DNA from: Bradyrhizobium roseum
GTDB taxonomy: Bacteria > Pseudomonadota > Alphaproteobacteria > Rhizobiales > Xanthobacteraceae
Assembly (NCBI RefSeq): GCF_030413175.1
Contig: NZ_CP129212.1
Coordinates: 3,348,001-3,412,000, forward strand
Direction: 5' to 3'
DNA length: 64,000 nt
A program made the translations under genes and the position numbers. The number at the start of each line of letters is the position of its first letter. Position 1 is the stretch's first letter. Shown here piece after piece: positions 1 to 64,000 of this stretch. The notes beneath the pieces were generated by a model. That model saw nothing but the letters and a program-made list of their open reading frames with translations, was not told the DNA's origin and made no database searches.

Positions 1-156
1 CCAGGCGGCGTCCGTACTTTTACGGGCCTGAAAGTTTGGCAGCTCGAGGCTGAAGTCGGATATGCAACGAGGCGCCGCTGCCGCGTCGCGCGATGCCGCC
101 GCCATGGCCTGATCAAAGCCCGTGCTTGTCCCATCACATCGCGACCGGGAGAGGCT

Positions 157-2046
157 ATGAAGATTTCCGGCCGTCTCGCGCTTGCGATGGTTTCGCTGGC
201 TGTGGCGACGTCTGGCATTGTCGGCGCTTTGGCGTGTTATTTCGTTGCCGAGGCTGCGTCGCGCGGGGTGTTGATCTCGATCGCGGGCGCCGCGCTGGCC
301 GGTGGCGGAATTGCGTCGGTGCTGGCGATGGCGCTTGCTGCCGGCATCGCCAGGAGGTTCCTAAGACCGCCGTCCGCGGATGACGTCACGGAAACCGTGC
401 GGGCCAGCGCCTATCAGGCGCTTGTCGATCGCGAGCGGATGGCGCAGGCGATCATCGAAAACGCGCTCGATGCCTTTGTCCAGACCGATGGATCCTGCGT
501 CGTTCTCGACTGGAGCCCGCATGCCGAAGCCTTGATGGGATGGACGCGCGCCGAGGCGGTCGGGCGGAGCGTGGAAGATCTGGTATTTCCTGAGGCGGAG
601 CGCCCCGTGCACCGGCAATGGGTCGACCGTTTTCTCAGCGAGGCATCGGGCGACGCCGCCGGCGGGCGATACGAAACACCGCTGCGGCACAAGGATGGAC
701 GCGAATTCTTTGCCGAGGTGTCGCTGACGGCGCTGCCCAGCGGCGAGGGCTACATCATCAACGCCTTCGTCAGGGACATCACCGAAAAGCGCGCGGCGGA
801 AGAACAATTGTTCCAGTCGCAGAAGATGGAATCGGTCGGGCAATTGACCGGCGGCATCGCCCACGACTTCAACAACATGCTCACCGTGATCACCGGCACG
901 ATCGAAATCCTGGCCGAAGGCGTCAAGCACGATCCGGCGCTGACCTCGATCACCAGGATGATCAACGACGCCGCCGACCGGGCGGCGCAACTCACGGCAA
1001 ACCTGCTGTCCTTCGCGCGCAAGCAGCCGCTGCGCCCGCTCGAGACCGACGTCAATGCGCTGATCGAGGAGGCGGTCAAGCTGCTGGCGCCGACGCTCGG
1101 AAGACAGATCGAGATCCAGACGGTGTTGAGCGATGAGGCCTGGCCGGCCCTGGTCGATCGCAGCCAGCTCACGTCGGCGCTGGTCAATCTGGCGATCAAC
1201 GCCCGCGACGCCATGCGCGATGGGGGGAAGCTGCTGTTCAGGACGGGAAATTTCACCCGCCACGCGAATGATGCGGAGGTGGGCGACCTCGGCGCCGGCG
1301 ACTACGTCACCATCGAGGTCATCGACAGCGGCGCCGGCATTCCGCTGGCGATTCGCGACCGGATTTTCGAGCCGTTCTTTTCGACCAAGCAGTTCGGCAC
1401 CGGCACCGGGCTGGGACTGAGCATGGTGTTCGGATTTGCCAAGCAATCCGGCGGCGCCGTCGTCGTCGACGGCGCGGAGAGCAAGGGCGCCTGCTTTCGC
1501 ATCTATCTGCCGAAAGCCGACGCCGGGCCATCCAACGCGCGGGCCACCGGCGATACCGCGATGCCCGACGATGACGAACTGATCGGCGGATCTGAAACGA
1601 TTCTCTGCGTCGAGGATGATGACGTCGTGCGCGCGCATGTCACAGGCCGCCTGCAAAGCCTCGGCTACACCGTCATCACGGCATCCCATCCGGCCGAGGC
1701 GCTCGACATCGTCAATGCCGGCGTGGCGTTCGATCTCCTGTTCACCGACATCGTCATGCCCGGTTCGATGAACGGGCGGCAGCTCGCGCAAAAGATCGCC
1801 GGGCTGCGGCCGCCGCTCCGGGTGCTCTACACCTCGGGCAATACGGTCGGCGCCCTTGCCAATGCGCGTCCCGGCGAGGGCGTGCTGCTCTTGAAAAAGC
1901 CGTATCGCAAGTCCGAACTGGCGCGCATGGTCCGCCTCGTCCTCGATCGCCCGATCGATCACATGGGCGACCCGATCCCGCTGCCCTATTCGGTGCAGGA
2001 GGATCTCGAGCGTTTCCTGCAGGAAAATCCGCCGAAGGGCGGATAG
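157..2046 (+). CDS. Hybrid sensor histidine kinase (PAS, HisKA, HATPase, receiver)
   Basis: Membrane-bound two-component kinase of 629 aa. Two hydrophobic segments (about residues 7-30 and 38-65) precede a PAS domain (about 90-215). The dimerisation box GGIAHDFNN carries the phospho-acceptor His236; the ATPase domain shows the N box ([10 protein letters not shown]), DSGAGIP and a G2-type TGTGLGLS motif. A C-terminal receiver (about 485-620) has its acidic pair in CVEDDD and phospho-acceptor Asp531 in FTDIVMPG. Autophosphorylation followed by transfer to its own receiver is the expected chemistry; no separate regulator gene is adjacent, so the output partner is unknown. The start has a GGGAGAGG ribosome site 4 bases upstream. 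The 156 bases before it hold no gene that can be supported. Confidence 0.9.
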
Positions 2047-2120
2047 GGCACGCGCGACTTGCGCGGCGCGTTGCTGTCGGTCCAGCTATGTGCTCCGAAT
2101 CCATCAAGCGAGGCAGGCCG

Positions 2121-2543
2121 ATGAAATCTCGCGTCGAGACGCTCACACCACCGAACACGCCGACCCCGATCGGCCCTTACAATCACATCGCCAGGGTCGG
2201 CGAGCAAATCTGGATCGGCGGCACCGCCGGCGCCGATCCGGCGACCGGTCAACTGGCGGGGGCGGATGTCGCCGCCCAGACCCGGCAAATCCTGAAATCG
2301 TTCGCCGTGATGCTCGATGCCGTCGGCTCTGATCTCAATCACGTCACGCACATCAACATTTTTCTGCAGCAGATGTCGGACTTCGAGGCAATGAACGCCG
2401 CCTATGTCGACATCATGGGCGATCACCGGCCAGCGCGCACGGTTTTTTCAGTCCGGGAATTGCCCAAGCCCGGCGTCTTGCTGACGATGAACCTCACCGC
2501 GGTCACGAAGGCGCGGGCCGCATCGCCTGACAACGGCCAATGA
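2121..2543 (+). CDS. RidA/YjgF-family protein
   Basis: A 140-aa protein of the RidA (YER057c/UK114) family, small trimeric cytosolic proteins. Canonical RidA hydrolyses reactive enamine/imine intermediates made by PLP enzymes. The family core is visible (PNTPTPIGPYNH near the N terminus, then ARTVFSVRELPKPGVLL near the C terminus), and the substrate-binding Arg of the PAR motif is kept. The Glu residues that follow LPK in E. coli RidA are replaced here by Thr and Asn, so imine deaminase activity should not be assumed; it may belong to a Rid subfamily with another role. An earlier ATG at 2088 lacks a ribosome site, whereas this start follows GCGAGG at a suitable distance. Confidence 0.85.
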   Translation: MKSRVETLTPPNTPTPIGPYNHIARVGEQIWIGGTAGADPATGQLAGADVAAQTRQILKSFAVMLDAVGSDLNHVTHINIFLQQMSDFEAMNAAYVDIMGDHRPARTVFSVRELPKPGVLLTMNLTAVTKARAASPDNGQ

Positions 2544-2554
2544 CGGAAATAGAG

Positions 2555-2587
2555 AAGGCGCCTGAATGACGCGCCTTTTTTATTTTT
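2555..2587 (+). terminator. Intrinsic terminator after the RidA gene
   Basis: A 7-bp stem (AAGGCGC with GCGCCTT, loop of 9) is followed by a run of T residues broken by a single A. It lies 11 bases after the RidA stop and ends 10 bases short of the convergent gene. Confidence 0.8.
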
Positions 2588-2596
2588 CCGCCAGAC

Positions 2597-3388
2597 CTAG
2601 CGAATACCGAGACTTTGAAAGAACGACGGCGGCTGCGCATTTTGCGGAGCCGGGTCCGGTGCGCGGGGATCGGCCACGGGCGGCGCCTGCCCCCCTGCGT
2701 CCTGCTCTTCGCGGACCCTTGCGCGCTGATTGCGCCGCGGGCGGACTTCCGCGCGCGCATTTTGCACGGACTGAGCCCGCCGCGGCTTCTTCACGGGGCG
2801 CGCCTGCGCCGGGGCATCCTCCGCTACCCGCGCCCGGGCCGCTCGCGCGGACGCGGCACGCGCCTCTTCCTCGGCGGCCCAGGCCTGGAATTGCTTGAAC
2901 AATTCTTCGGTGACGGGCGGGCTGGTCTCGGCCTGGCTTTGTGCGACCTCGACCGGGCGCGGGCCGCTCTCGGCCTGCGCCTGAACGGGCTCTGGCTCAC
3001 GCCGGCTGGCCTCGGCCTGGGTCGGCGCGGCTGGTTCGGCAGCCGCGGCAACTTCCTCGCGCGCCGGCGCATCCGTCGCCGCAGGCGCGTCCTGGGCATC
3101 GGCCACCGTTTGAACGGTTGCCCCTGACGCGTCGGCTTCGAGCTGAACCGCGGGTTTGTCGTTCCACCAGTCCGTTACGTTCGCAACGAGCAGGACGGGA
3201 TTTCCGACCGATAGAGCGCCGACGCCGATCGTCGTCACGGCAGCCGCCAACGCACTCGCCTTGAGAATTCGCGACGAGATCGCCGCCACGTCCCAGCGCT
3301 TTTCGATCTCCGGGTGCCCGGTTTCTTCCGCGTGCCGGGAGAGAAAGATTGGAGGACGATCCGGCTGAAAACCATTGTCTGTCGTCAT
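2597..3388 (-). CDS. Hypothetical Ala/Glu/Arg-rich protein with one membrane segment
   Basis: 263 aa if started at MTTDNGF. An N-terminal polar region of about 45 residues is followed by one hydrophobic stretch (SALAAAVTTIGVGALSVG), then a long low-complexity region rich in Ala, Glu, Pro and Gln and a basic C-terminal third with many Arg. The end FFQSLGIR is a short hydrophobic tail. The pattern suggests an inner-membrane-anchored protein with a disordered periplasmic or cytoplasmic tail; no enzymatic motif is visible. An upstream in-frame ATG at 3439 would add 17 residues and cannot be excluded. It converges on the RidA gene and is divergent from the glycosyltransferase gene. Confidence 0.6.
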   Translation of the reverse strand: MTTDNGFQPDRPPIFLSRHAEETGHPEIEKRWDVAAISSRILKASALAAAVTTIGVGALSVGNPVLLVANVTDWWNDKPAVQLEADASGATVQTVADAQDAPAATDAPAREEVAAAAEPAAPTQAEASRREPEPVQAQAESGPRPVEVAQSQAETSPPVTEELFKQFQAWAAEEEARAASARAARARVAEDAPAQARPVKKPRRAQSVQNARAEVRPRRNQRARVREEQDAGGQAPPVADPRAPDPAPQNAQPPSFFQSLGIR

Positions 3389-3686
3389 GTGGTTCGATGC
3401 GCCTCTCGTTGGTCGGATTCCCCGATACCCCGCGAGCACGGTCTAAAAGCGACGATCGCCGCCACGATTTGGGAGAAGTCTTGGCTTCACTGCGATTGTG
3501 GAACTCGCGATGGCAGGGGAAACAGGCATGTTTCTTGTGTGTTGGGCGTTGCGGACATGGCTGCCGGGCTGGCTCCAGCTGTTGCTGCGTCCGCGTGGAG
3601 CAACGCTGAGGGAACGTTTTGGCAGCGTCTGTCGCTGGTCGATTTCCGCGAATAAATCGTTTACTTTTTGGTTGTATCAAAAATAT
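3389..3686. other. Intergenic region between divergent genes
   Basis: About 300 bases separating the leftward Ala-rich protein gene from the glycosyltransferase gene; it must hold both promoters. The AT-rich part at 3655-3690 is the most promoter-like stretch. No RNA gene or convincing operator is visible. Confidence 0.5.
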
Positions 3687-4961
3687 ATGACAACTTCAGG
3701 TCAAACGACGGCTTTTGCGGCCACTGAAAAGGCTTACGGCGCGTCCACTGCGGTGGCTGCGATCTTTTTGGTGTTTTTCGCTACGCTTGCCTTCAAACAA
3801 GCGGCGGATCACACGTCATCGGCATTCATTGTCGACCCTTGGGGTTTTCCGCTCGGCAGGGATTTTCTGAACAGTTGGATGGCTGGCCGCGCGATGTTTT
3901 CCGGCGGTCCGGCAGCGTGGTTCGACGCCGATGTCTACATGGCTGTGTTGCGGAAGGTGACCGGTCTTGACGGGCTCGAACCGATGTACTGGTCGTATCC
4001 CCCACATCTCGTCTTACTGGTCTGGCCGTTTGGTCAGCTGGGCTACTTGCCGTCATATGTCTTCTGGTGTGTGGCCGGTCTCGCGCTCTATGTCTGGGCT
4101 GCGGTCGCGGGCGGCGTCGACCGCAGATACTGGCTGTTCTTGGCGATCTCACCTGCTATCATCGTCAACGTCTTGTTGGGCCAGAACGGCTTCCTGACGG
4201 CGGCGCTGCTGATCGGCGGACTAATCAATCTCGATCGGCGACCGGTCTTCGCCGGGATATTGCTCGGTGTCCTGACCGTCAAACCACAACTCGGCTTGTT
4301 GCTTCCGGTCTTGTTGCTGCTGGGCGGACACTGGCGCGTCATCGCCTCGGCGGTTGCCACCACGGTGCTGCTGGTCGTCGCGACGGCAGTATGGTTCGGG
4401 CCGGACATCTGGATGGAATATTGGCAGAAGGTCGGGCCGCAACAGCACGAGCTGATAAATACGGCTGGCATCAAGGGCTGGCCAATCGTAGCCTCCGCCT
4501 TCGTCAACGCGCGCCTTGTCGGACTTTCCGATCATGTTGCCTGGATGATTCAGGGGACAGCATCGGCCGGCGCATTTGGCGCCGTGGTTTGGACGTTCTG
4601 GCGCAAGCGCGATCCGGTGCTGTCGCACGCACTCTTTGTGGTCGCGATCTTTGTGTTTTCGCCCTGGATAATGAACTACGACATGGTCGTGTTCGGATGG
4701 ATCGTTGCGCTCCTGCGGCAGCGCGACGACCAAACCCTCCTGGATCATTGTCTCGCGTTGGCGCTTTGGATGTTGCCGCTTGCGATGATTCCATTGGGGG
4801 TGGGGCATATTCCCGGCGCGCTGATGATCCTGCCGCTGTTCGCAGTCCGCCTGTTGTGGCGGTTGGCCCATGAGGCGTCCGAGCGGGCGCCACCAGCAGA
4901 ACCCGCAGCGATCCGCGGTCGGGGTATTCCACCGCCTGAGCAAGCCGGCCGCGCATCATGA
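3687..4961 (+). CDS. GT87-type (DUF2029) membrane glycosyltransferase
   Basis: A 424-aa polytopic membrane protein with about ten hydrophobic helices. After the first helix come the loop FPLGRDFLNSWMAGRAM and, before the next helix block, YWSYPPHLVLLVWPFGQLGY; the acidic residue in the first periplasmic loop and the PPH-P pattern are typical of DUF2029/GT87 polyprenyl-phosphate-dependent mannosyltransferase-like proteins. NGFLTAALLIGG and KPQLGLLLPVLLLLGG are the conserved central helices. The likely role is transfer of a sugar from a polyprenyl carrier on the periplasmic side; the acceptor is unknown. The start at MTTSG has no clear ribosome site, and an AT-rich stretch (TATAT) overlaps it. 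A longer in-frame start at 3498 gives an uncharacteristic N terminus. Confidence 0.75.
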   Translation: MTTSGQTTAFAATEKAYGASTAVAAIFLVFFATLAFKQAADHTSSAFIVDPWGFPLGRDFLNSWMAGRAMFSGGPAAWFDADVYMAVLRKVTGLDGLEPMYWSYPPHLVLLVWPFGQLGYLPSYVFWCVAGLALYVWAAVAGGVDRRYWLFLAISPAIIVNVLLGQNGFLTAALLIGGLINLDRRPVFAGILLGVLTVKPQLGLLLPVLLLLGGHWRVIASAVATTVLLVVATAVWFGPDIWMEYWQKVGPQQHELINTAGIKGWPIVASAFVNARLVGLSDHVAWMIQGTASAGAFGAVVWTFWRKRDPVLSHALFVVAIFVFSPWIMNYDMVVFGWIVALLRQRDDQTLLDHCLALALWMLPLAMIPLGVGHIPGALMILPLFAVRLLWRLAHEASERAPPAEPAAIRGRGIPPPEQAGRAS

Positions 4962-5019
4962 TGTGCGAGGCCGCTTTGGCGCCGTCCGAAAGCCGCTCTG
5001 CTCATCCCGACGACGAATA

Positions 5020-5045
5020 AAAGGCGCCCCGCAAGGAGCGCCTTT
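5020..5045. terminator. Shared hairpin terminator between GT87 gene and glnA
   Basis: An 8-bp perfect stem (AAAGGCGC with GCGCCTTT, 10-base loop). Read leftward it is followed by TTTTATTCG and so can end glnA mRNA; read rightward the T run is short. It probably insulates the two convergent genes. Confidence 0.75.
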
Positions 5046-5089
5046 CGTATCGTTGGTCGCAATCCCGGCGGCGCGAGCGCCGCCAGCCA

Positions 5090-6499
5090 TCACAGCGAAT
5101 AGTACATGTCGAACTCGACCGGGTGCGGGGTCATCTCGAAGCGCTCGACTTCGGTCATCTTCAGTTCGATATAGCTGTCGATGAAGTCGTCGTCGAACAC
5201 GCCGCCGTTCTTGAGGAACGCGCGGTCCTTGTCGAGGTTTTCCAGCGCCTCGCGCAAGCTGCCGCACACGGTCGGGATCTGCTTCAGCTCTTCCTTCGGC
5301 AGGTCGTAGAGATCCTTGTCCATCGCCGGGCCCGGATCGATCTTGTTCTTGATGCCGTCGAGGCCGGCCATCAGCATCGCGGCGAAGCCGAGATAGGGAT
5401 TGGCCATCGGATCGGGGAAGCGGACTTCGACGCGCTTGGCCTTCGGGTTCGCCGTGTAGGGAATGCGGCAGGAGGCCGAGCGGTTGCGCGCGGAGTAGGC
5501 GAGCAGCACGGGGGCTTCATAGCCCGGGACCAGGCGCTTGTAGGAATTGGTCGACGGGTTGGTGAAGGCGTTGATCGCCTTGGCGTGCTTGATGATGCCG
5601 CCGATGTAGTGCAGGCAGGTCTCGGAGAGATCGGCGTATTTGTTGCCGGCGAACACCGGCTTGCCGTCCTTCCAGATCGACTGGTGGCAGTGCATGCCCG
5701 AGCCGTTGTCGCCATAGACCGGCTTCGGCATGAAGGTGGCGGTCTTGCCGTAGATATGCGCGACCTGGTGGATGCAGTACTTGTAGATCTGCATCTGGTC
5801 GGCCATCAGCGTCATGGTGTCGAACTTCATGCCGAGCTCGTGCTGGGCGGAAGCCACTTCGTGGTGATGCTTCTCGACCTTGACGCCCATCTTGGCCATG
5901 GCGCCGAGCATTTCCGAGCGCATGTCCTGCACCGAGTCCTGCGGCGGCACCGGGAAGTAGCCGCCCTTGGTGCGGATGCGGTGGCCAAGGTTGCCGCCTT
6001 CATATTCGGTGTCGGAGTTGGTCGGCAGTTCCGAGGAGTCGAGCTTGAAGCCGGTGTTGTACGGAGTGGTCTGGAAGCGGACGTCGTCGAACACGAAGAA
6101 CTCGGCTTCCGGTCCGAAGAACACGGTGTCGCCGATGCCCATCGACTTCACCATCGCCTCGGCCTTCTTGGCCATGCCGCGCGGGTCGCGGTTGTAGGGC
6201 TCGCCGGTGGTCGGCTCCAGCACGTCGCAGGTGATGACCATGGTGGTCTCGGCGAAGAACGGGTCGATCGTCGCGGTGACCGGATCGGGCATCAGGCACA
6301 TGTCGGATTCGTTGATCGCCTTCCAGCCGGCGATCGAGGAGCCGTCGAACATCGTGCCTTCGGCAAAGATTTCCTCGTCGATCATGCTGATGTCGAAAGT
6401 CACGTGCTGCCACTTGCCGCGCGGATCGGTGAAGCGCAGGTCGACGTATTTCACGTCGTTGTCCTTGATCGATTTCAGGACGTCTTTGGCGGTCTTCAT
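5090..6499 (-). CDS. glnA: Type I glutamine synthetase
   Basis: 469 aa, the normal length for GSI-beta. It makes glutamine from glutamate, ammonia and ATP as a dodecamer and is the main ammonia-assimilating enzyme. Visible family signatures are the N-terminal [15 protein letters not shown] with the Asp-50-loop region, the ATP-binding [13 protein letters not shown] and RIPY with neighbouring Arg residues. The adenylylation tyrosine lies in LYDLPKEE (Tyr398 counting Met, the classic Tyr397), so GlnE-type covalent control is expected. AAAGGGG sits 6 bases before the ATG. It lies 171 bases downstream of glnB on the same strand, the usual alphaproteobacterial arrangement. Confidence 0.98.
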
Positions 6500-6592
6500 G
6501 AATACCCCTTTTGGCTACTACGGGTCGGTTTCCAGGCGTGAGGCGACAACGACAAATTCGCCGACAATCGGTGAGCTATCGCGAACGAAATC

Positions 6593-6611
6593 AGGCCGCC
6601 GAAGCAGCCCT
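6593..6611 (-). terminator. UUCG-capped hairpin between glnB and glnA
   Basis: On the leftward strand GGGCTGC and GCGGCCT pair across a TTCG tetraloop (with G-U pairs). No T run follows, so this is more likely a partial terminator, RNA-processing or stability element that sets the glnB:glnA mRNA ratio than a full stop. Confidence 0.35.
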
Positions 6612-6670
6612 TTTCTTGTTTTTTGGTCGCAAAATCCGGATAGCACCCGGCTCAGAGAGCGTCCAGCCCG

Positions 6671-7409
<739 letters not shown>

Positions 7410-8909
7410 ATGGAAGTGTTGACCACGACGGAGATGGAGCGTGCCGACCGGCTGACGATCGCTGCCGGCACGCCGGGATTCGCGTTGATGATGAGCGCGG
7501 GCCAGGCCGTGGCCGAGGCCGCGATGAATCTCGTCGAAGAGGGGCCGATCGTGGTGGTCGCCGGCCGTGGCAACAATGGCGGCGACGGTTTTGTGGCCGC
7601 GGCCGAGCTGGCCGCACGGGGCCGGGACGTCTCCGTCATCCTGCTGTGCGAACGCGACAGCCTGAAGGGCGATGCGGCGCTTGCGGCCCGCGGCTGGAAA
7701 TATCCGGTGTTGCCGTTCAACCCGCAGGCGATCGGCAGGCCGGCGCTGATCATCGATGCGCTGTTCGGCGCCGGCCTCGACCGTCCCGTCAAGGGCGACC
7801 CGCTCGAGATCATTGAGGCGGTCAACGCCAACGGCGCGCCGGTGCTGGCGGTCGACCTGCCGAGCGGCATCAACGGCACCACGGGCGCGGTGATGGGGGC
7901 GGCGATCAAGGCCGCGGAGACCGTGACCTTCTTCCGCCGCAAGCCCGGGCATCTCTTGATGCCGGGACGCAAGCATTGCGGCCGCGTACGCGTCGCCGAT
8001 ATCGGCATCGACGCGCAGGTGCTTGCGGAGATCAAGCCGCAGACGTTCGAGAACGTGCCGTCAAGCTGGCAGAAATCCTTCCCCGTCCCCGACATCGACG
8101 GCCACAAATACGCCCGCGGCCACGCCGTCGTCGTGTCCGGCGAACTGGCGTCGACCGGTGCGGCGCGGCTCGCGGCGCGCGGCGCGCTGCGGGCAGGGGC
8201 GGGACTGGTCACGGTGGCATCGCCGCGCGATGCACTGGCGGTCAACGCGGCGGCGCTGACAGCGGTGATGGTGCGCGCGATCGACAATGCGATTCAGTTC
8301 GCCGAACTGCTCGACGACCGGCGGCTGGGCACGGTCGTGATCGGGCCGGGCGCCGGCGTCAGCGCCCGCACCCGCGATTTCGTCCACACCGCCTTGTCGG
8401 CCAGGCGCAGCCTCGTGCTCGACGCCGACGCGCTGACCAGCTTTGCCGAGGCGCCCGAGCGGCTGTTCGAGCAGATAAAGGCGAGCGGGGACGTGAAAGT
8501 CGTGCTCACGCCGCACGAAGGCGAGTTTCCGCGCCTGTTCAGCGACATCAGCAACAAGCATCCCGGCCGCTCCAAACTGGAACGGGTACGCGCCGCCGCC
8601 GAACGCTGCGGCGCCGTGGTGCTGCTGAAGGGGCCGGACACCGTCGTCGCATCACCCGACGGCCGCGCCAGCATCGCGTCCAACGCCCCGCCCTGGCTCG
8701 CCACCGCAGGCGCCGGCGACGTGCTGGCCGGCATGATCGCAGCTTTTCTGGCGCAGGGCGTGCCGGCGTTCGAGGCCGCCGGCATCGGCGTCTGGCTGCA
8801 CGGCGAAGCCGCGGGCGAGGCGGGACCAGGCCTGATCGCAGAGGATCTGCCGGAGGTGCTGCCCGCGGTGTTCAGACGGCTGTATGATGAGTTCGGGATT
8901 GAGTATTAA
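7410..8909 (+). CDS. nnr: Bifunctional NAD(P)H-hydrate epimerase / ADP-dependent NAD(P)H-hydrate dehydratase
   Basis: 499 aa, two fused domains that repair hydrated NADH/NADPH (NADHX). The N-terminal YjeF_N epimerase domain (about 1-215) has GRGNNGGDGFVAA, the acidic LIIDALFGAGLDRPV and the AVDLPSGINGTTG motif. The C-terminal ribokinase-like dehydratase domain (about 230-495) shows KYARGHAVVVSG, VVIGPGAG, LTPHEGEFPRL and the catalytic GAGDVLAGMIAAFLAQG, where the Asp is the general acid/base. The enzyme is cytosolic and ADP-dependent. The downstream GNAT gene begins inside its last codons, so the two are probably co-transcribed. Confidence 0.95.
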   Translation: MEVLTTTEMERADRLTIAAGTPGFALMMSAGQAVAEAAMNLVEEGPIVVVAGRGNNGGDGFVAAAELAARGRDVSVILLCERDSLKGDAALAARGWKYPVLPFNPQAIGRPALIIDALFGAGLDRPVKGDPLEIIEAVNANGAPVLAVDLPSGINGTTGAVMGAAIKAAETVTFFRRKPGHLLMPGRKHCGRVRVADIGIDAQVLAEIKPQTFENVPSSWQKSFPVPDIDGHKYARGHAVVVSGELASTGAARLAARGALRAGAGLVTVASPRDALAVNAAALTAVMVRAIDNAIQFAELLDDRRLGTVVIGPGAGVSARTRDFVHTALSARRSLVLDADALTSFAEAPERLFEQIKASGDVKVVLTPHEGEFPRLFSDISNKHPGRSKLERVRAAAERCGAVVLLKGPDTVVASPDGRASIASNAPPWLATAGAGDVLAGMIAAFLAQGVPAFEAAGIGVWLHGEAAGEAGPGLIAEDLPEVLPAVFRRLYDEFGIEY

Positions 8910-9339
8910 GCAGCTCGACTTCGCAGATGCGGACGCCGCCGCGCGCATCCACCGGGCTTCTTTCGATCACGCCTTGCCCTGGCTCGCCGGCCTGCACACG
9001 CCCGATCAAGATTTGTGGTTCTATCGCGAGCGCGTGTTTGCGACATGCACGGTCTGGGGCGCCTTCGAAGGCCATGAGATGCGCGGCGTGATTGCCTTCC
9101 GCGACGACTGGATCGAGCAGCTGTATATCCTGCCTGAAGCGCAGGGCCGGGGGCTTGGCAGCCAATTGTTGGATATCGCCAAGCGGTCATCCGAGCGTCT
9201 GCAACTCTGGACGTTCCTGCGCAATGTGCCGGCGCGCCGCTTCTACGAGGCGCGCGGTTTTGTGCTGGTCGTACGAACCGACGGTGCCAGAAACGAAGAG
9301 AAGGAGCCGGACGCCCGCTATCTCTGGACGCGCGGGTGA
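8884..9339 (+). CDS. GNAT-family N-acetyltransferase
   Basis: 151 aa. The GNAT fold is shown by beta4 (DWIEQLYILPEAQGRGLGSQLLD) with the acetyl-CoA pyrophosphate loop Q-G-R-G-L-G, and by the C-terminal NVPARRFYEARGFV typical of motif B. The substrate is not predictable. Its ATG lies 26 bases inside the end of nnr (a second ATG follows at once), which indicates translational coupling. It converges with the enolase-superfamily gene, leaving 7 bases between stops. Confidence 0.85.
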   Translation: MMSSGLSIKQLDFADADAAARIHRASFDHALPWLAGLHTPDQDLWFYRERVFATCTVWGAFEGHEMRGVIAFRDDWIEQLYILPEAQGRGLGSQLLDIAKRSSERLQLWTFLRNVPARRFYEARGFVLVVRTDGARNEEKEPDARYLWTRG

Positions 9340-9346
9340 ACGCAAT

Positions 9347-10432
9347 CTACGTCACCAAATACTTCGCCACCGCCGTCTCGTTCCACTCCAGCCCCAACCC
9401 CGGTCCTCTTGCCGTCACCGTGCCGTCGACGATCTCCGCCGGCTTCGCAAGGATCACCCCCGCAAAATCCAGGAACTCAAGCCAGTGCGCGGTCGGCGTC
9501 ACCGCGAGCATGTGGGCGCTGGCTTCCGCGAACAGATGGCTCGACATCGGAATGTTGGCGGCGTGCGCCTGGGCTGCGACCTGCAGCCAGCCGGTGACGC
9601 CGCCGCACTTCATGATGTCAGGCATGATGAAGTCGCTGGCGCCGGCTTCGATCGCCTCCGCAAAGCCGCGCGGGAACCACCAGTTCTCGCCGGCCTGGAT
9701 CGGCGTCGGCGACATCTCGCGCACTTTTGCGTGCCCGGACAGGTTCTCCTGCGGCACGGGCTCCTCGATCCAGTGCAGGTCGTAGGGTTCGAGGCGGGCG
9801 ATGCGGCGCGTGGCCTCCGCCGGATCGAGCGACTGGTTGAAGTCGATCATCAGCGCCACGTCCGGGCCGAGCAAGGCGCGCACGCCCTTGACCACGCGCT
9901 CGTCATTGGCGGCATCGCCGTCGCCGCCCTTGATCTTGATGCCGCGAAACCCCTGTTCGAGCGAGCCGCGCAACGCGCGTTCGTCGGCCTTGGGATCGAC
10001 CACGCCGTAGCTGTCATACGCCTTGACCGGTTTCGGCGAGCCGCCGAGCAGTTCGACGACGGGTTTGCCGGCCATTTGGCCGAGCGCATCCCAGTAGGCC
10101 ATGTCGAGGCCTGACACCGCCATGCCGACCAGCCCCTGCCAGCCGAGCAGGCGAAACTTGGCGTCCATCGCCGCCATCAGATCGTAGGGCGCGACCGGCT
10201 TGCCGATCAGCTCCCGCCCGATTTCCTCGATCAGATGCATCAGGGGCTTCATCGTCATGTTCGCATAGGCGAAGATGTACGCGTGCCCGGTCACGCCCTG
10301 ATCGGTCTCGACATCGATCAGCACCAGCGGCCCGGAATCGAACACGCCAAATGCGTTCTTCAGGGGACGTTTCAGCGGTACGACGACGCCGCGCGCCTTG
10401 ACGCTGCGGATGGCGGGGACGGGCTTGCTCAT
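9347..10432 (-). CDS. Mandelate racemase/muconate lactonizing enzyme family protein (enolase superfamily)
   Basis: 361 aa. The TIM-barrel active site is complete in pattern: the KxK of FRGIKIKGG, metal ligands Asp in MIDFNQSL, Glu in HWIEEPV and Glu in IQAGENWW, then Asp in MPDIMKCGG and His in SSHLFAEAS. The His/Asp pair and KxK place it in the mandelate racemase subgroup, which includes acid-sugar dehydratases and racemases acting by alpha-proton abstraction; the substrate cannot be named. TGAGGAG lies 7 bases before this ATG, which decides it over the earlier in-frame ATG at 10468. It follows the cupredoxin-like gene by 10 bases, so they form an operon. Confidence 0.88.
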   Translation of the reverse strand: MSKPVPAIRSVKARGVVVPLKRPLKNAFGVFDSGPLVLIDVETDQGVTGHAYIFAYANMTMKPLMHLIEEIGRELIGKPVAPYDLMAAMDAKFRLLGWQGLVGMAVSGLDMAYWDALGQMAGKPVVELLGGSPKPVKAYDSYGVVDPKADERALRGSLEQGFRGIKIKGGDGDAANDERVVKGVRALLGPDVALMIDFNQSLDPAEATRRIARLEPYDLHWIEEPVPQENLSGHAKVREMSPTPIQAGENWWFPRGFAEAIEAGASDFIMPDIMKCGGVTGWLQVAAQAHAANIPMSSHLFAEASAHMLAVTPTAHWLEFLDFAGVILAKPAEIVDGTVTARGPGLGLEWNETAVAKYLVT

Positions 10433-10442
10433 GGCGTGCTCC

Positions 10443-11747
10443 TCACTCGACGGCGTACCATCGCACAAAGCGCGGGGCAGCCCAATCGGCGGCGATGGAT
10501 TCGATCAGCCACCGCCCGGCATGTTCGGCCGCAAAGGCGATGCGCTGGGTCTGGCCCGGCTCGAATGCCAGCGTGTCCAGCCAATACGGCTTCCAGCCGT
10601 CGTCGAGCTTGTCGAGCAGCCGGAAATGGTGGCCGTGCAGGCGAAACACGGTTGGCAGGGCGGCACGGTTGGTCACCGCCAGCACCACGACCCGCCCGGG
10701 TTTGGCGCGGAAGGCCGGCTTGGGCGTGGCAGCAAGATCTGACGTCACGATCCACTCGGGGCCGCTCAGCGCGAGATCGGTGCGAAGCGCGTTCTTCAGG
10801 TCCAGTTGCGCCGGCAACCCGTTGGATGGCAGCGGCGGGGGAGGCGGCAGCGGTGCCGCGCGCACGGGGGAATCGGATGACACGGTCAAAAAGCCGATGG
10901 TCCGCGCTTGCCTGCCCTCGTGGAGAAGGATCTTGAGGTTCGAGCCCGGCGGCGCTTTCACGTCGACAAAGGCGTCGACCCGGCTGCCCGGTGCGAGCAC
11001 GATCGCGCCGTTGCGGGCTAGAAAGGGTTCCGAAGGCTGGCTGTCGATCGCCATGACCGTGACATCGACGGATTCCAGTTTCAGGGCGATGATGCTGCGC
11101 CGGCTGCCGTTGATGAAGCGAAGTCTCAAGCGCTCGTTGGATCGGGTTGACACGTCCACTGAGGCTTTGCCGTTAAGTGTATAGAAAGTCGTGGTTTCGG
11201 CCGGGTCCGCCCCTGGCACGACCGCGGTCCCGTCGGCCCGCAGCCGCCATTCTTCCACCAGCAGCACCTCGTCGCGATCGGCGCTGACGGGTTCATTTTC
11301 GGCGACCACCAGCGGGCGGCCGCGCGCCTGCCGCTGGCTTTGAAGGTCGAGCAGAATCATGTCGCAGAGGAAGGTCCCGGCGTGACGCAGTGGAATCCTG
11401 ATGTTTTCCCAGCCTGAGGGGGCCAGCAGCCGGCGGCTGATCAGCGGCTCGATGGCGGGAACCCCGCCGATCCCTCGCCAGTCGAGGCCTGCGGGGACCG
11501 TGAGGTCGTTGGCAAACTCGACCTGCAGATCGTCGCCGCGGCGGAAGCGCAGTTCCGGGCTTTCAAGCATCCATATCGGCGTTTCCGGGCCGCCGTTGCG
11601 GATGCCCAGGCCACCTTGCTGCGCCTTGATGGCGATGGCTGGCCGTCCTTGCGCAAGGGAACGGCCGGGCATCAGCACGCCAAGAGAGGCTGCCCCAACC
11701 CCCGCCATCCAGTCTCGCCGGTTCATTCGCAAAACCTGCTTTGCCAT
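10443..11747 (-). CDS. Multicopper-oxidase-fold protein lacking copper ligands (FtsP/SufI-like)
   Basis: 434 aa with an N-terminal twin-arginine signal (MNRRDWMAGVGAASLGVLMPG, ending near ALAQ-type Leu-Ala-Gln), so export to the periplasm by Tat is expected. The three-cupredoxin layout of multicopper oxidases is recognisable: LDWRGIGGVPAI, RHAGTFLCDM, TVFRLHGHHFRLLD and HAGRWLIESIAADW stand where the four copper motifs should be. Canonical HxH, HSH, HxxHxH and HCHxxxH are almost wholly replaced (only the HGH of the third remains). E. coli FtsP/SufI is a precedent for a copper-free member that works in cell division. The start is uncertain (11765 and 11726 are alternatives). It is the first gene of an operon with the enolase-superfamily enzyme. 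Confidence 0.8.
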   Translation of the reverse strand: MAKQVLRMNRRDWMAGVGAASLGVLMPGRSLAQGRPAIAIKAQQGGLGIRNGGPETPIWMLESPELRFRRGDDLQVEFANDLTVPAGLDWRGIGGVPAIEPLISRRLLAPSGWENIRIPLRHAGTFLCDMILLDLQSQRQARGRPLVVAENEPVSADRDEVLLVEEWRLRADGTAVVPGADPAETTTFYTLNGKASVDVSTRSNERLRLRFINGSRRSIIALKLESVDVTVMAIDSQPSEPFLARNGAIVLAPGSRVDAFVDVKAPPGSNLKILLHEGRQARTIGFLTVSSDSPVRAAPLPPPPPLPSNGLPAQLDLKNALRTDLALSGPEWIVTSDLAATPKPAFRAKPGRVVVLAVTNRAALPTVFRLHGHHFRLLDKLDDGWKPYWLDTLAFEPGQTQRIAFAAEHAGRWLIESIAADWAAPRFVRWYAVE

Positions 11748-11901
11748 GCGTTCGATCCGGACCATTTTTCGGGTGGGATGTCCAGTTGCGGCGCATTGGC
11801 CCAAAGCGGCCGGGCAGGGCCATTTTTTTGCTGCGGAGGTGGTGGCTCATGTTATAAGCCCGCCGCCCGCGGCATCGCGGCCGGGTATGGATGCTTTTCA
11901 C

Positions 11902-11986
11902 GCGGGCGTGGCGGAACTGGTAGACGCGCTGGATTTAGGTTCCAGTGACGAAAGTTGTGGGGGTTCGAGTCCCTCCGCCCGCACCA
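11902..11986 (+). tRNA. tRNA-Leu (anticodon UAG)
   Basis: Full class II tRNA with encoded CCA. Acceptor GCGGGCG pairs with CGCCCGC, the anticodon stem CTGGA/TCCAG encloses TTTAGGT (anticodon TAG), a long variable arm follows and the T loop is TTCGAGT. It is intact. Confidence 0.97.
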
Positions 11987-12148
11987 AGCGCTCTATCCAG
12001 GCGTTTGCATGATGAATACTGGCGGGCCTGCTTCCCCCTCGGGAGGCCAGGGTCAGCCGAACCACCGGCAGGCCGCAAGGCCGCGCCTTGAAATATTGAA
12101 CACTGCCGGGCCGCACTGGCCCGGCGCAAGCGGAAGAAGATTGACGCC

Positions 12149-13507
12149 ATGCAGGTCACCGAAACCCTCGCCGAGGGATTGAAGCACGAGTTCAAGGTCA
12201 GCGTCCCCGCATCGGATCTCGATGCCAAGGCGGGTGCCAAGCTGATTGACCTCAAGGACAAGGTGAAGCTCAACGGCTTCCGTCCGGGCAAGGTGCCGGT
12301 GAGCCATCTGAAGAAGGTCTATGGCCGCTCGGTGATGGCCGAGACCATCGACCAGACCATCCGCGACACCAACACGCAGATCTTCACCGACCGCGGCTTC
12401 CGTCTCGCGACCGAGCCGAAGATCACCATGCCGACCGAGCAGAAAGAGGTCGAGGAACTGCTGGCCGGCAAGTCCGACCTGACCTACACGGTGGCGATCG
12501 AGGTGGTGCCGACGATCCAGCTCGCCGATTTCAAGACTTTCGCGGTGGAGAAGCCGGTGGTCGAGGTGACCGACGCCGAGGTCGATGAGGCGATCAAGCG
12601 CATCGCCGACCAGAACCGTCCGTATGCGGCGAAGTCCGAGGGCGCCAAGGCCGCGAACGGCGATCGTGTCACGATCAGCTTCAAGGGCCGCATCAACGGC
12701 GAACTGTTTGACGGCGGCACCGGGGAGGGCATTCCGCTGGTGATCGGCGCCGGGCAGTTCATTCCTGGTTTTGAGGAACAGCTCGTCGGCATCGGCGCCG
12801 GCGAAACCCGTACGCTGAACGTGACCTTCCCGAAAAATTACGCCAGCGAAAAGCTCGCCGGCCAGCCGGCCGAATTCGAAACCACGGCCACCCTGATCGA
12901 GGCGCCCGGCGAGGCCACGATCGACGACGAGTTCGCCAAGACGCTCGGCCTCGAATCGCTCGACAAGCTGAAGGAGGCCGCGCGTGAGCGGCTGGTCGCC
13001 GAGTTCGCCGGCGCCACCCGCCAGCGCGTCAAGCGCGCGCTGCTCGACCGTCTCGACGACAGCCACAAATTCGAGGCGCCGCCGTCGCTGATCGAGGAAG
13101 AGTTCAATCTGATGTGGAACTCGATCAAGGCCGAAATGGAATCCTCCGGCAAGACCTTTGCCGACGAGGACACCACCGAAGACGCCGCGAAGGAAGAGTA
13201 CAAGAAGATCGCCGACCGCCGCGTCCGGCTCGGCCTGGTGTTGTCGGAGATCGGCGAGAAGAACAAGATCACCGTGACCGACGACGAAGTCGGCCGCGCG
13301 GTGATCGAGCGGGCGCGTTCGATGCCCGGCCGCGAGAAGGAAGTCTGGGACTACTATCGCAGCAATGCCAACGCGCTGGCCCAACTTCGTGCGCCGATCT
13401 ATGAAGACAAGGTGGTCGACTTCATTCTCGAACTCGCCAACGTGACCGAGAAGAAGGTGTCGCGCGAAGACCTGTTCAAGGAAGACGACGAGAAGAGCGC
13501 GGCCTGA
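12149..13507 (+). CDS. tig: Trigger factor, ribosome-associated chaperone/prolyl isomerase
   Basis: 452 aa. The N-terminal ribosome-binding domain carries the signature [17 protein letters not shown], which docks at L23 at the exit tunnel. A PPIase FKBP-type domain follows (about 165-250: [31 protein letters not shown]), and then the helical C-terminal substrate cradle. It shields nascent chains before DnaK/GroEL. The order tig-clpP-clpX-lon on one strand groups chaperone and ATP-dependent proteases, as in most alphaproteobacteria. The C terminus ends in the usual acidic/lysine-rich tail ([13 protein letters not shown]). Confidence 0.97.
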
Positions 13508-13832
13508 CCGTTTGGTCAGCTGACGTTAATGTCAGGCTGATGTTAATGATGAACGGCGAATCCGTCGTGGCTGCGTCTTCCGCAGCTATGACATCGCCTG
13601 CGAATCAGCTTGAACTCGTCTAACCGGCTCGCAACGGCCCGGCCTTGTCGCCGGGAAATTGGTCCATATCTGTGGGCGGCTCGCTGATCCCGCGAGTTCC
13701 GAGTTGAAGTCCTGCATCACGGGACGTTCGTCCTCACCCGGCAATCATGGCGATTGGCCTGTCTTGCCGATGGATGTTCGCCCCCACCGATTTGATCCTT
13801 TGCCAACCCTCTACCAACCTTTGGGGTGACTA
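13508..13832 (+). other. tig-clpP intergenic region
   Basis: 325 bases without a gene. It contains the heat-shock-type promoter described separately, which leaves an untranslated leader of roughly 150 bases before clpP. No clear tig terminator with a T run is visible. Confidence 0.5.
13644..13674 (+). promoter_or_regulatory. Candidate RpoH (sigma-32) promoter for clpP
   Basis: CTTG at 13644-13647, 17 bases, then CATATCTGTG at 13665-13674. This fits the rhizobial RpoH consensus (CTTG, N17, C-Y-TATnTnnG) at all but one defined position. It points at clpP, a classic heat-shock gene. Confidence 0.55.
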
Positions 13833-14468
13833 ATGCGCGATCCCGTCGAAACCTACATGAACCTCGTGCCCATGGTGGTCGAGCAGACCAACCGCGGTGA
13901 ACGCGCCTACGACATTTTCTCGCGCCTGCTGAAGGAGCGCATCATCTTCCTGACCGGCCCGGTCGAAGACGGCATGTCGACGCTGGTTGTCGCGCAGCTG
14001 CTGTTCCTTGAGGCGGAAAATCCCAAGAAGGAAATCTCGATGTACATCAACTCGCCGGGTGGCGTGGTGACGTCGGGGCTTGCGATCTACGACACCATGC
14101 AGTTCATCCGCCCGCCGGTGTCGACGCTGTGCACCGGGCAGGCGGCCTCGATGGGCTCGCTGCTGCTCGCGGCCGGCGCCAAGGACATGCGCTTCTCGCT
14201 GCCGAATTCGCGCATCATGGTGCATCAGCCTTCCGGCGGTTTCCAGGGCCAGGCCACCGACATCATGCTGCATGCGCAGGAGATCCTGAATCTCAAGAAG
14301 CGCCTGAACGAGATCTATGTGAAGCACACCGGCCAGACCTACAAGGCGATCGAGGATGCGCTGGAGCGCGACAAGTTCCTGACCGCCGACATGGCCCGCG
14401 ACTTCGGTATCGTCGACAAGGTGATCGAGCAGCGTCCCGAAGAGGGCGGTCCGGTGAAGACGTCGTAA
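13833..14468 (+). CDS. clpP: ATP-dependent Clp protease proteolytic subunit
   Basis: 211 aa serine peptidase that forms a tetradecameric barrel and works with ClpX (and ClpA). The catalytic triad is visible: Ser106 in [11 protein letters not shown], His131 in [10 protein letters not shown] and Asp180 in LERDKFLTA. The short N-terminal segment before [14 protein letters not shown] would be trimmed or form the axial loops. GGGGTGAC precedes the ATG. The neighbouring clpX encodes its unfoldase partner, and a candidate RpoH promoter lies about 150 bases upstream. Confidence 0.98.
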
Positions 14469-14895
14469 GGTAGCGGACAACGATACCCTTGGTCGACCTT
14501 AACGGCTGGTTTAATCCGCAAAATAGGGCCGAAAGCGGCGCGTTGCTTCGCCTGGGCAGAAAGTTCCGCTTTCGTCCCGTCATTTCGGCGTGGCAGTTGC
14601 GCAACGCTTGGTCGATTTTTTGAACTTCTCCCCGTGCCAACGCCACAAATCACGGTATTGTCACGGGTAGCCGTTCGGCCTCCGATTAGCGAATTCTTGA
14701 TAGTCGGCTGTCAGCATGGTTGGCTGTGTGGGATGGACTAAGATCGCGGGGGATTCGATAAACCGTGATTCGCACGGTGGTTATGTGAGTTAAGGTCTTT
14801 TTTGGTACGGAATTTGCTCTATCTACCTTTAGGTCCGGTGTGAGTGCCGGAATGGGTCGGTCGGGTGACGGATCGAACGGCGGACGGAGACAAGA
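14469..14895 (+). other. clpP-clpX intergenic region
   Basis: 427 bases, unusually long for this pair. The tract at 14619-14626 and the segment TTTTTT at 14792-14798 break the GC-rich background, but no clean terminator hairpin, RNA gene or strong promoter match was found. It presumably holds an independent clpX promoter. Confidence 0.4.
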
Positions 14896-16170
<1,275 letters not shown>

Positions 16171-16300
16171 TACCGTCAGGCGGGCCAGACCTGCAACTTC
16201 TGATAATGCGGCTGCCGGAGCTTCCGGCGGCCATTGTAGCGTAAGCGTTTTTCGCACGTTTCAGCCGCAATTAGCGGTCATTTTCCGTGACTTGACACCC

Positions 16301-16334
16301 CCATACCCGATAGCCACCTAATGCGTATGGTGGC
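16301..16334 (+). promoter_or_regulatory. Overlapping inverted repeats in the lon upstream region
   Basis: CCATAC (16301) can pair with GTATGG (16325), and GCCACC (16313) with GGTGGC (16329); the two right arms share two bases, so the two hairpins or operator forms exclude each other. A CTTGACA at 16291 just upstream is a plausible -35 element. Function is inferred only from position, 147 bases before the lon start. The rest of 16171-16480 holds nothing recognisable. Confidence 0.35.
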
Positions 16335-16480
16335 GGAAATCACATTCGAGATTCGTCGCAAATCATCCGGCGTGACGCGGCTGCGAAGGCGGCCGGGTGA
16401 CCTGGAACTCCCGGCACCTTGTGGCGGTTGCGCAAGCGAAGCGGACTGCGAGCAAGGGGGCAAAACAAAAGGATAAGGCC

Positions 16481-18907
16481 ATGACGACCCCAAAAACCAG
16501 GCCAACCATCGTTCTCGGCGAAAGCCATTCCTATCCCGTATTGCCGCTTCGCGACATCGTGGTTTTCCCGCACATGATCGTGCCGCTGTTCGTCGGCCGC
16601 GAGAAGTCGATCCGCGCCCTCGAAGAGGTGATGAAGAACGACGCGCTGATCCTGCTCGCGACGCAGAAGAATGCTTCCGACGACGATCCGAACCCGGATT
16701 CGATCTACGAGGTCGGTACGCTCGCAAGCGTTCTACAGTTGCTGAAGCTCCCCGACGGCACCGTGAAGGTGCTGGTCGAAGGGCTCGAGCGCGCGCGCGT
16801 GCAGAAATATTCCGACCGCAGCGAATATTACGAGGCGACCGCAGTCGCGCTCGCCGACACCGACGCCAATTCGGTTGAAGCCGAAGCCCTGGCGCGCTCG
16901 GTCGTGTCCGATTTCGAAAGCTATGTGAAGCTGAACAAGAAGATCTCCGCCGAAGTCGTCGGCGTGGTTCAGGCGATCACTGATTTCGCCAAGCTGAGCG
17001 ACCAGGTTGCCCAGCATCTCGCCGTCAAGATCGCCGATCGCCAGGGCATCCTGGAGACGTTGTCCGTCACGCAGCGCCTGGAGAAGGTACTGGGGCTGAT
17101 GGAGAGCGAAATCTCGGTGCTGCAGGTCGAGAAGCGCATCCGCTCGCGCGTCAAGCGCCAGATGGAGAAGACCCAGCGCGAGTATTATCTGAACGAGCAG
17201 ATGAAGGCGATCCAGAAGGAGCTCGGCGACGACGAAGGTCGCGACGAACTCGCTGATCTGGAAGAGAAGATTGCCAAGACCAAGCTTTCAAAGGAAGCGC
17301 GGGAGAAGGCGCAGCACGAGTTGAAGAAGCTGCGCCAGATGTCGCCGATGTCCGCGGAAGCGACCGTCGTGCGCAACTATCTCGACTGGCTGCTGTCGAT
17401 CCCGTGGAACAAGAAGTCCAAGGTGAAGAAGGATCTGGAAGCCGCGCAGGCGGTGCTGGATGCGGACCATTATGGGCTCGAGAAGGTCAAGGACCGCATC
17501 GTCGAGTATCTCGCGGTGCAGTCGCGCGCCAACAAGCTGACCGGGCCGATCCTGTGCCTGGTCGGACCTCCCGGCGTCGGCAAGACCTCGCTCGGCAAGT
17601 CGATCGCGAAGGCCACTGGCCGCGAATTCGTTCGCGTGTCGCTCGGCGGCGTGCGCGACGAAGCCGAGATCCGCGGTCATCGCCGCACCTATATCGGCTC
17701 GATGCCCGGCAAGATCATCCAGTCGATGCGCAAGGCCAAGAGCTCGAACCCGCTGTTTCTGCTGGACGAGATCGACAAGATGGGCGCCGACTTCCGCGGC
17801 GACCCGTCGTCGGCTTTGCTCGAGGTTCTGGACCCCGAGCAGAACGGGACGTTTGCCGACCACTATCTGGAGGTCGACTACGATCTGTCGAACGTCATGT
17901 TCATCACGACCGCGAATACGCTGAATATTCCCGGACCGCTGATGGACCGCATGGAGATCATTCGGATCGCCGGCTATACCGAGAACGAGAAGGTCGAGAT
18001 CGCGCGCAAGCACCTGATCCCGAACGCCATCTCCAAGCATGGCCTCGATTCCAAGGAATGGTCGATCGACGACGATGCCTTGCTCCTGATGATCCGCCGC
18101 TACACCCGCGAAGCGGGCGTGCGTAACCTGGAGCGTGAGCTCTCCACACTCGCCCGCAAGGCGGTGAAGGAGCTGATGATCTCCAAGAAGAAGTCGGTCA
18201 AGGTCACGGAAAAGACCCTGGAAGACTTCCTCGGCGTGCCGAAGTACCGCTTCGGCGAGATCGAGAGCGAGCCGCAGGTCGGTATCGTCACTGGATTGGC
18301 CTGGACCGATGTCGGCGGCGAGTTGCTGACCATCGAAGGCGTCATGATGCCCGGCAAGGGCAAGATGACGGTCACGGGCAATCTGCGTGACGTGATGAAG
18401 GAGTCGATCTCGGCGGCAGCGTCCTACGTCCGCTCCCGCGCGATCAACTACGGCATCGAGCCGCCGCTGTTCGACCGGCGCGATATCCACGTTCACGTGC
18501 CTGAAGGGGCGACCCCGAAGGACGGGCCGTCGGCGGGTGTGGCGATGGCCACCGCGATCATCTCGGTCATGACCGGCATTCCGGTTCGCCACGATGTCGC
18601 GATGACCGGCGAGATCACCTTGCGTGGTCGCGTGCTGCCGATCGGCGGCCTGAAGGAGAAGCTGCTGGCTGCCGCGCGCGGCGGCATCAAGACGGTGCTG
18701 ATCCCCGAGGACAACGCCAAGGATCTCACGGAGATTTCCGATGCGATCAAGGGCGGCATGGAGATCATCCCGGTGGCCCGCCTCGACGACGTCACCGCCA
18801 AGGCGCTGGTCCGCGCCCCGGTGCCGATTGTCTGGGAAGAGGACACCAAGGTGCCGGTCAAGGCCGACGCGACGGATGAAGCCGCTGGTGGGCTGACCGC
18901 CCACTGA
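16481..18907 (+). CDS. lon: Endopeptidase La (Lon protease)
   Basis: 808 aa, the normal length. The N-terminal LON substrate-binding domain starts at [23 protein letters not shown], followed by a coiled-coil region, the AAA+ module (Walker [10 protein letters not shown], Walker [11 protein letters not shown]) and the C-terminal serine-lysine protease domain with catalytic Ser in [11 protein letters not shown] (about 684) and Lys in [10 protein letters not shown] (about 725). It degrades misfolded and short-lived regulatory proteins. The start is at MTTPKTRPT, preceded by AAAGGATAAGG; an in-frame ATG 84 bases upstream gives a non-homologous extension. Confidence 0.97.
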
Positions 18908-18929
18908 GACGGATCGAACCAAAAAGATG

Positions 18930-18957
18930 AAAAACGGCGCCTTCGGGCGCCGTTTTT
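18930..18957 (+). terminator. Intrinsic terminator of lon
   Basis: A near-perfect hairpin (AAAACGGCGCC, TTCG loop, GGCGCCGTTTTT) starting 22 bases after the lon stop. The stretch from here to the tRNA at 19220 has no other supported feature. Confidence 0.95.
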
Positions 18958-19219
18958 GCGTGTGTGCACCGGAGGCGCGCTGAATGACCGGGGCGCCGGC
19001 GAGGGTCCATCCGCCAGCGCGACCAGATCTAACCGGCGCGGGCAGATCGGGTGCCGCTCTGCGGCGCCATGGATCAACGATATCAAAGATTTGCCGGGAC
19101 GGCCGACCGGCTAGGGCAGGCGGTCCGGGCTACTTTGCATGGGGTTGTTTTCGATATTTTGTGCCGTGACGTGCAACCCTTGCATCCGGGGGCGCCGCAG
19201 GGCTAAACAGGCGCCGTGA

Positions 19220-19296
19220 GGGCGGCTAGCTCAGCTGGTTAGAGCATCTCGTTTACACCGAGAGGGTCGGGAGTTCGAATCTCTCGCCGCCTACCA
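19220..19296 (+). tRNA. tRNA-Val (anticodon UAC)
   Basis: 77 bases with CCA encoded. The acceptor GGGCGGC/GCCGCCT contains one G-T pair, the anticodon arm TCTCG/CGAGA encloses TTTACAC (anticodon TAC), and the T loop TTCGAAT is canonical. No integration signs are seen at this tRNA. Confidence 0.96.
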
Positions 19297-19444
19297 GCCT
19301 TCGCCCTGTGGGCTTCGGCCGGGCAGGCCAGCCTTCGCGGCGGCGGCGCCACATTCATTCTGCTCGCAGGGCGTAGAGCGAAGTCGGTCCGCTGCTCAGC
19401 ATTGCAGGCGCGGGACCGAAGTCCCACGCCGCGTTCTCTGCTCT

Positions 19445-20128
19445 TCAGCTCTGCGGGGTCGGGGTGGCCGACGGGAGCGTTAGCGGAGCGCCGCCAAGCG
19501 AAATGGGGCCAATCGGGTTCGGCTGACGCGCCATCTTCTTGCGAGCGCGGGAGAACCGGTGGTTGGCCTGCTTCGCCGAAATCGAGGCGGTGACGTCCGA
19601 GGCCATCGCATTTTTCAGCGAGTCGACCTTGGCCGTCAGCGCGGAGATCTGGCTGGAGATCTTCTTTACGTCCTGATGCTCGTCCGCGATCTGGGCGGAA
19701 AGTTTCTTCGTGCCGGCCTGTTCGTCCACGCTCTGCCGCAGAGAAGCGAGCGCAATGGAGTCCTGCTGCAGCAGGGCTGCGTTCTGCTGCAGCAGGACGT
19801 TGTTCGCCTGCAGCGCGGCAAAGTGGTTTTGCTGGGTCGACTGGATTTCCTTCAAGGCGACGAGCGTCGGATCCTGGGTCGGTTCGGAAGTCTTCGGCTG
19901 CGGAAGCCACTCGGCCAGACGGCTGACGTCGGGCAGGGTGAGGTTGCTGATGTTCGGCAGCGCAAAATCGGAAGGCGACAGCGTGTAGACGGCCGCCGTC
20001 GAGTTGATGCCGAGCGCGAGAATCGCCAGCGCCAGGATCGATTTGCGGGTCTTGCTCGGCGCATTGGCGACGGCTTTTTCGTTTTGGTTCTGGGCTTCCA
20101 GGGTCTTGATTTCGGTTGTCTCGGTCAC
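19445..20128 (-). CDS. Hypothetical membrane-anchored coiled-coil protein
   Basis: 227 aa, GTG start. A charged N terminus of about 27 residues leads into one transmembrane segment (SILALAILALGINSTAAVYTL), then a Pro-rich spacer and a coiled coil rich in Gln, Leu and Ala (about 90-180, with heptads such as ALQANNVLLQQNAALLQQD). The tail is basic then Pro-rich (RFSRARKKMARQPNP). Topology suggests a bitopic inner-membrane protein with a periplasmic coiled coil; no family function is recognised. A strong leftward hairpin sits 22 bases before the start. Confidence 0.65.
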   Translation of the reverse strand: MTETTEIKTLEAQNQNEKAVANAPSKTRKSILALAILALGINSTAAVYTLSPSDFALPNISNLTLPDVSRLAEWLPQPKTSEPTQDPTLVALKEIQSTQQNHFAALQANNVLLQQNAALLQQDSIALASLRQSVDEQAGTKKLSAQIADEHQDVKKISSQISALTAKVDSLKNAMASDVTASISAKQANHRFSRARKKMARQPNPIGPISLGGAPLTLPSATPTPQS

Positions 20129-20153
20129 GCGGGTTACTCACAAAGGGGTGAAC

Positions 20154-20195
20154 AAAAAAGGAGCCGTCGCCGGATGGTCCGTCGCGACGGCTCCT
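20154..20195 (-). terminator. Leftward hairpin with T run just upstream of the coiled-coil gene
   Basis: A 12-bp perfect stem (AGGAGCCGTCGC with GCGACGGCTCCT, 13-base loop) followed on the leftward strand by TTTTTT. No protein gene precedes it on this strand, so it is either an attenuator in the leader of the gene starting at 20128 or the end of an unannotated small RNA. The remaining bases 20196-20481 contain no gene. Confidence 0.7.
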
Positions 20196-20401
20196 CTACG
20201 CGGCACCCAACTACAACTGTCGGAGAGAATAAGCGGGCGATATTAATTCCGCGTTACGCCTGCATGCCCGGCATCAATTGCAGATCACCGCGATGCTGCA
20301 CACATTGGTTGCGCGATGACGTGCGATGAAAATGTCCGTCCCGTTCGTTCGTATCATGTGATCGTGAGTTCGATTCTTCGCCGTCTTGTCAGCCTTCATA
20401 A

Positions 20402-20415
20402 CCGTGGTACCACGG
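20402..20415. promoter_or_regulatory. 14-bp perfect palindrome, candidate operator
   Basis: CCGTGGTACCACGG is perfectly self-complementary and lies 66 bases before the methyltransferase start, in the divergent intergenic region. The binding protein is unknown. Confidence 0.35.
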
Positions 20416-20481
20416 ATGAACTGCGTGCATGGTGAACGCCTGCGCCTGCGAATATTCCGATCGAGAGAAGGGACCGCACCC

Positions 20482-21342
20482 ATGGACGCCCCAGTCAGTC
20501 ACGATCAAAACGCCGACCAGGTCGCTTACTGGAACGGGCCTGCCGGCCAGCGCTGGGCCGATCGGCAGGCGGCGCAGGATGTGCTGCTCAAGCCGGTCGC
20601 CGACCTTGTCGTCGACCGGGCGAAGCTGCAGCCGGGCGAGCGCGTGATCGATGTCGGCTGCGGTAGCGGCGCCACGTCGCTCGCATTCGCGCGCGAGGTT
20701 GCGCCGTCAGGCCGCGTGCTCGGCGTCGATGTCTCGGAGCCGATGCTGGCGCGGGCGCGGCAGGCGGCGCCGAAGGATTTGCCGGTCGATTTCGTGCTGG
20801 CCGACGCCACCGTCTATCCGTTCGAGCCGGCGAGTTTCGACGTGCTCGCCTCGCGCTTCGGCGTGATGTTCTTTGCTGATCCCGTGCTGTCGTTCGCCAA
20901 TCTGCGCAAGGCCCTGAAACCCTCGGGGCGGCTGGTCTTCGCCTGCTGGCGCGAGCCGCGCGAAAACCCGTTCTTCATGGCGCCATTGGCTGCGGCCTAC
21001 AAGCACGTGCCAAAGCTGCCGCAGCAGGGGCCGGAAGATCCCGGACCGTTCGCGTTCGCCTCGGAGGCGCGTGTGCGCCATATCCTTGGCGAGGCTGGCT
21101 TTACGGGCGTCGGGATGGAGGCGTGTCCGCTGTTGCTGGATGCCGCGATCGGCCGCGGTCTCGACGGGGCCGTACAGGGGACGCTGGAAATCGGCCCGGT
21201 CAGCCGGGCGCTGGACGGGCAGCCCGAACATCTGCGCACCGCCGCCGTCAATGCGATCCGGGAGGCGCTGACGCCGTTTGCCAAAGGCGATGCAGTGCTG
21301 CTGCCGGCGTCGGTGTGGATCGTGACGGCGAAGGCCTCGTAA
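20482..21342 (+). CDS. Class I SAM-dependent methyltransferase
   Basis: 286 aa. The Rossmann-fold SAM site is plain: motif I VIDVGCGSGATSLAFA, the acidic end of beta2 in GVDVSEPMLARAR, and DATVYPFEPASFDVLASRFGVMFF as post-I/II, resembling UbiE-like small-molecule methyltransferases. LFFADPVLSFANLRKALKPSGRLVFACWRE-type motif III follows. The substrate is unknown and the context (pepT, HU) does not help. This start (MDAPVSHDQN) follows AGAAGGGA; an in-frame ATG 96 bases upstream is less likely. Confidence 0.85.
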   Translation: MDAPVSHDQNADQVAYWNGPAGQRWADRQAAQDVLLKPVADLVVDRAKLQPGERVIDVGCGSGATSLAFAREVAPSGRVLGVDVSEPMLARARQAAPKDLPVDFVLADATVYPFEPASFDVLASRFGVMFFADPVLSFANLRKALKPSGRLVFACWREPRENPFFMAPLAAAYKHVPKLPQQGPEDPGPFAFASEARVRHILGEAGFTGVGMEACPLLLDAAIGRGLDGAVQGTLEIGPVSRALDGQPEHLRTAAVNAIREALTPFAKGDAVLLPASVWIVTAKAS

Positions 21343-21435
21343 CGCAGGATCGCCACGTCAGCGCCACCAAATCGCCAGACGAATCGCCGACGACTTTCCA
21401 ATCGGGCCGGCGGCGTATGCGCACGAGTAACAGTA

Positions 21436-21654
21436 GTGATGCGCGAACTTGATCCCTATTTAACGCCGGCCCGAGCCGGATTGATCACGATTGCGGCCTT
21501 CGTATTCGTGGTGATCTTCGCGCGCGTCGTCACGATGTCCGATCAACAGGCTGAAGTCCGCGCGCGAACTGCGGAAGCCCCGCCCGCTGAAAGCGCTGAG
21601 CCGATCACGCAGGGCATCGGCGGCATCAAGGGCCTGCGCGGTACGTTGCCTTGA
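21436..21654 (+). CDS. Small single-pass membrane protein, hypothetical
   Basis: 72 aa from GTG (or 71 from the adjacent ATG). One hydrophobic helix (ARAGLITIAAFVFVVIFARVV) is followed by a polar Ala/Glu-rich tail ending GIGGIKGLRGTLP. There are no functional motifs. It lies alone between the methyltransferase gene and the convergent pepT. Confidence 0.5.
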   Translation: MMRELDPYLTPARAGLITIAAFVFVVIFARVVTMSDQQAEVRARTAEAPPAESAEPITQGIGGIKGLRGTLP

Positions 21655-21700
21655 GGTCCTTTGCAGCGGACGGCCAAGGCTAAGCGCCGCGAGCGGGTGG

Positions 21701-22993
21701 TTACGCCCGCTCTTCCCATATCATTGCCAAATGTACGATGGTCTCCGCCGCCTTTTCCATGTCCTGCCGGCTGACCCATTCCAGCCGCGAGTGGAAGGCG
21801 TGTTCGCCGGCGAAGATGTTGGGGCACGGCAGGCCCATGAAGGATAGCCGCGAGCCGTCGGTGCCGCCGCGGATCGAGCTGCGCACCGGTGTCAGACCGG
21901 CGCGGCGGATCGCCTCCATGGCGTAGTCGATGGTCTCGGGATGGCGGTCGATCACCTGCTTCATGTTGCGGTATTGCTGCTTGACCTCCATCCGGTAGGT
22001 CGAATGCGGATAGTCCTTCATCACCTCTTTGACGATGCCTTCCAGCAGGGCTTCCTTTTCTTGCAGGCCCTCGTCGGTGAAGTCGCGCACGATGAAGCCG
22101 ATGGTCGCCTTCTCGAGCGCGCCCGAGATACCGATCGGATGCAAAAAGCCTTCCTTGCCCTCGGTGGTCTCCGGCGAACAGGTGTTCTTTGGCAGGCGAT
22201 CGATGATGGCGGCCGCGATCTTGATGGCGTGCTCCATCTTGCCCTTGGCGAAACCGGGATGGGTGGAGACGCCCTCGATGGTGATGGTGGCGCCGTCGGC
22301 CGAAAAGGTCTCGTCCTCGATATGGCCGGCGCTTTCGCCGTCCATCGTATAGGCGAAGTCGGCGCCGAGTTTCTTCAAATCGACCTTGTCGACGCCGCGG
22401 CCGATTTCCTCGTCGGGCGTGAACAGGATCTTGATGGCGCCGTGCTTGATCTGCGGGTTCTGGACCAGGAATCGCGCCGCATCCATGATCTCGGCGAGGC
22501 CGGCCTTGTTGTCGGCGCCCAATAGGGTGGTGCCGTCGGTCGTGATGATGTCATGGCCGATCTGGTCGGCGAGCGCGGGATGATCGGCGGCGCGGATCAC
22601 CGGCGCCTCGATGCGCCCGCCCTGGATCCCGGTCATCGGCGCACGATCAGGCAGCAGCACGATGTCGCCGCCCTGGTAGTTCTTCACGATCTGCGGCTTG
22701 ACGTTGGCGCCGGTACAGTCGGGCGAGGTGTCCATGTGCGAGCAGAAGCAGATCACCGGCACTGTCTTGTCGGTATTGGCCGGGATCGTCGCATAGACGT
22801 AGCCGTGCTCGTCGAGATGGGCGTCGGCCAGCCCCAGTTCCTGCAACTCGGACGCCAGCAGGCGGCCCAGGTCCTTCTGCTTCTCCGTGGAGGGGCAGGT
22901 CGGCGAAGCCGGGTCGGACTGGGTGTCGATCACGACATAGCGCAGGAAGCGTTCGGTGACATCGTGGGTGAAGGCGAGGGACGAAGCCGGCAT
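21701..22993 (-). CDS. pepT: Peptidase T (tripeptidase, M20 family)
   Basis: 430 aa zinc aminotripeptidase that releases the N-terminal residue from tripeptides in the cytosol. The M20 metal site is complete: His and Asp of CSHMDTSPD, bridging Asp of TLLGADNKAG, general base Glu pair in TPDEEIGRGVD, Asp of YTMDGE and His of FAGEHAFHSRLEWVS. RGGTDGSRLSFMGLPCPN is the PepT signature. Length matches the family. The ATG at 22999 two codons earlier is equally possible. Confidence 0.95.
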   Translation of the reverse strand: MPASSLAFTHDVTERFLRYVVIDTQSDPASPTCPSTEKQKDLGRLLASELQELGLADAHLDEHGYVYATIPANTDKTVPVICFCSHMDTSPDCTGANVKPQIVKNYQGGDIVLLPDRAPMTGIQGGRIEAPVIRAADHPALADQIGHDIITTDGTTLLGADNKAGLAEIMDAARFLVQNPQIKHGAIKILFTPDEEIGRGVDKVDLKKLGADFAYTMDGESAGHIEDETFSADGATITIEGVSTHPGFAKGKMEHAIKIAAAIIDRLPKNTCSPETTEGKEGFLHPIGISGALEKATIGFIVRDFTDEGLQEKEALLEGIVKEVMKDYPHSTYRMEVKQQYRNMKQVIDRHPETIDYAMEAIRRAGLTPVRSSIRGGTDGSRLSFMGLPCPNIFAGEHAFHSRLEWVSRQDMEKAAETIVHLAMIWEERA

Positions 22994-23092
22994 GACCATC
23001 CAAGAGCTATGGCAAGGGAAGCGCTCTATACCAGAAAAACGCCATCCCGGCGCGCGGCCGGAATGGCGCTTCGGGTCACGGATGTCGCAGGG

Positions 23093-23392
23093 TTACACGG
23101 CTTCCTTGAGTTCCTTGGCGGCGCGGAACGCGACCTTCTTGCTGGCCTTGATCTGGATCGGCTCGCCGGTGGCGGGGTTGCGGCCGACGCGGGCGGCGCG
23201 CTTGCGGACCTGGAGGATGCCGAGCCCGACGATACGGACCCGCTCGCCCTTCTTCAGGTGTTTTGCGATCCGGTCCACCATGCCGGTCAGGATCGCCTCG
23301 GCGGCCTTCTTGGAGAGTTCATGTTCCTCGGCCAGCGCCGCTGCCAGATGTTTCAAGGTGATGGTGGCTGGAGCCGCTGCTTTTTTTGCCAT
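23093..23392 (-). CDS. HU-family DNA-binding protein
   Basis: 99 aa. The HU/IHF fold is clear: KKAAEAILTGMVDRIAKHLKKGERVRIVGLGILQVRKRAARVGRNPATGEPIQIKASKKVAFRA, with the DNA-intercalating NPATGE arm tip. The N terminus is slightly longer and more Ala/Lys-rich (MAKKAAAPATITLKHLAA) than E. coli HU. It bends and compacts DNA. AGAGGG lies 9 bases before the ATG. The nearness of a nucleoid protein to the prophage attachment tRNA is probably incidental. Confidence 0.92.
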   Translation of the reverse strand: MAKKAAAPATITLKHLAAALAEEHELSKKAAEAILTGMVDRIAKHLKKGERVRIVGLGILQVRKRAARVGRNPATGEPIQIKASKKVAFRAAKELKEAV

Positions 23393-23717
23393 GTCTGGCC
23401 CTCTGATTGATGGGTGGGGTGGCCTGGCCGCGCCCGTGAATGGCGGTCCGTGCCAGGAAATGCCTTGCGTGATGATGTGAAACCCTGCGGCTCCCGGCAA
23501 CCGGCGCAAGGAGGGTTTCAGGAAACCCGAGCGTAGCAGGCCTTAGACGATTCGGACGATTGCTGCCTACGCCGTTTTGCCGCCAAAACCGGCCATAATC
23601 TGCTGCGGAATCGCGGAAATGCCTGCCCGAGAGGAGGATTCGCAACCTCCTTGACTAAGCGGGGACGGCCCTTTATGCCCTCGGTTCTGCGCGGATCGAT
23701 ATCCGATTTCGGCATCC

Positions 23718-23794
23718 GCGGGAGTAGCTCAGTTGGTTAGAGCGCCGCCCTGTCACGGCGGAGGCCGCGGGTTCGAGTCCCGTCTCTCGCGCCA
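23718..23794 (+). tRNA. tRNA-Asp (anticodon GUC), prophage attachment gene
   Basis: 77 bases with CCA. The acceptor GCGGGAG/CTCTCGC contains one G-T pair, the anticodon arm CCGCC/GGCGG encloses CTGTCAC (anticodon GTC), and the T loop is TTCGAGT. The integrase gene begins (by its 3' end) 72 bases past the CCA, so the 3' half of this tRNA is the expected attL core; the tRNA stays intact at this junction. Confidence 0.97.
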
Positions 23795-23866
23795 TTCTTT
23801 TCAATGGCTTAGCCGAAAAACCCCGGCCATTTTCCGACTCCCTGAAGGGCCACTTTCCGACTCTTT

Positions 23867-25234
23867 TCACGTCTTTGGCCCCTTTGTGTTCGCGGCCGCC
23901 GCCCGCATCACCTTGCGGCCGCGCTCGCGCGCCTCGTCGGCGAGATTCACGACGGCCGCCTGGTTCGGCAGGTAGGTCGCCTGCAGGCGCTTGTTGGTGT
24001 CGATGCTGTTGGCCATCTTGCCGGCCAGCGCCGCCGGATCGACCTGGCCGGCGATCGCCTCGATCGCGCCCGATCGGCGGAAATCCATGATCTTCCGCGT
24101 GTCCGGGAATTTCGATTTCAGCTTGAGCAGCTCGACATCGGTCTTCCCGGCGGCGAGGTCCGGTCTGGTGACCTTCACCAGGCCGAGCCAGACGCGGTCG
24201 GCCGCCAACACCATCCGGAAGTCCTTCGACAGAGTGTCCTTCGAGTAGGGCGCCGGCGCCCGCGGCCGGCCACCCTTCGGACCAGGTGCGGCGCCCCGGG
24301 TGCGGAAGATCGGGCTCTCGGGATGCAGGGTGGCGCCCAGGCCCCCGATATAGGCCTTGAGCAGCGCCTGGGTTTCGGCGCTGAGCGTGCCGATCGCCGC
24401 CTTGCCGGTCTTGGCGCGGTCGACCTGGAATTGCCCCTCCGGCCCGTCCCCGCTGAGCTGGGACAGGGTCAGCGTGCGAACGTCGACCGGCGACAGCATG
24501 GTGTCCCAGGCGACGGCGAGGGCCGCCTGCAGGCCCTTGAAGCCAAGCTCGCCGGCGCCGTCGATGACAATCCGCGCCTCGTCGTAGAGCCAGATCGCGT
24601 TGCGCGCCTTCGGGGTCTTGCGGCGGATGCCGAGCGAGGGATCGTCGCCCAGGCAATAGCGTGTATCGTCGGCGCGATTGATCGTCTTCAGCTTGGCCCA
24701 GATCGCGCGCCAGTACTTCATGGCGATGTAGGCCTCGCCGACGCCGTGTTTCTCCAGGATGCCCTGGACGGCATCGTCTCTGGGATCGCCGTGGTACCAG
24801 AGATCGATGTGCTCGAGCGCGACGGTGCGCGGGTTGACGTCGCCGAACGTCGGCTCGATGTACTTCCAGCCGCGCAGCCAGCCTTCCTTGGTGCGCGGCT
24901 TCATCTGCTTCCACTCGCCGGTGGCGCGGAATTTCGCAAAACCCTCGCCGAGGCTGTCGGAGGGATAGATGCGGTCGGTCGAATCGGGAGCCATGCCGGC
25001 GCGGTGCGCCTTGCGGGCCTCGTCCCATTTCCTGTTCCAGCTCTCGGCGACCGCCCAGGCGAGCGGGCCGTCGACGCCGCAATCCACGTGCTTGAAACCG
25101 AGTTTGGCCATCAATGTCGGCTCGAAAACGCCCGTGAGCTTGTTCGGCCGCGCGAGGCACGGCGCCCAGTAACCGCGCGCGGGACGATCCTTGAACTTTC
25201 GCCGCACGTAGTAGCGAATCGTCACGTCACCCAC
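23867..25234 (-). CDS. int: Tyrosine-recombinase integrase of the prophage
   Basis: 455 aa, GTG start with GGGGGT upstream. The catalytic C-terminal domain shows Arg253 (LSPVDVRTLTLSQL), Lys in DRAKTGK (275/278), Arg386/387 in DFRRSGAIEA and the probable nucleophile Tyr421 in LQATYLPNQ. The His that normally opens box II (HxxR) is Met383 here. The N-terminal 200 residues include the arm/core-binding region. It would integrate the phage at the 3' end of tRNA-Asp, which it adjoins. It is the last gene of the leftward early operon and overlaps the excisionase gene by 8 bases. Confidence 0.9.
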   Translation of the reverse strand: MGDVTIRYYVRRKFKDRPARGYWAPCLARPNKLTGVFEPTLMAKLGFKHVDCGVDGPLAWAVAESWNRKWDEARKAHRAGMAPDSTDRIYPSDSLGEGFAKFRATGEWKQMKPRTKEGWLRGWKYIEPTFGDVNPRTVALEHIDLWYHGDPRDDAVQGILEKHGVGEAYIAMKYWRAIWAKLKTINRADDTRYCLGDDPSLGIRRKTPKARNAIWLYDEARIVIDGAGELGFKGLQAALAVAWDTMLSPVDVRTLTLSQLSGDGPEGQFQVDRAKTGKAAIGTLSAETQALLKAYIGGLGATLHPESPIFRTRGAAPGPKGGRPRAPAPYSKDTLSKDFRMVLAADRVWLGLVKVTRPDLAAGKTDVELLKLKSKFPDTRKIMDFRRSGAIEAIAGQVDPAALAGKMANSIDTNKRLQATYLPNQAAVVNLADEARERGRKVMRAAAANTKGPKT

Positions 25235-25517
25235 TCCGGACCCCCGTCATCCGCGCGCGCACAACATCGGAAGCGTTGCGCGCGGTGGTGACGGGAGTCA
25301 AACGGTCGGCAAACAGGTGTGGAAAACGCGACCGCCGCCAGGCGTTGATCGCGTCCATGTCGAAGTTGCCAGTCGTCTGGTCCGGCGGCGGAAATCCGCG
25401 CGAGATCAGTTCGGGCAGCTTCTTCTGAAAATCTTCGAGGGAGAGCCACAGCACTCGCGCGGCGGCAGCCGGCGGACAATCGCCGGAGCCAGGCGCCAGC
25501 TTGTAGCGCATGCTCAT
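25227..25517 (-). CDS. xis: Excisionase-like winged-helix DNA-binding protein
   Basis: 96 aa. AAARVLWLSLEDFQKKLPELISRG followed by FDMDAINAWRRSRF is the pattern of AlpA/Xis-type small HTH proteins (helix-turn-helix, wing, then D-x-x-x-I-x-x-W). It would bend attachment-site DNA and direct the integrase to excision. Its ATG overlaps the upstream stop (ATGA) and its own stop lies within int. The assignment rests on fold pattern and on its place next to int. Confidence 0.65.
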   Translation of the reverse strand: MSMRYKLAPGSGDCPPAAAARVLWLSLEDFQKKLPELISRGFPPPDQTTGNFDMDAINAWRRSRFPHLFADRLTPVTTARNASDVVRARMTGVRSG

Positions 25518-25744
25518 GTCGCGTCGGCCTCCGCCCTTGAGATGACGTCGAACCAGTGCGCCTCGATCGCGTCGTCCTGGGCGACGCAGCCGGCGCCGGT
25601 GGCTTTGGCGCAGGCCGCCCAGCCGCATTCGCAGGTCGCGACGTTGACGGCGTCGCCGTCAAACCATTCGCGGGTCATCCTGACGAGATGGCCGGGCCAG
25701 ACGGCGGGATGTTTCCAGGGTTCGGCTTTGCGCGCCTTGTTCAT
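25514..25744 (-). CDS. Hypothetical small early phage protein
   Basis: 76 aa, mixed charge, with four Cys in a cluster (CECGWAAC, then GAGC) that could bind metal, between two Trp-rich ends (EPWKHPAVWPG; EAHWFDVIS). No function is recognised. ATGA overlaps at both ends show it is translated with its neighbours in the early operon. Confidence 0.65.
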   Translation of the reverse strand: MNKARKAEPWKHPAVWPGHLVRMTREWFDGDAVNVATCECGWAACAKATGAGCVAQDDAIEAHWFDVISRAEADAT

Positions 25745-26004
25745 GCCGCCTCGCTTCCGCCCACGACGGACAGCGCCGGCGCATTGAGCAACGCGAGCAG
25801 CTCGCGGCAGCCGAACACTTCGATGCCGTCGACGAAGAACCGCTTGGCGGGCTCCACCTTGGAGCCGCGCCGGCGCGGCATGGCGACGAAGCAGGTCAGC
25901 CGCGGATAGGCGTCGTTGCGGTAGTGGTCCTGGTAGCTGTCGCTCAGATCCAAGTGCATCGTGAAATGCATTTTGGAGTTCTTGAGATCCTCGCGCGTGA
26001 TCAC
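25741..26004 (-). CDS. Hypothetical small early phage protein
   Basis: 87 aa. An N-terminal beta-rich segment (KMHFTMHLDLSD, RLTCFVAMPRRR) and a VDGIEVFGCRELLALLN region, with no recognised family. It is linked to both neighbours by 4-base ATGA overlaps. Confidence 0.65.
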   Translation of the reverse strand: MITREDLKNSKMHFTMHLDLSDSYQDHYRNDAYPRLTCFVAMPRRRGSKVEPAKRFFVDGIEVFGCRELLALLNAPALSVVGGSEAA

Positions 26005-26225
26005 GTCGCGTCTCCCTTGCCCAGCCGATCGCGCTGCAGCTTGAGCTGCTCGAGCAGCTGCTCGGCGCTCCGGATGCCGGCGTCGAGATAGCGGCCGCGC
26101 TCGTCGTAGGACGTCGTCGCGAGCGAGGCCTTGACCACGCTGCGCGTGATCAGCGGCGTGATGGTCATGCAGGCGTTGACGGCTTCCGCCAGCGGGATGC
26201 GCGGGTTGATCTTGGCGCCGATCAT
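26001..26225 (-). CDS. Hypothetical small helical early phage protein
   Basis: 74 aa from MIGAKINPRIPLAE; predominantly helical with an amphipathic C terminus (AEQLLEQLKLQRDRLGKGDAT). The start is set by the 4-base overlap with the upstream stop; a longer in-frame reading to 26630 runs antisense-like through the upstream genes and is rejected. Function is unknown. Confidence 0.6.
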   Translation of the reverse strand: MIGAKINPRIPLAEAVNACMTITPLITRSVVKASLATTSYDERGRYLDAGIRSAEQLLEQLKLQRDRLGKGDAT

Positions 26226-26440
26226 GCGACCTCCTGCGCGACGAAGGGCAGGCGGCAGGCCTCGCAATAGCCGCTGGTGCGGTTGAGCCAGGTCAGCTGG
26301 TGCTCGCCGTCGACGGCCGCCTCGCACAGCTTGCCGTTCTGGATGCAGGCCGAGCAGACCGGCGGGTTGGTGCTGACCCAGCTGCAGCCGCCGCGGCAGG
26401 CGCGATCGTCGGTGCAGCCACAACCGATGCAACGCATCAT
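26222..26440 (-). CDS. Small Cys-rich, probable zinc-binding early protein
   Basis: 72 aa with ten Cys arranged as two clusters (CIGCGCTDDRACRGGC then CSAC) plus a C-terminal CEAC, typical of a zinc-ribbon type fold. Its role in the phage is unknown; such proteins often bind nucleic acid or host proteins. ATGA overlaps link it to the genes on both sides. Confidence 0.65.
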   Translation of the reverse strand: MMRCIGCGCTDDRACRGGCSWVSTNPPVCSACIQNGKLCEAAVDGEHQLTWLNRTSGYCEACRLPFVAQEVA

Positions 26441-26694
26441 TCGCCTCCCGTGCGGTCGAGTACCCCTTGGCGATGGCCGTCCATGTAGGACAGCGGGTCG
26501 ATATCGCGATCGCCGCGCTGCAGCAGATCTTCCGGGCGTAACCGCCACGGCTTGCCGGCCAATGCGTCGGCGTGACCGAGCTCCCACGCCGGCAGATCGA
26601 AAATGAGGGAGCGGGAGGCGGATTCGACACCGCGTCTCCGGGGAGGGAACCCCCGGCGCTCTCGTTGAGCTATGCCCGCATAAGCGAATTTCAT
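26437..26694 (-). CDS. Hypothetical early protein whose N terminus is encoded by a tRNA-like sequence
   Basis: 85 aa if started at 26694, where GAGGGC precedes the ATG. The first 30 or so residues (MKFAYAGIAQRERRGFPPRR...) are basic and uncharacteristic because that DNA is the tRNA-Gly-like element; the conserved-looking part starts at LPAWELGHADALAGKPW and continues to SYMDGHRQGVLDR. No ATG is available nearer to that part, so translation either reads through the tRNA-like DNA or starts at a non-standard codon. Its stop overlaps the next start by ATGA. Function is unknown. Confidence 0.5.
   Translation of the reverse strand: MKFAYAGIAQRERRGFPPRRRGVESASRSLIFDLPAWELGHADALAGKPWRLRPEDLLQRGDRDIDPLSYMDGHRQGVLDRTGGE
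26607..26679 (-). tRNA. Degenerate tRNA-Gly(UCC)-like element
   Basis: 73 bases on the leftward strand beginning GCGGGCATAGCTCAACG, much like bacterial tRNA-Gly. GCGGG pairs with CCCGC before the T discriminator, D stem GCTC/GAGC, anticodon stem CCGGGG/CCCCGG with 7-base loop GTTCCCT (anticodon UCC), and a T arm with GTCGAAT as loop. Defects: two mismatches at the base of the acceptor stem, a 5-base D loop lacking GG, a weak T stem, and CCC instead of CCA. It could be a decayed or unusual phage tRNA. It overlaps the 5' end of a small gene. Confidence 0.5.
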
Positions 26695-26704
26695 GATGCC
26701 CTCG

Positions 26705-26959
26705 TCAGCCGTTGGCCGCGCGGCGCTGCCGCAGGCAGGTTTCGACTTGCTCGATGGCCTTCAAATATTCGTCGCTCGGATCCGCGAGGAATGCCGGCGG
26801 GCCGTCGGCAAGCGCCTCGAGCTCCCGCTGCGCTTCCTCGAAGTCGCGCAGTAAAGCCAACTCGGCATCGAGCTCTGCGCACAGGCCGGCTTCGTCGAGC
26901 ACAAAGCGACGATCCGGATCGGGCTGTTCGACAAACGGGATTAAGGGAAGATCGGCCAT
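26705..26959 (-). CDS. Hypothetical acidic early phage protein
   Basis: 84 aa, acidic and helical (DEAGLCAELDAELALLRDFEEAQRELE-type repeats), ending QRRAANG. GGAGAAGC precedes the ATG. No family is recognised. It lies 10 bases before the ATG of the next gene in the leftward operon. Confidence 0.6.
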   Translation of the reverse strand: MADLPLIPFVEQPDPDRRFVLDEAGLCAELDAELALLRDFEEAQRELEALADGPPAFLADPSDEYLKAIEQVETCLRQRRAANG

Positions 26960-27016
26960 CCGGCTGCTTCTCCAGAAGTGCCGGGCTGCTCGCCGGCGAG
27001 AGACGCAGGGAAACTG

Positions 27017-27322
27017 TCATCGCGGCAACACCCGCACGCCCTTGGGCGGATTGATCCCGATCCATTTGACCCAACGGCAGAGGGCCTCGAGCGCGGCCAA
27101 CTGGCTGTCGGCTTCGGGGATGCCGGGCACGAGCAACTGCACCGTGCCCGGCATCCTTCCGCGCCGCCCGCCGATCACCCGTGCATGACGCGCATTGACG
27201 TCGATGAACTCGCGAAGCTGCTTTTCCGGCCCGCGCGCGAACACGATCGCGCCTTTCGGCACGGCGGTACCGAACTCGATCAGGCCGGACGGGAAGCACC
27301 AGGCGCGAAGCGTTTGCGTCAT
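27017..27322 (-). CDS. Hypothetical early phage protein
   Basis: 101 aa from MTQTLRAWCFPSG. An N-terminal segment with PKGAIVFARGPEKQLREFID and a C-terminal WVKWIGINPPKGVRVLP. No family is recognised. The start is fixed by its overlap with the stop of the 28-aa membrane peptide gene. Confidence 0.6.
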   Translation of the reverse strand: MTQTLRAWCFPSGLIEFGTAVPKGAIVFARGPEKQLREFIDVNARHARVIGGRRGRMPGTVQLLVPGIPEADSQLAALEALCRWVKWIGINPPKGVRVLPR

Positions 27323-27405
27323 AGCGGCCTCCACAGCGCCGCGGCGAACATCGCCGCCACGAAGAAGCCGAGGACGATCGCGCCGATGGTGTCGGTGTCG
27401 ATCAT
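27319..27405 (-). CDS. 28-aa single-span membrane micro-protein
   Basis: A 28-residue reading frame beginning MIDTDTIGAIVLGFF, followed by an Ala-rich hydrophobic run and ending in a Trp-Arg-Pro-Leu tail: one transmembrane helix with almost nothing else. ATGA overlaps with both neighbours (stop of the upstream gene over its ATG, its stop over the next ATG) fill the gap between two convincing genes exactly, which is the main evidence that it is translated. The role is unknown; a host-membrane modulator is possible. Confidence 0.55.
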   Translation of the reverse strand: MIDTDTIGAIVLGFFVAAMFAAALWRPL

Positions 27406-27725
27406 CCGCGCACCGCCTTTCGCGACGGCCGCCGCGGCTGCCGGCGCCAGCGCAGCACGATCGCCTCGAAATCAGGGCCGACGCCCAGGCCGTCGGGATA
27501 GCAGTGGCTTTTGGCGATGTAGGCAAACACCACCATCATGTCGTCGCAGATCGCCTGATCCACGTTCCAGAGATCGGTGAGATGGAAGCCGCCGTCGCGA
27601 GAGGGATTCCACCAGGCGAGCAGGAAATCGGCTACCAGCCGGCTCTGGCCGGTGTCCCCATGCGCGATCTTGACGAGTCGTTCGAGCGCGTCGCTGACCT
27701 TGAGAAGGTCGACATCGATGATCAT
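27402..27725 (-). CDS. DUF7673-like early phage/plasmid protein
   Basis: 107 aa from MIIDVDLLK. ALERLVKIAHGDTGQSRLVADFLLAWWN and FHLTDLWNVDQAICDDMMVVF resemble a small family seen on plasmids and phages (DUF7673, by recall). No biochemical role is known. Overlaps of 4 bases link it to its neighbours. Confidence 0.65.
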   Translation of the reverse strand: MIIDVDLLKVSDALERLVKIAHGDTGQSRLVADFLLAWWNPSRDGGFHLTDLWNVDQAICDDMMVVFAYIAKSHCYPDGLGVGPDFEAIVLRWRRQPRRPSRKAVRG

Positions 27726-28060
27726 GTGTGCACCTCGATGGCCCCGTCGAAATCCTTGATGGTGAGCGCGACCACGCGGCGGTCGCCGTTGCAGAGCATC
27801 TGCCACTCGACATGCGAGATCGCGGCCTTGTCGGCGTCGATCGCCGCGTCATAGGCGGCGAACGATTTGGCCGCGCTGGCGACGGCGCGGCGCAGGCCGT
27901 CGATCGAGGCCTCGGCGCCGTGCAGATCGCCGCCGCGCAGGATGGCCGCTTCCTCGAGGATCCTGGCGCCGATGCCCATCAGGTCGCAGATCAACAGGAA
28001 TCGCGGCGCGTGTTGCTGCGCCGGCGCGGCCGCGGCTGCCTTTTTCGGGGCGCGGCTCAC
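27722..28060 (-). CDS. Hypothetical early phage protein
   Basis: 112 aa: a basic Ala-rich N terminus, a helical Ala-rich centre (RRAVASAAKSFAAYDAAID) and a beta-rich end (RRVVALTIKDFDGAIEVHT). No recognised family. ATGA overlaps on both sides. Confidence 0.6.
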   Translation of the reverse strand: MSRAPKKAAAAAPAQQHAPRFLLICDLMGIGARILEEAAILRGGDLHGAEASIDGLRRAVASAAKSFAAYDAAIDADKAAISHVEWQMLCNGDRRVVALTIKDFDGAIEVHT

Positions 28061-28500
28061 GGCAACACCTCAATGAAGAGGTAGCGCTTGCGCATGAACG
28101 CGGCGTGCTTCTGCGCGCCGGTCAGCCGCGGCTGCACGCCGTGGCGCATGGTCTTGCTCTGCAGCGAGCGGCGGCCGCCTTGCATCGGCGTGGGCCCGAG
28201 GCCGACGCCCTTGATGCCGACGAACTTCTTGAACGTCTCGCGCGCCTTCGCCGCCGCCGGCGTCACCACCAGGTGGTTGTCGTCCTGGTTGCAGCGGCGG
28301 TGCGCGACGCCGACGGATTTGCCGCCGAACGCGCGCGGCACGGTGATGTGCGCGCGGTCCCAGGCCTGGTCGGGCGTGACCGGCCCATCGCAGTGAACGC
28401 AGATTGGGAATTTGCCGCGCTCGGCCTTGTGGGCGGCGAGGCATTCGAGCTGCCACACCTGCTCGCGCTCGCGGCTTCCGAAACGTGGTCTGTACGCCAT
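28057..28500 (-). CDS. HNH-endonuclease-like protein
   Basis: 147 aa, first gene of the leftward operon. CVHCDGPV followed by AWDRAHITVPRAFGG and VAHRRCNQDDNHLV gives the zinc-binding Cys pairs and the H/N/H-like positions (Asp-Arg-Ala-His, then His-Arg-Arg-Cys-Asn). In many phages HNH proteins assist terminase, but here the gene is 8 kb from the terminase genes, so an early recombination or restriction role is as likely. GAGGGAAACC lies before this ATG, which favours it over the upstream in-frame ATGs. Confidence 0.7.
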   Translation of the reverse strand: MAYRPRFGSREREQVWQLECLAAHKAERGKFPICVHCDGPVTPDQAWDRAHITVPRAFGGKSVGVAHRRCNQDDNHLVVTPAAAKARETFKKFVGIKGVGLGPTPMQGGRRSLQSKTMRHGVQPRLTGAQKHAAFMRKRYLFIEVLP

Positions 28501-28676
28501 GGTTTCCCTCATGAGCGTGATGAAAAAAGCGCGGGCCGGTTTCCGGATGGGGATCTCCCCAGGGCTGAAGTGGGGAGGGACCGGCCCGCGCTGGCACCGG
28601 CAGTTGACGCGCCGGTAAGTCTCGGGAGGGACCGGGTCCAATTCCCGGCCACCCGACTCATCGCCGGGCAAGGGAA

Positions 28677-28705
28677 ACGCTAATCCGCAAAACTCGGATT
28701 TGCAA
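28677..28705 (-). promoter_or_regulatory. Leftward early promoter with operator O1 filling its spacer
   Basis: Leftward -35 TTGCAA (28700-28705), a 17-bp spacer and -10 TAGCGT (28677-28682). The spacer is exactly the inverted repeat ATCCGC-AAAAC-TCGGAT (28683-28699), one of three copies of the same operator. A repressor bound here would block polymerase directly and silence the int/xis operon. Confidence 0.7.
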
Positions 28706-28713
28706 CACAGGAA

Positions 28714-28730
28714 ATCCGAATTTCTCGGAT
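28714..28730. promoter_or_regulatory. Operator O2
   Basis: Perfect inverted repeat ATCCGA-ATTTC-TCGGAT, centred 31 bp (three helical turns) from O1, a spacing that suits cooperative repressor binding on one DNA face. It is not inside a recognisable promoter spacer. Confidence 0.65.
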
Positions 28731-28818
28731 GATGCGTTTTTGTGAATGCGGGCCAGCGGTAATGGGCGCTACCTTAGGGTGTGCGCGGTGCGGTTCAGTG
28801 CGCACTTCGGGGGTGAGT

Positions 28819-29064
28819 ATGGAAGCCAAACCAAATAATTGGCACCAGCGGCAGGCGCTCCAAATAGCCGCGCAACTGCCGGAAGAGACGGAAGATGCTC
28901 TCGCGATCCTGCGCTGCGCGGTGCAGCTCATTTTGTTCTGCGATGGGGAGGGCGATCCAGATCCGGCGCCGGTTTCGCCAGAGGATCAGTCGATCTTGGC
29001 GTTTCCGAAGACGCCAAGACGACGAGCCAGCTCTAGCGGCAGGCCCTCCGGCCTACCGAAGTAG
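28819..29064 (+). CDS. Hypothetical small phage protein
   Basis: 81 aa from MEAKPNNWHQRQALQIAAQL; helical (LPEETEDALAILRCAVQLILF), then an acidic, Pro-rich and basic tail. GGGGGTGAGT lies before the ATG. Its last 79 bases run convergent through the end of the repressor gene, so the two transcripts would interfere. Function is unknown; it sits at the switch and could be a regulator. Confidence 0.5.
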   Translation: MEAKPNNWHQRQALQIAAQLPEETEDALAILRCAVQLILFCDGEGDPDPAPVSPEDQSILAFPKTPRRRASSSGRPSGLPK

Positions 29065-29351
29065 AGCCAATCCAGGGAAAGTCCCGGGATCTTGCGGACC
29101 ATCAGAAATGCGGCCTCGCGGCTGAGCGGCTTGCCTTTCTCGAATGGATGGTAGGTGGTGTAGCCCATCTCCAGGAAGGCGGCGAACGCCATCGCGGTGT
29201 TATAGCCGAGCGTCTTGCGAAGTAGCTTCAATCGCGCGCTCTGGCCTCGCAGGCCTTCCTCGGCTTGTCGCTCGGAGGCTGGTGATGCTGTCTTCTTCCT
29301 TGCCATCGGCCCAAAGGGTGAACGCGCAAGGGATTCGATGCTATCGAGCAT
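28986..29351 (-). CDS. XRE-type HTH repressor, candidate prophage CI-like protein
   Basis: 121 aa (106 if started at MARKKTA). A helix-turn-helix domain is visible in RLKLLRKTLGYNTAMAFAAFLEMGYTTYHPFEKGKPLSREAAFLM, followed by IPGLSLDWLYFGRPEGLP, the usual end of short phage XRE regulators. It has no C-terminal peptidase domain, so RecA-dependent self-cleavage is not expected and induction must use another route. It is transcribed away from operator O3 and the Cro-like gene, the classic immunity layout. It is the best candidate binder of O1-O3. Confidence 0.75.
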   Translation of the reverse strand: MLDSIESLARSPFGPMARKKTASPASERQAEEGLRGQSARLKLLRKTLGYNTAMAFAAFLEMGYTTYHPFEKGKPLSREAAFLMVRKIPGLSLDWLYFGRPEGLPLELARRLGVFGNAKID

Positions 29352-29361
29352 GTGCGTATCG

Positions 29362-29390
29362 TTGCCAATCCGTGAATTTCGGATTATTCC
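29362..29390 (+). promoter_or_regulatory. Rightward promoter with operator O3 filling its spacer
   Basis: -35 TTGCCA (29362-29367), 17-bp spacer and -10 TATTCC (29385-29390). The spacer is exactly ATCCGT-GAATT-TCGGAT (29368-29384), the third copy of the operator. The expected transcription start (29396-29397) coincides with the ATG of the next gene, so the message would be leaderless. Confidence 0.72.
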
Positions 29391-29396
29391 GATTCG

Positions 29397-29651
29397 ATGG
29401 CGATGAGTCGGAGGGGTGCGCCGTCACTCCAGAGCACGTCCGAGGTGATTGATGCGCTTGGCGGTTTGACCGCCGTCGCGGCGTTGACGGGCGCTGCGTA
29501 CAAGCTCGTCTCCGGTTGGAGGAACGCGAAGCGCTTCCCGGCACGCTACTACCTCGTGATGACGTGGGCGCTGAAGCGCGAGCGCTTCTCGGCGCCGCCG
29601 TCGCTGTGGGGGCAGGTGACGACGGCGGAAATGGAAAAGGCGGCGGCATGA
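29397..29651 (+). CDS. Cro/YdaS-like HTH regulator
   Basis: 84 aa. SEVIDALGGLTAVAALTGAAYKLVSGWRNAKRFPARYYLVMTWAL is a short helix-turn-helix of the Cro/YdaS type (self-DNA recognition helix VSGWRNAKRFP). As the first gene rightward from the O3 promoter it is the expected antagonist of the repressor. The ATG at 29397 lies at the predicted transcription start; a second ATG is at 29403. No ribosome site precedes either, which fits leaderless translation. Confidence 0.72.
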   Translation: MAMSRRGAPSLQSTSEVIDALGGLTAVAALTGAAYKLVSGWRNAKRFPARYYLVMTWALKRERFSAPPSLWGQVTTAEMEKAAA

Positions 29652-29840
29652 TCGCGATCGGTACTCCACGCGGGACAATGGCGCGCGATCGTTTCGGGCG
29701 GCTGTCACAGAGTCGAGTCGGTGTCGAGCGGGTTTTCCGGGGCTGTGGATAGCCGGAATCGACCTGTGGAAAAGTGTTTTGGCGTTTTCGGGCGTTTTGT
29801 TGCGTGCGTCTCCCTATCCCCTCAAGTGACTGAGGCCGCA

Positions 29841-30032
29841 ATGCTATCTCTGCGCGAATGCTGGCGGCGAAGCTGGCCCCACCGTTTTTATGCCGATCTC
29901 GAACCGATGGACCGCGTCAATGCCCTGATTGCGCTGGTGCTGTCGGCTGCGATCGCGGTCAGCTTCGCCGCCCTGGTGCGGGGGTATGCGGCCGAGCGCG
30001 CGCCGGCGCCGCTGGAATTGCGGCTTGCATGA
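29841..30032 (+). CDS. Small membrane protein ahead of the replication gene
   Basis: 63 aa from MLSLRECW with TGAGG upstream. A basic N terminus (RRSWPHRFYADLEPMDR) precedes one transmembrane helix (ALIALVLSAAIAVSFAALV). Its stop overlaps the ATG of the initiator gene (ATGA), so the two are co-translated. Function is unknown. Confidence 0.55.
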   Translation: MLSLRECWRRSWPHRFYADLEPMDRVNALIALVLSAAIAVSFAALVRGYAAERAPAPLELRLA

Positions 30033-31111
30033 CGGCCCCGCCAGCCAGCGACGCCAAGGCTTTCAGCACGCAGAAGCTGGCGCTGGCCGACCGGATCCGC
30101 CATGACGGCCGGCTGTCCTCCTCGATCCGGCTGATCGGCGCCGAGATCTGCTCGCTGACGAATTTTCGCACCGGCTATTCGTGGGCACCGCAGAAGTACC
30201 TGTCGGAAAAACTCTCGGTCACTGACCGCACCATCAAGCGCGCCATCGTCGAGCTCGTGGCGGCCGGCTATCTCGTGGTCGAGCGGGTGGGGCGCAGCAA
30301 CCGCTACCGGCCGAATTTCGCGGCGCTCGAACAGGGGACATTTTTGCCCCTTTCCGATCCCCAACAGGGGACAAATTGTCACCTATCCGACGAGAATAGG
30401 GGACAAAAAGAGCCGCAACAGGGGACATTTTCGACCGAAAATAGGGGACAAAAAAGCCCCCCTATCTCTTTAGAGATCTCTTTAGGGATCTCTTCGGGCG
30501 CGGAAGCAGGGGCCGTCGGCGCAGCGCCTGACGGCGCCGCCGGCCCCGTTTTCGACCTCGGCGTTCCCGGGGTGGTGTTGCGGCAGCGGCTTGGCGATGA
30601 GGTTTTCCGCAGCTGGCTCGGCAAGGTCGGCTTCGTCCGGGTCGCGGAGGACGAGCTGGTGCTGCAGGCGCCGTCGCGTTTCGTCGCCAGTCACATCCGA
30701 TCGAACTTCGAAGGGCCCGTGCTGGCCGCTTGGCGGGTGCAGCATCCGTCGATCGTGCGCTTGAGGGTGGAAGTGGCTCCCGAGGTCGTGACCACGCTCA
30801 GCGAGGCCCGCGGGCATGCCGTGAACCATGCCGACGCGCGCTGGCTGGTCGATGTCGGGATCTCGATCGTGGCGGCGCGACTACACATGACCCGCGCCAG
30901 CGCCGACAGGACGCTGGTAGGCTGGCTGCAGCGCTCGGGCCGAGACGCTGCCGGCCTGCGCCGGATCATCGCCGAGGCCGACCAGCAGAACCTGGACGAG
31001 CAGCAATTCGCCAACGTGGTGAAGCAGCGCACCCGAGCCCTGCTGCACGCCGACCAGCCGGCGCTGAAGTTCGGCCCTGAGGCAATCGTGAAACGAAGGA
31101 GCGCATCATGA
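30029..31111 (+). CDS. Phage replication initiator with winged-helix and DnaA-N-like domains
   Basis: 360 aa. The N-terminal winged helix (about 20-95: ADRIRHDGRLSSSIRLIGAEICSL ... YLSEKLSVTDRTIKRAIVELVAAGYLVVE) is of the phage O/RepA type and should bind iterons. A linker rich in QGTF and RGQK repeats (about 100-150) is itself the translation of the iterons. VVLRQRLGDEVFRSWLGKVGF ... LVLQAPSRFVASHIRSNF matches the DnaA domain I pattern, which could recruit the host helicase DnaB. The C-terminal third is helical. An origin inside the initiator gene mirrors lambda O. Its stop overlaps the next start (ATGA). Confidence 0.8.
   Translation: MTAPPASDAKAFSTQKLALADRIRHDGRLSSSIRLIGAEICSLTNFRTGYSWAPQKYLSEKLSVTDRTIKRAIVELVAAGYLVVERVGRSNRYRPNFAALEQGTFLPLSDPQQGTNCHLSDENRGQKEPQQGTFSTENRGQKSPPISLEISLGISSGAEAGAVGAAPDGAAGPVFDLGVPGVVLRQRLGDEVFRSWLGKVGFVRVAEDELVLQAPSRFVASHIRSNFEGPVLAAWRVQHPSIVRLRVEVAPEVVTTLSEARGHAVNHADARWLVDVGISIVAARLHMTRASADRTLVGWLQRSGRDAAGLRRIIAEADQQNLDEQQFANVVKQRTRALLHADQPALKFGPEAIVKRRSAS
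30331..30450 (+). repeat. Iterons inside the initiator gene (putative origin)
   Basis: Five direct copies of A-(C/T)-AGGGGACA at 30331, 30364, 30396, 30418 and 30441, spaced 33, 32, 22 and 23 bases, that is close to whole helical turns (3, 3, 2, 2). An inverted copy with one mismatch (TGTCACCTAT) lies at 30377-30386. Such phased repeats are the usual initiator binding sites. Confidence 0.8.
30463..30498 (+). repeat. Three tandem 12-mers, candidate unwinding element
   Basis: Contiguous TATCTCTTTAGA, GATCTCTTTAGG and GATCTCTTCGGG, starting 12 bases after the last iteron. The GATCTCTT core recalls the 13-mers of E. coli oriC (GATCTnTTnTTTT). They encode a tetrapeptide repeat (ISLE ISLG ISSG) of no obvious structural use, which supports a DNA-level role. 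Confidence 0.6.
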
Positions 31112-31350
31112 AGGCCACGATCGAGAGCACCGATTGCATCGTCGAAATCTCCGATCCGTCCGGGCGCCGCGCTTCGGCGCGCGTCTGGGAAGGCGTCACC
31201 GAGGGCGGCGTCAAGTTCACCGCCTACATCACGCAAACCCAGGTGCGCGCAGGCGCCGGACGCGAGGCCGAGTTCAACCGCGATCTGATCCGGAGCGGCC
31301 GGCCGTCGGTGGAAACGGCCAAAGCGATTGATCACCGCTACGTCGTGTGA
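31108..31350 (+). CDS. Hypothetical small early phage protein
   Basis: 80 aa, beta-rich (KATIESTDCIVEISDPSGRRASARVWEG, GGVKFTAYITQTQVRA). Its ATG overlaps the initiator stop by 4 bases, so it is translated with it. No family is recognised. Confidence 0.6.
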   Translation: MKATIESTDCIVEISDPSGRRASARVWEGVTEGGVKFTAYITQTQVRAGAGREAEFNRDLIRSGRPSVETAKAIDHRYVV

Positions 31351-31402
31351 AGCGCGGTACGCCATCACCGCCGCGCCAGCGTTTCTCACCAACCGATTGC
31401 AA

Positions 31403-31431
31403 TTGCCGAAGTTTTCGCCCCTGCCTATATT
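31403..31431 (+). promoter_or_regulatory. Sigma-70-type promoter
   Basis: TTGCCG (31403-31408), 17 bases, TATATT (31426-31431), directed at the next small genes and the NusG-like gene. No copy of the switch operator is near, so it may be constitutive or under other control. Confidence 0.55.
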
Positions 31432-31449
31432 GTGGCGGGGAAGGGACCC

Positions 31450-31656
31450 ATGCCGTCGCTGAAGATGAAAGCGGGCGACACCGGCTATGTCCGGATGAAG
31501 GTGCTCGAGGCCGGCGCGGACTATTTCCAGATCGTCGTCGAGGGCCGGATCATGACGGTCACGCTGTGGGTTCCTGCGGACGAGTGTGCGCTCTACCAGG
31601 ACATCGGCGAGCTGCGTCCGCCGCGCCGGGCAAATCCTGCCCATATCGAGCGTTAA
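31450..31656 (+). CDS. Hypothetical small phage protein
   Basis: 68 aa from MPSLKMKAGDTGYVRMKVLEAG; a small beta-barrel-like pattern (YVRMKVLEAGADYFQIVVEGRIMTVTLWVP) ending in a basic tail. GAAGGGA precedes the ATG. It is the first gene after the 31403 promoter. Function is unknown. Confidence 0.55.
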   Translation: MPSLKMKAGDTGYVRMKVLEAGADYFQIVVEGRIMTVTLWVPADECALYQDIGELRPPRRANPAHIER

Positions 31657-31707
31657 CCGGCTCACAACTTGTTGCCCTTAACCCTGCATGGCCAAGGGGT
31701 TATGTGC

Positions 31708-32049
31708 ATGCGTTCAGTCCCCGGATCATTCGATTTGTCGTTCCTGGTGCCGCGCGCCGTACTGCTCGGCATCGCGCAGGCCGAGATTACCGCAACGCGC
31801 GGCTGCACCATCGAGCTTGAGTTTCCGCTGGTCCGGATCCGCGGCGATTCCCGCGTGGCCGTGTTCGATGCGGCTTCCGACCTAGTACGGCATATTCCCC
31901 GCAGGGACACGCCGATCTCGATCAGCGCCATCCTGCACACCCCGGAGCGGCCATCGGGCTTTGACCGCTGGTCGATCATCGTCGGCGCCGACGTCGCGTT
32001 TTCGCCGACATCGCTGGACCCGCATTTCCCAAGAGCTCCGACGGCATGA
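31708..32049 (+). CDS. Hypothetical phage protein
   Basis: 113 aa from MRSVPGSFDLSFLVPRAV, with AAGGGG 8 bases upstream. Beta-rich (CTIELEFPLVRIRGDSRVAVFD, WSIIVGADVAF); no family is recognised. Its stop overlaps the start of the ribbon-helix-helix gene (ATGA). Confidence 0.5.
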   Translation: MRSVPGSFDLSFLVPRAVLLGIAQAEITATRGCTIELEFPLVRIRGDSRVAVFDAASDLVRHIPRRDTPISISAILHTPERPSGFDRWSIIVGADVAFSPTSLDPHFPRAPTA

Positions 32050-32261
32050 GAAACTGGCGTTCACCAGGCCGCGGATCCGCGCCGGTGGGCCGCCGGTTCA
32101 CCATCGGATTCGACGACGAGACGGCGGACCAGGTGCGGGCGCTGGCCGCGGCCGATCGCGTCTCGTTCGCCGAGAAGGCGCGCCAGCTCGTCGAGTGGGG
32201 CCTCGAGGCCGTCAAGGAAGAGGGGCAACCAGGTGCGACTGCTCGATCTCAAAATCGGTGA
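32046..32261 (+). CDS. Ribbon-helix-helix-type DNA-binding protein
   Basis: 71 aa. RRFTIGFDDETADQVRALAAADRVSFAEKARQLVEWGLE fits the Arc/CopG ribbon-helix-helix pattern: a beta strand, helix A, then a S-F-x-E-x-A-R turn into helix B. It is likely a transcription factor acting as a dimer, perhaps on the early or late phage promoters. Its 3' end overlaps the NusG-like gene by 29 bases. Confidence 0.65.
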   Translation: MRNWRSPGRGSAPVGRRFTIGFDDETADQVRALAAADRVSFAEKARQLVEWGLEAVKEEGQPGATARSQNR

Positions 32262-32850
32262 CATCCTGGATTATTCCGGCCGGCAAACGCGCTGGAAGGC
32301 GCCCGCCGGCGCGCGCACGATCTGGCATATCGTCGTCACCGAGCCCGGCAGCGACAAGACGGTGGCCAGGCGTCTCGAGGATATCGACCTCAAGCCTTAC
32401 GTGCCGCTGGTCTACAAGACGATTCTCGCAGGCCGCGGCCGCCGGCGCGAGGTCTCGCTGTCGATGTTTCCCTGCTACATCCTGCTGCCGATGCCGGGCG
32501 ATGGCGACGCCTGGCACCACGTCAGGACAACGCGCGGCGTGTATGATTTCCTGACCGTCGACGGCTTGCGGCCGGCGACGCTGTCGGAGGCCGCGATCGA
32601 GGCGATCCGCTTCAAGGAGCGACAGATCGACAACAAGCGCCAGCAGCGCCTGGCGCTCGAGGGCAAGAGCGAGTGGCGCAAGGGCGACCAGGTCTGGGTC
32701 GATCTCTTGCCGGCGCCGTTCAACAAGATGCTGGCTGTGATCGAGGACCTCGACGACCGCGGCCGGATCAACGTGCTGCTCGAAATGGAATTGTTCGGCC
32801 GCAAATCATGGCCGGTCGAGCCGAAGCAGGTCGCGCGCGTGGCGCAGTGA
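32233..32850 (+). CDS. NusG/RfaH-family transcription antiterminator
   Basis: 205 aa from a GTG with GAGGGG upstream. The NGN domain (about 30-125) reads WHIVVTEPGSDKTVARRLE ... VPLVYKTI ... SMFPCYILLPM ... WHHVRTTRGVYDFLTVDG, matching NusG strands and the P-x-F-P-x-Y-x-F core. A charged helical linker (FKERQIDNKRQQRLALEGK) leads to a KOW-type C-terminal domain (KGDQVWVDLLPAPFNKMLAVIEDLDDRGRINVLLE). It would bind the RNA polymerase clamp. On a phage with a strong terminator at 35787 ahead of the terminase genes, the natural proposal is antitermination into late genes. Confidence 0.82.
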   Translation: MRLLDLKIGDILDYSGRQTRWKAPAGARTIWHIVVTEPGSDKTVARRLEDIDLKPYVPLVYKTILAGRGRRREVSLSMFPCYILLPMPGDGDAWHHVRTTRGVYDFLTVDGLRPATLSEAAIEAIRFKERQIDNKRQQRLALEGKSEWRKGDQVWVDLLPAPFNKMLAVIEDLDDRGRINVLLEMELFGRKSWPVEPKQVARVAQ

Positions 32851-33065
32851 TGCACATCAGATCGGAGCTGGGGCATCATCAGCCTTACATAGTGAACGCG
32901 GCCGTTCTCAGCGGCCGCGGGCTGGCGCATCGACCGATCAAAAGGGACGTGAGCCGGCGCGGCGCTCAAACCGCCGCCACAGCGAGCGACCTGCAGAAGG
33001 TTTGCTCTGCGCGAAGCGTGGAGACCGATTATGTGACGCCCATCGTCGAAGAGACGGGGGCCTGA
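32850..33065 (+). CDS. Hypothetical 71-aa phage protein
   Basis: Starts at an ATG that shares bases with the NusG-like stop (TGATG), which implies coupling. The sequence (MHIRSELGHHQPYIVNAAVL ... DYVTPIVEETGA) has no recognised motif. The region after it (33066-33172) has only a GC-rich hairpin without a T run. Confidence 0.4.
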   Translation: MHIRSELGHHQPYIVNAAVLSGRGLAHRPIKRDVSRRGAQTAATASDLQKVCSARSVETDYVTPIVEETGA

Positions 33066-33172
33066 GGTGCTTCAACACCTCGAGCCGCGAGCTCGCACTC
33101 GCATGACCTGACCCGGCCGAAGCCCGGCCATCCCGCCACCGCGCACGCGGCGGGACGATTAAGTCTCAGATC

Positions 33173-33304
33173 ATGCAATCACTGGAGTCCCCGGCGTTCG
33201 TTCGGCCGGCGAAGTTTGCCCACATAGTTAATTACCAGCGCGCGCCGAAAGTAATCGCCGCTTACCTCAACTGCGAGTCGCCGGGCAACGAGGCGCTTCC
33301 ATGA
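33173..33304 (+). CDS. 43-aa small protein coupled to the PRTase-like gene
   Basis: Frame starts MQSLESPAFVRPAKFAHIVN and ends CESPGNEALP; its TGA overlaps the next ATG by 4 bases (ATGA). No strong ribosome site is present. The overlap and reasonable residue use are the only evidence for translation; it could be a leader peptide, or a partner of the next protein. Confidence 0.35.
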   Translation: MQSLESPAFVRPAKFAHIVNYQRAPKVIAAYLNCESPGNEALP

Positions 33305-33978
33305 TTGGGGGGCCCACGCTGCGGTATTCGCTCAGCTGCCAAGCGAGGGAGAAAACCGAGCAACCCGGCTCGTTGGTGCACGCACCAAGCCCGCTAGGGT
33401 CGCTTTCGGCGCGTCGCGCGATCTATTCACGAAATTCGGTTTCATGGGCGTCTACGCGGGCTTGGCGCCACGATTTGAAACAGAGCGACATTCGGGCGCT
33501 GCGGACTGCAAAGCAGAACGTCGATGAGGGCGTCATCGCCGGCGCGGCCACCGAAGTCGCCGAGCTAGTCGGCGCACTCTTCGGTCCTTTGAATAGTTGG
33601 CTGGTTTCTACCGTGGCGGTCGGACACTCACGGCGACCCGACAGCTTTGCGGTCAGGTTGGCAGCTGCTGTTGCGCTTGAGCTGAGGCTTCCGTTCGACA
33701 AGATCTTTGCCGACCGGTTCGTCGATGGCGTTTCGCATCCGAAAGAGTTTCGGAAGCTGCCTGCGCTGCAGCGGGTTCTTGATCCGCAATCGCCGGTGTT
33801 GCTGATCGACGATGTCGCGACCAGTGGGTGGCACATTGAGGAAGCGGTCAACAGCCTCCGCGCCTTCGGCGTGGGGTGTTTCGCGGTGTGCTGGATCAGC
33901 GGCACCTTGAAGGCATCTCAGCGGGCTACGATCGACCACGCCCGCGGTCTCAGACACGCGCATCCAATACGTGGCTAA
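33301..33978 (+). CDS. Phosphoribosyltransferase-fold protein
   Basis: 225 aa. The type I PRTase PRPP-binding motif is clear at 166-179 (VLLIDDVATSGWHI; hydrophobics, two acidic residues, then T-S-G), with a preceding flexible-loop region (FVDGVSHPKEFRKLP) and a beta strand/loop TVAVGHSRRPDSF. The overall layout resembles ComF-like orphan PRTases. No partner enzyme for base salvage is nearby, so the substrate is unknown; an accessory or defence role is as likely as nucleotide salvage. GAGGCG precedes the ATG. The second recombinase follows after 12 bases. Confidence 0.7.
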   Translation: MIGGPTLRYSLSCQAREKTEQPGSLVHAPSPLGSLSARRAIYSRNSVSWASTRAWRHDLKQSDIRALRTAKQNVDEGVIAGAATEVAELVGALFGPLNSWLVSTVAVGHSRRPDSFAVRLAAAVALELRLPFDKIFADRFVDGVSHPKEFRKLPALQRVLDPQSPVLLIDDVATSGWHIEEAVNSLRAFGVGCFAVCWISGTLKASQRATIDHARGLRHAHPIRG

Positions 33979-33990
33979 AGGACGGGCTGC

Positions 33991-34917
33991 ATGTCGACCG
34001 CGCTCGTCGATCCGATGGCCTCGGTGCGCGCTTACTTGGCAGCCGAGAAGAGCAACAATACCCGCCGCGCCTATGGGGCTGACTGGGCCGATTTCACCGC
34101 CTGGGCCGACACTGTAAATCTGAACAGTATGCCGGCCGAGCCCGCCACCGTGGCGCGCTACCTGGCCCAGCTCGCCGACGGCGGCAAGAAGGCTTCCACG
34201 ATTCAGCGGCGCGTTGCTGCGATCCGCGCGGCGCACAAGGCCGCCGGCCATGAACCGCCGACCAACGCCGAGGGCGTCAAGGCGACCATGCGTGGCATCC
34301 GGCGCCGTCTCGGCGCCAGGCCAACCCGCAAGGCGCCGGCGACGGCCGAGGTGCTGGCGAAGATCCTCGAGAAGCTGCCGACCACGCTTGCGGGCCTGCG
34401 CGACCGCGCGCTCCTGCTGATCGGCTTTGCCGCAGCTCTGCGGCGTTCCGAGCTGGTTGACCTGGAGGTCAACGACATCGAGCGGCGGTCGCGCGGCATC
34501 GTGCTACAGATCCGCGGCTCGAAAACCGACCAGGAAGGCAAGGGCGAACTGATCCCGGTGCCGAACGGCCGCGAGTTGCGGCCCGTCGACGCGCTCGATG
34601 CGTGGCTCGGGGCTGGCGGAATCACCCAAGGGGCTATCTTTCGGAATGTCGATCGACACGGCCGCGTTGGATCCGCGGCGCTCTCCGATCGAGCAGTCGC
34701 CGATATCGTCAAGCGCGCGATCGCTAGCTGCGGGCTCGACGCCAAGCTGTTTTCCGGCCACTCGATGCGCGCCGGCTTTATCACCTCGTCCCTCGATCGA
34801 AAGGTCGATCTGTTCAAGATCATGAAGATCAGCCGGCATGTGAAGGTCGACACGCTTAAGGTCTACGACCGGCGGGAAAGTGGCTTTGATGATCACGCCG
34901 GCGGTGAGTTTCTCTGA
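33991..34917 (+). CDS. Second tyrosine recombinase (XerC/D-like)
   Basis: 308 aa with a complete catalytic set: Arg152 (FAAALRRSELVDLE), Lys178 (RGSKTDQEGK), His257 and Arg260 (FSGHSMRAGF), His283 (ISRHVKVDT) and Tyr292 (LKVYDRRE). The N-terminal SAM-like core-binding domain starts SVRAYLAAEKSNNTRRAY. It is unlike the tRNA-linked integrase and lies mid-element, rightward, between early and packaging genes. It could resolve genome multimers, act on a second site, or belong to a cargo cassette (a decayed copy of its C terminus lies 550 bases on). Confidence 0.9.
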   Translation: MSTALVDPMASVRAYLAAEKSNNTRRAYGADWADFTAWADTVNLNSMPAEPATVARYLAQLADGGKKASTIQRRVAAIRAAHKAAGHEPPTNAEGVKATMRGIRRRLGARPTRKAPATAEVLAKILEKLPTTLAGLRDRALLLIGFAAALRRSELVDLEVNDIERRSRGIVLQIRGSKTDQEGKGELIPVPNGRELRPVDALDAWLGAGGITQGAIFRNVDRHGRVGSAALSDRAVADIVKRAIASCGLDAKLFSGHSMRAGFITSSLDRKVDLFKIMKISRHVKVDTLKVYDRRESGFDDHAGGEFL

Positions 34918-34973
34918 AGCTTGTCTAGCGTCTGGCGCCCTCGTAATGTCGCCAGGCCGCCGGGAGCCCTGAC

Positions 34974-35366
34974 ATGACGCGTGACATGGACCTTGTTCGA
35001 GACATTTTGCTCCGGTTGGAGCAACTGCCTGCCACGAGAGACGAATACGTGCAGGTCGCGGTCGACGGTGAGATCTTTCGGGATCTTAAGGCGAGCGCCC
35101 CAGAGATTGGCTATCACGTCAAGCTGCTGATTGATCACGGTTTCATCCTATCGCGGTCAAAAAGGCATCCAACCATAGGCTTTCTATTCGAGGGCCTCAG
35201 TTGGGAGGCTCACGATTTCGTCGACTCGGTCCGAAACGACGACATCTGGAATAAGACAAAGGCTGGGGCGCAGCGCGCTGGCGGCTGGACTTTCGAGCTG
35301 CTGCGTGAACTGGCAAAATCGATCATCAAGCACGAACTCGGGAAATATATTCCCGGTGTCACTTAG
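34974..35366 (+). CDS. DUF2513-family protein
   Basis: 130 aa. The family pattern is full: MTRDMDLVRDILLRLE at the N terminus, IGYHVKLLIDHGFI (winged-helix-like), LSWEAHDFVDSVRNDDIWNKTK and the C-terminal GGWTFELLRELAKSIIKHELG. DUF2513 is common on phages and mobile elements; the N-terminal half looks like a winged helix so DNA binding is possible. GGGAG precedes the ATG. It sits between the second recombinase and a recombinase remnant. Confidence 0.85.
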   Translation: MTRDMDLVRDILLRLEQLPATRDEYVQVAVDGEIFRDLKASAPEIGYHVKLLIDHGFILSRSKRHPTIGFLFEGLSWEAHDFVDSVRNDDIWNKTKAGAQRAGGWTFELLRELAKSIIKHELGKYIPGVT

Positions 35367-35406
35367 TTCACATCTGATAACAGCCCTTAACGGAAGCCAG
35401 AACTTG

Positions 35407-35541
35407 CGTGCCCAATCGGCCGCTGCGGGCCAAATTTATGACGACGTCGCTCAAATCGAGGCGACGGAGTGCAAGAACGTCCGCACCCTGCGCGATCACG
35501 ATCGCCGCGAGTGTGGGTTCGACGAAAGTGCTGAATTTGTT
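35407..35541 (+). pseudogene. Remnant of a tyrosine-recombinase C terminus
   Basis: The frame reads IEATECKNVRTLRDHDRREC then GFDESAEF; it aligns without gaps to the end of the recombinase at 33991 (SRHVKVDTLKVYDRRESGFD), with 10 of 21 residues identical. The catalytic His is Cys and the nucleophile Tyr is His, and no N-terminal part is present. It is therefore a decayed end of a related recombinase gene, in the same orientation. Confidence 0.6.
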
Positions 35542-35547
35542 GAGGGG

Positions 35548-35709
35548 CTATTTGCCGCCTCGGTTCAATTTGTCCAGCTCGCCCACTCCGTCCTTAATAA
35601 TATCTTTAACCGTCGGGTCCTTGCTGGAATAGTCTTTGTTGGGATCCTTGGTGTCTTTGCTTTGGTTGACGTTCTTGTCGCCGGGATCCTTGTTAGGGCC
35701 TACAGCCAT
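35548..35709 (-). CDS. 53-aa hydrophilic Lys/Asp-rich protein on the opposite strand
   Basis: Begins MAVGPNKDPGDKNVNQSK, continues with repeated Lys-Asp-Pro (KDTKDPNKDYSSKDPTVKD), ends ELDKLNRGGK. The ribosome site GGGAGGAA lies 5 bases before the ATG and is one of the best in the window. It is opposite to its neighbours and bounded upstream by a rightward terminator, so it must have its own promoter: a likely lysogen-expressed cargo gene. Function is unknown; composition suggests a soluble, partly disordered protein. Confidence 0.65.
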   Translation of the reverse strand: MAVGPNKDPGDKNVNQSKDTKDPNKDYSSKDPTVKDIIKDGVGELDKLNRGGK

Positions 35710-35786
35710 TTTAATTCCTCCCGTTTAAGTAGATGGATGATCAGTCTAAACCTTTCTGAGAGCACAATACAATGGGCCGTTCTGGG

Positions 35787-35818
35787 AGAGGCCGCCAGAG
35801 ATTGGCGGCCTCTTTTTC
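35787..35818 (+). terminator. Strong rightward terminator before the packaging genes
   Basis: A 10-bp perfect GC-rich stem (AGAGGCCGCC with GGCGGCCTCT, loop AGAGATT) followed by TTTTT. It would stop early rightward transcription before the terminase genes unless antiterminated. Confidence 0.9.
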
Positions 35819-35831
35819 ATTGCGAGGACGC

Positions 35832-36053
35832 ATGCAGGCAAAGCCAGCTGCGCCAACCGTCGCGCCAACCCTAAAACGGAACAGCGTCACGCACGCCTGG
35901 ATCACGGACCCAGTGTTTATCGAGCTCGCCAGCGAAGCGCAGCGCCGGCGCGTGCATCCCGATCGCCTGACGGCCGCGATCGTCGAGAAGGTGATCCGCA
36001 ATGGCTTGGTCGACGCGCTGTTAGATGATCCGAGGTTCGCATGTACGAAGTGA
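35832..36053 (+). CDS. Small helical phage protein
   Basis: 73 aa from MQAKPAAPTVAP with GCGAGGACGC upstream. A disordered N terminus, then WITDPVFIELASEAQRRRVHPDRLTAAIVEKVIRNGLVD, which looks like a short DNA-binding helical domain (possibly ribbon-helix-helix). It begins 14 bases after the terminator and overlaps the next gene by 13 bases. Confidence 0.55.
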   Translation: MQAKPAAPTVAPTLKRNSVTHAWITDPVFIELASEAQRRRVHPDRLTAAIVEKVIRNGLVDALLDDPRFACTK

Positions 36054-36334
36054 AGCTTTCTGCGCTTGGTTGCCCGACCGAAGAATTCGCCGCCGCGCTC
36101 GAGAAGCATCGCACGGCTGTCGAAGATCACATGATGGGCGAGCCTGGCCGTGCGGCGCCGATCGCGGGCGAGCTCGTGGCGTTCCTGGTGCAGCGGATCC
36201 CTGACAAAGGACCGGTCGCCGATCGCGGACCCGACCGCATCGTGATCGTGCCGTACACGATCATCGACGACACGCCGTTGCCGGCTGAAACGCAGGCCGC
36301 CCTGGACGTATTGCGCGAGACGATTTCCGGCTGA
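36041..36334 (+). CDS. Hypothetical phage protein
   Basis: 97 aa; MYEVKLSALGCPTEEFAAALEKH, then IAGELVAFLVQRIPDKG and DRIVIVPYTIID. No family is recognised. It lies 46 bases before the small terminase gene. Confidence 0.55.
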   Translation: MYEVKLSALGCPTEEFAAALEKHRTAVEDHMMGEPGRAAPIAGELVAFLVQRIPDKGPVADRGPDRIVIVPYTIIDDTPLPAETQAALDVLRETISG

Positions 36335-36380
36335 TCGACGGCCGACGAGGGGAGCGTGGGCTCAGACCCCGCGAATCCGC

Positions 36381-36992
36381 ATGCCCAAAGCTGCTAAAAA
36401 CGCTGCTGATTTTGCTGAGAAGCCGCTCAAAAATGCCAAGCACGAGGCAGTTTTGCAGGCTTACATCGCAGATCCAAAGCGCATTGGCTTCAAATCCTAT
36501 CTTGTTGTTTATCCTAATTCTTCCGACGCTGCGGCGTCGACCGGGTTCAGCCGGTTGCTCAAGAATGCGGGGTTCGCGGCTCGACTGAGCTTTCTGGACG
36601 CCCGCGTGACGGAGAAAGTGGTCGAGCAGGCCGCCGTCACCAGGGAGCAGGTGATCGAGGAACTCGCCAAGATCGGCTTTGCCAACATGCTCGACTACGC
36701 CCGCGTGACGGATGACGGCGAGCCGTACATCGACCTTTCCGGGGTGACGCGCGACAAGGCCGCGGCGATCGCATCGTTCACGGTGGAGGATTTCAAGGAC
36801 GGCCGCGGCGAGGATGCGCGCGACGTCCGCAAGGTGACCTTCAAGCTGCACGACAAGCGCGCTGCGCTGGTCGATATCGGCCGCCACCTCGGCATGTTCG
36901 AGGAGAAGCACAAGCACGAGCACACCGGCAAGGACGGCGCTGCGCTGGTGCCCGTGATCAACATCAATGGCCAAAAGCGCAGCGGCGCTTAA
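36381..36992 (+). CDS. Terminase small subunit
   Basis: 203 aa. KHEAVLQAYIADPKRIGFKSYLVVYPNSS followed by two helices and LDARVTEKVVEQAAVTREQVIEELAKIGFANMLDYA follows the Terminase_2 pattern: N-terminal helix-turn-helix for pac/cos DNA recognition, then the oligomerisation region. It would recognise the phage genome and regulate the large subunit. The gene overlaps the large-subunit gene by 26 bases, as usual for this pair. Confidence 0.85.
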   Translation: MPKAAKNAADFAEKPLKNAKHEAVLQAYIADPKRIGFKSYLVVYPNSSDAAASTGFSRLLKNAGFAARLSFLDARVTEKVVEQAAVTREQVIEELAKIGFANMLDYARVTDDGEPYIDLSGVTRDKAAAIASFTVEDFKDGRGEDARDVRKVTFKLHDKRAALVDIGRHLGMFEEKHKHEHTGKDGAALVPVININGQKRSGA

Positions 36993-38490
36993 GCCGGAGA
37001 GCGCCGAGCTCGACTTCGATCTCCACGCCAAACAGGAGCAAGCGCTCAACTCGGTGGCGACCGAGATCCTGTATGGCGGCGCCGCCGGCGGCGGCAAATC
37101 GCATCTGATGCGGGTCGCCGCGGTGCTGTGGTGCTCGATGATCCCGGGCCTGCAGGTCTATCTGTTCCGCCGGCTGCGCGACGATCTGATCAAGAACCAC
37201 ATGGAAGGCCCGAACGGCTTTCGCGCGATGCTGGCCGGTTGGGTCGCGTGCGGCTTCTGCGTCATCATCGAGGACCAGATCAGGTTCTGGAACGGCTCGA
37301 AGATCTATCTCTGTCACTGCAAGGACGAGGCGCACCGGTTCAAATACCAGGGCGCTGAGATCCATGTGCTGCTGATCGACGAGCTGACGCACTTCACCGA
37401 GAAGATCTACCGCTTCCTGCGCAACCGCGTGCGCATGGTCGGCATCACGCTGCCGAAGGAGTACAGAGGCAAGTTCCCGCGGATCGTCTGCGGCGCCAAC
37501 CCCGGCGGCATCGGCCACCAGTTCGTCAAGGCGACGTTCATCGACGGCGCGACGCCGTTGAAGGTCTATCGCGCGGCCAACGACGAGGGCGGCATGCTCC
37601 GCCAGTACATTCCTGCGAAGCTCGAGGACAACCCCTCGATGACCGAGCAGGATCCCGGCTACGAGGCGAGGCTCTCCGGCCTCGGTTCGGATGCCCTGGT
37701 CCGCGCGATGCGCGACGGCGACTGGGACATCATCGAGGGCGCGTTCTTCGACTGCTTCAGCCGCGGCAAGCACGTCTGCAAGCCGTTCCCGATTCCGAAG
37801 GGATGGACCAAATTCCGCGCCGGCGACTGGGGTTACGCCAAGCCGTTCGCGTTCGGCTGGTACGCGGTGGTTGGCGACGACTTCCTGACGCCTGATGGCC
37901 GCATGCTGCCCCGCGGCTGCCTGGTGAAGTACCGCGAGTGGTACGGCGTCGCCAAGGACAGGCAGGGCAAATACCGGCCCGACGTCGGCTTGCGGATGAG
38001 CTCCGCCTCGGTCGGCATCGGGGTTCGCTTGCGGGATTACGCGGACGAGATCTCCTACGGCGTGCTGGATCCTGCCGCGTTCTCGCAGAACGGCGGGCCC
38101 TCGATCGCCGAGGACATGAAGGCCGAAGGGAAGGGCGCCACCTTCCGCCCCGCCGACAATGCGCGCGTCGCGGCCCGCGGCGCGATCGGTGGCTGGAGCC
38201 AGGTGCGCGGCCGCCTGCAGGGCGACGAAGACGAGCGGCCGATGCTCGTGTTCTTCGACACCTGCATTCACTCGATCCGAACGATCCCGGCGCTGCAGCA
38301 CGACGAGGCGAAGCCGGAAGATCTCGACACCACGCAGGAAGATCACGCGGCCGACGAGACCCGCTACGCCTGCATGTCGCGGCCCTGGATCAGGAAGCCG
38401 CCCGAAGAGAAGAAGCCATTCGCCAAGCCCGGCCAGGTGCCGCTGCCTGGTCCGCCGATGCCCACGACGGGGAGCAAGATCCGCTTATGA
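36967..38490 (+). CDS. Terminase large subunit
   Basis: 507 aa DNA-packaging motor. The ATPase half has the P-loop GGAAGGGKS (37-45) and Walker B VLLIDELTHF (134-143), with the coupling motif region CGANPGGIGH. The RNase H-like nuclease half starts near RAGDWGYAKPF, where Asp287 is the first metal ligand; FDTC and the Asp-rich DLDTTQEDHAADETRYA supply later acidic residues. The C terminus is Pro-rich. It works with the portal and small subunit to fill the prohead. Its stop overlaps the portal start (ATGA). Confidence 0.95.
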   Translation: MAKSAAALKPESAELDFDLHAKQEQALNSVATEILYGGAAGGGKSHLMRVAAVLWCSMIPGLQVYLFRRLRDDLIKNHMEGPNGFRAMLAGWVACGFCVIIEDQIRFWNGSKIYLCHCKDEAHRFKYQGAEIHVLLIDELTHFTEKIYRFLRNRVRMVGITLPKEYRGKFPRIVCGANPGGIGHQFVKATFIDGATPLKVYRAANDEGGMLRQYIPAKLEDNPSMTEQDPGYEARLSGLGSDALVRAMRDGDWDIIEGAFFDCFSRGKHVCKPFPIPKGWTKFRAGDWGYAKPFAFGWYAVVGDDFLTPDGRMLPRGCLVKYREWYGVAKDRQGKYRPDVGLRMSSASVGIGVRLRDYADEISYGVLDPAAFSQNGGPSIAEDMKAEGKGATFRPADNARVAARGAIGGWSQVRGRLQGDEDERPMLVFFDTCIHSIRTIPALQHDEAKPEDLDTTQEDHAADETRYACMSRPWIRKPPEEKKPFAKPGQVPLPGPPMPTTGSKIRL

Positions 38491-40835
38491 CCGATGCCGT
38501 CGACGAGCTGATCGAGGACCGCGACGACGCGGCGGAGGCGGCGCTGGCCAAGGAGCCGAAGTCGTCAAAGGTCTGGCTGGACCTGATCGGCGACGCCGAG
38601 CGCATCTTCCGGAACTACCAGGACAAGGCCGACTCGATCGACAAGCTCTATGCGAGCCTGGAGCGGCTTTCGAAGGACAACCGCGACCGCGAATTCCAGC
38701 TGTTCTGGGCCAACATCGAGGTGCTCAAGCCGTCGGTCTATTCGCGGCCGCCGGTGCCAGTGGTCGTGCCGCAGTTCAAGGACCGCAAGTCGGTGCCGCG
38801 GATGGCGGCCGAGCTGCTCGAGCGGTCCTCGATCGTCACCTACCGGACCGAGAGCATTCATGACGTGCTGATGGCCGTGCGCGATGACCTGGTGATCCAG
38901 GCCCGCGGCGCGGTGTGGCTGCGCTACGAGGCGGAGCAGAAGAAGGGTTATCTCTGCCAGAAGGTCTGCGTCGACAGGGTTGCGCGCAAGGATTTCCTGC
39001 ACGATCCGGCGCGGATCTGGAAAGAGGTCGACTGGGTCGCAACCGCCTCGCATTTGCCGCGCTCGAAGATGCGCAAGCGCTTTCGGGAGACGTCCGGCGA
39101 TGCCTACAAGAATGCCGCCTACGAGGTTCGCAAGGACGACGAGACCGACGACGGCAAGAAGAAGGCCCGCGTCTGGGAGCTGTGGTCGAAGTCGCTGGAC
39201 AAGGTGGTCTGGGTCACCGAGGGCGTCGAGGTCGTGCTCGACGAGGACAAGCCGCATCTTGAGCTCGAGGGCTTCTTCCCGTGTCCGAAGCCGGCCTACG
39301 GCACGACGCAGCGGGAATCGCTGATCCCGGTCCCCGATATGGTCTTCTACAAGGACCAGCTCGAGGAGATCAACGAGCTCACCGCGCGGATCTCCGCGCT
39401 CGCGACCGCGGTCAAGGTCCGCGGCTTCTATCCCGCGGGCGCCGGCGACATCGGCGATGCGATCGAGGCGGCCGTCAAGGCCACCACCGACAACCAGCTG
39501 CTGATCCCGATCGCGAACTGGGCCCTGGTCGGCAACGCCGGCGTCAAGGACATGATCGTCTGGCTGCCGATCGACCAGATCGTCAACGCCATCAAGGAGC
39601 TCGTGGCGCTGCGCAAGGAGCTGATGGACGACGTCTATCAGATCACGGGTCTCTCCGACATCATGCGCGGCCAGACCGAGGCCAGCGAGACGCTCGGCGC
39701 GCAGAAGCTCAAAAGCCAGTACGGCTCGGTCCGGATCCGGGATCGCCAGGGCGAGATGGTGCGGATCGCGCGCGACATCACCCGGATCGCCGGCGAGATC
39801 ATGGCGGAGAACTTTTCCGCGCAATCGCTGCTCGACATGAGCCAGCTGGACGTCGAGACCGAGGCGTCGATCGCGACCAAGGCCAAGCCGATCGAGGCTC
39901 AGATCCGGGCGATCCTGGCGAAGGTGGAGCAGGCCAAGGCCGATCCGCAGGCCCAGGCGATGGCGCAGCAGAACCCGCAGGCCGCCCACCAGGCGATCGC
40001 CCAAGCCAAGGGCCAGGTCGACCAGCTGAAGGCCCAGCTCGACAAGCTCAAGCAGGTGCCGACAATCGAGAGGATCATGGCGCTGCTGCGCGACCAGCGG
40101 ATGCGGCCGTTCGCACTCGACATCGAGACCGATTCCACGATCCAGCCCGACGAGGACGCCGAGAAGCAGCGCGCCACCGAGTTCACCACCGCGATCGGCG
40201 GCTACATGAAGGAGACGCTGCCGCTGGTGCAGAGCATGCCGCAGGCCGCACCGCTGGCCGCGCAGTTCCTCAAATACATCGCCAGCCGCTTCCGCGCCGG
40301 CCGTGAGCTCGAGGGCGTGATCGACGAGTTCGCCGACCAGATGGCGCAGCTCGCCAGCCAGCCGAAGCCGCCGGATCCGGAGCAGCAGAAAGCGGCCGCC
40401 GACGCCGAGGCCAAGCAGCTCAAGGCCAAGACCGATGCCGAGACCGCCCAGGCCGATAACGCCGAGCGCCAGGCCAACGCGCAGAAGACGGCGGCCGAGG
40501 CCCAGGCGAAGTCGCTCGAGGCCCAGACCAAGGCGGCCGACGCCGAGAGCGCGCGCAGGATCTCCGAGCAGCAGGAAGTGGACGCGGCCGAGGCCAGGCG
40601 CATCGAGCGCGAGGGCAAGATCGCCGTGACCAACAAGCAGATCGAGCTGATGGAAGCCGACGGCGTCCGCAAAACACAGATTGACGACCAGACGCTCAAG
40701 AAGGGCGCGCTCGAGCTGCAGCTGCTCGACAAGAAGATCGAGCAGTCGCAGGTCGCCACCGAGAATTCGATCGTCGCCACCGAGGCCGCGGCCAGGGCCA
40801 AGCAGCAGGCAGCACAACCGAAGGAGCCGGCCTGA
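38487..40835 (+). CDS. Portal protein (P22-like, with long coiled-coil tail)
   Basis: 782 aa. The core (about 1-600: KVWLDLIGDAERIFRNYQDKADSIDK, DFLHDPARIWKEVDWVA, GFFPCPKPAYGTT, DVYQITGLSDIMRGQT) matches podoviral P22 gp1-like portals, whose dodecamer forms the DNA gate. The last 200 residues are a long Ala/Glu/Gln/Lys coiled coil (EAKQLKAKTDAETAQADNAE...), comparable to the P22 portal barrel. Start fixed by the ATGA overlap with the terminase stop. Confidence 0.88.
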   Translation: MTDAVDELIEDRDDAAEAALAKEPKSSKVWLDLIGDAERIFRNYQDKADSIDKLYASLERLSKDNRDREFQLFWANIEVLKPSVYSRPPVPVVVPQFKDRKSVPRMAAELLERSSIVTYRTESIHDVLMAVRDDLVIQARGAVWLRYEAEQKKGYLCQKVCVDRVARKDFLHDPARIWKEVDWVATASHLPRSKMRKRFRETSGDAYKNAAYEVRKDDETDDGKKKARVWELWSKSLDKVVWVTEGVEVVLDEDKPHLELEGFFPCPKPAYGTTQRESLIPVPDMVFYKDQLEEINELTARISALATAVKVRGFYPAGAGDIGDAIEAAVKATTDNQLLIPIANWALVGNAGVKDMIVWLPIDQIVNAIKELVALRKELMDDVYQITGLSDIMRGQTEASETLGAQKLKSQYGSVRIRDRQGEMVRIARDITRIAGEIMAENFSAQSLLDMSQLDVETEASIATKAKPIEAQIRAILAKVEQAKADPQAQAMAQQNPQAAHQAIAQAKGQVDQLKAQLDKLKQVPTIERIMALLRDQRMRPFALDIETDSTIQPDEDAEKQRATEFTTAIGGYMKETLPLVQSMPQAAPLAAQFLKYIASRFRAGRELEGVIDEFADQMAQLASQPKPPDPEQQKAAADAEAKQLKAKTDAETAQADNAERQANAQKTAAEAQAKSLEAQTKAADAESARRISEQQEVDAAEARRIEREGKIAVTNKQIELMEADGVRKTQIDDQTLKKGALELQLLDKKIEQSQVATENSIVATEAAARAKQQAAQPKEPA

Positions 40836-41077
40836 TGGGTTTCCCCGTCGTCATCGTCCCGAGTGGCGGGCTGCCGGTCACCGAAGCCGCCAACGGCTTC
40901 GGCACGCCGGTGGAGATCGCGGCGAACGGGTTTGGATTCGCGGTGACGATCGTGGCCTCCGGCGGGCTGCCGGTGATCGGGACGGGCGGGGCGTCCGCCC
41001 ACTCATTCATCCTGCTCGAGGATGGATCGAAGGTCCTTTTGGAAGACGGCGTCGGCCGCATCATTCAAGAACCATGA
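40835..41077 (+). CDS. Small Gly/Val-rich repeat protein
   Basis: 80 aa. Near-repeats VVIVPSGGLPVTEAANGFG and VTIVASGGLPVIG flank EIAANGFGFA, followed by LLEDGSKVLLEDGVGRIIQE. The beta-repeat pattern is typical of small virion or fibre-associated proteins. Its start shares bases with the portal stop (TGATG). Confidence 0.6.
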   Translation: MGFPVVIVPSGGLPVTEAANGFGTPVEIAANGFGFAVTIVASGGLPVIGTGGASAHSFILLEDGSKVLLEDGVGRIIQEP

Positions 41078-41085
41078 GGTCAATC

Positions 41086-42399
41086 ATGAGACGTTATCTA
41101 GCGGCCTTCGCGACCGCGTGGCTCCTGCTGTCCGGACCTGCTGTTGCGGCCGACAGCAAGCTCAGCGACTTGCCGGCGGCGTCCGCACTCGATGGCTCCG
41201 AGCTGCTGCTGGGCGTCCAGGGCGGTACCAACAAGAAGATCACCGGCAACCAGGTCAAGGCGCTTGTCGGTGGCGTCACCTCCGTCGCCACCGCATGCGG
41301 CGTCACCGGCGGCACGATCACGACGACGGGCACGATCCAGGGTGCGGCGCAGGACAGCGTCATCTCCGGCACGACGTACACGCTGCTCAGTACCGACTGC
41401 GGCCTGGTCAAGCGCACGACGAACGCTTCGGCGACCACGATCACCGTACCGGTGCCGACGGGCTTCGGGGCGAACTACTTCACAACGGTAAAATGCGAGA
41501 GCGCCGCTGGCTGCACGCTGTCGCCCTCGAGCACGACGATCGACGGCAGCGGCAGCAACATTTCGCTAGCCAACGGTGCGAGCACTGACCTGTATCTGGA
41601 CGGCTCCAGCGCATGGCATCGGTTGCCTGGCGGCGGTGGTGGTGCCGGCACGGTTACCACGACGGGTTCGCCAGCGAATGGCAATCTCTCGAAGTTCTCC
41701 GGCCCGTCGTCGATCACGAACGGGGATCTTGCGGGCGACGTAACGACGAACGGAACGCTGGCCACGACGGCTAAGGGCACTGTTCCGCTTAGCTACGTAG
41801 CGTCCAACTGGAGTTTTGCCCCGCCAGCGTCGGGTATGACCGGGGGGGCGACGTTCATTGCCAATCAGATTTACTGCCGGCTGTTTCAGTTCTCCACCAC
41901 CATCACGATCGGAACGGTTGGACTCAACGTCACGACGAGCGTCGGCGGGGGGAACGTCCAGATCGCCTACTACACCAACAACCCGACATCTAACGTGCCG
42001 GCCGCGCTGATCAGCAACACCGGCAGCATAAGCACTGCAACAACCGGAAATAAATCCGGTGCCTTGGGGGCAAACATTCAGCTCGGGCCTGGCTCTACCG
42101 CAGGACGAGACATCTGGATTTGCGTCAACAGCGACAACACGACCCATGTCATGTCGGCCTACACTACAGCCGACAATGGCTTCAGTATGCGGGCCAGCGC
42201 GCCGACGCAAGCTGGCATCTCGGTCGCCGGCAACGCCCTTGGCTTGGACAATATCAGCTGTAATGGCGCGAACTGCCAGCCTGCGGGCAACAGCACGTTC
42301 GGTTCTTGGAACGCAAGTCTCGTCGGCACGACGTGGACTTACAACACGCAGGTGTCACGCTTTCCCGCTCAGCAAATCCAAGTCCTTTCCTCGCCGTAG
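41086..42399 (+). CDS. Exported phage-encoded beta-rich protein
   Basis: 437 aa with a textbook Sec signal peptide (RRYLAAFATAWLLLSGPAVAADS; cleavage after AVA). The mature part is Ser/Thr/Gly-rich and beta-repetitive (KLSDLPAASALDGSELLLGVQG, LSKFSGPSSITNGDLAGDV), like phage tail-fibre and host-attachment proteins. Cys pairs (CGVTGGT, CESAAGC) would suit the periplasm. A virion protein with a signal peptide is unusual. GAGG 6 bases before this ATG favours it over the ATG at 41074. Confidence 0.7.
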   Translation: MRRYLAAFATAWLLLSGPAVAADSKLSDLPAASALDGSELLLGVQGGTNKKITGNQVKALVGGVTSVATACGVTGGTITTTGTIQGAAQDSVISGTTYTLLSTDCGLVKRTTNASATTITVPVPTGFGANYFTTVKCESAAGCTLSPSSTTIDGSGSNISLANGASTDLYLDGSSAWHRLPGGGGGAGTVTTTGSPANGNLSKFSGPSSITNGDLAGDVTTNGTLATTAKGTVPLSYVASNWSFAPPASGMTGGATFIANQIYCRLFQFSTTITIGTVGLNVTTSVGGGNVQIAYYTNNPTSNVPAALISNTGSISTATTGNKSGALGANIQLGPGSTAGRDIWICVNSDNTTHVMSAYTTADNGFSMRASAPTQAGISVAGNALGLDNISCNGANCQPAGNSTFGSWNASLVGTTWTYNTQVSRFPAQQIQVLSSP

Positions 42400-42414
42400 G
42401 GTGAATTTTTAGAA

Positions 42415-45400
42415 ATGCGAAAGCTCCTCATCCTCCTGGCCTGCCTGCTCGTCACCAGCGGTGCCGAAGCGCGCCCTCGTGGCGTCGCGCCTACCAACGG
42501 CTTCAACGGCGGCGGCGCGCAGATCAACACCAATACGACGTCGTACTACTACAACCAGAAGCGCGATCTGAACTACTGGCAGACCGGGGCTCAGCAGAAG
42601 ATCGTCAGCTCGCTGAACGGCACGCTTCAGGGCAAGGGCGCGTGGGACGCCTTGGGGGCGTCTAGTCAGCCCTATTTCAATTCGACGACCGGCGAACTCA
42701 ATGTGCCCGTTCAGTCGGACGTCACTTCGTATTGCCGTGGCGTATTCACTGACCCGCTGGGGGTTCCGGGCGCGAGCCCAACGGGCGTATACGGCCCCCC
42801 GAATGTCGGTTTCTCGGGACCGCAGGGCAAATGGTGGCTTGGGCAGGTCTGGAACCTTGAGTGGTCGGGGACCATCAGCACGGCCGGAACGAAGTTCACA
42901 AATTTCGGAAGCGCCGGAACGGGAGGCTCTCCTGGCTTCGGAGCAGTAGGAAGCTGCGGCGCAAACTGCGCCACGGTGACGTTCGGCAATGCGACGTCTG
43001 CCAGCAATTTCGAACCGTGCTTCGTCATCGATGCATCAAACCGAAGCGACCCGCCACGGAACATAAAGTTCTACCGTTCGGAGCATGTTACCCAGGCACG
43101 AAGCGCCGATTTGGCGACCAGCATGCTCAATCCGGACTGGCTCGCGCAGTGGGGCACGGCCGGCAAGAACGGCATAGGCAAAATCCGCTGGATGGATCCG
43201 ATCGGTGCGAATCTCAACGCCACCACGGACTTCTCTCAACTCGCCGAATACACGTTCGCCACCTACGGCACGACCGACGGCATCACCGGCGGCGGCACGG
43301 GCAAGGTATTTTCTAGCGGATATAACGGCGCCGCCGGCCCCAAAATGGGTATCGGTCCGCAGACTATTTGCGTCGTCTCAAACAAGGTGGGCGCGCACGC
43401 TCATTTCACGTTCCCTTATGCGTTCACGACGGCCGCGGCACTTTCTCTCGGTCATGCCTTCAACGGCTGCATGAACCAAGGGCTCGTGGTCGAGTACGAG
43501 TACTGCAACGAAGTTTGGAATTTCGGCGGCGGCTTCAACTGCTTTCGCTATGCTCGACGGCAGGCGTGGCCACCGCTTGGCCCGAGCCCTCCGTATCAGC
43601 AGGCCGTGACGGTCAACAGCATCACGCCCGGCAATCCGACGACGATCAATGTCACGACGAACACGTATGTTAACGGAGACGTGATCTCGTTCTCCATCCC
43701 CGGCGGCAATACGATTGCGACCGCGCTCGACAATGATGGAACGAATGCGAAGGGGCCGTTCATCGTTGGCAATGCCACTGGAGCCAGCTTCACGGTGCCT
43801 GTCGACACCACCGGACTGTTATACGCCTCCGGCGGTACTGTGTTTTTGGCTGATGGCGCGGCTACGCGATGGGCAGGATATCGATCAGCCCAGCTGATGG
43901 ATCAAATCTACGCTGGCTACGGTGCCGCCAATCGATCGCGCTGGAAGGGCGTCCTCGGCGGTCAACTTGAAAGCGCTGCGCAGTCGTTACAGAACGCCCT
44001 CACTGGCGCGATGTTTTTCATTTCCAACGAGAGCGTTGGAACCGGTGCCTGCGCGCCGCGCAAGTGTCTGCAGGAACTCTACGACAAGGGCATGGTTGCT
44101 CCCTACGCCGGCAACAGCGCCTACAATGGCACGCCGGTGCAGGGCATCCAGACTGGCACGGCAACGCCGACGGTGAACGCCAGCGGCCACTCCTTCGTCA
44201 ATGGCCAGGTGATCCGCTGCTATGCCACGACCGGCATGACGCAAATCAACAATCTGACTGGGACGGTATCTGGTGTCGGTGCCGGCGTCTTTACCCTGAA
44301 CATCAACACAACCGGCTTTAGTCCATGGGTTATTGGCAACGGCAATTTCTGTATCGACAACGCGCTGCCAAAAGCAGCTGAAGACAGCATTGCGCTCAAT
44401 ATCTCGACGCCGGCTACCTATCCGACGAAGTATTCTTACTTCGCCGAGCAGATGTCAGATGCGACGATCAACGGCACCTCGGTGTCGAACCCGTCGTTTG
44501 GCTACACGATCCAATCCGCGGGAAATTGGCGATCTTTCGCCAGCTGCGGCGTGTCCTGCATGCCCGGGATTTTCTTGCGCAATGCCCTCAAGGCCAAATC
44601 CTACGGTCTGACTTTTGACGAGTACGAGGGGGCGAATGCCTCCGAATATCTCGACACGATAGGCACCTACGTCACTGTCTCGGGCAACTCTGCGACTGCC
44701 CAGCTTTTTGATTTCAAGGCGAACTGGCAATACGACGCCGGTACCGCGACGAAGGGCCCTGCGGACATCACCGCGGCCCACATTGCAGCTAGCCAAGCCG
44801 CGGGAGCTCCATTTCCTTCCACCTATCTCGAAATCGGTGGTGGCCCGGCTCCATTCTCGGCGACGAGATATGCTGGCGACGCAAATCCTGCCATCACCCG
44901 GATGTACGCGCAAAACGCGCTGGGGCCCCACGTGGAGTCCTATACGCCACCTGCTTGGACGGCGACCTATCCGGGCAACGCCACCAACAAATACACCGCC
45001 AGCGGCGCCTGCACGAACTGCACCGAGGGGCCGCCGGCCCATACGGTCTTAATCGGGACGGCGGCCACCACCGCGATTGTCGTCGTGGCCCAGCAGAGCG
45101 GCTCAGTCACGCAGGTGCAATGTGATGGGGTGTCCTCGACAACCCCCGTAATCGCCAACGCCACGTCGTTCAGGGTTTCTATTTTCGTCCTGTCTCTGAA
45201 CGCGGGGGCGAATGCCCGCACCTGCCAGATGACGACATCGGGGGCGGGTGGAGCTCCCCGGACGTTCTACGTCGCTACGGTAGCCGGATTGCTGAGCACG
45301 ACGCCAGTCAGTGCCATCGCATCTAACCCGAACGGAACCTTTACCGCCGGCTACACGGGCGGCAACTTGATGGTCGCCGCATCGGCCTGCGGCTTGGCCT

Positions 45401-45591
45401 CTGGCGCATGGGCGAACACGAGCGGCGTCTCGACGCCTACGGCGGCCAATCCCGTGACCACGACCATTGCAAGCGACAGCGACAATCCGAATAAGGCACA
45501 GTTCATCTTGCTGTGGGCACCGTTCGGAAGTCCGATTTTCTCGGTAGCGCCGGGCTGTAACGACAGTTCGGCGGCGGCGACCTTCCGATAA
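42415..45591 (+). CDS. Large exported glycoside-hydrolase-like protein with FCCH-type domains
   Basis: 1058 aa with signal peptide (MRKLLILLACLLVTSGAEA-R). The first 500 residues resemble a carbohydrate-active barrel: the segment around VEYEYCNEVWNF (near 364) matches the NE motif seen in clan-A-type glycoside hydrolases. Two inserted domains of about 60-75 residues (about 398-475 and 582-642; VNGDVISFSIPG, FVNGQVIRCYATTGMTQINN) fit the phage 'E1 FCCH' fold. The C terminus is Gly/Ala/Thr-rich. It may be a tailspike depolymerase or a secreted polysaccharide hydrolase made by the lysogen. Confidence 0.65.
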   Translation: MRKLLILLACLLVTSGAEARPRGVAPTNGFNGGGAQINTNTTSYYYNQKRDLNYWQTGAQQKIVSSLNGTLQGKGAWDALGASSQPYFNSTTGELNVPVQSDVTSYCRGVFTDPLGVPGASPTGVYGPPNVGFSGPQGKWWLGQVWNLEWSGTISTAGTKFTNFGSAGTGGSPGFGAVGSCGANCATVTFGNATSASNFEPCFVIDASNRSDPPRNIKFYRSEHVTQARSADLATSMLNPDWLAQWGTAGKNGIGKIRWMDPIGANLNATTDFSQLAEYTFATYGTTDGITGGGTGKVFSSGYNGAAGPKMGIGPQTICVVSNKVGAHAHFTFPYAFTTAAALSLGHAFNGCMNQGLVVEYEYCNEVWNFGGGFNCFRYARRQAWPPLGPSPPYQQAVTVNSITPGNPTTINVTTNTYVNGDVISFSIPGGNTIATALDNDGTNAKGPFIVGNATGASFTVPVDTTGLLYASGGTVFLADGAATRWAGYRSAQLMDQIYAGYGAANRSRWKGVLGGQLESAAQSLQNALTGAMFFISNESVGTGACAPRKCLQELYDKGMVAPYAGNSAYNGTPVQGIQTGTATPTVNASGHSFVNGQVIRCYATTGMTQINNLTGTVSGVGAGVFTLNINTTGFSPWVIGNGNFCIDNALPKAAEDSIALNISTPATYPTKYSYFAEQMSDATINGTSVSNPSFGYTIQSAGNWRSFASCGVSCMPGIFLRNALKAKSYGLTFDEYEGANASEYLDTIGTYVTVSGNSATAQLFDFKANWQYDAGTATKGPADITAAHIAASQAAGAPFPSTYLEIGGGPAPFSATRYAGDANPAITRMYAQNALGPHVESYTPPAWTATYPGNATNKYTASGACTNCTEGPPAHTVLIGTAATTAIVVVAQQSGSVTQVQCDGVSSTTPVIANATSFRVSIFVLSLNAGANARTCQMTTSGAGGAPRTFYVATVAGLLSTTPVSAIASNPNGTFTAGYTGGNLMVAASACGLASGAWANTSGVSTPTAANPVTTTIASDSDNPNKAQFILLWAPFGSPIFSVAPGCNDSSAAATFR

Positions 45592-45593
45592 CT

Positions 45594-46328
45594 TCAGCGC
45601 GAATTCTTCAGTACGAACGCGGCATCAAAGCGCCGCAAGCGCGGCCCTGAGGAAAGCGTATCCTCTGACTGATCATAGAAACCGAACAGTCGATAGCCGA
45701 AGCGGTGCAGGTAGTCCGAAAATTCAAACAGGGACGTGTGATAGTTGCTGTCCGGATCAAGTGCGACCTCGGCCTTGATCACGCCAATGGCGCCTGCCGT
45801 AAGCAGCCTGGTCGCTCCGCGAAGGGCCTGCATCTCGTAGCCCTCGGTATCGATCTTCATGATGTCGATTCTTGCGATGGCGTTTTGGCGGCAATAGTCG
45901 TCCAGCGTCACGAGATCGATGGCCTCGGTCGTACCGCCGGGCGCGGTATGCGCCACGCTGGCCATCGATGGGTGGGCGGGATCCATCGACAGTGACGCGG
46001 ACGAGTTGCTGTCGGCTATCCCTAGCTGGACGAATTGGACGTTGGAGGTTCCGACCAGGTTAGCCCTCATCCGGTGAAAGTTTTCGGTGCTAGGCTCGAA
46101 CGCATAGATCTTCGCCTCGGGGAACGCGTCGGAGAATTCCAGCGCGGTCATGCCGATGTGCGCTCCGACGTCGAAGATGACGCGGGGAGATAGGTGTAGG
46201 CGAGACCGGACTTCAGTGATGAAGTCGGTGCCGAATGAAGGGCGCGGCGAGCGCTTTGCGTTTCGCATCGCTCGGCCAACCGCTTGACGGGTCGCTGGGG
46301 GTACGAATGCCTTTAAAGCTTTCAGCAT
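45594..46328 (-). CDS. FkbM-family methyltransferase
   Basis: 244 aa. VIFDVGAHIGMTALEFSDAFPEAKIYAFEPSTENFHRMRANL is the FkbM SAM-binding region; IDIMKIDTEGYEMQALRGA the second signature. FkbM enzymes O-methylate sugars or polyketides. On the opposite strand inside the late block, two bases from the end of the exported hydrolase gene, it looks like a lysogenic-conversion gene; methylation of a surface glycan that blocks adsorption of related phages is a reasonable but untested proposal. The ribosome site is weak. Confidence 0.85.
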   Translation of the reverse strand: MLKALKAFVPPATRQAVGRAMRNAKRSPRPSFGTDFITEVRSRLHLSPRVIFDVGAHIGMTALEFSDAFPEAKIYAFEPSTENFHRMRANLVGTSNVQFVQLGIADSNSSASLSMDPAHPSMASVAHTAPGGTTEAIDLVTLDDYCRQNAIARIDIMKIDTEGYEMQALRGATRLLTAGAIGVIKAEVALDPDSNYHTSLFEFSDYLHRFGYRLFGFYDQSEDTLSSGPRLRRFDAAFVLKNSR

Positions 46329-46467
46329 CCAGCAACGCTATCCGAAGTTGCCGTTTCCATCTAGGTCTTGACAACCGAAGGTAGGCGCAATCAGCGGTAG
46401 GATCTAGCACCAGATACCCGCTTTCTACAGAAGCCAATGGCCCCGGCCGCGAGCCCGCCCAGCGGTC

Positions 46468-47352
46468 CTAATCAGTTGGAAAGCCCGGCACCTCGATGAT
46501 CCTGAAGGCCAAATGGTCCATATACTGCCTGGATTCTGCAGTTGGAGCGCTGCCGTCCTTGAAAAATCGACGCGTGGGGATGAGCAGCGGAGATCCGTGG
46601 ACGACATCAAGATTGCTCAAATGAAACTGTCGCAACTCTGCGTCCAGCTTTTCGCGCTCCACTTGGAAGTCCTGGATGAACTGCTCCGTTGTCGCGCCTT
46701 CATCGAGAGGTTCAGTCGGGTCAGCGGGTTTAACAGTTCGGACGTGCCCAGTTAGCGAAGTGTGGTGCGATGGCAACGACACGAACGTCCAAACCACTAT
46801 CAGCTTTACCTTTCCCGTCAGCAACTCGATGGCGTTGGAATCGTCTAAGCCTGATAAGTCCAGTCGATTGTCGGGGTGGGTGGCCAGCACCGAATAGATT
46901 GGCGTGAAGTGATCGCAATCGATTGTCCCGAGGTTCACCTGCTCGACGTTTGGCGGAGGGGGCTCAAAGCGATCGGACCGCAAATCAGAGCACCTGCGCA
47001 CAAAAAGCAAAGCGAATTTGCCGTCGTTCCTTTTTACGGCGTGGGTAACATGGGTGGTGTCAACCTTTTTACCGTCCTTCGAGCCGTCCTCGTAGACGAC
47101 CGTGTGATGGATGGAGTTGATACCGCGTGGACTATTTTTACTTGGATGAACCGAGTAATGTTGCTCTCGAACTTCGAGCCCGATCATTAGGCCAGCCACG
47201 CCACCCAGGCCCGGTAACCGCGAGCGCCGATCGCTTCTGAGCGGGATGGTGATCTCGCCGTTCCGCTGGTTTTCGCGGACCGTGAAAATGCTTCGGTCCT
47301 TTCCAGCGGCATTGAAGCAGAAATGCACTGTGCGAAGTTTTTTCTTGCTCAT
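46468..47352 (-). CDS. Orphan 294-aa protein in a cargo position
   Basis: Starts MSKKKLRTVHFCFNAAGKDR with GGAG 9 bases upstream. A mixed alpha/beta pattern with basic N-terminal half (RRSRLPGLGGVAGLMIGLEVRE), and LDLSGLDDSNAIELLTGKVKLIVVWTFVSLPS near the middle. No transmembrane segment, no recognised fold. It lies upstream of the FkbM gene on the same (opposite) strand, and its base composition is visibly less GC-rich than the structural genes, in line with separate acquisition. Function unknown. Confidence 0.7.
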   Translation of the reverse strand: MSKKKLRTVHFCFNAAGKDRSIFTVRENQRNGEITIPLRSDRRSRLPGLGGVAGLMIGLEVREQHYSVHPSKNSPRGINSIHHTVVYEDGSKDGKKVDTTHVTHAVKRNDGKFALLFVRRCSDLRSDRFEPPPPNVEQVNLGTIDCDHFTPIYSVLATHPDNRLDLSGLDDSNAIELLTGKVKLIVVWTFVSLPSHHTSLTGHVRTVKPADPTEPLDEGATTEQFIQDFQVEREKLDAELRQFHLSNLDVVHGSPLLIPTRRFFKDGSAPTAESRQYMDHLAFRIIEVPGFPTD

Positions 47353-47385
47353 GCAAAACTCCAGCTGCACTTCCTCGAGGTTAGC

Positions 47386-47730
47386 ATGTCCTACGCTGAC
47401 AATTACCGATTGATCGACTTTTCCCGGGAAATCACAGCGCCTCCGAAGCGCCAGCGGCTGCCGCCGGCTCGCTCGGACCTGCCGTGCCCGCGGCTGGCGT
47501 CGGACGTCATGGCGCCGGTGCAGTCGCAGCTCGACGGCCGGATTTACGATTCGAAGTCGGCGTTGCGGGCGACGTACCGCGCCGCCGGCGTCATCGAGGT
47601 CGGCAACGATCCGGCGCGGCTGCGGCCGTTTAAGCGCAAGCCGATCGACGAGAAGGCGGTGAACGAAAGCGTCGAGAAGGCCGCGGCGCGGGTCGAGCGC
47701 GGCGAGCGGAATTTGTTTCCCGGCAAATAG
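47386..47730 (+). CDS. Hypothetical phage protein before the scaffold gene
   Basis: 114 aa from MSYADNYRLIDFSREI with GAGG upstream. A basic Pro-rich middle (PPKRQRLPPARSDLPCPR) and IYDSKSALRATYRAAGVIEVGNDP, which resembles small virion-assembly proteins of podoviruses. Family not recognised. Confidence 0.55.
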   Translation: MSYADNYRLIDFSREITAPPKRQRLPPARSDLPCPRLASDVMAPVQSQLDGRIYDSKSALRATYRAAGVIEVGNDPARLRPFKRKPIDEKAVNESVEKAAARVERGERNLFPGK

Positions 47731-47784
47731 CCGGCCGCGGCGAGCGGGTTTCTCGCCAAGCACCCTCTCAGACAGGAAAATCCC

Positions 47785-49029
47785 ATGACCGACGCTTCTG
47801 GCGCCGCGCCCGCGGCTGCGCCCGTTTCCGATGCCCTGCCGGTTGGCAACGACGCCATCTCGGCGCCGAACCCGATCAACAACGACGGCGGGCCGGCCAA
47901 TGTCGATCCAGCGCCGCAGCCGGCCGGGAAGGGTGTCTCGATCGACGACGCGCTCGATCGCGCGGCCGCCAAGGTTGACGCGAAGGACAAGGGCGCGCCG
48001 GCGGGCAAGGACGCCAAAGAGGCAGCCAAGGATCCGGCCAAGGGCGCCGACCTGGTGCGGGACGACAAGACAGGGAAATTCGCGCCGAAGGATCCCGCGG
48101 CCGCGAAGGACGGCAAGGATGCCGCCGCGGCGCCGCCGGCGAAACCCGCGGTCGATCCGGCCGCCAAGCAGGCGGTTGCGGATCCCGCTGCGAAGCCGGC
48201 GGCCGCGGCTGATCCAAGCGCACCCAAACATGCCGCGCCGGCGCGGTTTTCCGAGGACGCGAAGGCGGTGTGGGACACCGCGCCCGAGCCGCTCAGGGCC
48301 GAAGTGGCGCGGATGGAGCGCGAGCTCACGGCCGGCCTCGAGAAGCACAAGGCGAGTGCTGCGAAGTTCGAGACGATCAAAGAGTTCGACGAGATGGCGG
48401 CGCGCGGCGGTACCGACCTGAAAACCGCGCTGACCAAGTACACCCAGATGGAAGGGTTGCTGCGGCAGAACCCGCTGAAGGGCCTCGAGGCGGTCTGCGA
48501 GAACATCGGCGTGTCGCTGAAGGACGTCGCGCGCATCGTGCTCGAGCAGCCAGCCGACCAGGCGCAGTCCCAGGCCGACGCCACGATCCGCGACCTGAAG
48601 GGCAAGATCGCCCAGCTCGAGGAGAAGGTCGGTGGCGTCACCCAGCATTTCCAGAAGCAGAGCGAAGACGCGCTACAGGAGCACATCGGCAAGTGGGCCG
48701 AGAGCCGCCAGCATTATTTTGAAATCATCGCCCCGCATGTTGCTGCAGAGATGCAGGACGGGGCGGTCGATCTCGACGACGCCGAGGCGCGGGTGTTTCA
48801 GAAGCACCCGGCGCTCGCGGTGCTCGCGAAACAGGGCGCGAAACCTGCGCCCGATCCTGTTCCAGATCCTGCGGCCTCAACCGCCGCGGATCCCGACCTC
48901 GAGGCTCAGACCCTCAAGGGCAAGAAGTCCATCACCGGTGCTCCAAGTCCAGGCTCAAACCCTGCCGCGAAGAAGCGCTCCAAATCCATCGACGAAGCCA
49001 TCGACGCCGCGTTCGCCGCGGCGGGCTGA
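47785..49029 (+). CDS. Scaffolding protein
   Basis: 414 aa, Ala/Lys/Asp/Pro-rich and largely disordered for 165 residues, then helical coiled coil (AEVARMERELTAGLEKHKASAAKFETIKEFDEM, DLKGKIAQLEEKVGGVTQHFQKQSE) and a basic C terminus (KKRSKSIDEAIDAAFAAAG) that would bind the coat protein. Position directly before the coat gene and composition are those of P22 gp8-like scaffolds. It guides prohead assembly and then leaves. Confidence 0.8.
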   Translation: MTDASGAAPAAAPVSDALPVGNDAISAPNPINNDGGPANVDPAPQPAGKGVSIDDALDRAAAKVDAKDKGAPAGKDAKEAAKDPAKGADLVRDDKTGKFAPKDPAAAKDGKDAAAAPPAKPAVDPAAKQAVADPAAKPAAAADPSAPKHAAPARFSEDAKAVWDTAPEPLRAEVARMERELTAGLEKHKASAAKFETIKEFDEMAARGGTDLKTALTKYTQMEGLLRQNPLKGLEAVCENIGVSLKDVARIVLEQPADQAQSQADATIRDLKGKIAQLEEKVGGVTQHFQKQSEDALQEHIGKWAESRQHYFEIIAPHVAAEMQDGAVDLDDAEARVFQKHPALAVLAKQGAKPAPDPVPDPAASTAADPDLEAQTLKGKKSITGAPSPGSNPAAKKRSKSIDEAIDAAFAAAG

Positions 49030-49049
49030 GTCTTTTCCATCAGGAGGGC

Positions 49050-50069
49050 ATGATGCCCCTTACCGCAGTCGAGAAGAACCAGGAGATCCTGTCTCTCGCG
49101 CTCGAGGATCGCTCCGCGGGCTACCAGGACCTGGTCTCAAACTCCAACGCCGCCCTGGCGGTGCTGAAGCGCAAAGGCCTGTGGGAGACCTATTCCGGTC
49201 CCCGCATCCGTCAGACGCTGCTCTACAACAAGACCGGCTCCGCGGTCTGGTACAACGGGTTCGACTTCCTCAACCCGCGCCCGGCCGAGCTGTTCAACGA
49301 CGCCGAATTCACCCCGAAGATGCTCGCGGTGGCCGTCGTGATGTCGAACGAGGAAATCCTCAACAACCAGGGCACCGCGCAGCTCAAGAACGTCATGAAG
49401 TCGCATATCAAGGCGGCCGAAATGGAGCTCGAGGACGTCACCGACGCCTCGATTCACTCCAACGGTTCGGGCTTCGGTGGCAAGGAACTCGGCGGTTTGC
49501 AGCTCGCGATTCCGACGATCACCAATACCGGCACCTATGGCGGTATCGATCGCGCGTCGAATGCGATCTGGCGGACGTCATCGTTCGATGCGCATACCTT
49601 CGCGCCCGACATCGGCACGCAGGTTACCGCGACCACGGTGCGCCCGATGTTCAACCGCATCATGACGCAGCGCTCCCGCAACAAGCGCGGCGCCGATCTG
49701 CTGTTGTGCTCGCGCCAGCATTATGAGGCGTACGACGCGGCCACGGTGGCGATCCAGCGCATCAACGACGAGACCCAGCTCGGCAAGCTCGGCTTCCAGA
49801 CGCTGAAGTACTTTGGCGGCGGACGCACGGCCGAGATCGTCCAGGACGGCGGCATCGGCTCCAACATGCCGGACAACGCGACCTACGGTCTCGACACCGA
49901 CAGCTTGCGCATGCGCTACCATCCCGAGCGCAACTTCTCGAAGATCGGCTCTTCCATGATGCCGATCAACCAGGACGCGGTCGTGCAGTACATCGGGCTC
50001 ATGGGCGAACTGACCATGGAAAACCCGCTGTTCAACTGGAAGCTCTACGACAGCAACCCGGCGGCCTGA
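49050..50069 (+). CDS. Major capsid (coat) protein
   Basis: 339 aa. HK97-fold features: an N-terminal arm, the long spine-helix region (AEMELEDVTDASIHSNGSGFGGKELGGLQLAIP) and conserved C-terminal PLFNWKLYDSN. Strong ribosome site (GGAGGG) and high-quality coding bias match a highly expressed structural gene. It follows the scaffold gene directly, as in P22-like phages. Confidence 0.88.
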   Translation: MMPLTAVEKNQEILSLALEDRSAGYQDLVSNSNAALAVLKRKGLWETYSGPRIRQTLLYNKTGSAVWYNGFDFLNPRPAELFNDAEFTPKMLAVAVVMSNEEILNNQGTAQLKNVMKSHIKAAEMELEDVTDASIHSNGSGFGGKELGGLQLAIPTITNTGTYGGIDRASNAIWRTSSFDAHTFAPDIGTQVTATTVRPMFNRIMTQRSRNKRGADLLLCSRQHYEAYDAATVAIQRINDETQLGKLGFQTLKYFGGGRTAEIVQDGGIGSNMPDNATYGLDTDSLRMRYHPERNFSKIGSSMMPINQDAVVQYIGLMGELTMENPLFNWKLYDSNPAA

Positions 50070-50164
50070 TCGGCCCCTCCATCCAGCCTTAACCCGACAG
50101 CCTCTGGCAGCCGCGTACGCGCGGCCGCCTTGCGCTGCCTCACATCCAAACGAAGGAGGGCCTC

Positions 50165-50668
50165 ATGGCCTTTGTACCCATGTCCCACGCGATCGGCATG
50201 CCGCCGATCGACCAGACGCTTCCCGCATTCACCGGAGCCGGCCGCTCCGCTCCCTGGAAGATCGGCGACATCATCAAGGCGGTCGACCCCGTGCTCGGCG
50301 TCGGCGAATTCATCTACCTGCAAGGCCTGGCGTCGACCGCGGTCAGCGAGATGGTGATCTACGACCACAACGCCGGCACCACCAAGCGGGCGGTGGCCGG
50401 CGATCGCGGCCCATGCGCGTTCGCCATGAGCGCCAACGTCGCCAGCCAGTTCGGCTGGTACCAGATCACGGGCCTGGCCAGGGTCAAGGCGGGCACCGTG
50501 GCGGCGAACGGTGCGCTCTACGCGACCGCAACCCCCGGCACCGTCGATGACGCCGTGGTCGCCGGCGACAAGGTCGACGGCGCGCGCTTCAAGACCGCCG
50601 ACGGCACGCCGGCGGCGGGCTTCGCCTACGCCATGCTCGATCGGCCCGCGCTGAACGGCAACGGCTAA
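50165..50668 (+). CDS. Capsid-associated (decoration-like) protein
   Basis: 167 aa, Gly/Ala/Val-rich beta pattern (GEFIYLQGLASTAVSEMVIYDHNAG, ARVKAGTVAANGALYATATPGTVDD) typical of small head decoration or fibre proteins next to the coat gene. GGAGGG precedes the ATG. The specific role is inferred from position. Confidence 0.65.
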   Translation: MAFVPMSHAIGMPPIDQTLPAFTGAGRSAPWKIGDIIKAVDPVLGVGEFIYLQGLASTAVSEMVIYDHNAGTTKRAVAGDRGPCAFAMSANVASQFGWYQITGLARVKAGTVAANGALYATATPGTVDDAVVAGDKVDGARFKTADGTPAAGFAYAMLDRPALNGNG

Positions 50669-50755
50669 CCGAGCGGCCGCCGCGGCTGTGCCCCTGGCCG
50701 CGGCGGCCACCCTTCCATTTCCCCTTTGCATTCCCTCAGACGGAGGAGATCCACC

Positions 50756-51658
50756 ATGCCCAGGATTGAAAAGCTCGCGACCGATAACCTGACGGTCGCC
50801 ACGTTCTCGAATTTGTCGATCAAGGATGACGCCGCCAGCAAGACGGCTGGCCGACCGATCTACAACGACGTGCCGGTCTGCACGCTCAAGTTTTCCGCGA
50901 ACAAGCAGACCGTCGGCGTGTTTCCCGCCCACGAGATTTTCCGCTGGCATGACGATCCCGAAAGCGGCGAGCGTACGCCGCTGACCTACGCGCTGGCATT
51001 CCCGGACCAGTACCGCGCCTTCATGAACGGCGAGGCGCAGTTCGCTTCGGGCACGCCGCTTTCCGAGCTGCCGTTCATCACCCAGGGCAAGCGCCTCGAG
51101 CTCAAGGCGATCAACATCCACACCGCTGAAGCGCTGGCCGTGATCGACGGCAACGCGCTGAAGATGCTGGGCCTGGGCGGCCGCGCGCTGAAGGAACAGG
51201 CGCAGGCCTATCTCGACACGGCGGCCGGTACCGCCGACGTCACCGCGATCGCGGCCGAGAATGCCGATCTGAAGGCGCGCCTGGCCGCGCTCGAGGCGAG
51301 GATCTCCGGCGCGCCGGCGGGCGAGACCATGGCGATCCCGGCCGCTGCCGCTGCGGCCGACGACCAGTCGCCGTTCTTCATCATGGAGCCGGAAGACATC
51401 CGCAACTGGCTGGTCGAGACCACCGGCAAGACGCCGGCGGAGGGCCTCAACCATCCGGCGCTGGTGAAACTCGCCGACCAGGTCAACGCGGCGCTGGCGG
51501 CCAAGGCTTCCGGCCTCGATCGGCCGCTCGACGATCTCAGCGACGACGAGCTGCGCGAGCACATCAAGGCGAAGTCCGGCAAGGCGCCGGCGCACAATGC
51601 CGGCCGAGCATCGCTGCTGGCTCGCGCGGCCGAGCTGGGCAACCTGGCCGCGGCATGA
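50756..51658 (+). CDS. Virion-associated protein with C-terminal helical domain
   Basis: 300 aa from MPRIEKLATDN, preceded by GGAGGAG. The N-terminal half is beta-rich (VCTLKFSANKQTVGVFPAHEIFRW); a coiled coil (IAAENADLKARLAALEARI) links to a helical end with LSDDELREHIKAKSGKAPAHNAGRASLLARA, similar to Rho/SAP-type motif ends seen in head-completion proteins. Family not assigned. Its stop overlaps the next start (ATGA). Confidence 0.6.
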   Translation: MPRIEKLATDNLTVATFSNLSIKDDAASKTAGRPIYNDVPVCTLKFSANKQTVGVFPAHEIFRWHDDPESGERTPLTYALAFPDQYRAFMNGEAQFASGTPLSELPFITQGKRLELKAINIHTAEALAVIDGNALKMLGLGGRALKEQAQAYLDTAAGTADVTAIAAENADLKARLAALEARISGAPAGETMAIPAAAAAADDQSPFFIMEPEDIRNWLVETTGKTPAEGLNHPALVKLADQVNAALAAKASGLDRPLDDLSDDELREHIKAKSGKAPAHNAGRASLLARAAELGNLAAA

Positions 51659-52356
51659 CCGTTCTCGCCGCCGCGCAAGCCGCCGGACAATTGCTGCTGG
51701 GCCGCAAGCCCGGCAGCCTGTTCGGGTCCGACCCGTTTGGGCTCGAGCTCGGCGTGCTGGCCAACGAGGCGGCGCTGGCGATCGCGGAATATCACGACTG
51801 GCAGAAGCTGAAGATCCTCAAGACCGAACCGGGCAACGGGGTCGCAATCGCGTTCAATCTGCCGACCGACTACGGCCGCATGCTCAAGAAGCCGGTGATT
51901 CACTCCTCGACCTGGCGCAATGCGAACTACCGCCAGGCACGTGACGAGGACGAGTGGATCTATCTGCAGGACACCAATATTTCCGGCACCCCCGGCGTGT
52001 GGATCATGCTGGGCGGCCAGCTGCAGATCTTCCCGCCGATGCCGGCGAGCGAGAACGCGCGCTACTACTACATTTCGAACAAGCTGGTCGCGACGTCGGA
52101 CGGCGCGGCCGGCAGCAAGGCGAGTTTCACGGCCGACGGCGACGCGTTCGTGCTGTCGGAGCGCCTGCTCAAGCTGGCGCTGATGTGGCGCTGGCGATCG
52201 CTGAAGCGGATGGAATATTCCGAGGATCTCACCAACTACGAGATTGCGCTCGCCGAAGAGGTCACCAAGGACCGGCCGCGGCCGCCTTTGGTGGCCGGCC
52301 GGCAGCGGGTGCCGACCGAGGCGTCCATGGCCTATCCCGGGACGATCGTGCCCTGA
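51655..52356 (+). CDS. Head-to-tail connector / tail accessory factor (P22 gp4-like)
   Basis: 233 aa. N-terminal helices (ELGVLANEAALAIAEYHDWQKLKIL), then a beta insertion (IYLQDTNISGTPGVWIMLGGQLQIFPPMPA, YYYISNKLVA) and long C-terminal helix with RLLKLALMWRWRSLKRMEYSEDLTNYEIALAEE. This is the pattern of the connector family beneath podoviral portals. The next start shares its stop (TGATG). Confidence 0.72.
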   Translation: MTVLAAAQAAGQLLLGRKPGSLFGSDPFGLELGVLANEAALAIAEYHDWQKLKILKTEPGNGVAIAFNLPTDYGRMLKKPVIHSSTWRNANYRQARDEDEWIYLQDTNISGTPGVWIMLGGQLQIFPPMPASENARYYYISNKLVATSDGAAGSKASFTADGDAFVLSERLLKLALMWRWRSLKRMEYSEDLTNYEIALAEEVTKDRPRPPLVAGRQRVPTEASMAYPGTIVP

Positions 52357-53975
52357 TGCGCCGCCCCGCGCAGCTCCGAAAACCTGCCGCGATCTCGGCG
52401 CCGACGCCGAAGACCGCCAAGCCCGCCACGTTCCCGGCGCCGGTGGGCGGCTGGATCAAGAACGCGGCGCTCGCAACGCCCGGCGCGCGATTGCCCGACG
52501 GCAGCAAGGTCAACGGCGCCTACATCCTCGACAACTGGTTTCCGACCACCACGGCTGTGCGCATGCGCGGCGGCTCGCAGGTGTTTGCCACGCTCGGCGA
52601 CGGCAGCCGCGACGTCGTCGCGATGTTCGCCTACGTCAACGGCAACAACAAGAAGCTGTTCGGCGCGACCTCGAATGCGATCTACGACGCGACATCAGGC
52701 GGCGCGATCGCGTCCGCGGCGGTTGGCAGCCAGACCGGCGGCGCCTGGTCGGCGGTGCAGTTCGCCACCTCCGGCGGCGTCTTCATCCGCGCGGTGAACG
52801 GCGCCGACCCGCCTCAGGTCTATGACGGCGCCAGCTGGTCGACCTCGCCGGCGATCACCGGCTCGGGCCTGACGCCGTCGACACTGTCGAATGTCTGGGT
52901 GCACCAAAAGCGCCTGTTCTTCATCCAGAAGGATACGCTCAACGCTTGGTACCTGCCGGCCGACGCGATCGGCGGCGTCGCGGTGGTGTTCCCGCTCGGC
53001 GGCGTGTTCAAGCTCGGCGGCGCGCTGCTGTTCGGGGCGACCTGGTCGATCGAGAGCGGTAGCGGCCTGACCGAGCTATGCGTGTTCGTCACCACCGAAG
53101 GCGAAGCCGCCATCTACCAGGGCACGGATCCGGCTTCGGCCTCGACCTTTTCCAAGGTCGGCGTCTACCGGATCGGCAAGCCGCTCGGGCCCAACGCGCT
53201 GATTAGCGCCGGTGGCGACCTCGCGATCGCGACCAATATCGGTCTGGTTCCGCTGTCGCAGGCCGTGCAGCGCGATTTCGCGGCGCTGTCGCCGATCGCG
53301 ATCTCCTACAAGATCGAGGAAGGCTGGAACGACGCCGTCGCCGACCGCATTTCGTCGGGCTGGAGCTGCGCGGTGTGGCCGACCAAGCAGCTGGTGCTGG
53401 TCGCACCCGCCGAGAGCAGCGCCGGCGAGCGGCCGGTGATGTTCGCCACCAACGCCCGCACCGGAAGCTGGGGCAGGGCGATCGGGTGGAACGGCCGCTG
53501 CCTGCAGCTGTTCGGTGACCGGATGTTCTTCGGCTCGACCGGCGGCAAGATTATCGAGGCCGAGGTCACTGGTGCCGACCAGGGCATGCCCTACACGTCG
53601 ACCTGCGTCTGGCTGTTCGATCCCCTGAAGGCCGCGGCTTCCCTGAAGACCTGTCTCCTGATGCGGGCGGTGATCCGCAGCGTAGCGCATATCCTTCCGC
53701 AGCTGTCGCTGCAGGCCGATTACGTGCTCAGCCTGCCGACGGCGCCCGACGACGCCGGCCTGCCGACCGGCAGCGTCTGGGGCACCGGCACCTGGGGCGT
53801 CAGCCTGTGGGGCGGCACCATCGAGCTTTCTGTGTTCAAGGATTGGCAGTCGGTCGGCGGCGCCGGCTATTCGATCGCGCCGGCGGTGCAGATCACGTCC
53901 GGCTCGATCGTGTCGCCGAAGGTCGAGCTGGTGCAGGTCGACATGACCTATGACCAGGGCGATATCGTTTCGTGA
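52356..53975 (+). CDS. Tail stabilisation protein (P22 gp10-like, beta-propeller)
   Basis: 539 aa. After a Pro-rich start, GGWIKNAALATPGARLPDGSKVNGAYILDNWFPTTTAVRMRGGSQ is the conserved opening of podoviral tail-hub proteins, followed by repeated beta blades (KKLFGATSNAIYDATSGG, FIRAVNGADPPQVYDGASW, NLVWVHQKRLFFIQ-type). It would sit below the connector and plug the head. Start fixed by the TGATG overlap. Confidence 0.72.
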   Translation: MRRPAQLRKPAAISAPTPKTAKPATFPAPVGGWIKNAALATPGARLPDGSKVNGAYILDNWFPTTTAVRMRGGSQVFATLGDGSRDVVAMFAYVNGNNKKLFGATSNAIYDATSGGAIASAAVGSQTGGAWSAVQFATSGGVFIRAVNGADPPQVYDGASWSTSPAITGSGLTPSTLSNVWVHQKRLFFIQKDTLNAWYLPADAIGGVAVVFPLGGVFKLGGALLFGATWSIESGSGLTELCVFVTTEGEAAIYQGTDPASASTFSKVGVYRIGKPLGPNALISAGGDLAIATNIGLVPLSQAVQRDFAALSPIAISYKIEEGWNDAVADRISSGWSCAVWPTKQLVLVAPAESSAGERPVMFATNARTGSWGRAIGWNGRCLQLFGDRMFFGSTGGKIIEAEVTGADQGMPYTSTCVWLFDPLKAAASLKTCLLMRAVIRSVAHILPQLSLQADYVLSLPTAPDDAGLPTGSVWGTGTWGVSLWGGTIELSVFKDWQSVGGAGYSIAPAVQITSGSIVSPKVELVQVDMTYDQGDIVS

Positions 53976-54358
53976 CCGATGTCATTCTGATCGACGACAG
54001 CGTGGCGCGGTTTGTCGGCGAGCGCTGCAACACGATCATCTACCCGCCGTTCACGGCGATGGGTATCGCGCGCGATGACGAGATCATCGGCGGCGTGGTG
54101 TTCAACTGCTTCACCCAGAACGACATCGCGGTGACGGTCGCCGGCCACGGCTTTACCCGCCGCTTCATCCGCGCCGTCGGCGCTTACGTGTTCCAGCAGC
54201 TTGGCTGTCTGCGGATGTCGATCACGACCGAGCAGGATAGCGTCGTCGATTATGCAAAGCGGCTTGGCGCTCAGACCGAAGGCAGGAAACGCAACCACTT
54301 CGGCCGGGGCCGACACGGTATCGTGCTCGGCATCCTGAAAGAGGATTGGAAGATCTGA
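53972..54358 (+). CDS. GNAT-like phage protein
   Basis: 128 aa, GTG start overlapping the previous stop (GTGA). IYPPFTAMGIARDDEIIGGVVFNCFTQNDIAVTVAGHGFTRRFIRAVGAYVFQQLGCLRMSITTEQDS follows the N-acetyltransferase fold seen in small proteins in podoviral tail operons. The acetyl-CoA loop is poorly defined, so enzymatic activity is uncertain. Confidence 0.65.
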   Translation: MTDVILIDDSVARFVGERCNTIIYPPFTAMGIARDDEIIGGVVFNCFTQNDIAVTVAGHGFTRRFIRAVGAYVFQQLGCLRMSITTEQDSVVDYAKRLGAQTEGRKRNHFGRGRHGIVLGILKEDWKI

Positions 54359-55377
54359 TGGACACGCCTTCGCCGCCGCCAGCGCCGGATCCGGTCGCCA
54401 CCGCCAAAGCCCAGGGCGACATGAACGCCAACACTGCGATCACCTCGCAGCTGTTGAACCAGACCGACCAGGTCACGCCCTACGGCACGCTCAAATACGA
54501 TCAGACCGGCTCGTCGACCTTCACCGGCGCCGACGGCAAGACCTATACCGTGCCGAAGTTCCAGGCGACGCAGACGCTGTCGCCGACCGAGCAGGCGCTG
54601 TTCGACCTCGCCAACAAGACCAAGACCAACCTCGGGCAGATCGGCGTCGACCAGTCGGCGAAAATCGGCTCGCTGCTCGGCACCAACGTCAATCTCGACA
54701 CCGCGGCCGAGGACAAGATCAACAAGCTGGCTTCGGCGCGGCTCGATCCGCGCTTTGCCCGCGACGAGGACGCGCTGCGGACCCGCCTGACCAACCAGGG
54801 CATCCAGCCGGGCTCGCAGGCCTGGAACGCCGAGATGACCAATTTCCAGCAGGGCCGCAACGATGCCTATAACCAGCTGGCGCTGACCGGCCGCTCGCAG
54901 GGCGTCTCGGAGGCGCTCGCCGAGCGCAACCAGCCGATTAACGAGATCAGTGCGCTGTTGAGCGGCTCGCAGGTCTCGCAGCCGAACTTCGCCGCCACGC
55001 CGCAGACCAACGTCGCCGGCGTCGACTACACCGGGCTGGTCAACAACAACTACAATGCGGCCAACCAGCAGTACAACGCTCAGGTCGGCCAGCAGAACGC
55101 CATGATGGGTGGCATGTTCGGCCTGGCCGGCACGCTCGGCTCGGCTGGCATGAAATACGGCCCTGGCCTGATGGCGATGTCCGACCGTCGCCTCAAGTCC
55201 GACATCGTCCGGATCGGCACCACGCCGCATGGCCTGCCGTTCTACGAATATTCGATCTTCGGCCGGCGCGAGCAGGGCGTCATGGCCGACGAGGTCGAGG
55301 CGGTCATGCCTGAAGCGGTCGCCGTGCACCCGAGCGGTTTCAGGATGGTCGATTACCGCATGTTGGGGCTGCGCTGA
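54358..55377 (+). CDS. Tail protein with C-terminal Peptidase_S74 (intramolecular chaperone) domain
   Basis: 339 aa. The N-terminal region (Gln/Asn/Thr-rich; LNQTDQVTPYGTLKYDQTG, RLTNQGIQPGSQAWNAEMTNFQQGR) is typical of internal tail/ejection proteins. The last 65 residues (SDRRLKSDIVRIG ... GVMADEVEAVMPEAV ... MVDYRML) are the S74 chaperone domain, which trimerises tail fibres and cleaves itself at the Ser of SDRRLK. Start shares the previous stop (TGATG). Confidence 0.75.
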   Translation: MDTPSPPPAPDPVATAKAQGDMNANTAITSQLLNQTDQVTPYGTLKYDQTGSSTFTGADGKTYTVPKFQATQTLSPTEQALFDLANKTKTNLGQIGVDQSAKIGSLLGTNVNLDTAAEDKINKLASARLDPRFARDEDALRTRLTNQGIQPGSQAWNAEMTNFQQGRNDAYNQLALTGRSQGVSEALAERNQPINEISALLSGSQVSQPNFAATPQTNVAGVDYTGLVNNNYNAANQQYNAQVGQQNAMMGGMFGLAGTLGSAGMKYGPGLMAMSDRRLKSDIVRIGTTPHGLPFYEYSIFGRREQGVMADEVEAVMPEAVAVHPSGFRMVDYRMLGLR

Positions 55378-56822
55378 TGGCGGAAAGCAACTCACCGTTC
55401 GTCTGGGGTGCCGCGGGCGAGCAGCTGACGCCCGGCCAGATCGCCGCGCGCCGCAAGGTCGCCGAGGCGATGATCGCGCAAGGCGGCGACTATTCGCCGA
55501 TCCGATCGGCCTGGCAGGGCGCCGCACGCATCGCGCAGGGCCTGCTCGGTGGGCTTGACGCCCGCGAGGCCGACAAGGCCGAAGCCGCCAACGCGACCGC
55601 CGAGCGGCAGATCATCGCAGCGATGCTGGCGGGCGCCGGCGGAGGGTCGGCTTCAAATGCCGCGCCGGCCGCCAGCCCTGCGCCGCCCGTTGCGTCGCCG
55701 ATGCCGCCCGCGGCTTCGGTGCCGTCCGGTCCGGACGCACCAGTGACTCCCGTAAGCCGTTCGGCGGTGCTTCCGAGCGCCAGGGTGTGGGGCGACAAGG
55801 AGGCGGAGGACGCCGGGATCTACGAGAAGCCGGCTTCCGGCGTGGCGACGGTGGCGGCGGCGATGCCCAAGCAGTCCGCCTCGGTGCCGGCCGCGGCGCC
55901 CGCCGGGCCCGCCAACCCGGGCGTCGCGACGGTCGCGGCCGGGATGAACCCGGCGATCGTGCAGGCGGTATCTTCGCCTTACGTCTCCGACCGCACCCGC
56001 AGCCTCGGGATGACCATGCTGGCCGCGGCGATGAAGCCGAAGGAAAAATTCACCCAGGAGACGGACGCCGCCGGCAACGTCTGGAACGTCAATGGGCTCA
56101 CGGGCGAGCGAAAGCTCGAGCTGAAGAGTGAAAAGCCGGAGGAGGCGTCGCGTCCGATCACGGCCGAGGAGCGCCGCGCCTACGGCATTCCTGACGGTAT
56201 GGCGGTGGCGATGACCAAGAACGGACCGAAGGCGATCGGCACCGGGCCCGGGACCACGGTCAATGTAGGCGGCGGTTCGGACAAGCAGATCTTTGATGCC
56301 TTCGACGAGCGCGCCAAGCTGGCGAAGTCGGCGGCGACGGGTCTCGTCGCGCTGCGCGATGCCCGCGCGGCGCTCGATTCAGCCGGCGGCGCCATCACCG
56401 GCGCCGGTGCCGACACCAAGCTGTTGCTGTCGAAAGCGGGTGCCGCGTTCGGCATCACCGATCCGAAGGCGGCCGAGAATACCGAAACGTTTCGCGCGGC
56501 GATCGCGCCGCAGGTCGCCGCGATGCTCAAGAGCACGGTGGGCACGACGAACATTTCCAACAGCGACCGCGAATTCGCAGAGAAGGCCGCTGGCGGATCG
56601 ATCACGCTCGAGGCCGGCTCGATCAAGCGGCTGCTCAACATCATGGAGCGCGCCGCGGTCGCACGCCTTCAGGAACACCAGGAACAGCTCGACGCGGTCT
56701 ATCCGGATCCCGAAAAGCACAAGCGCGAGCGCGCGCTGTTCGGCGTGAAGGTGCCGGACCTGGCCGCCCCGCCGCCGCCCGCCGGCGCGACCAAAACCGG
56801 CGTCAAGTGGAGCGTTGAATAG
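55377..56822 (+). CDS. Internal virion / DNA-ejection protein
   Basis: 481 aa. Ala/Pro-rich with a low-complexity centre (residues 85-190), then the helical part TTNISNSDREFAEKAAGGSITLEAGSIKRLLNIMERAAVARLQEHQEQLDAVYPD. Long Ala-rich helical proteins at this place of the tail operon are ejection proteins in P22-like phages (equivalent of gp7/gp16/gp20). Function assigned by position. Confidence 0.6.
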   Translation: MAESNSPFVWGAAGEQLTPGQIAARRKVAEAMIAQGGDYSPIRSAWQGAARIAQGLLGGLDAREADKAEAANATAERQIIAAMLAGAGGGSASNAAPAASPAPPVASPMPPAASVPSGPDAPVTPVSRSAVLPSARVWGDKEAEDAGIYEKPASGVATVAAAMPKQSASVPAAAPAGPANPGVATVAAGMNPAIVQAVSSPYVSDRTRSLGMTMLAAAMKPKEKFTQETDAAGNVWNVNGLTGERKLELKSEKPEEASRPITAEERRAYGIPDGMAVAMTKNGPKAIGTGPGTTVNVGGGSDKQIFDAFDERAKLAKSAATGLVALRDARAALDSAGGAITGAGADTKLLLSKAGAAFGITDPKAAENTETFRAAIAPQVAAMLKSTVGTTNISNSDREFAEKAAGGSITLEAGSIKRLLNIMERAAVARLQEHQEQLDAVYPDPEKHKRERALFGVKVPDLAAPPPPAGATKTGVKWSVE

Positions 56823-59008
56823 TGGCCACGCTCAACATCGAAGGGCGCAAGGTCACCGTCGACGACAGCTTCCTGAAGTTGTCGCCAGACGAGCAGAATG
56901 CGACCGTCGAAGAGATCGCGAAGTCGCTGGCGCCTCGGGCGCCGGCCGCGCCGCCGCTGCTGGCGCAGGCCGCGGCCGCGGCGCCGACCGAGCCGATCGC
57001 AGCAGCAGCGCCGTCCGCCGACGGTAGTTTCAGCGATACGGTGCGCGCGATTCGCGACGCCGTGCATGCGCCGACGCGGATCCTCGAGAACGGCATTCTG
57101 CTCGGCCTCGGCGACCGTGCACGCGCCGGGATGGGCGCGATCATTGGCGAGGGCCGGCCGAAACTCAGCGGGCTGGTGACCGGAGAGGAGAGCGGTTATG
57201 GCGGACTCCTGAAACGGGAGCAGGCCGAAACCGAGCGGTTTCAGAAGGAGCATCCGATCGCGGCGCCGGCGGCGGAAATCGTCGGCGGCGCGATGTCGCC
57301 GGTCGGTGCGATCGCCGCAGCCGGCAAGGGCGTCTCGCTCGGCGCCAAGACGCTCTATGCGGCGCTTGCGGGCGGCGGCATCGGCGGTCTGCAGGGCGGA
57401 TTCTCTTCGAAGGACTGGACCGATGTCGCACAGACCGCAAAGGACACCGCGGTCGGTGGCCTTGTCGGCGGCACGCTTGGCGCAGCCATTCCCGGCGCGG
57501 CCAAGGTGGTCGGATCCGGCTACAACCTGATCGCCAACGCAATCCGCGGCCGCGCCGAGGGCATGTCGCGGGGCGCGAGCAAACATCTGGTGAACGCCAT
57601 GGAAGCCGACACGCCGGCGGCCGTGAAAGCCGAGCTTCAGCGGCTCGGGCTCGACGCCATGCTGGCCGACTCGGGACCGACGATGTTGGGCAAGACGCAG
57701 GGCGCGGCATTGCTGTCCGACGAAGGGCGCACGGTGGCGACCAATGCGCTCAAGGGTCGCGACACCGGCACGAATTCCCGAATTATGGATGACGTCGAGC
57801 GCGCGTTGGGCCCGGCGGAAGATCCGGCGACGGCGACGCGCAATATCATCGACTACCGCTCCCATGTCGATTCGCAGAACTATCCGCGGGTGCTGCGCGC
57901 TGCGCAGCCGGTCCGGACCGCGCCGCTGATGGTCGAGCTCGAGGACGCGATCATCAGCGCGCCACACGGCGGCGCCGAACGGCGCGCGCTGGAACATCTG
58001 CAGCAGATGCTGACGCGCGAGCAGCTCCGGCCGCGCCCGGATCCGTTCGCTCCGGGGCGCCAGGCGCTCGATGCCAACGGCCAGCCAGCGTTCGATCGCA
58101 TTCGCGTCAACCAGGACCGGGCCGAGGTGCTGCACAAGGTCAAGCAGGAACTCGACAACGTGATCGAGCACGATGCGCCGGGCCTGGGCATCCAGGCCGG
58201 CGCCCTGCGTAATCAGCAGGCCCAGTTGAAGCGCTTCCGGCATGACCTCAACCAGGCGCTCGAGAACCAGGTCGACGGCTACGCGCGTGCCAACCGGGTT
58301 TCGGAGCGGCTGGCACGGCGCGCCGAGGCAGTGAAAGAGGGCACCGGCTACCTCGGCGAAGGCAGGACCACGCCGTCGCCGGCGCGCTTCCGCGATGAGC
58401 ACGAGCAGCGCGACGTCGGCACGCGGATCGCATTCGCGAAGGGCAGCCGCGGCGAGATCGACCGCAAGCTCGGGACCAAGGCCAACGACCTGCAGGCGCT
58501 ACGCGCCGAGTTGCAGGGCGAGGGCGGCTGGAACACGGAAAAGATCGCGACGGTACACGGCGACGATGCGGCCCGCCAGCTGATGGATACCGTGGAGCGC
58601 AACCTCAAATTCCGCGACACCCACACCAAGGTGGTCGAGAATTCGCAGACCGAGATCCGCAGATCCGCCCGCGAGGCGATGAAACCGACCAACGCCGGCG
58701 ATGGGCCGATGATTCATTCTGGCGCGACTTCTACCGGTCTGGTGGCGACCGCAGCCAAGAAGGCGGTGGCGGCGATCGCCAACGCGATGCTGCGGACCGA
58801 TCCGACCAAATCCTACGGCGAGGTGGCGCGGGTGTTGACAACGCAGGGCGCGCAGCGCGATGCGCACTACCAAGCGATCCTAAACGCCCTGGAGCGGCGC
58901 AATGAGAACAGCGCTATCGCATCGACGGTGGGCGATCGTTCAGCTCTCGCAGCGTCGATCGCCGCGAGCGCGCTTCTAAATGATCGTATGCGAAAGCACC
59001 GGCAATAG
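56822..59008 (+). CDS. Large internal virion / ejection protein
   Basis: 728 aa, GTG start sharing the previous stop. The first 40 residues (ATLNIEGRKVTVDDSFLKLSPDEQNATVEEIAKSL) are a repeat-like domain common in podoviral ejection proteins. Next comes a Gly/Ala-rich stretch that could insert in membranes (IGGLQGGFSSKDW, AVGGLVGGTLGAAIPGAAKVVG). The long helical remainder has no enzymatic motif that I recognise. It probably forms part of the trans-envelope ejection channel. Its 3' end overlaps an opposite-strand small gene. Confidence 0.65.
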   Translation: MATLNIEGRKVTVDDSFLKLSPDEQNATVEEIAKSLAPRAPAAPPLLAQAAAAAPTEPIAAAAPSADGSFSDTVRAIRDAVHAPTRILENGILLGLGDRARAGMGAIIGEGRPKLSGLVTGEESGYGGLLKREQAETERFQKEHPIAAPAAEIVGGAMSPVGAIAAAGKGVSLGAKTLYAALAGGGIGGLQGGFSSKDWTDVAQTAKDTAVGGLVGGTLGAAIPGAAKVVGSGYNLIANAIRGRAEGMSRGASKHLVNAMEADTPAAVKAELQRLGLDAMLADSGPTMLGKTQGAALLSDEGRTVATNALKGRDTGTNSRIMDDVERALGPAEDPATATRNIIDYRSHVDSQNYPRVLRAAQPVRTAPLMVELEDAIISAPHGGAERRALEHLQQMLTREQLRPRPDPFAPGRQALDANGQPAFDRIRVNQDRAEVLHKVKQELDNVIEHDAPGLGIQAGALRNQQAQLKRFRHDLNQALENQVDGYARANRVSERLARRAEAVKEGTGYLGEGRTTPSPARFRDEHEQRDVGTRIAFAKGSRGEIDRKLGTKANDLQALRAELQGEGGWNTEKIATVHGDDAARQLMDTVERNLKFRDTHTKVVENSQTEIRRSAREAMKPTNAGDGPMIHSGATSTGLVATAAKKAVAAIANAMLRTDPTKSYGEVARVLTTQGAQRDAHYQAILNALERRNENSAIASTVGDRSALAASIAASALLNDRMRKHRQ

Positions 59009-59141
59009 CGCAGCCGGTGATGCTGAGGCAGATCACCGCGAACGGGCCGAATCCCCACACATCGAGCGCCTGCATGAGGCCGTACTTCAGCGCAGCGATG
59101 AACGCCGCGAGCACGCCGGTGCAAATGAGGATCCGTACCAT
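58914..59141 (-). CDS. 75-aa two-helix membrane protein on the opposite strand
   Basis: Two hydrophobic helices (RILICTGVLAAFIAALKYGLM and PFAVICLSITGCAIAGAFAY) joined by a short loop, with a basic C-terminal tail. AGGAGCGAGG precedes the ATG closely. It overlaps 95 bases of the ejection-protein gene in antisense. It could be a lysogen-expressed membrane protein such as a superinfection-exclusion factor, or an antisense-oriented holin-type protein. Function unknown. Confidence 0.55.
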   Translation of the reverse strand: MVRILICTGVLAAFIAALKYGLMQALDVWGFGPFAVICLSITGCAIAGAFAYDHLEARSRRSTLRELNDRPPSMR

Positions 59142-59219
59142 CCTCGCTCCTAGTCCGATTCCGCGAAAATCTCAAAGCCTTTTGTTCGGCCTTCGTTCTT
59201 TTTCAGGGGATGCCTGCGC

Positions 59220-60113
59220 ATGCCATCAGACGCAAACGGCAATTATGCGCTGCCTGCCGGATACCTGGCCATTACCGGCCAGACGATCCAGCCGAGCCAG
59301 CACAACCCGCCGCTGGAAGACATCGCCACGGCGATGACGGCGCGGCTGTCCGTCAACGGCGCCAACCCGATGACGGGCCCGCTCAAGCTCGCCGACGGCC
59401 TGGTCGGCGCGCCGAGCCTCACGTTCAACACCGCGCAGACGACGGGCTTCTACAAGACCGCCGGCGGCAATATCGGCGTGGCGATCGCGGGCGCCGAGAC
59501 GGTGGAATTCGGACCCTCCGGCATCCACAAGGGCGGCAAGCTGATCGGCGAGCTGTTCGACTGGACCGGCACCACCGCGCCGGCGCTGTGCGTGCTGCCG
59601 TTCGGCCAGACCCTGTCGCGCACGGCCTATGCGGATCTCTGGGCCTTTGCGCAGATCCAGATCGCGGCCGGCAACACGCTTTACAACAACGGTAACGGCA
59701 CCACGACCTTCGGCATCATGGACCAGCGCGGCCGCGTGCGCGCCTGCAAGGACGACATCGGCGGCGTGGCCGCTGGCCGCCTGACCTCGACCTATTTCGG
59801 CGCCAGCGCCGTCACGCTCGGCAACGTCGGCGGCCTGGAGAGCCACACACTGACCACGCCGCAGCTCGCCGCGCACAATCATGGCATCACCGATCTCGGA
59901 CATTTTCACGGCGGCGTCATGACGGGAACGAACGCTGCAGCCAGCGTTGGCGGTCAGGTCGTTGGTTCCGGGGTCGCCCAGTACGGAATCAGAGATCAAA
60001 ATTCTTCCTCGGCTACCACCGGCATCACGATCAACAACGCCGGCACCGGCACCGCGCACAACAACGTGCAGCCGACGATCATCGTCAACGTCGCGCTGTT
60101 CGCCGGCGCCTGA
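59220..60113 (+). CDS. Tail collar-domain protein
   Basis: 297 aa. Phage collar/tail-fibre architecture: N-terminal LSVNGANPMTGPLKLADGLVGAPSLTF repeats, the collar segment LPFGQTLSRTAYADLWAFAQI ... GTTTFGIMDQRGRVRACKDDIGG, and C-terminal HNHGITDLGHFHGG metal-binding histidines, ending NNVQPTIIVNVALFAGA. Such proteins form the trimeric tail tip that touches the cell surface. Confidence 0.85.
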   Translation: MPSDANGNYALPAGYLAITGQTIQPSQHNPPLEDIATAMTARLSVNGANPMTGPLKLADGLVGAPSLTFNTAQTTGFYKTAGGNIGVAIAGAETVEFGPSGIHKGGKLIGELFDWTGTTAPALCVLPFGQTLSRTAYADLWAFAQIQIAAGNTLYNNGNGTTTFGIMDQRGRVRACKDDIGGVAAGRLTSTYFGASAVTLGNVGGLESHTLTTPQLAAHNHGITDLGHFHGGVMTGTNAAASVGGQVVGSGVAQYGIRDQNSSSATTGITINNAGTGTAHNNVQPTIIVNVALFAGA

Positions 60114-60137
60114 TCTGCAAACTCCACGGAGCATCTG

Positions 60138-60851
60138 ATGACCGACCTCAACGCCCTCACCAGGGCGAATGCGAAGCGCTGGGCCGATGCCAGGCTGACG
60201 CGCAATTTCACCGCCGTCGCCCGCCGCCTGGTCGCGCCAGCCGCCAAGGCCAGGTACCAGGCCGTCGCCGTCAAAACCGGCGTGCCGTGGGCGGTGATCG
60301 CGGTCATCCATCAGCGCGAGAGCTCGCAGGACTGGACCGGATCGCTGGCGCAGGGCGATCCCTGGGACCGGGTTTCGGTGCACGTGCCGGCCGGCCGCGG
60401 GCCGTTCTGCTCCTGGGAAGAGGCGGCGATCGACGCGCTGGTCAACTGCGCGCCCTATGCCGCCCGCAACAAGGACTGGAGCATCGGCGGGACGCTCGCG
60501 ATGCTCGAGCGGTACAACGGCCTCGGATATGCCAGTAAGGGCCGGCCGTCGCCCTATATCTGGGCCGGCACCGATCAGTACGTCAGTGGCAAATACGTCC
60601 GCGACGGCGTCTACGATCCCAATGTCGTCGACAGCCAGCTCGGCTGCGCCGGCCTGCTCATCACCATGATGAAGCTAGATCCCACGATCAAGTTCGCGGG
60701 CGCGGCCGCGATCGCGCCGCCGGTGGTACCGAAGCCGCAACCGGCGCAGGCGCCCGCCGCCAAAACTCCGGCCTCCATCACCAACCCGGCGAAGGGCTCG
60801 ATCGGCGCCGTCATCGCCAACATCCTCACCGCCATCTTAAAAGGAAAATAG
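60138..60851 (+). CDS. Endolysin (lysozyme-like muramidase)
   Basis: 237 aa. VPWAVIAVIHQRESSQDWTGSLAQGDPWDRVSVHVPAGRGPF resembles a family of phage lysozyme-like lytic enzymes with Glu in HQRESS as probable catalytic acid, followed by WEEAAIDALVNCAP and LAMLERYNGLGYASKG (substrate cleft). A Pro/Ala linker leads to a hydrophobic C-terminal helix (IGAVIANILTAIL), possibly a membrane anchor. It lies before the holin-like genes, so host lysis is the role. Confidence 0.8.
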   Translation: MTDLNALTRANAKRWADARLTRNFTAVARRLVAPAAKARYQAVAVKTGVPWAVIAVIHQRESSQDWTGSLAQGDPWDRVSVHVPAGRGPFCSWEEAAIDALVNCAPYAARNKDWSIGGTLAMLERYNGLGYASKGRPSPYIWAGTDQYVSGKYVRDGVYDPNVVDSQLGCAGLLITMMKLDPTIKFAGAAAIAPPVVPKPQPAQAPAAKTPASITNPAKGSIGAVIANILTAILKGK

Positions 60852-60853
60852 CC

Positions 60854-61210
60854 ATGTGGTCGTTCGTCCTCATCGTTCCGGGCCTGGTTGTCGCTTACCT
60901 GATGTTCGTTCGGCCGGTGCTGCGCGCCGTGCCGGCGTTCAGGTCGTTCTATGCCGAGGCCGACAGTGTCTGGCAGAAGGTGTGGGCGGTCTGCGGCAAG
61001 TCGCTGACCGTGGCCTGGTCGTACCTGGTGCTGGCCGCCAGCACCGTCCTCAGCCAGATCGACTTGCTCGCGGCGACGCTCGGCGACCCAAATTTCAAGG
61101 AGCAGGTCACGGGCGTGATCGGCACCGACCCGAAGGTGCTGGGCTATTTCGCCATGGTCGTTTCGACGGTCACGATCGCCGCGCGGCTGCGCTCCATCGG
61201 CAAGGCCTAA
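60854..61210 (+). CDS. Membrane protein of the lysis cassette
   Basis: 118 aa. An N-terminal helix (FVLIVPGLVVAYLMFV) and two further hydrophobic segments (LTVAWSYLVLAASTVLSQI; VLGYFAMVVSTVTIAA). Small multi-span protein between endolysin and holin-like genes: a second holin or antiholin is possible. It starts two bases after the endolysin stop. Confidence 0.6.
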   Translation: MWSFVLIVPGLVVAYLMFVRPVLRAVPAFRSFYAEADSVWQKVWAVCGKSLTVAWSYLVLAASTVLSQIDLLAATLGDPNFKEQVTGVIGTDPKVLGYFAMVVSTVTIAARLRSIGKA

Positions 61211-61214
61211 GCCG

Positions 61215-61598
61215 ATGTGGATGACGATCATCAGCTTCGTCGGCGGGCCGGTCATCAAGGGCCTGATCGAGGCCTATCAGGCCAAGCTTGCGGCCGGCAA
61301 CACCTCGGAAAAGATCGCCAGCGAAACGGCCTCCGCCGAAATCGCGGCGCAGGTCTCCGAAACCAACGCGATCATGCAATACCGCATCGCCGAGATCGGG
61401 CACTGGTACGAACCCGACAAGCTGATGGGTTATTTCGTGGCCATCTATTTCGGAAAACTCCTGATCTGGGACAAGGTGCTCGGGCTCGGCGTCACCGATC
61501 CGCTGGCGGGATTCGCCTCGGTGACCTCGAACCTGGTGGTCTCGTTCTATTTCGCCAAGCGTGGCTTTGAAAACGTGGCAAGGATCATCAAGCGATGA
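61215..61598 (+). CDS. Holin-like protein
   Basis: 127 aa. N-terminal amphipathic/hydrophobic helix (MTIISFVGGPVIKGLIEAY), polar helix (AGNTSEKIASETASAEIAAQV), then LMGYFVAIYFGKLLIWDKVLGLG and a last helix with SVTSNLVVSFYFAKRGFENV. The pattern fits a family of alphaproteobacterial phage holins. It lies after the endolysin and is followed at once by the XhlA-like gene through a 9-codon bridge. Confidence 0.65.
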   Translation: MWMTIISFVGGPVIKGLIEAYQAKLAAGNTSEKIASETASAEIAAQVSETNAIMQYRIAEIGHWYEPDKLMGYFVAIYFGKLLIWDKVLGLGVTDPLAGFASVTSNLVVSFYFAKRGFENVARIIKR

Positions 61599-61624
61599 CC
61601 ACCTTGGGGATTATCAAGCGATGA
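61582..61624 (+). repeat. 17-base direct duplication bridging two lysis genes
   Basis: GGATCATCAAGCGATGA (61582) and GGATTATCAAGCGATGA (61608) are direct repeats 26 bases apart with one difference. The duplication creates a 9-codon frame (61595-61624) that overlaps the holin-like stop and the next start by ATGA on each side. Confidence 0.7.
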
Positions 61625-61857
61625 AACTCGCCACCGATCGCCCCACGACACAATCCGCGCGGATCTACGCGCTCGAGCAGGCGAGGGCGACCGACAACGA
61701 TCGCCTCGAGAAGATCGAGAAGACCGTCAGCGAGATCCGCGAGCTGCTGCTCGGCGCCAAGGCGATTATCTGGTTCGTCGGGAAGATCGTCGCCTGGGTC
61801 GGCGGGCCTTCGGCGATCGCCGGCGCGGGCTACGCGGTGTGGCGCGTGCTGCACTGA
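61621..61857 (+). CDS. XhlA-like coiled-coil plus transmembrane protein
   Basis: 78 aa from MKLATDRPT. A coiled coil (RIYALEQARATDNDRLEKIEKTVSEIRELLLG) precedes a single C-terminal transmembrane helix (AIIWFVGKIVAWVGGPSAIAGAGYAV). This is the layout of haemolysin XhlA-type lysis accessory proteins. It completes the lysis cassette. The start is set by the ATGA overlap with the 9-codon frame. Confidence 0.65.
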   Translation: MKLATDRPTTQSARIYALEQARATDNDRLEKIEKTVSEIRELLLGAKAIIWFVGKIVAWVGGPSAIAGAGYAVWRVLH

Positions 61858-61881
61858 TCGACTAATTGGATCAATCCATCG

Positions 61882-61916
61882 ACGCCGTCGGCACCGCGCC
61901 GGCGGCGTTTCGTTTC
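61882..61916 (+). terminator. Terminator of the late/lysis operon
   Basis: An 11-bp stem (ACGCCGTCGGC with GCCGGCGGCGT, one G-U pair, 5-base loop) followed by TTCGTTTC, 24 bases after the last lysis gene. It separates the rightward late operon from the convergent cargo gene. Confidence 0.6.
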
Positions 61917-61963
61917 AGCTATTCCGTGATGATCGCGCGAAGAGGAGTTCGGCTAGCGGGGAG

Positions 61964-63061
61964 TCAGTCATCTTTCGTTGGCTCGTTCCCAGCCGCCTTC
62001 GATCGCAATTTGGCGCGAGCGCGCTTGTCGAGTCGGACGGTCATGGCCTGATGTCGTTTTGAGTTTGACTGAAGAAGCTCCGGAACATTGAACACCAGCT
62101 TGCCTGCCATTCCATAGCTCGGGTCTTGGTAGTCTATGTCCCAAGTAAAAAATGCGCTGTTCGCTCGATGATGACATTCCTTGTACCGCAGTCCTGATTT
62201 GCAAGGGCACAGCTTATTGCGTCCGACCAACGGCACCGCCAGAAACGGTCCGTTGTCTACGGCCGTGCTGTATGTCATGGCATTATTTCCCCGAACGTTC
62301 GGTGGGGTGGCAACAATCTCGGCTGGATAGTAGATCGAACGCTGCGGCGCCAGAACGTGGTAATCGCACGTTGCGGGGGTCGCCCAACTGTTCGGGAAGG
62401 TGATGCTGCTGACTTGGCCTCCTATAATCCTGCTGCGCTTGGAGGCCTTTTGAACGAGCCGTACAAGTCTCGCACGGACGGCGAGTGCTGTCAGCCTGGG
62501 GGCCTGCTCTCTCAGTTCGATGAACTGATCCCCATCAAGTGCTGTCGTGTCTCCGATCGCAAATCCCCAAGAAGCAAGGTCCTCCGGGAAATCTGCGAAG
62601 AATGGCCGAAATTCGTCCCATGCTTCAGCCGCATCTTCGCCCGTTTCCAGATTTTGAAAATTCGAGATAAACCCGAACGTTGGACGGTCGACTTCATACC
62701 GCCGGCGGAAGCCGATCATCAGCAGGCTGAACCGGCGCAGGCGGCGCGAAATTCCCCGAATTTGCGGGTCTTTGAGAAAGTCGGCGTTCAATCGCTCCGT
62801 TAAACGGGAGAAAAGGTGAGGGGGGGTAAGGAGAAAATCCGGCAAGGCGCATGATCTGATATGGTCAAGAAGCCTGATTTTTGAGTTGTATCGGCCGGCC
62901 GTCGCCAGCCCGGAAAAACTGATCGCCACTCGCGCTTCGCGGGTCATCAAGAGGCACATTTTGTCAAATTCGTCGTTTGCTTGGAATCCGTTGGCGCTGG
63001 TTCGCCGATCGGAAACAAGGCACGTAAACTCGCGTGTTAAGATCCCCAGGCCCAGTGTCAT
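61964..63061 (-). CDS. Proteasome-type Ntn-hydrolase-like protein with SEC-C zinc motif
   Basis: 365 aa from MTLGLGILTREF, where GGGAGGT lies 7 bases before the ATG (an ATG 27 bases earlier lacks a site). If the initiator Met is removed, Thr1 is N-terminal and Asp17 (LVSDRRTS) and Lys33 (EFDKMCL) fall at exactly the Thr1-Asp17-Lys33 positions of proteasome beta/HslV subunits; the following strand VAISFSGLATAG fits the fold. The middle is helical. Near the C terminus VGRNKLCPCKSGLRYKECHHR is a SEC-C zinc motif (from about residue 279). A peptidase or amidohydrolase role is inferred. It is an isolated opposite-strand gene between lysis and right-end genes, of lower GC. Confidence 0.72.
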   Translation of the reverse strand: MTLGLGILTREFTCLVSDRRTSANGFQANDEFDKMCLLMTREARVAISFSGLATAGRYNSKIRLLDHIRSCALPDFLLTPPHLFSRLTERLNADFLKDPQIRGISRRLRRFSLLMIGFRRRYEVDRPTFGFISNFQNLETGEDAAEAWDEFRPFFADFPEDLASWGFAIGDTTALDGDQFIELREQAPRLTALAVRARLVRLVQKASKRSRIIGGQVSSITFPNSWATPATCDYHVLAPQRSIYYPAEIVATPPNVRGNNAMTYSTAVDNGPFLAVPLVGRNKLCPCKSGLRYKECHHRANSAFFTWDIDYQDPSYGMAGKLVFNVPELLQSNSKRHQAMTVRLDKRARAKLRSKAAGNEPTKDD

Positions 63062-63169
63062 GGGTGGTACCTCCCGATCCGTCAGCATATGCTAGATTGG
63101 CGCTCGGGAAGAGGCGCTGGGATTGCTTGGGCACTTAATGCACCGGAAATGCTGTGCGCCGGCAGAAGC

Positions 63170-63370
63170 TTATTGAGCCTGACCGTCTATCGGAAACAGG
63201 CTCTGCTGCATGTTGGCTTGTAAGTTCTTGGTCGAGAGCAGCTCGACCTTGTCGCCGGCGTGGACGATCGCTTTGGTAATGCCGCGCCGGGCGCGGTCCT
63301 CGAGCGAACCCGAGATCCAGCCGGCGCGGCCGCGGAGGGCACCGCGGAGGACGATGATTTCAGTTTTCAC
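63170..63370 (-). CDS. Hypothetical 66-aa phage protein
   Basis: GTG start overlapping the upstream gene's end by 11 bases. Begins (M)KTEIIVLRGALRGRAGWISG, then ITKAIVHAGDKVELLSTKNLQ, a small basic beta-rich protein. No recognised family. No separate ribosome site, so translation probably depends on the upstream gene. Confidence 0.5.
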   Translation of the reverse strand: MKTEIIVLRGALRGRAGWISGSLEDRARRGITKAIVHAGDKVELLSTKNLQANMQQSLFPIDGQAQ

Positions 63371-63569
63371 CTGAGGGGCGAGGCATGGCCTGGGCCTGGC
63401 GATCCAGGCACCACTTATTGATCTGCGTCGCGCAAATTCCGCCACCTTGGCCGAGCGTGTTGTGAACATGAATGGCAGCATTCTTGCCGAAATGCAGCCA
63501 TACGCCGTCGCGGCCGACGGCGACCGCCAGGTCGCACTGCTCGATCGGAAGCTGAATTGCCGTGTCCAT
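63360..63569 (-). CDS. Hypothetical 69-aa phage protein
   Basis: MDTAIQLPIEQCDLAVAVGRDG, a hydrophobic/beta start, then HFGKNAAIHVHNTLGQGGG. Start shares bases with the upstream stop (TGATG). No recognised family. Confidence 0.5.
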   Translation of the reverse strand: MDTAIQLPIEQCDLAVAVGRDGVWLHFGKNAAIHVHNTLGQGGGICATQINKWCLDRQAQAMPRPSGEN

Positions 63570-63922
63570 CACTGCGCACCGTCGGCGAGGCGATCGCGCA
63601 GCGCGAAGCCCATCAGCGGCCAGAGCTGGCGGACGCCGTCGTCGTACGCAAATTTGCGGCCGAGGTCGGCGTTGAAGTTTTCCGGCGACGCCGGCGCGCT
63701 CTTTCCGACGATGGTGAAGCCGTTTTTCAGCACCATCAGGCAGACCGTCAGCACCTCGAGCTGGCGCGGAACGTGCCGGCCGACCGGCTGCGTCAGCACT
63801 GCAGCCTGATGGCCGGTGAAGTAGAACGTGTGCTCGATCGCACCTTCGATGTTGGCGAGGGTGACGCGCGGCGCGACGGCAACAGCCGCGGCCGCGGCGT
63901 CAGAAGCCTGCAGGCTGTCCAT
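63569..63922 (-). CDS. Gp49/66-family phage protein
   Basis: 117 aa. The C-terminal block LTVCLMVLKNGFTIVGKSAP followed by ENFNADLGRKFAYDDGVRQLWPLMGFALRDRL matches the N4 gp49 / Sf6 gene 66 family (Pfam Phage_gp49_66, by recall), small early proteins of unknown biochemical role. With the two following genes it forms a leftward operon at the right side of the prophage. Confidence 0.78.
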   Translation of the reverse strand: MDSLQASDAAAAAVAVAPRVTLANIEGAIEHTFYFTGHQAAVLTQPVGRHVPRQLEVLTVCLMVLKNGFTIVGKSAPASPENFNADLGRKFAYDDGVRQLWPLMGFALRDRLADGAQ

Positions 63923-64000
63923 GGGAGGTTTCCTCGGTTGGCGGCTTCGGTGGCGTGCCTGACGGTACCGGCGGGCTTTCCAGCGCGCCCAGGCGCTGGA
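63900..64000 (-). CDS. Partial gene at the window edge (C terminus only)
   Basis: One leftward frame reads ...RLGALESPPVPSGTPPKPPT and ends at 63900 after 33 codons, overlapping the Gp49/66 start by 23 bases. A Pro/Thr-rich C-terminal tail is plausible, but so little is visible that it could be a chance frame. Confidence 0.25.
   Translation of the reverse strand, partial: QRLGALESPPVPSGTPPKPPTEETSHGQPAGF

What the first reader, a model, noticed from the sequence alone, without database searches (positions are those of the whole stretch)
61964..63061. Prophage cargo gene encodes a proteasome-type Ntn hydrolase fused to a SEC-C zinc motif
With the ribosome-site-supported start, Met removal leaves Thr1, and Asp17 and Lys33 then fall at the exact spacing of the Thr-Asp-Lys site of HslV/proteasome beta subunits. 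The strand VAISFSGLATAG fits the expected next element. The C-terminal CPC...CH SEC-C motif is usually a protein-binding zinc module. The gene stands alone on the opposite strand in a classic cargo place, with a 10-bp palindrome (63084-63093) 23 bases upstream of its ATG. I know of no described phage-borne system with this combination; host-protein degradation, superinfection immunity or toxin-like action are open options.
Basis: partly seen in the sequence, partly recalled or inferred. Interest (0 to 1): 0.85.

Follow-up and report, generated by a model that had tools for sequence, protein, structure and literature searches.

The report
Prophage proteasome-like hydrolase with zinc tail
A virus lying dormant in a soil bacterium's chromosome carries a gene for a relative of the cell's protein-shredding proteasome, joined to a small metal-binding tail; distant relatives sit in a similar place in other dormant viruses, one of which is reported to transcribe the gene while dormant, so it may help to keep rival viruses out.

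Summary

New here: profile-profile comparison (99.3%) ties the family to hypothetical proteins of Gordonia phages in a similar opposite-strand slot. One, CarolAnn gp36, lies among genes published as transcribed in the lysogen, which also shows phage exclusion not explained by its defence genes 43/44. Some cellular relatives sit in proviruses or beside restriction genes; five of 16 are broken or degenerate. Most likely a lysogen-expressed N-terminal-Thr hydrolase for exclusion or defence; activity, substrate and function are untested.

The parts
61964..63061 (-). CDS, 365 aa: proteasome-like Ntn domain plus SEC-C plus a 66-residue C-terminal tail
62345..63058 (-). proteasome-like domain, about residues 2-239, the stretch aligned to proteasome beta chains
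   Evidence: AlphaFold2 model; VIA-align rows aligning model 2..239 to beta residues 1..192
63056..63058 (-). codon of Thr2, predicted nucleophile Thr1 after Met removal
   Evidence: 67 of 68 rows Thr, one Ser
63008..63010 (-). codon of Asp18 (proteasome Asp17)
   Evidence: 70 of 70
62960..62962 (-). codon of Lys34 (proteasome Lys33)
   Evidence: 69 of 70
62909..62911 (-). codon of Gly51, likely oxyanion-hole glycine (proteasome Gly47 region)
   Evidence: 70 of 70; assignment by position, inferred
62165..62221 (-). SEC-C motif, residues 281-299 (CPC...CH)
   Evidence: Pfam PF02810, 26.9 bits; SecA tail peptides in PDB
63070..63075 (-). Shine-Dalgarno GGGAGG, 8 nt before ATG
61881..61909 (+). 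hairpin followed by a T-rich tail between the + strand lysis cassette and the cargo gene (terminator-like)
   Evidence: the number of terminator-like sites is not above shuffles
23741..23795 (+). left 55-bp attachment repeat within tRNA-Asp; the right copy lies 4.2 kb beyond the window
49050..50069 (+). major head protein of the prophage
   Evidence: phrog_9953 E 1.5e-79
33991..34917 (+). tyrosine integrase inside the prophage
   Evidence: PF00589, phrog_1

Best explanation
A cargo (moron) gene of a temperate phage encodes a stand-alone, proteasome-type N-terminal-threonine hydrolase. Host methionine aminopeptidase exposes Thr1, which with Asp17 and Lys33 forms the active site; no propeptide has to be removed. 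The C-terminal SEC-C metal motif serves as a protein-binding module that brings in a partner or substrate. The gene lies on the strand opposite the late genes, behind a terminator-like hairpin, and is expected to be expressed in the lysogen, where it cuts (or re-joins, as the relative connectase does) a specific protein, most likely one of an infecting phage or a host factor it needs: exclusion or defence. Shown: predicted fold, conserved catalytic residues, SEC-C, prophage place, foreign composition. Published for a distant relative: transcription in a lysogen (CarolAnn genes 34-36). Inferred: catalytic activity, role of SEC-C, defence function, substrate.
For: Fold and residues. SEC-C. Prophage bounds and foreign composition (GC 0.553, GC3 0.615; 4 of 434 windows of equal length as low in GC). 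Relatives in phage settings: P0004 on an IMG/VR contig, a terminase 2.9 kb from G219's copy and an S49 peptidase 1.3 kb from the Flavobacteriaceae copy. Profile-profile match of the family (A1) to A5, which holds Gordonia phage Nymphadora gp30, CarolAnn gp36, a mycobacterial plasmid protein and two cellular relatives: 99.3%, E 1.7e-20, 209 columns. In Nymphadora, CarolAnn and Ruthy the gene stands between tail genes and the integrase/repressor region, in the repressor's orientation and against most tail genes. CarolAnn lysogen RNA-seq shows genes 34 to 36 transcribed at lower level; Woes, Monty, Huffy, Vendetta, UmaThurman, Utz, Blueberry and Wizard are hindered by the lysogen but plate normally on a strain carrying only genes 43-45 (PMC6426606, sections 6-8 read). 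A close gp36 homologue is in CarolAnn, Blino and Ruthy only (6 of 50,697 records), not in the six other cluster CV phages whose lysogens were tested; those records are held. Restriction genes within 3 kb at 3 of 15 genomes, 0.09 expected (families chosen after seeing them).
Against: No activity has been measured for any member that I know of. CarolAnn gp36 lacks SEC-C and is 17-26% identical to the rows of A8 other than Ruthy; direct BLASTP of the window protein finds Nymphadora and CarolAnn only at E 0.03 and 0.1, so function may differ. Genes 34, 35, 38 and 39 of CarolAnn could equally explain the unassigned exclusion. No AAA+ unfoldase neighbour was recognised (the prophage has one HerA/terminase-like ATPase gene), and isolated proteasome subunits are inactive until assembled (PMC8665760). 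SecB, the known SEC-C partner, is absent from 6 of 14 host genomes, four of which hold an intact SEC-C copy. PADLOC models match 7 of 10 scanned members only in SEC-C and 3 not at all. Five of 16 cellular copies are broken or degenerate, one beside a Pup ligase gene; several have no phage or defence neighbour that I recognised.
Confidence: 0.47

Rival explanations
1. Lysogen-fitness or host-takeover enzyme: the hydrolase turns over or processes a host protein (stress response, secretion quality control, repressor regulation) rather than excluding phages. SEC-C would dock it on ribosomes or secretory chaperones.
For: The SecA SEC-C domain binds SecB (PMC8076867, passages read) and SecB is present in 8 of 14 genomes examined, including this host. 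Relatives occur in records from several phyla.
Against: SecB is lacking in 6 of 14 genomes, four of them with an intact SEC-C copy. Very patchy distribution (6 of 265 genomes of the genus, two of those copies broken) and mobile or defence neighbours fit accessory exclusion better than housekeeping.
Confidence: 0.27
2. Specific protein ligase or transpeptidase, like connectase: the Thr1 acyl-enzyme is resolved by another protein's amine, modifying rather than degrading a target.
For: Same fold class and triad; connectase is a monomeric proteasome homologue that ligates (PMC8665760). No unfoldase partner was recognised.
Against: Two helices stand in the model where H1 and H2 are expected, whereas connectase lacks the first pair; a connectase-type insertion was not looked for.
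Confidence: 0.12
3. Lytic-cycle or virion-associated phage protein (processing of a structural protein).
For: It lies next to the end of the late operon.
Against: Opposite strand to the late genes with a terminator-like hairpin between; foreign composition; in CarolAnn the relative is transcribed in the lysogen (PMC6426606).
Confidence: 0.08
4. Catalytically dead or decaying gene without selected function.
For: Five of 16 cellular copies are impaired: frame-broken G249 and a remnant in G082, an interrupted start region in Pseudohongiella and a copy split over two frames in a Terriglobia MAG, and an Opitutaceae copy that lost the Thr, Asp and Lys.
Against: The window copy is intact with all catalytic residues and a good ribosome site.
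Confidence: 0.06

Closest known systems
Proteasome-like homologues of Fuchs, Alva and Lupas 2021 (PMC8665760): PPH, RPC, AAH, DAH
   Same: N-terminal Thr with Asp17/Lys33 on the proteasome fold; no propeptide; PPH and AAH occur in phages and their hosts (results and discussion read).
   Different: PPH is about 140 aa and PPH/RPC lack helix H2; this protein has 365 aa and two helices at that place. SEC-C, SWIM and zinc occur 0 times in that paper's main text. AAH and DAH could not be compared: their alignments are not held here.
Anbu
   Different: 12% identity; not recognised by profile comparison (but that test also fails for Anbu against HslV); C-terminal SEC-C; phage neighbourhood.
HslV and proteasome beta subunits
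   Same: Fold and triad register (weak profile alignment).
   Different: No PF00227 match; no propeptide; SEC-C added.
Gordonia phage Nymphadora gp30 and CarolAnn gp36 (annotated as hypothetical proteins)
   Same: Same family by profile, similar strand and slot, Thr2/Asp18/Lys invariant; Nymphadora is the best viral structure match (TM 0.61/0.76).
   Different: No SEC-C-like stretch; actinobacterial host; direct BLASTP similarity not significant.
SEC-C (SecA-like metal-binding) proteins such as SecA, YecA, YchJ
   Same: Motif and ligands.
   Different: Main domain is an Ntn hydrolase.

Membership tests
Proteasome-like N-terminal-Thr hydrolases (wide sense) | alpha-beta-beta-alpha proteasome fold | tested here: met
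Proteasome-like N-terminal-Thr hydrolases (wide sense) | Thr1, Asp17, Lys33 and oxyanion glycine conserved | tested here: met
   Gly51 by position; active-site distances not measured
Proteasome-like N-terminal-Thr hydrolases (wide sense) | catalysis from Thr1 | not testable with these tools
   needs protein
HslV / proteasome beta (PF00227) | match to Pfam PF00227 | tested here: not met
   only SEC-C found at E <= 1; in the own genome PF00227 finds one place, HslV-like, elsewhere
HslV | HslU partner gene beside it | tested here: inconclusive
   no HslU-like gene seen by eye among neighbouring ORFs; only chosen neighbours were scanned, one being HerA/terminase-like
HslV / Anbu | profile-profile similarity | tested here: inconclusive
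   A2-HslV 6.5%, A2-Anbu 0.6%; known pair Anbu-HslV scores 0.2% with the same shallow profiles
PPH (Fuchs 2021) | about 140 residues, no helix H2 | tested here: not met
   365 aa, helices 60-72 and 83-95
RPC (Fuchs 2021) | no helix H2, C-terminal extension | tested here: not met
   second helix present in the model, by my own assignment; extension present
AAH or DAH (Fuchs 2021) | similarity to the published subfamily alignments | not testable with these tools
   alignments deposited elsewhere, not held
SEC-C motif | CxC...C[HC] at Pfam cut-off | tested here: met
   26.9 bits, cut-off 20.4
Prophage cargo (moron) | inside an integrated phage, opposite strand, foreign composition | tested here: met
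Prophage-encoded defence system | expressed in the lysogen | not testable with these tools
   for the distant CarolAnn homologue published as transcribed (PMC6426606)
Prophage-encoded defence system | reduces plating of unrelated phages | not testable with these tools
   needs experiment
Known defence families (PADLOC 2.0.0) | match of the main domain | tested here: not met
   10 members scanned: 7 match E2-type or PDC-S12 models in the SEC-C stretch only, 3 match nothing

The most novel reading that the evidence does not exclude
Temperate phages of Alphaproteobacteria and Actinobacteria share a one-gene, proteasome-derived immune protease (or ligase), expressed in lysogens, that recognises and processes a protein of competing phages; in the SEC-C branch the metal finger supplies targeting. 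CarolAnn gp36 would account for the exclusion of Woes and Monty that genes 43/44 do not explain.
Probability: 0.3. Interest if true: 0.87.

Novelty: new variant of a known kind. Interest (0 to 1): 0.64.

Why it matters
The 2021 survey that described 22 new proteasome-homologue subfamilies reports limited clues to function and no genomic context suggestive of one (PMC8665760). Here a divergent, SEC-C-bearing family is found in prophage cargo slots and, at some loci, beside restriction genes, and a relative lies in a genetically tractable phage whose lysogen shows unassigned exclusion. That makes the function of a proteasome homologue directly testable by one gene deletion and one point change, and could add proteasome-type hydrolases to the known effectors of phage competition.

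Tried and rejected
The 10-bp palindrome as a regulatory signal: 182 such palindromes in the window; no sigma-70-like promoter found, and that scan does not cover all promoter types. SecB as the general SEC-C partner: absent in 6 of 14 genomes, of which four have an intact SEC-C copy, one a copy split over two frames and one a degenerate copy. Profile comparison with HslV and Anbu: uninformative, control pair fails. Relatives of the window protein in phages and plasmids by tblastn at E 0.01: none. IMG/VR scans with P0001, A4, P0055, P0033: no relatives; with Nymphadora gp30 and P0004: one 100% identical record each. Genome contigs with P0001: none; with A4: 7 loci. The first genome survey with the whole alignment A1 was swamped by matches in the SEC-C part of frames of about 960 aa, which I take for SecA (191 of 197 genomes), so the SEC-C part was cut off for A3. 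The ORF of about 80 codons directly upstream of the gene in three Gordonia phages as a partner: two of the three were scanned and belong to phrog_6153, unknown function; I saw no counterpart in the window but made no search for one.

Limits of the neighbourhood count: 16 cellular loci were looked at (9 from the genome search, 7 from genome contigs); I sent 30 chosen proteins from them to Pfam (one of the 30 is a homologue itself), not all neighbours. The 3-of-15 restriction count leaves out G082, uses three families picked after seeing the neighbours, several contigs are short, and one of the three copies (Terriglobia) is split over two frames. HslV, HslU and nuoA labels in fetched loci are by eye, from no call.

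Paper searches on which 'not in print' rests: (open-licence PMC only). Papers: PMC8665760 outline, passages, results and discussion read; PMC6426606 outline, passages and sections 6, 7, 8 and 13 read; PMC8076867 and PMC13022661 passages only; others seen as listings.

Full report
What is there. Window 61964-63061(-) is a 365-codon gene whose ATG follows GGGAGG at 8 nt. After Met removal residue 1 is Thr, 17 Asp, 33 Lys. Pfam finds only SEC-C (PF02810, 26.9 bits, residues 281-299); PF00227 (proteasome) does not match the protein, and in the own genome it finds a single HslV-like place elsewhere.

Homologues. One protein search gave 9 proteins including the query, a profile search 69; their union is the 70 rows of A2. 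Of rows with a residue at the position, Thr2 is kept in 67 of 68 (one Ser), Asp18 in 70 of 70, Arg19 and Arg20 in 70 of 70, Lys34 in 69 of 70, Gly51 in 70 of 70. These rank among the most conserved columns together with the SEC-C cysteines. The residue before the Thr is M in 61, V in 5 and L in 2 of 68 rows, all readable as start codons; two rows (P0058, P0064) are predicted with an upstream extension. This speaks against a propeptide.

The element. A 55-bp copy of the tRNA-Asp 3' part lies at window 23741-23795 and again at what would be window 68184-68238: a 44-kb prophage, with a gene that reads like nuoA (by eye) 1.8 kb beyond. Between the repeats are a terminase small subunit, major head protein, integrase and tail proteins. 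The gene adjoining the tRNA (23867-25234) matched no Pfam or PHROGs family. Late genes run on the + strand to 61857; a terminator-like hairpin follows (the number of terminator-like sites is not above shuffles); the cargo gene faces it on the - strand. Its GC is 0.553 and GC3 0.615; eight late genes from 49050 to 61598 have GC3 0.83-0.91; other prophage genes reach down to GC3 0.65-0.77; 4 of 434 equally long prophage windows are as GC-poor. I read this as a recent arrival.

Distribution. With an Ntn-only alignment (A3), 6 of 265 genomes of the genus match, 3 of 398 drawn from the phylum and 3 of 397 drawn from the order, the own genome counted each time. Of the six in the genus one copy is frame-broken near its start (G249) and one is a remnant of about 34 residues beside prophage-like genes (G082). 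Seven more loci came from genome contigs, from records titled Flavobacteriaceae, Pseudohongiella, Desulfobacterales, Bacteroidetes, Nitrospinota, Terriglobia and Opitutaceae. Of these seven, four are intact with Thr, Asp, Lys and SEC-C; the Pseudohongiella copy is interrupted near its start, the Terriglobia copy is split over two frames, and the Opitutaceae copy has lost the Thr, Asp and Lys. So five of the 16 cellular copies are impaired; draft assemblies may account for some.

Neighbourhoods of the 16 cellular loci. Prophage or provirus evidence: the window; G116 = P0004, which lies on the 64,784-bp IMG/VR contig UViG_2513237094; G219, terminase 2.9 kb away; the Flavobacteriaceae copy, S49 peptidase 1.3 kb away on the other strand, suggestive only. 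Restriction genes within 1 kb: G821, HsdM 82 bp downstream followed by HsdS and HsdR, with AbiEii and a resolvase upstream; Terriglobia, N6/N4 methylase with a XhoI-type endonuclease behind it; Bacteroidetes, GmrSD. T5orf172 genes lie near 3 loci (L044, L045, L055). In G821 the adjacent HsdM is the only N6_Mtase match of the genome, and in the Terriglobia genome the adjacent methylase is the only N6_N4_Mtase match. Over 15 genomes, 0.09 loci within 3 kb of these three families are expected and 3 were seen (Poisson 1.3e-4); the families were picked after seeing them, so this is suggestive only. Not in favour: for G249, G473 and the Desulfobacterales copy I recognised no telling neighbour; G640's copy (no SEC-C) lies 1.6 kb from HslVU (by eye) with a RhuM gene on the other side; the degenerate Opitutaceae copy lies by a Pup ligase gene.

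Phages. The best viral structure match is Gordonia phage Nymphadora gp30 (TM 0.61/0.76). Weak tblastn hits from two family members lead to Nymphadora-type phages (E 0.02) and to CarolAnn, Blino and Ruthy (E 1e-3; other hits of that search lay in SEC-C). Alignment A5 (Nymphadora gp30, a Mycobacterium marseillense plasmid protein, P0070, CarolAnn gp36, G640) against A1 gives 99.3%, E 1.7e-20 over 209 columns; A1 and A5 share no sequence. Direct BLASTP of the window protein gives E 3e-4 for the plasmid protein, 0.03 for Nymphadora and 0.1 for CarolAnn, so the link rests on the profiles. Thr2, Asp18 and the Lys are invariant in A8 (13 rows). In Nymphadora, CarolAnn and Ruthy the gene stands between the tail genes and the integrase/repressor region, in the repressor's orientation and against the tail genes, except that Ruthy's gp32, called a minor tail protein, shares its strand. 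None of the three has a SEC-C-like stretch.

Published data on CarolAnn (PMC6426606; sections 6, 7, 8 and 13 read). RNA-seq of the lysogen shows the repressor operon 43-45, genes 38-39 and, at somewhat lower level, genes 34 to 36. Genes 43/44 explain exclusion of cluster CZ and some CQ phages; [quoted passage not shown] for Huffy the effect is mainly on plaque size. In Table 1, Woes and Monty are reduced on the CarolAnn lysogen only, of seven cluster CV lysogens. A close gp36 homologue is found in CarolAnn, Blino and Ruthy only (6 of 50,697 records); the six other CV phages are in the collection, and five larger proteins from the central regions of four of them do not begin like this family. 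The link of gp36 to that exclusion is my inference; genes 34, 35, 38 and 39 are equally open.

SEC-C. In SecA this domain binds SecB, and YecA and YchJ bear it too (PMC8076867, passages). SecB is present in 8 of 14 host genomes examined and absent in 6 (some are draft MAGs); four of those six hold an intact SEC-C copy, so SecB cannot be the general partner. PADLOC models matched 7 of 10 scanned members, only in SEC-C: E2-type proteins of candidate defence systems and PDC-S12. SEC-C tails are thus shared with some defence-associated proteins, which is a lead and no more.

Verdict. Phage-borne proteasome homologues were known as PPH and AAH (PMC8665760); PPH and RPC are excluded by size or helix H2; AAH and DAH could not be tested. 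I call it a new variant of a known kind: a SEC-C-fused, phage-associated proteasome-like family, at some loci beside restriction genes, with a tractable relative.

Noticed in passing
window 34974-35366: DUF2513 gene (PF10711; phrog_585) in the same prophage with GC 0.54, GC3 0.65: a second low-GC cargo candidate.
   Followed up: no
window 45594-46328 (-): FkbM-type methyltransferase on the opposite strand among the prophage's late genes, GC3 0.72; possible surface-modifying cargo.
   Followed up: no
L060:9514-10413: Opitutaceae homologue that has lost the Thr, Asp and Lys but keeps SEC-C, convergent with a Pup ligase gene.
   Followed up: partly
L048:8441-12973: SEC-C-less relative in G640 lies 1.6 kb from genes that read like HslV and HslU (by eye); perhaps chance.
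   Followed up: no
L044, L045, L055: T5orf172 (GIY-YIG-like, recalled) genes near three separate family members.
   Followed up: partly
L058:7668-8270: PRiA4_ORF3 gene directly upstream of the Nitrospinota copy.
   Followed up: no
window 23867-25234 (-): 455-aa gene next to the tRNA-Asp attachment site with no Pfam or PHROGs match; an unrecognised recombinase would be expected there.
   Followed up: partly
L050:6693-6929, L051:6749-6991, L052:5713-5976: Small ORF directly upstream of the gene in three Gordonia phage genera; phrog_6153, unknown function, in the two tested.
   Followed up: partly
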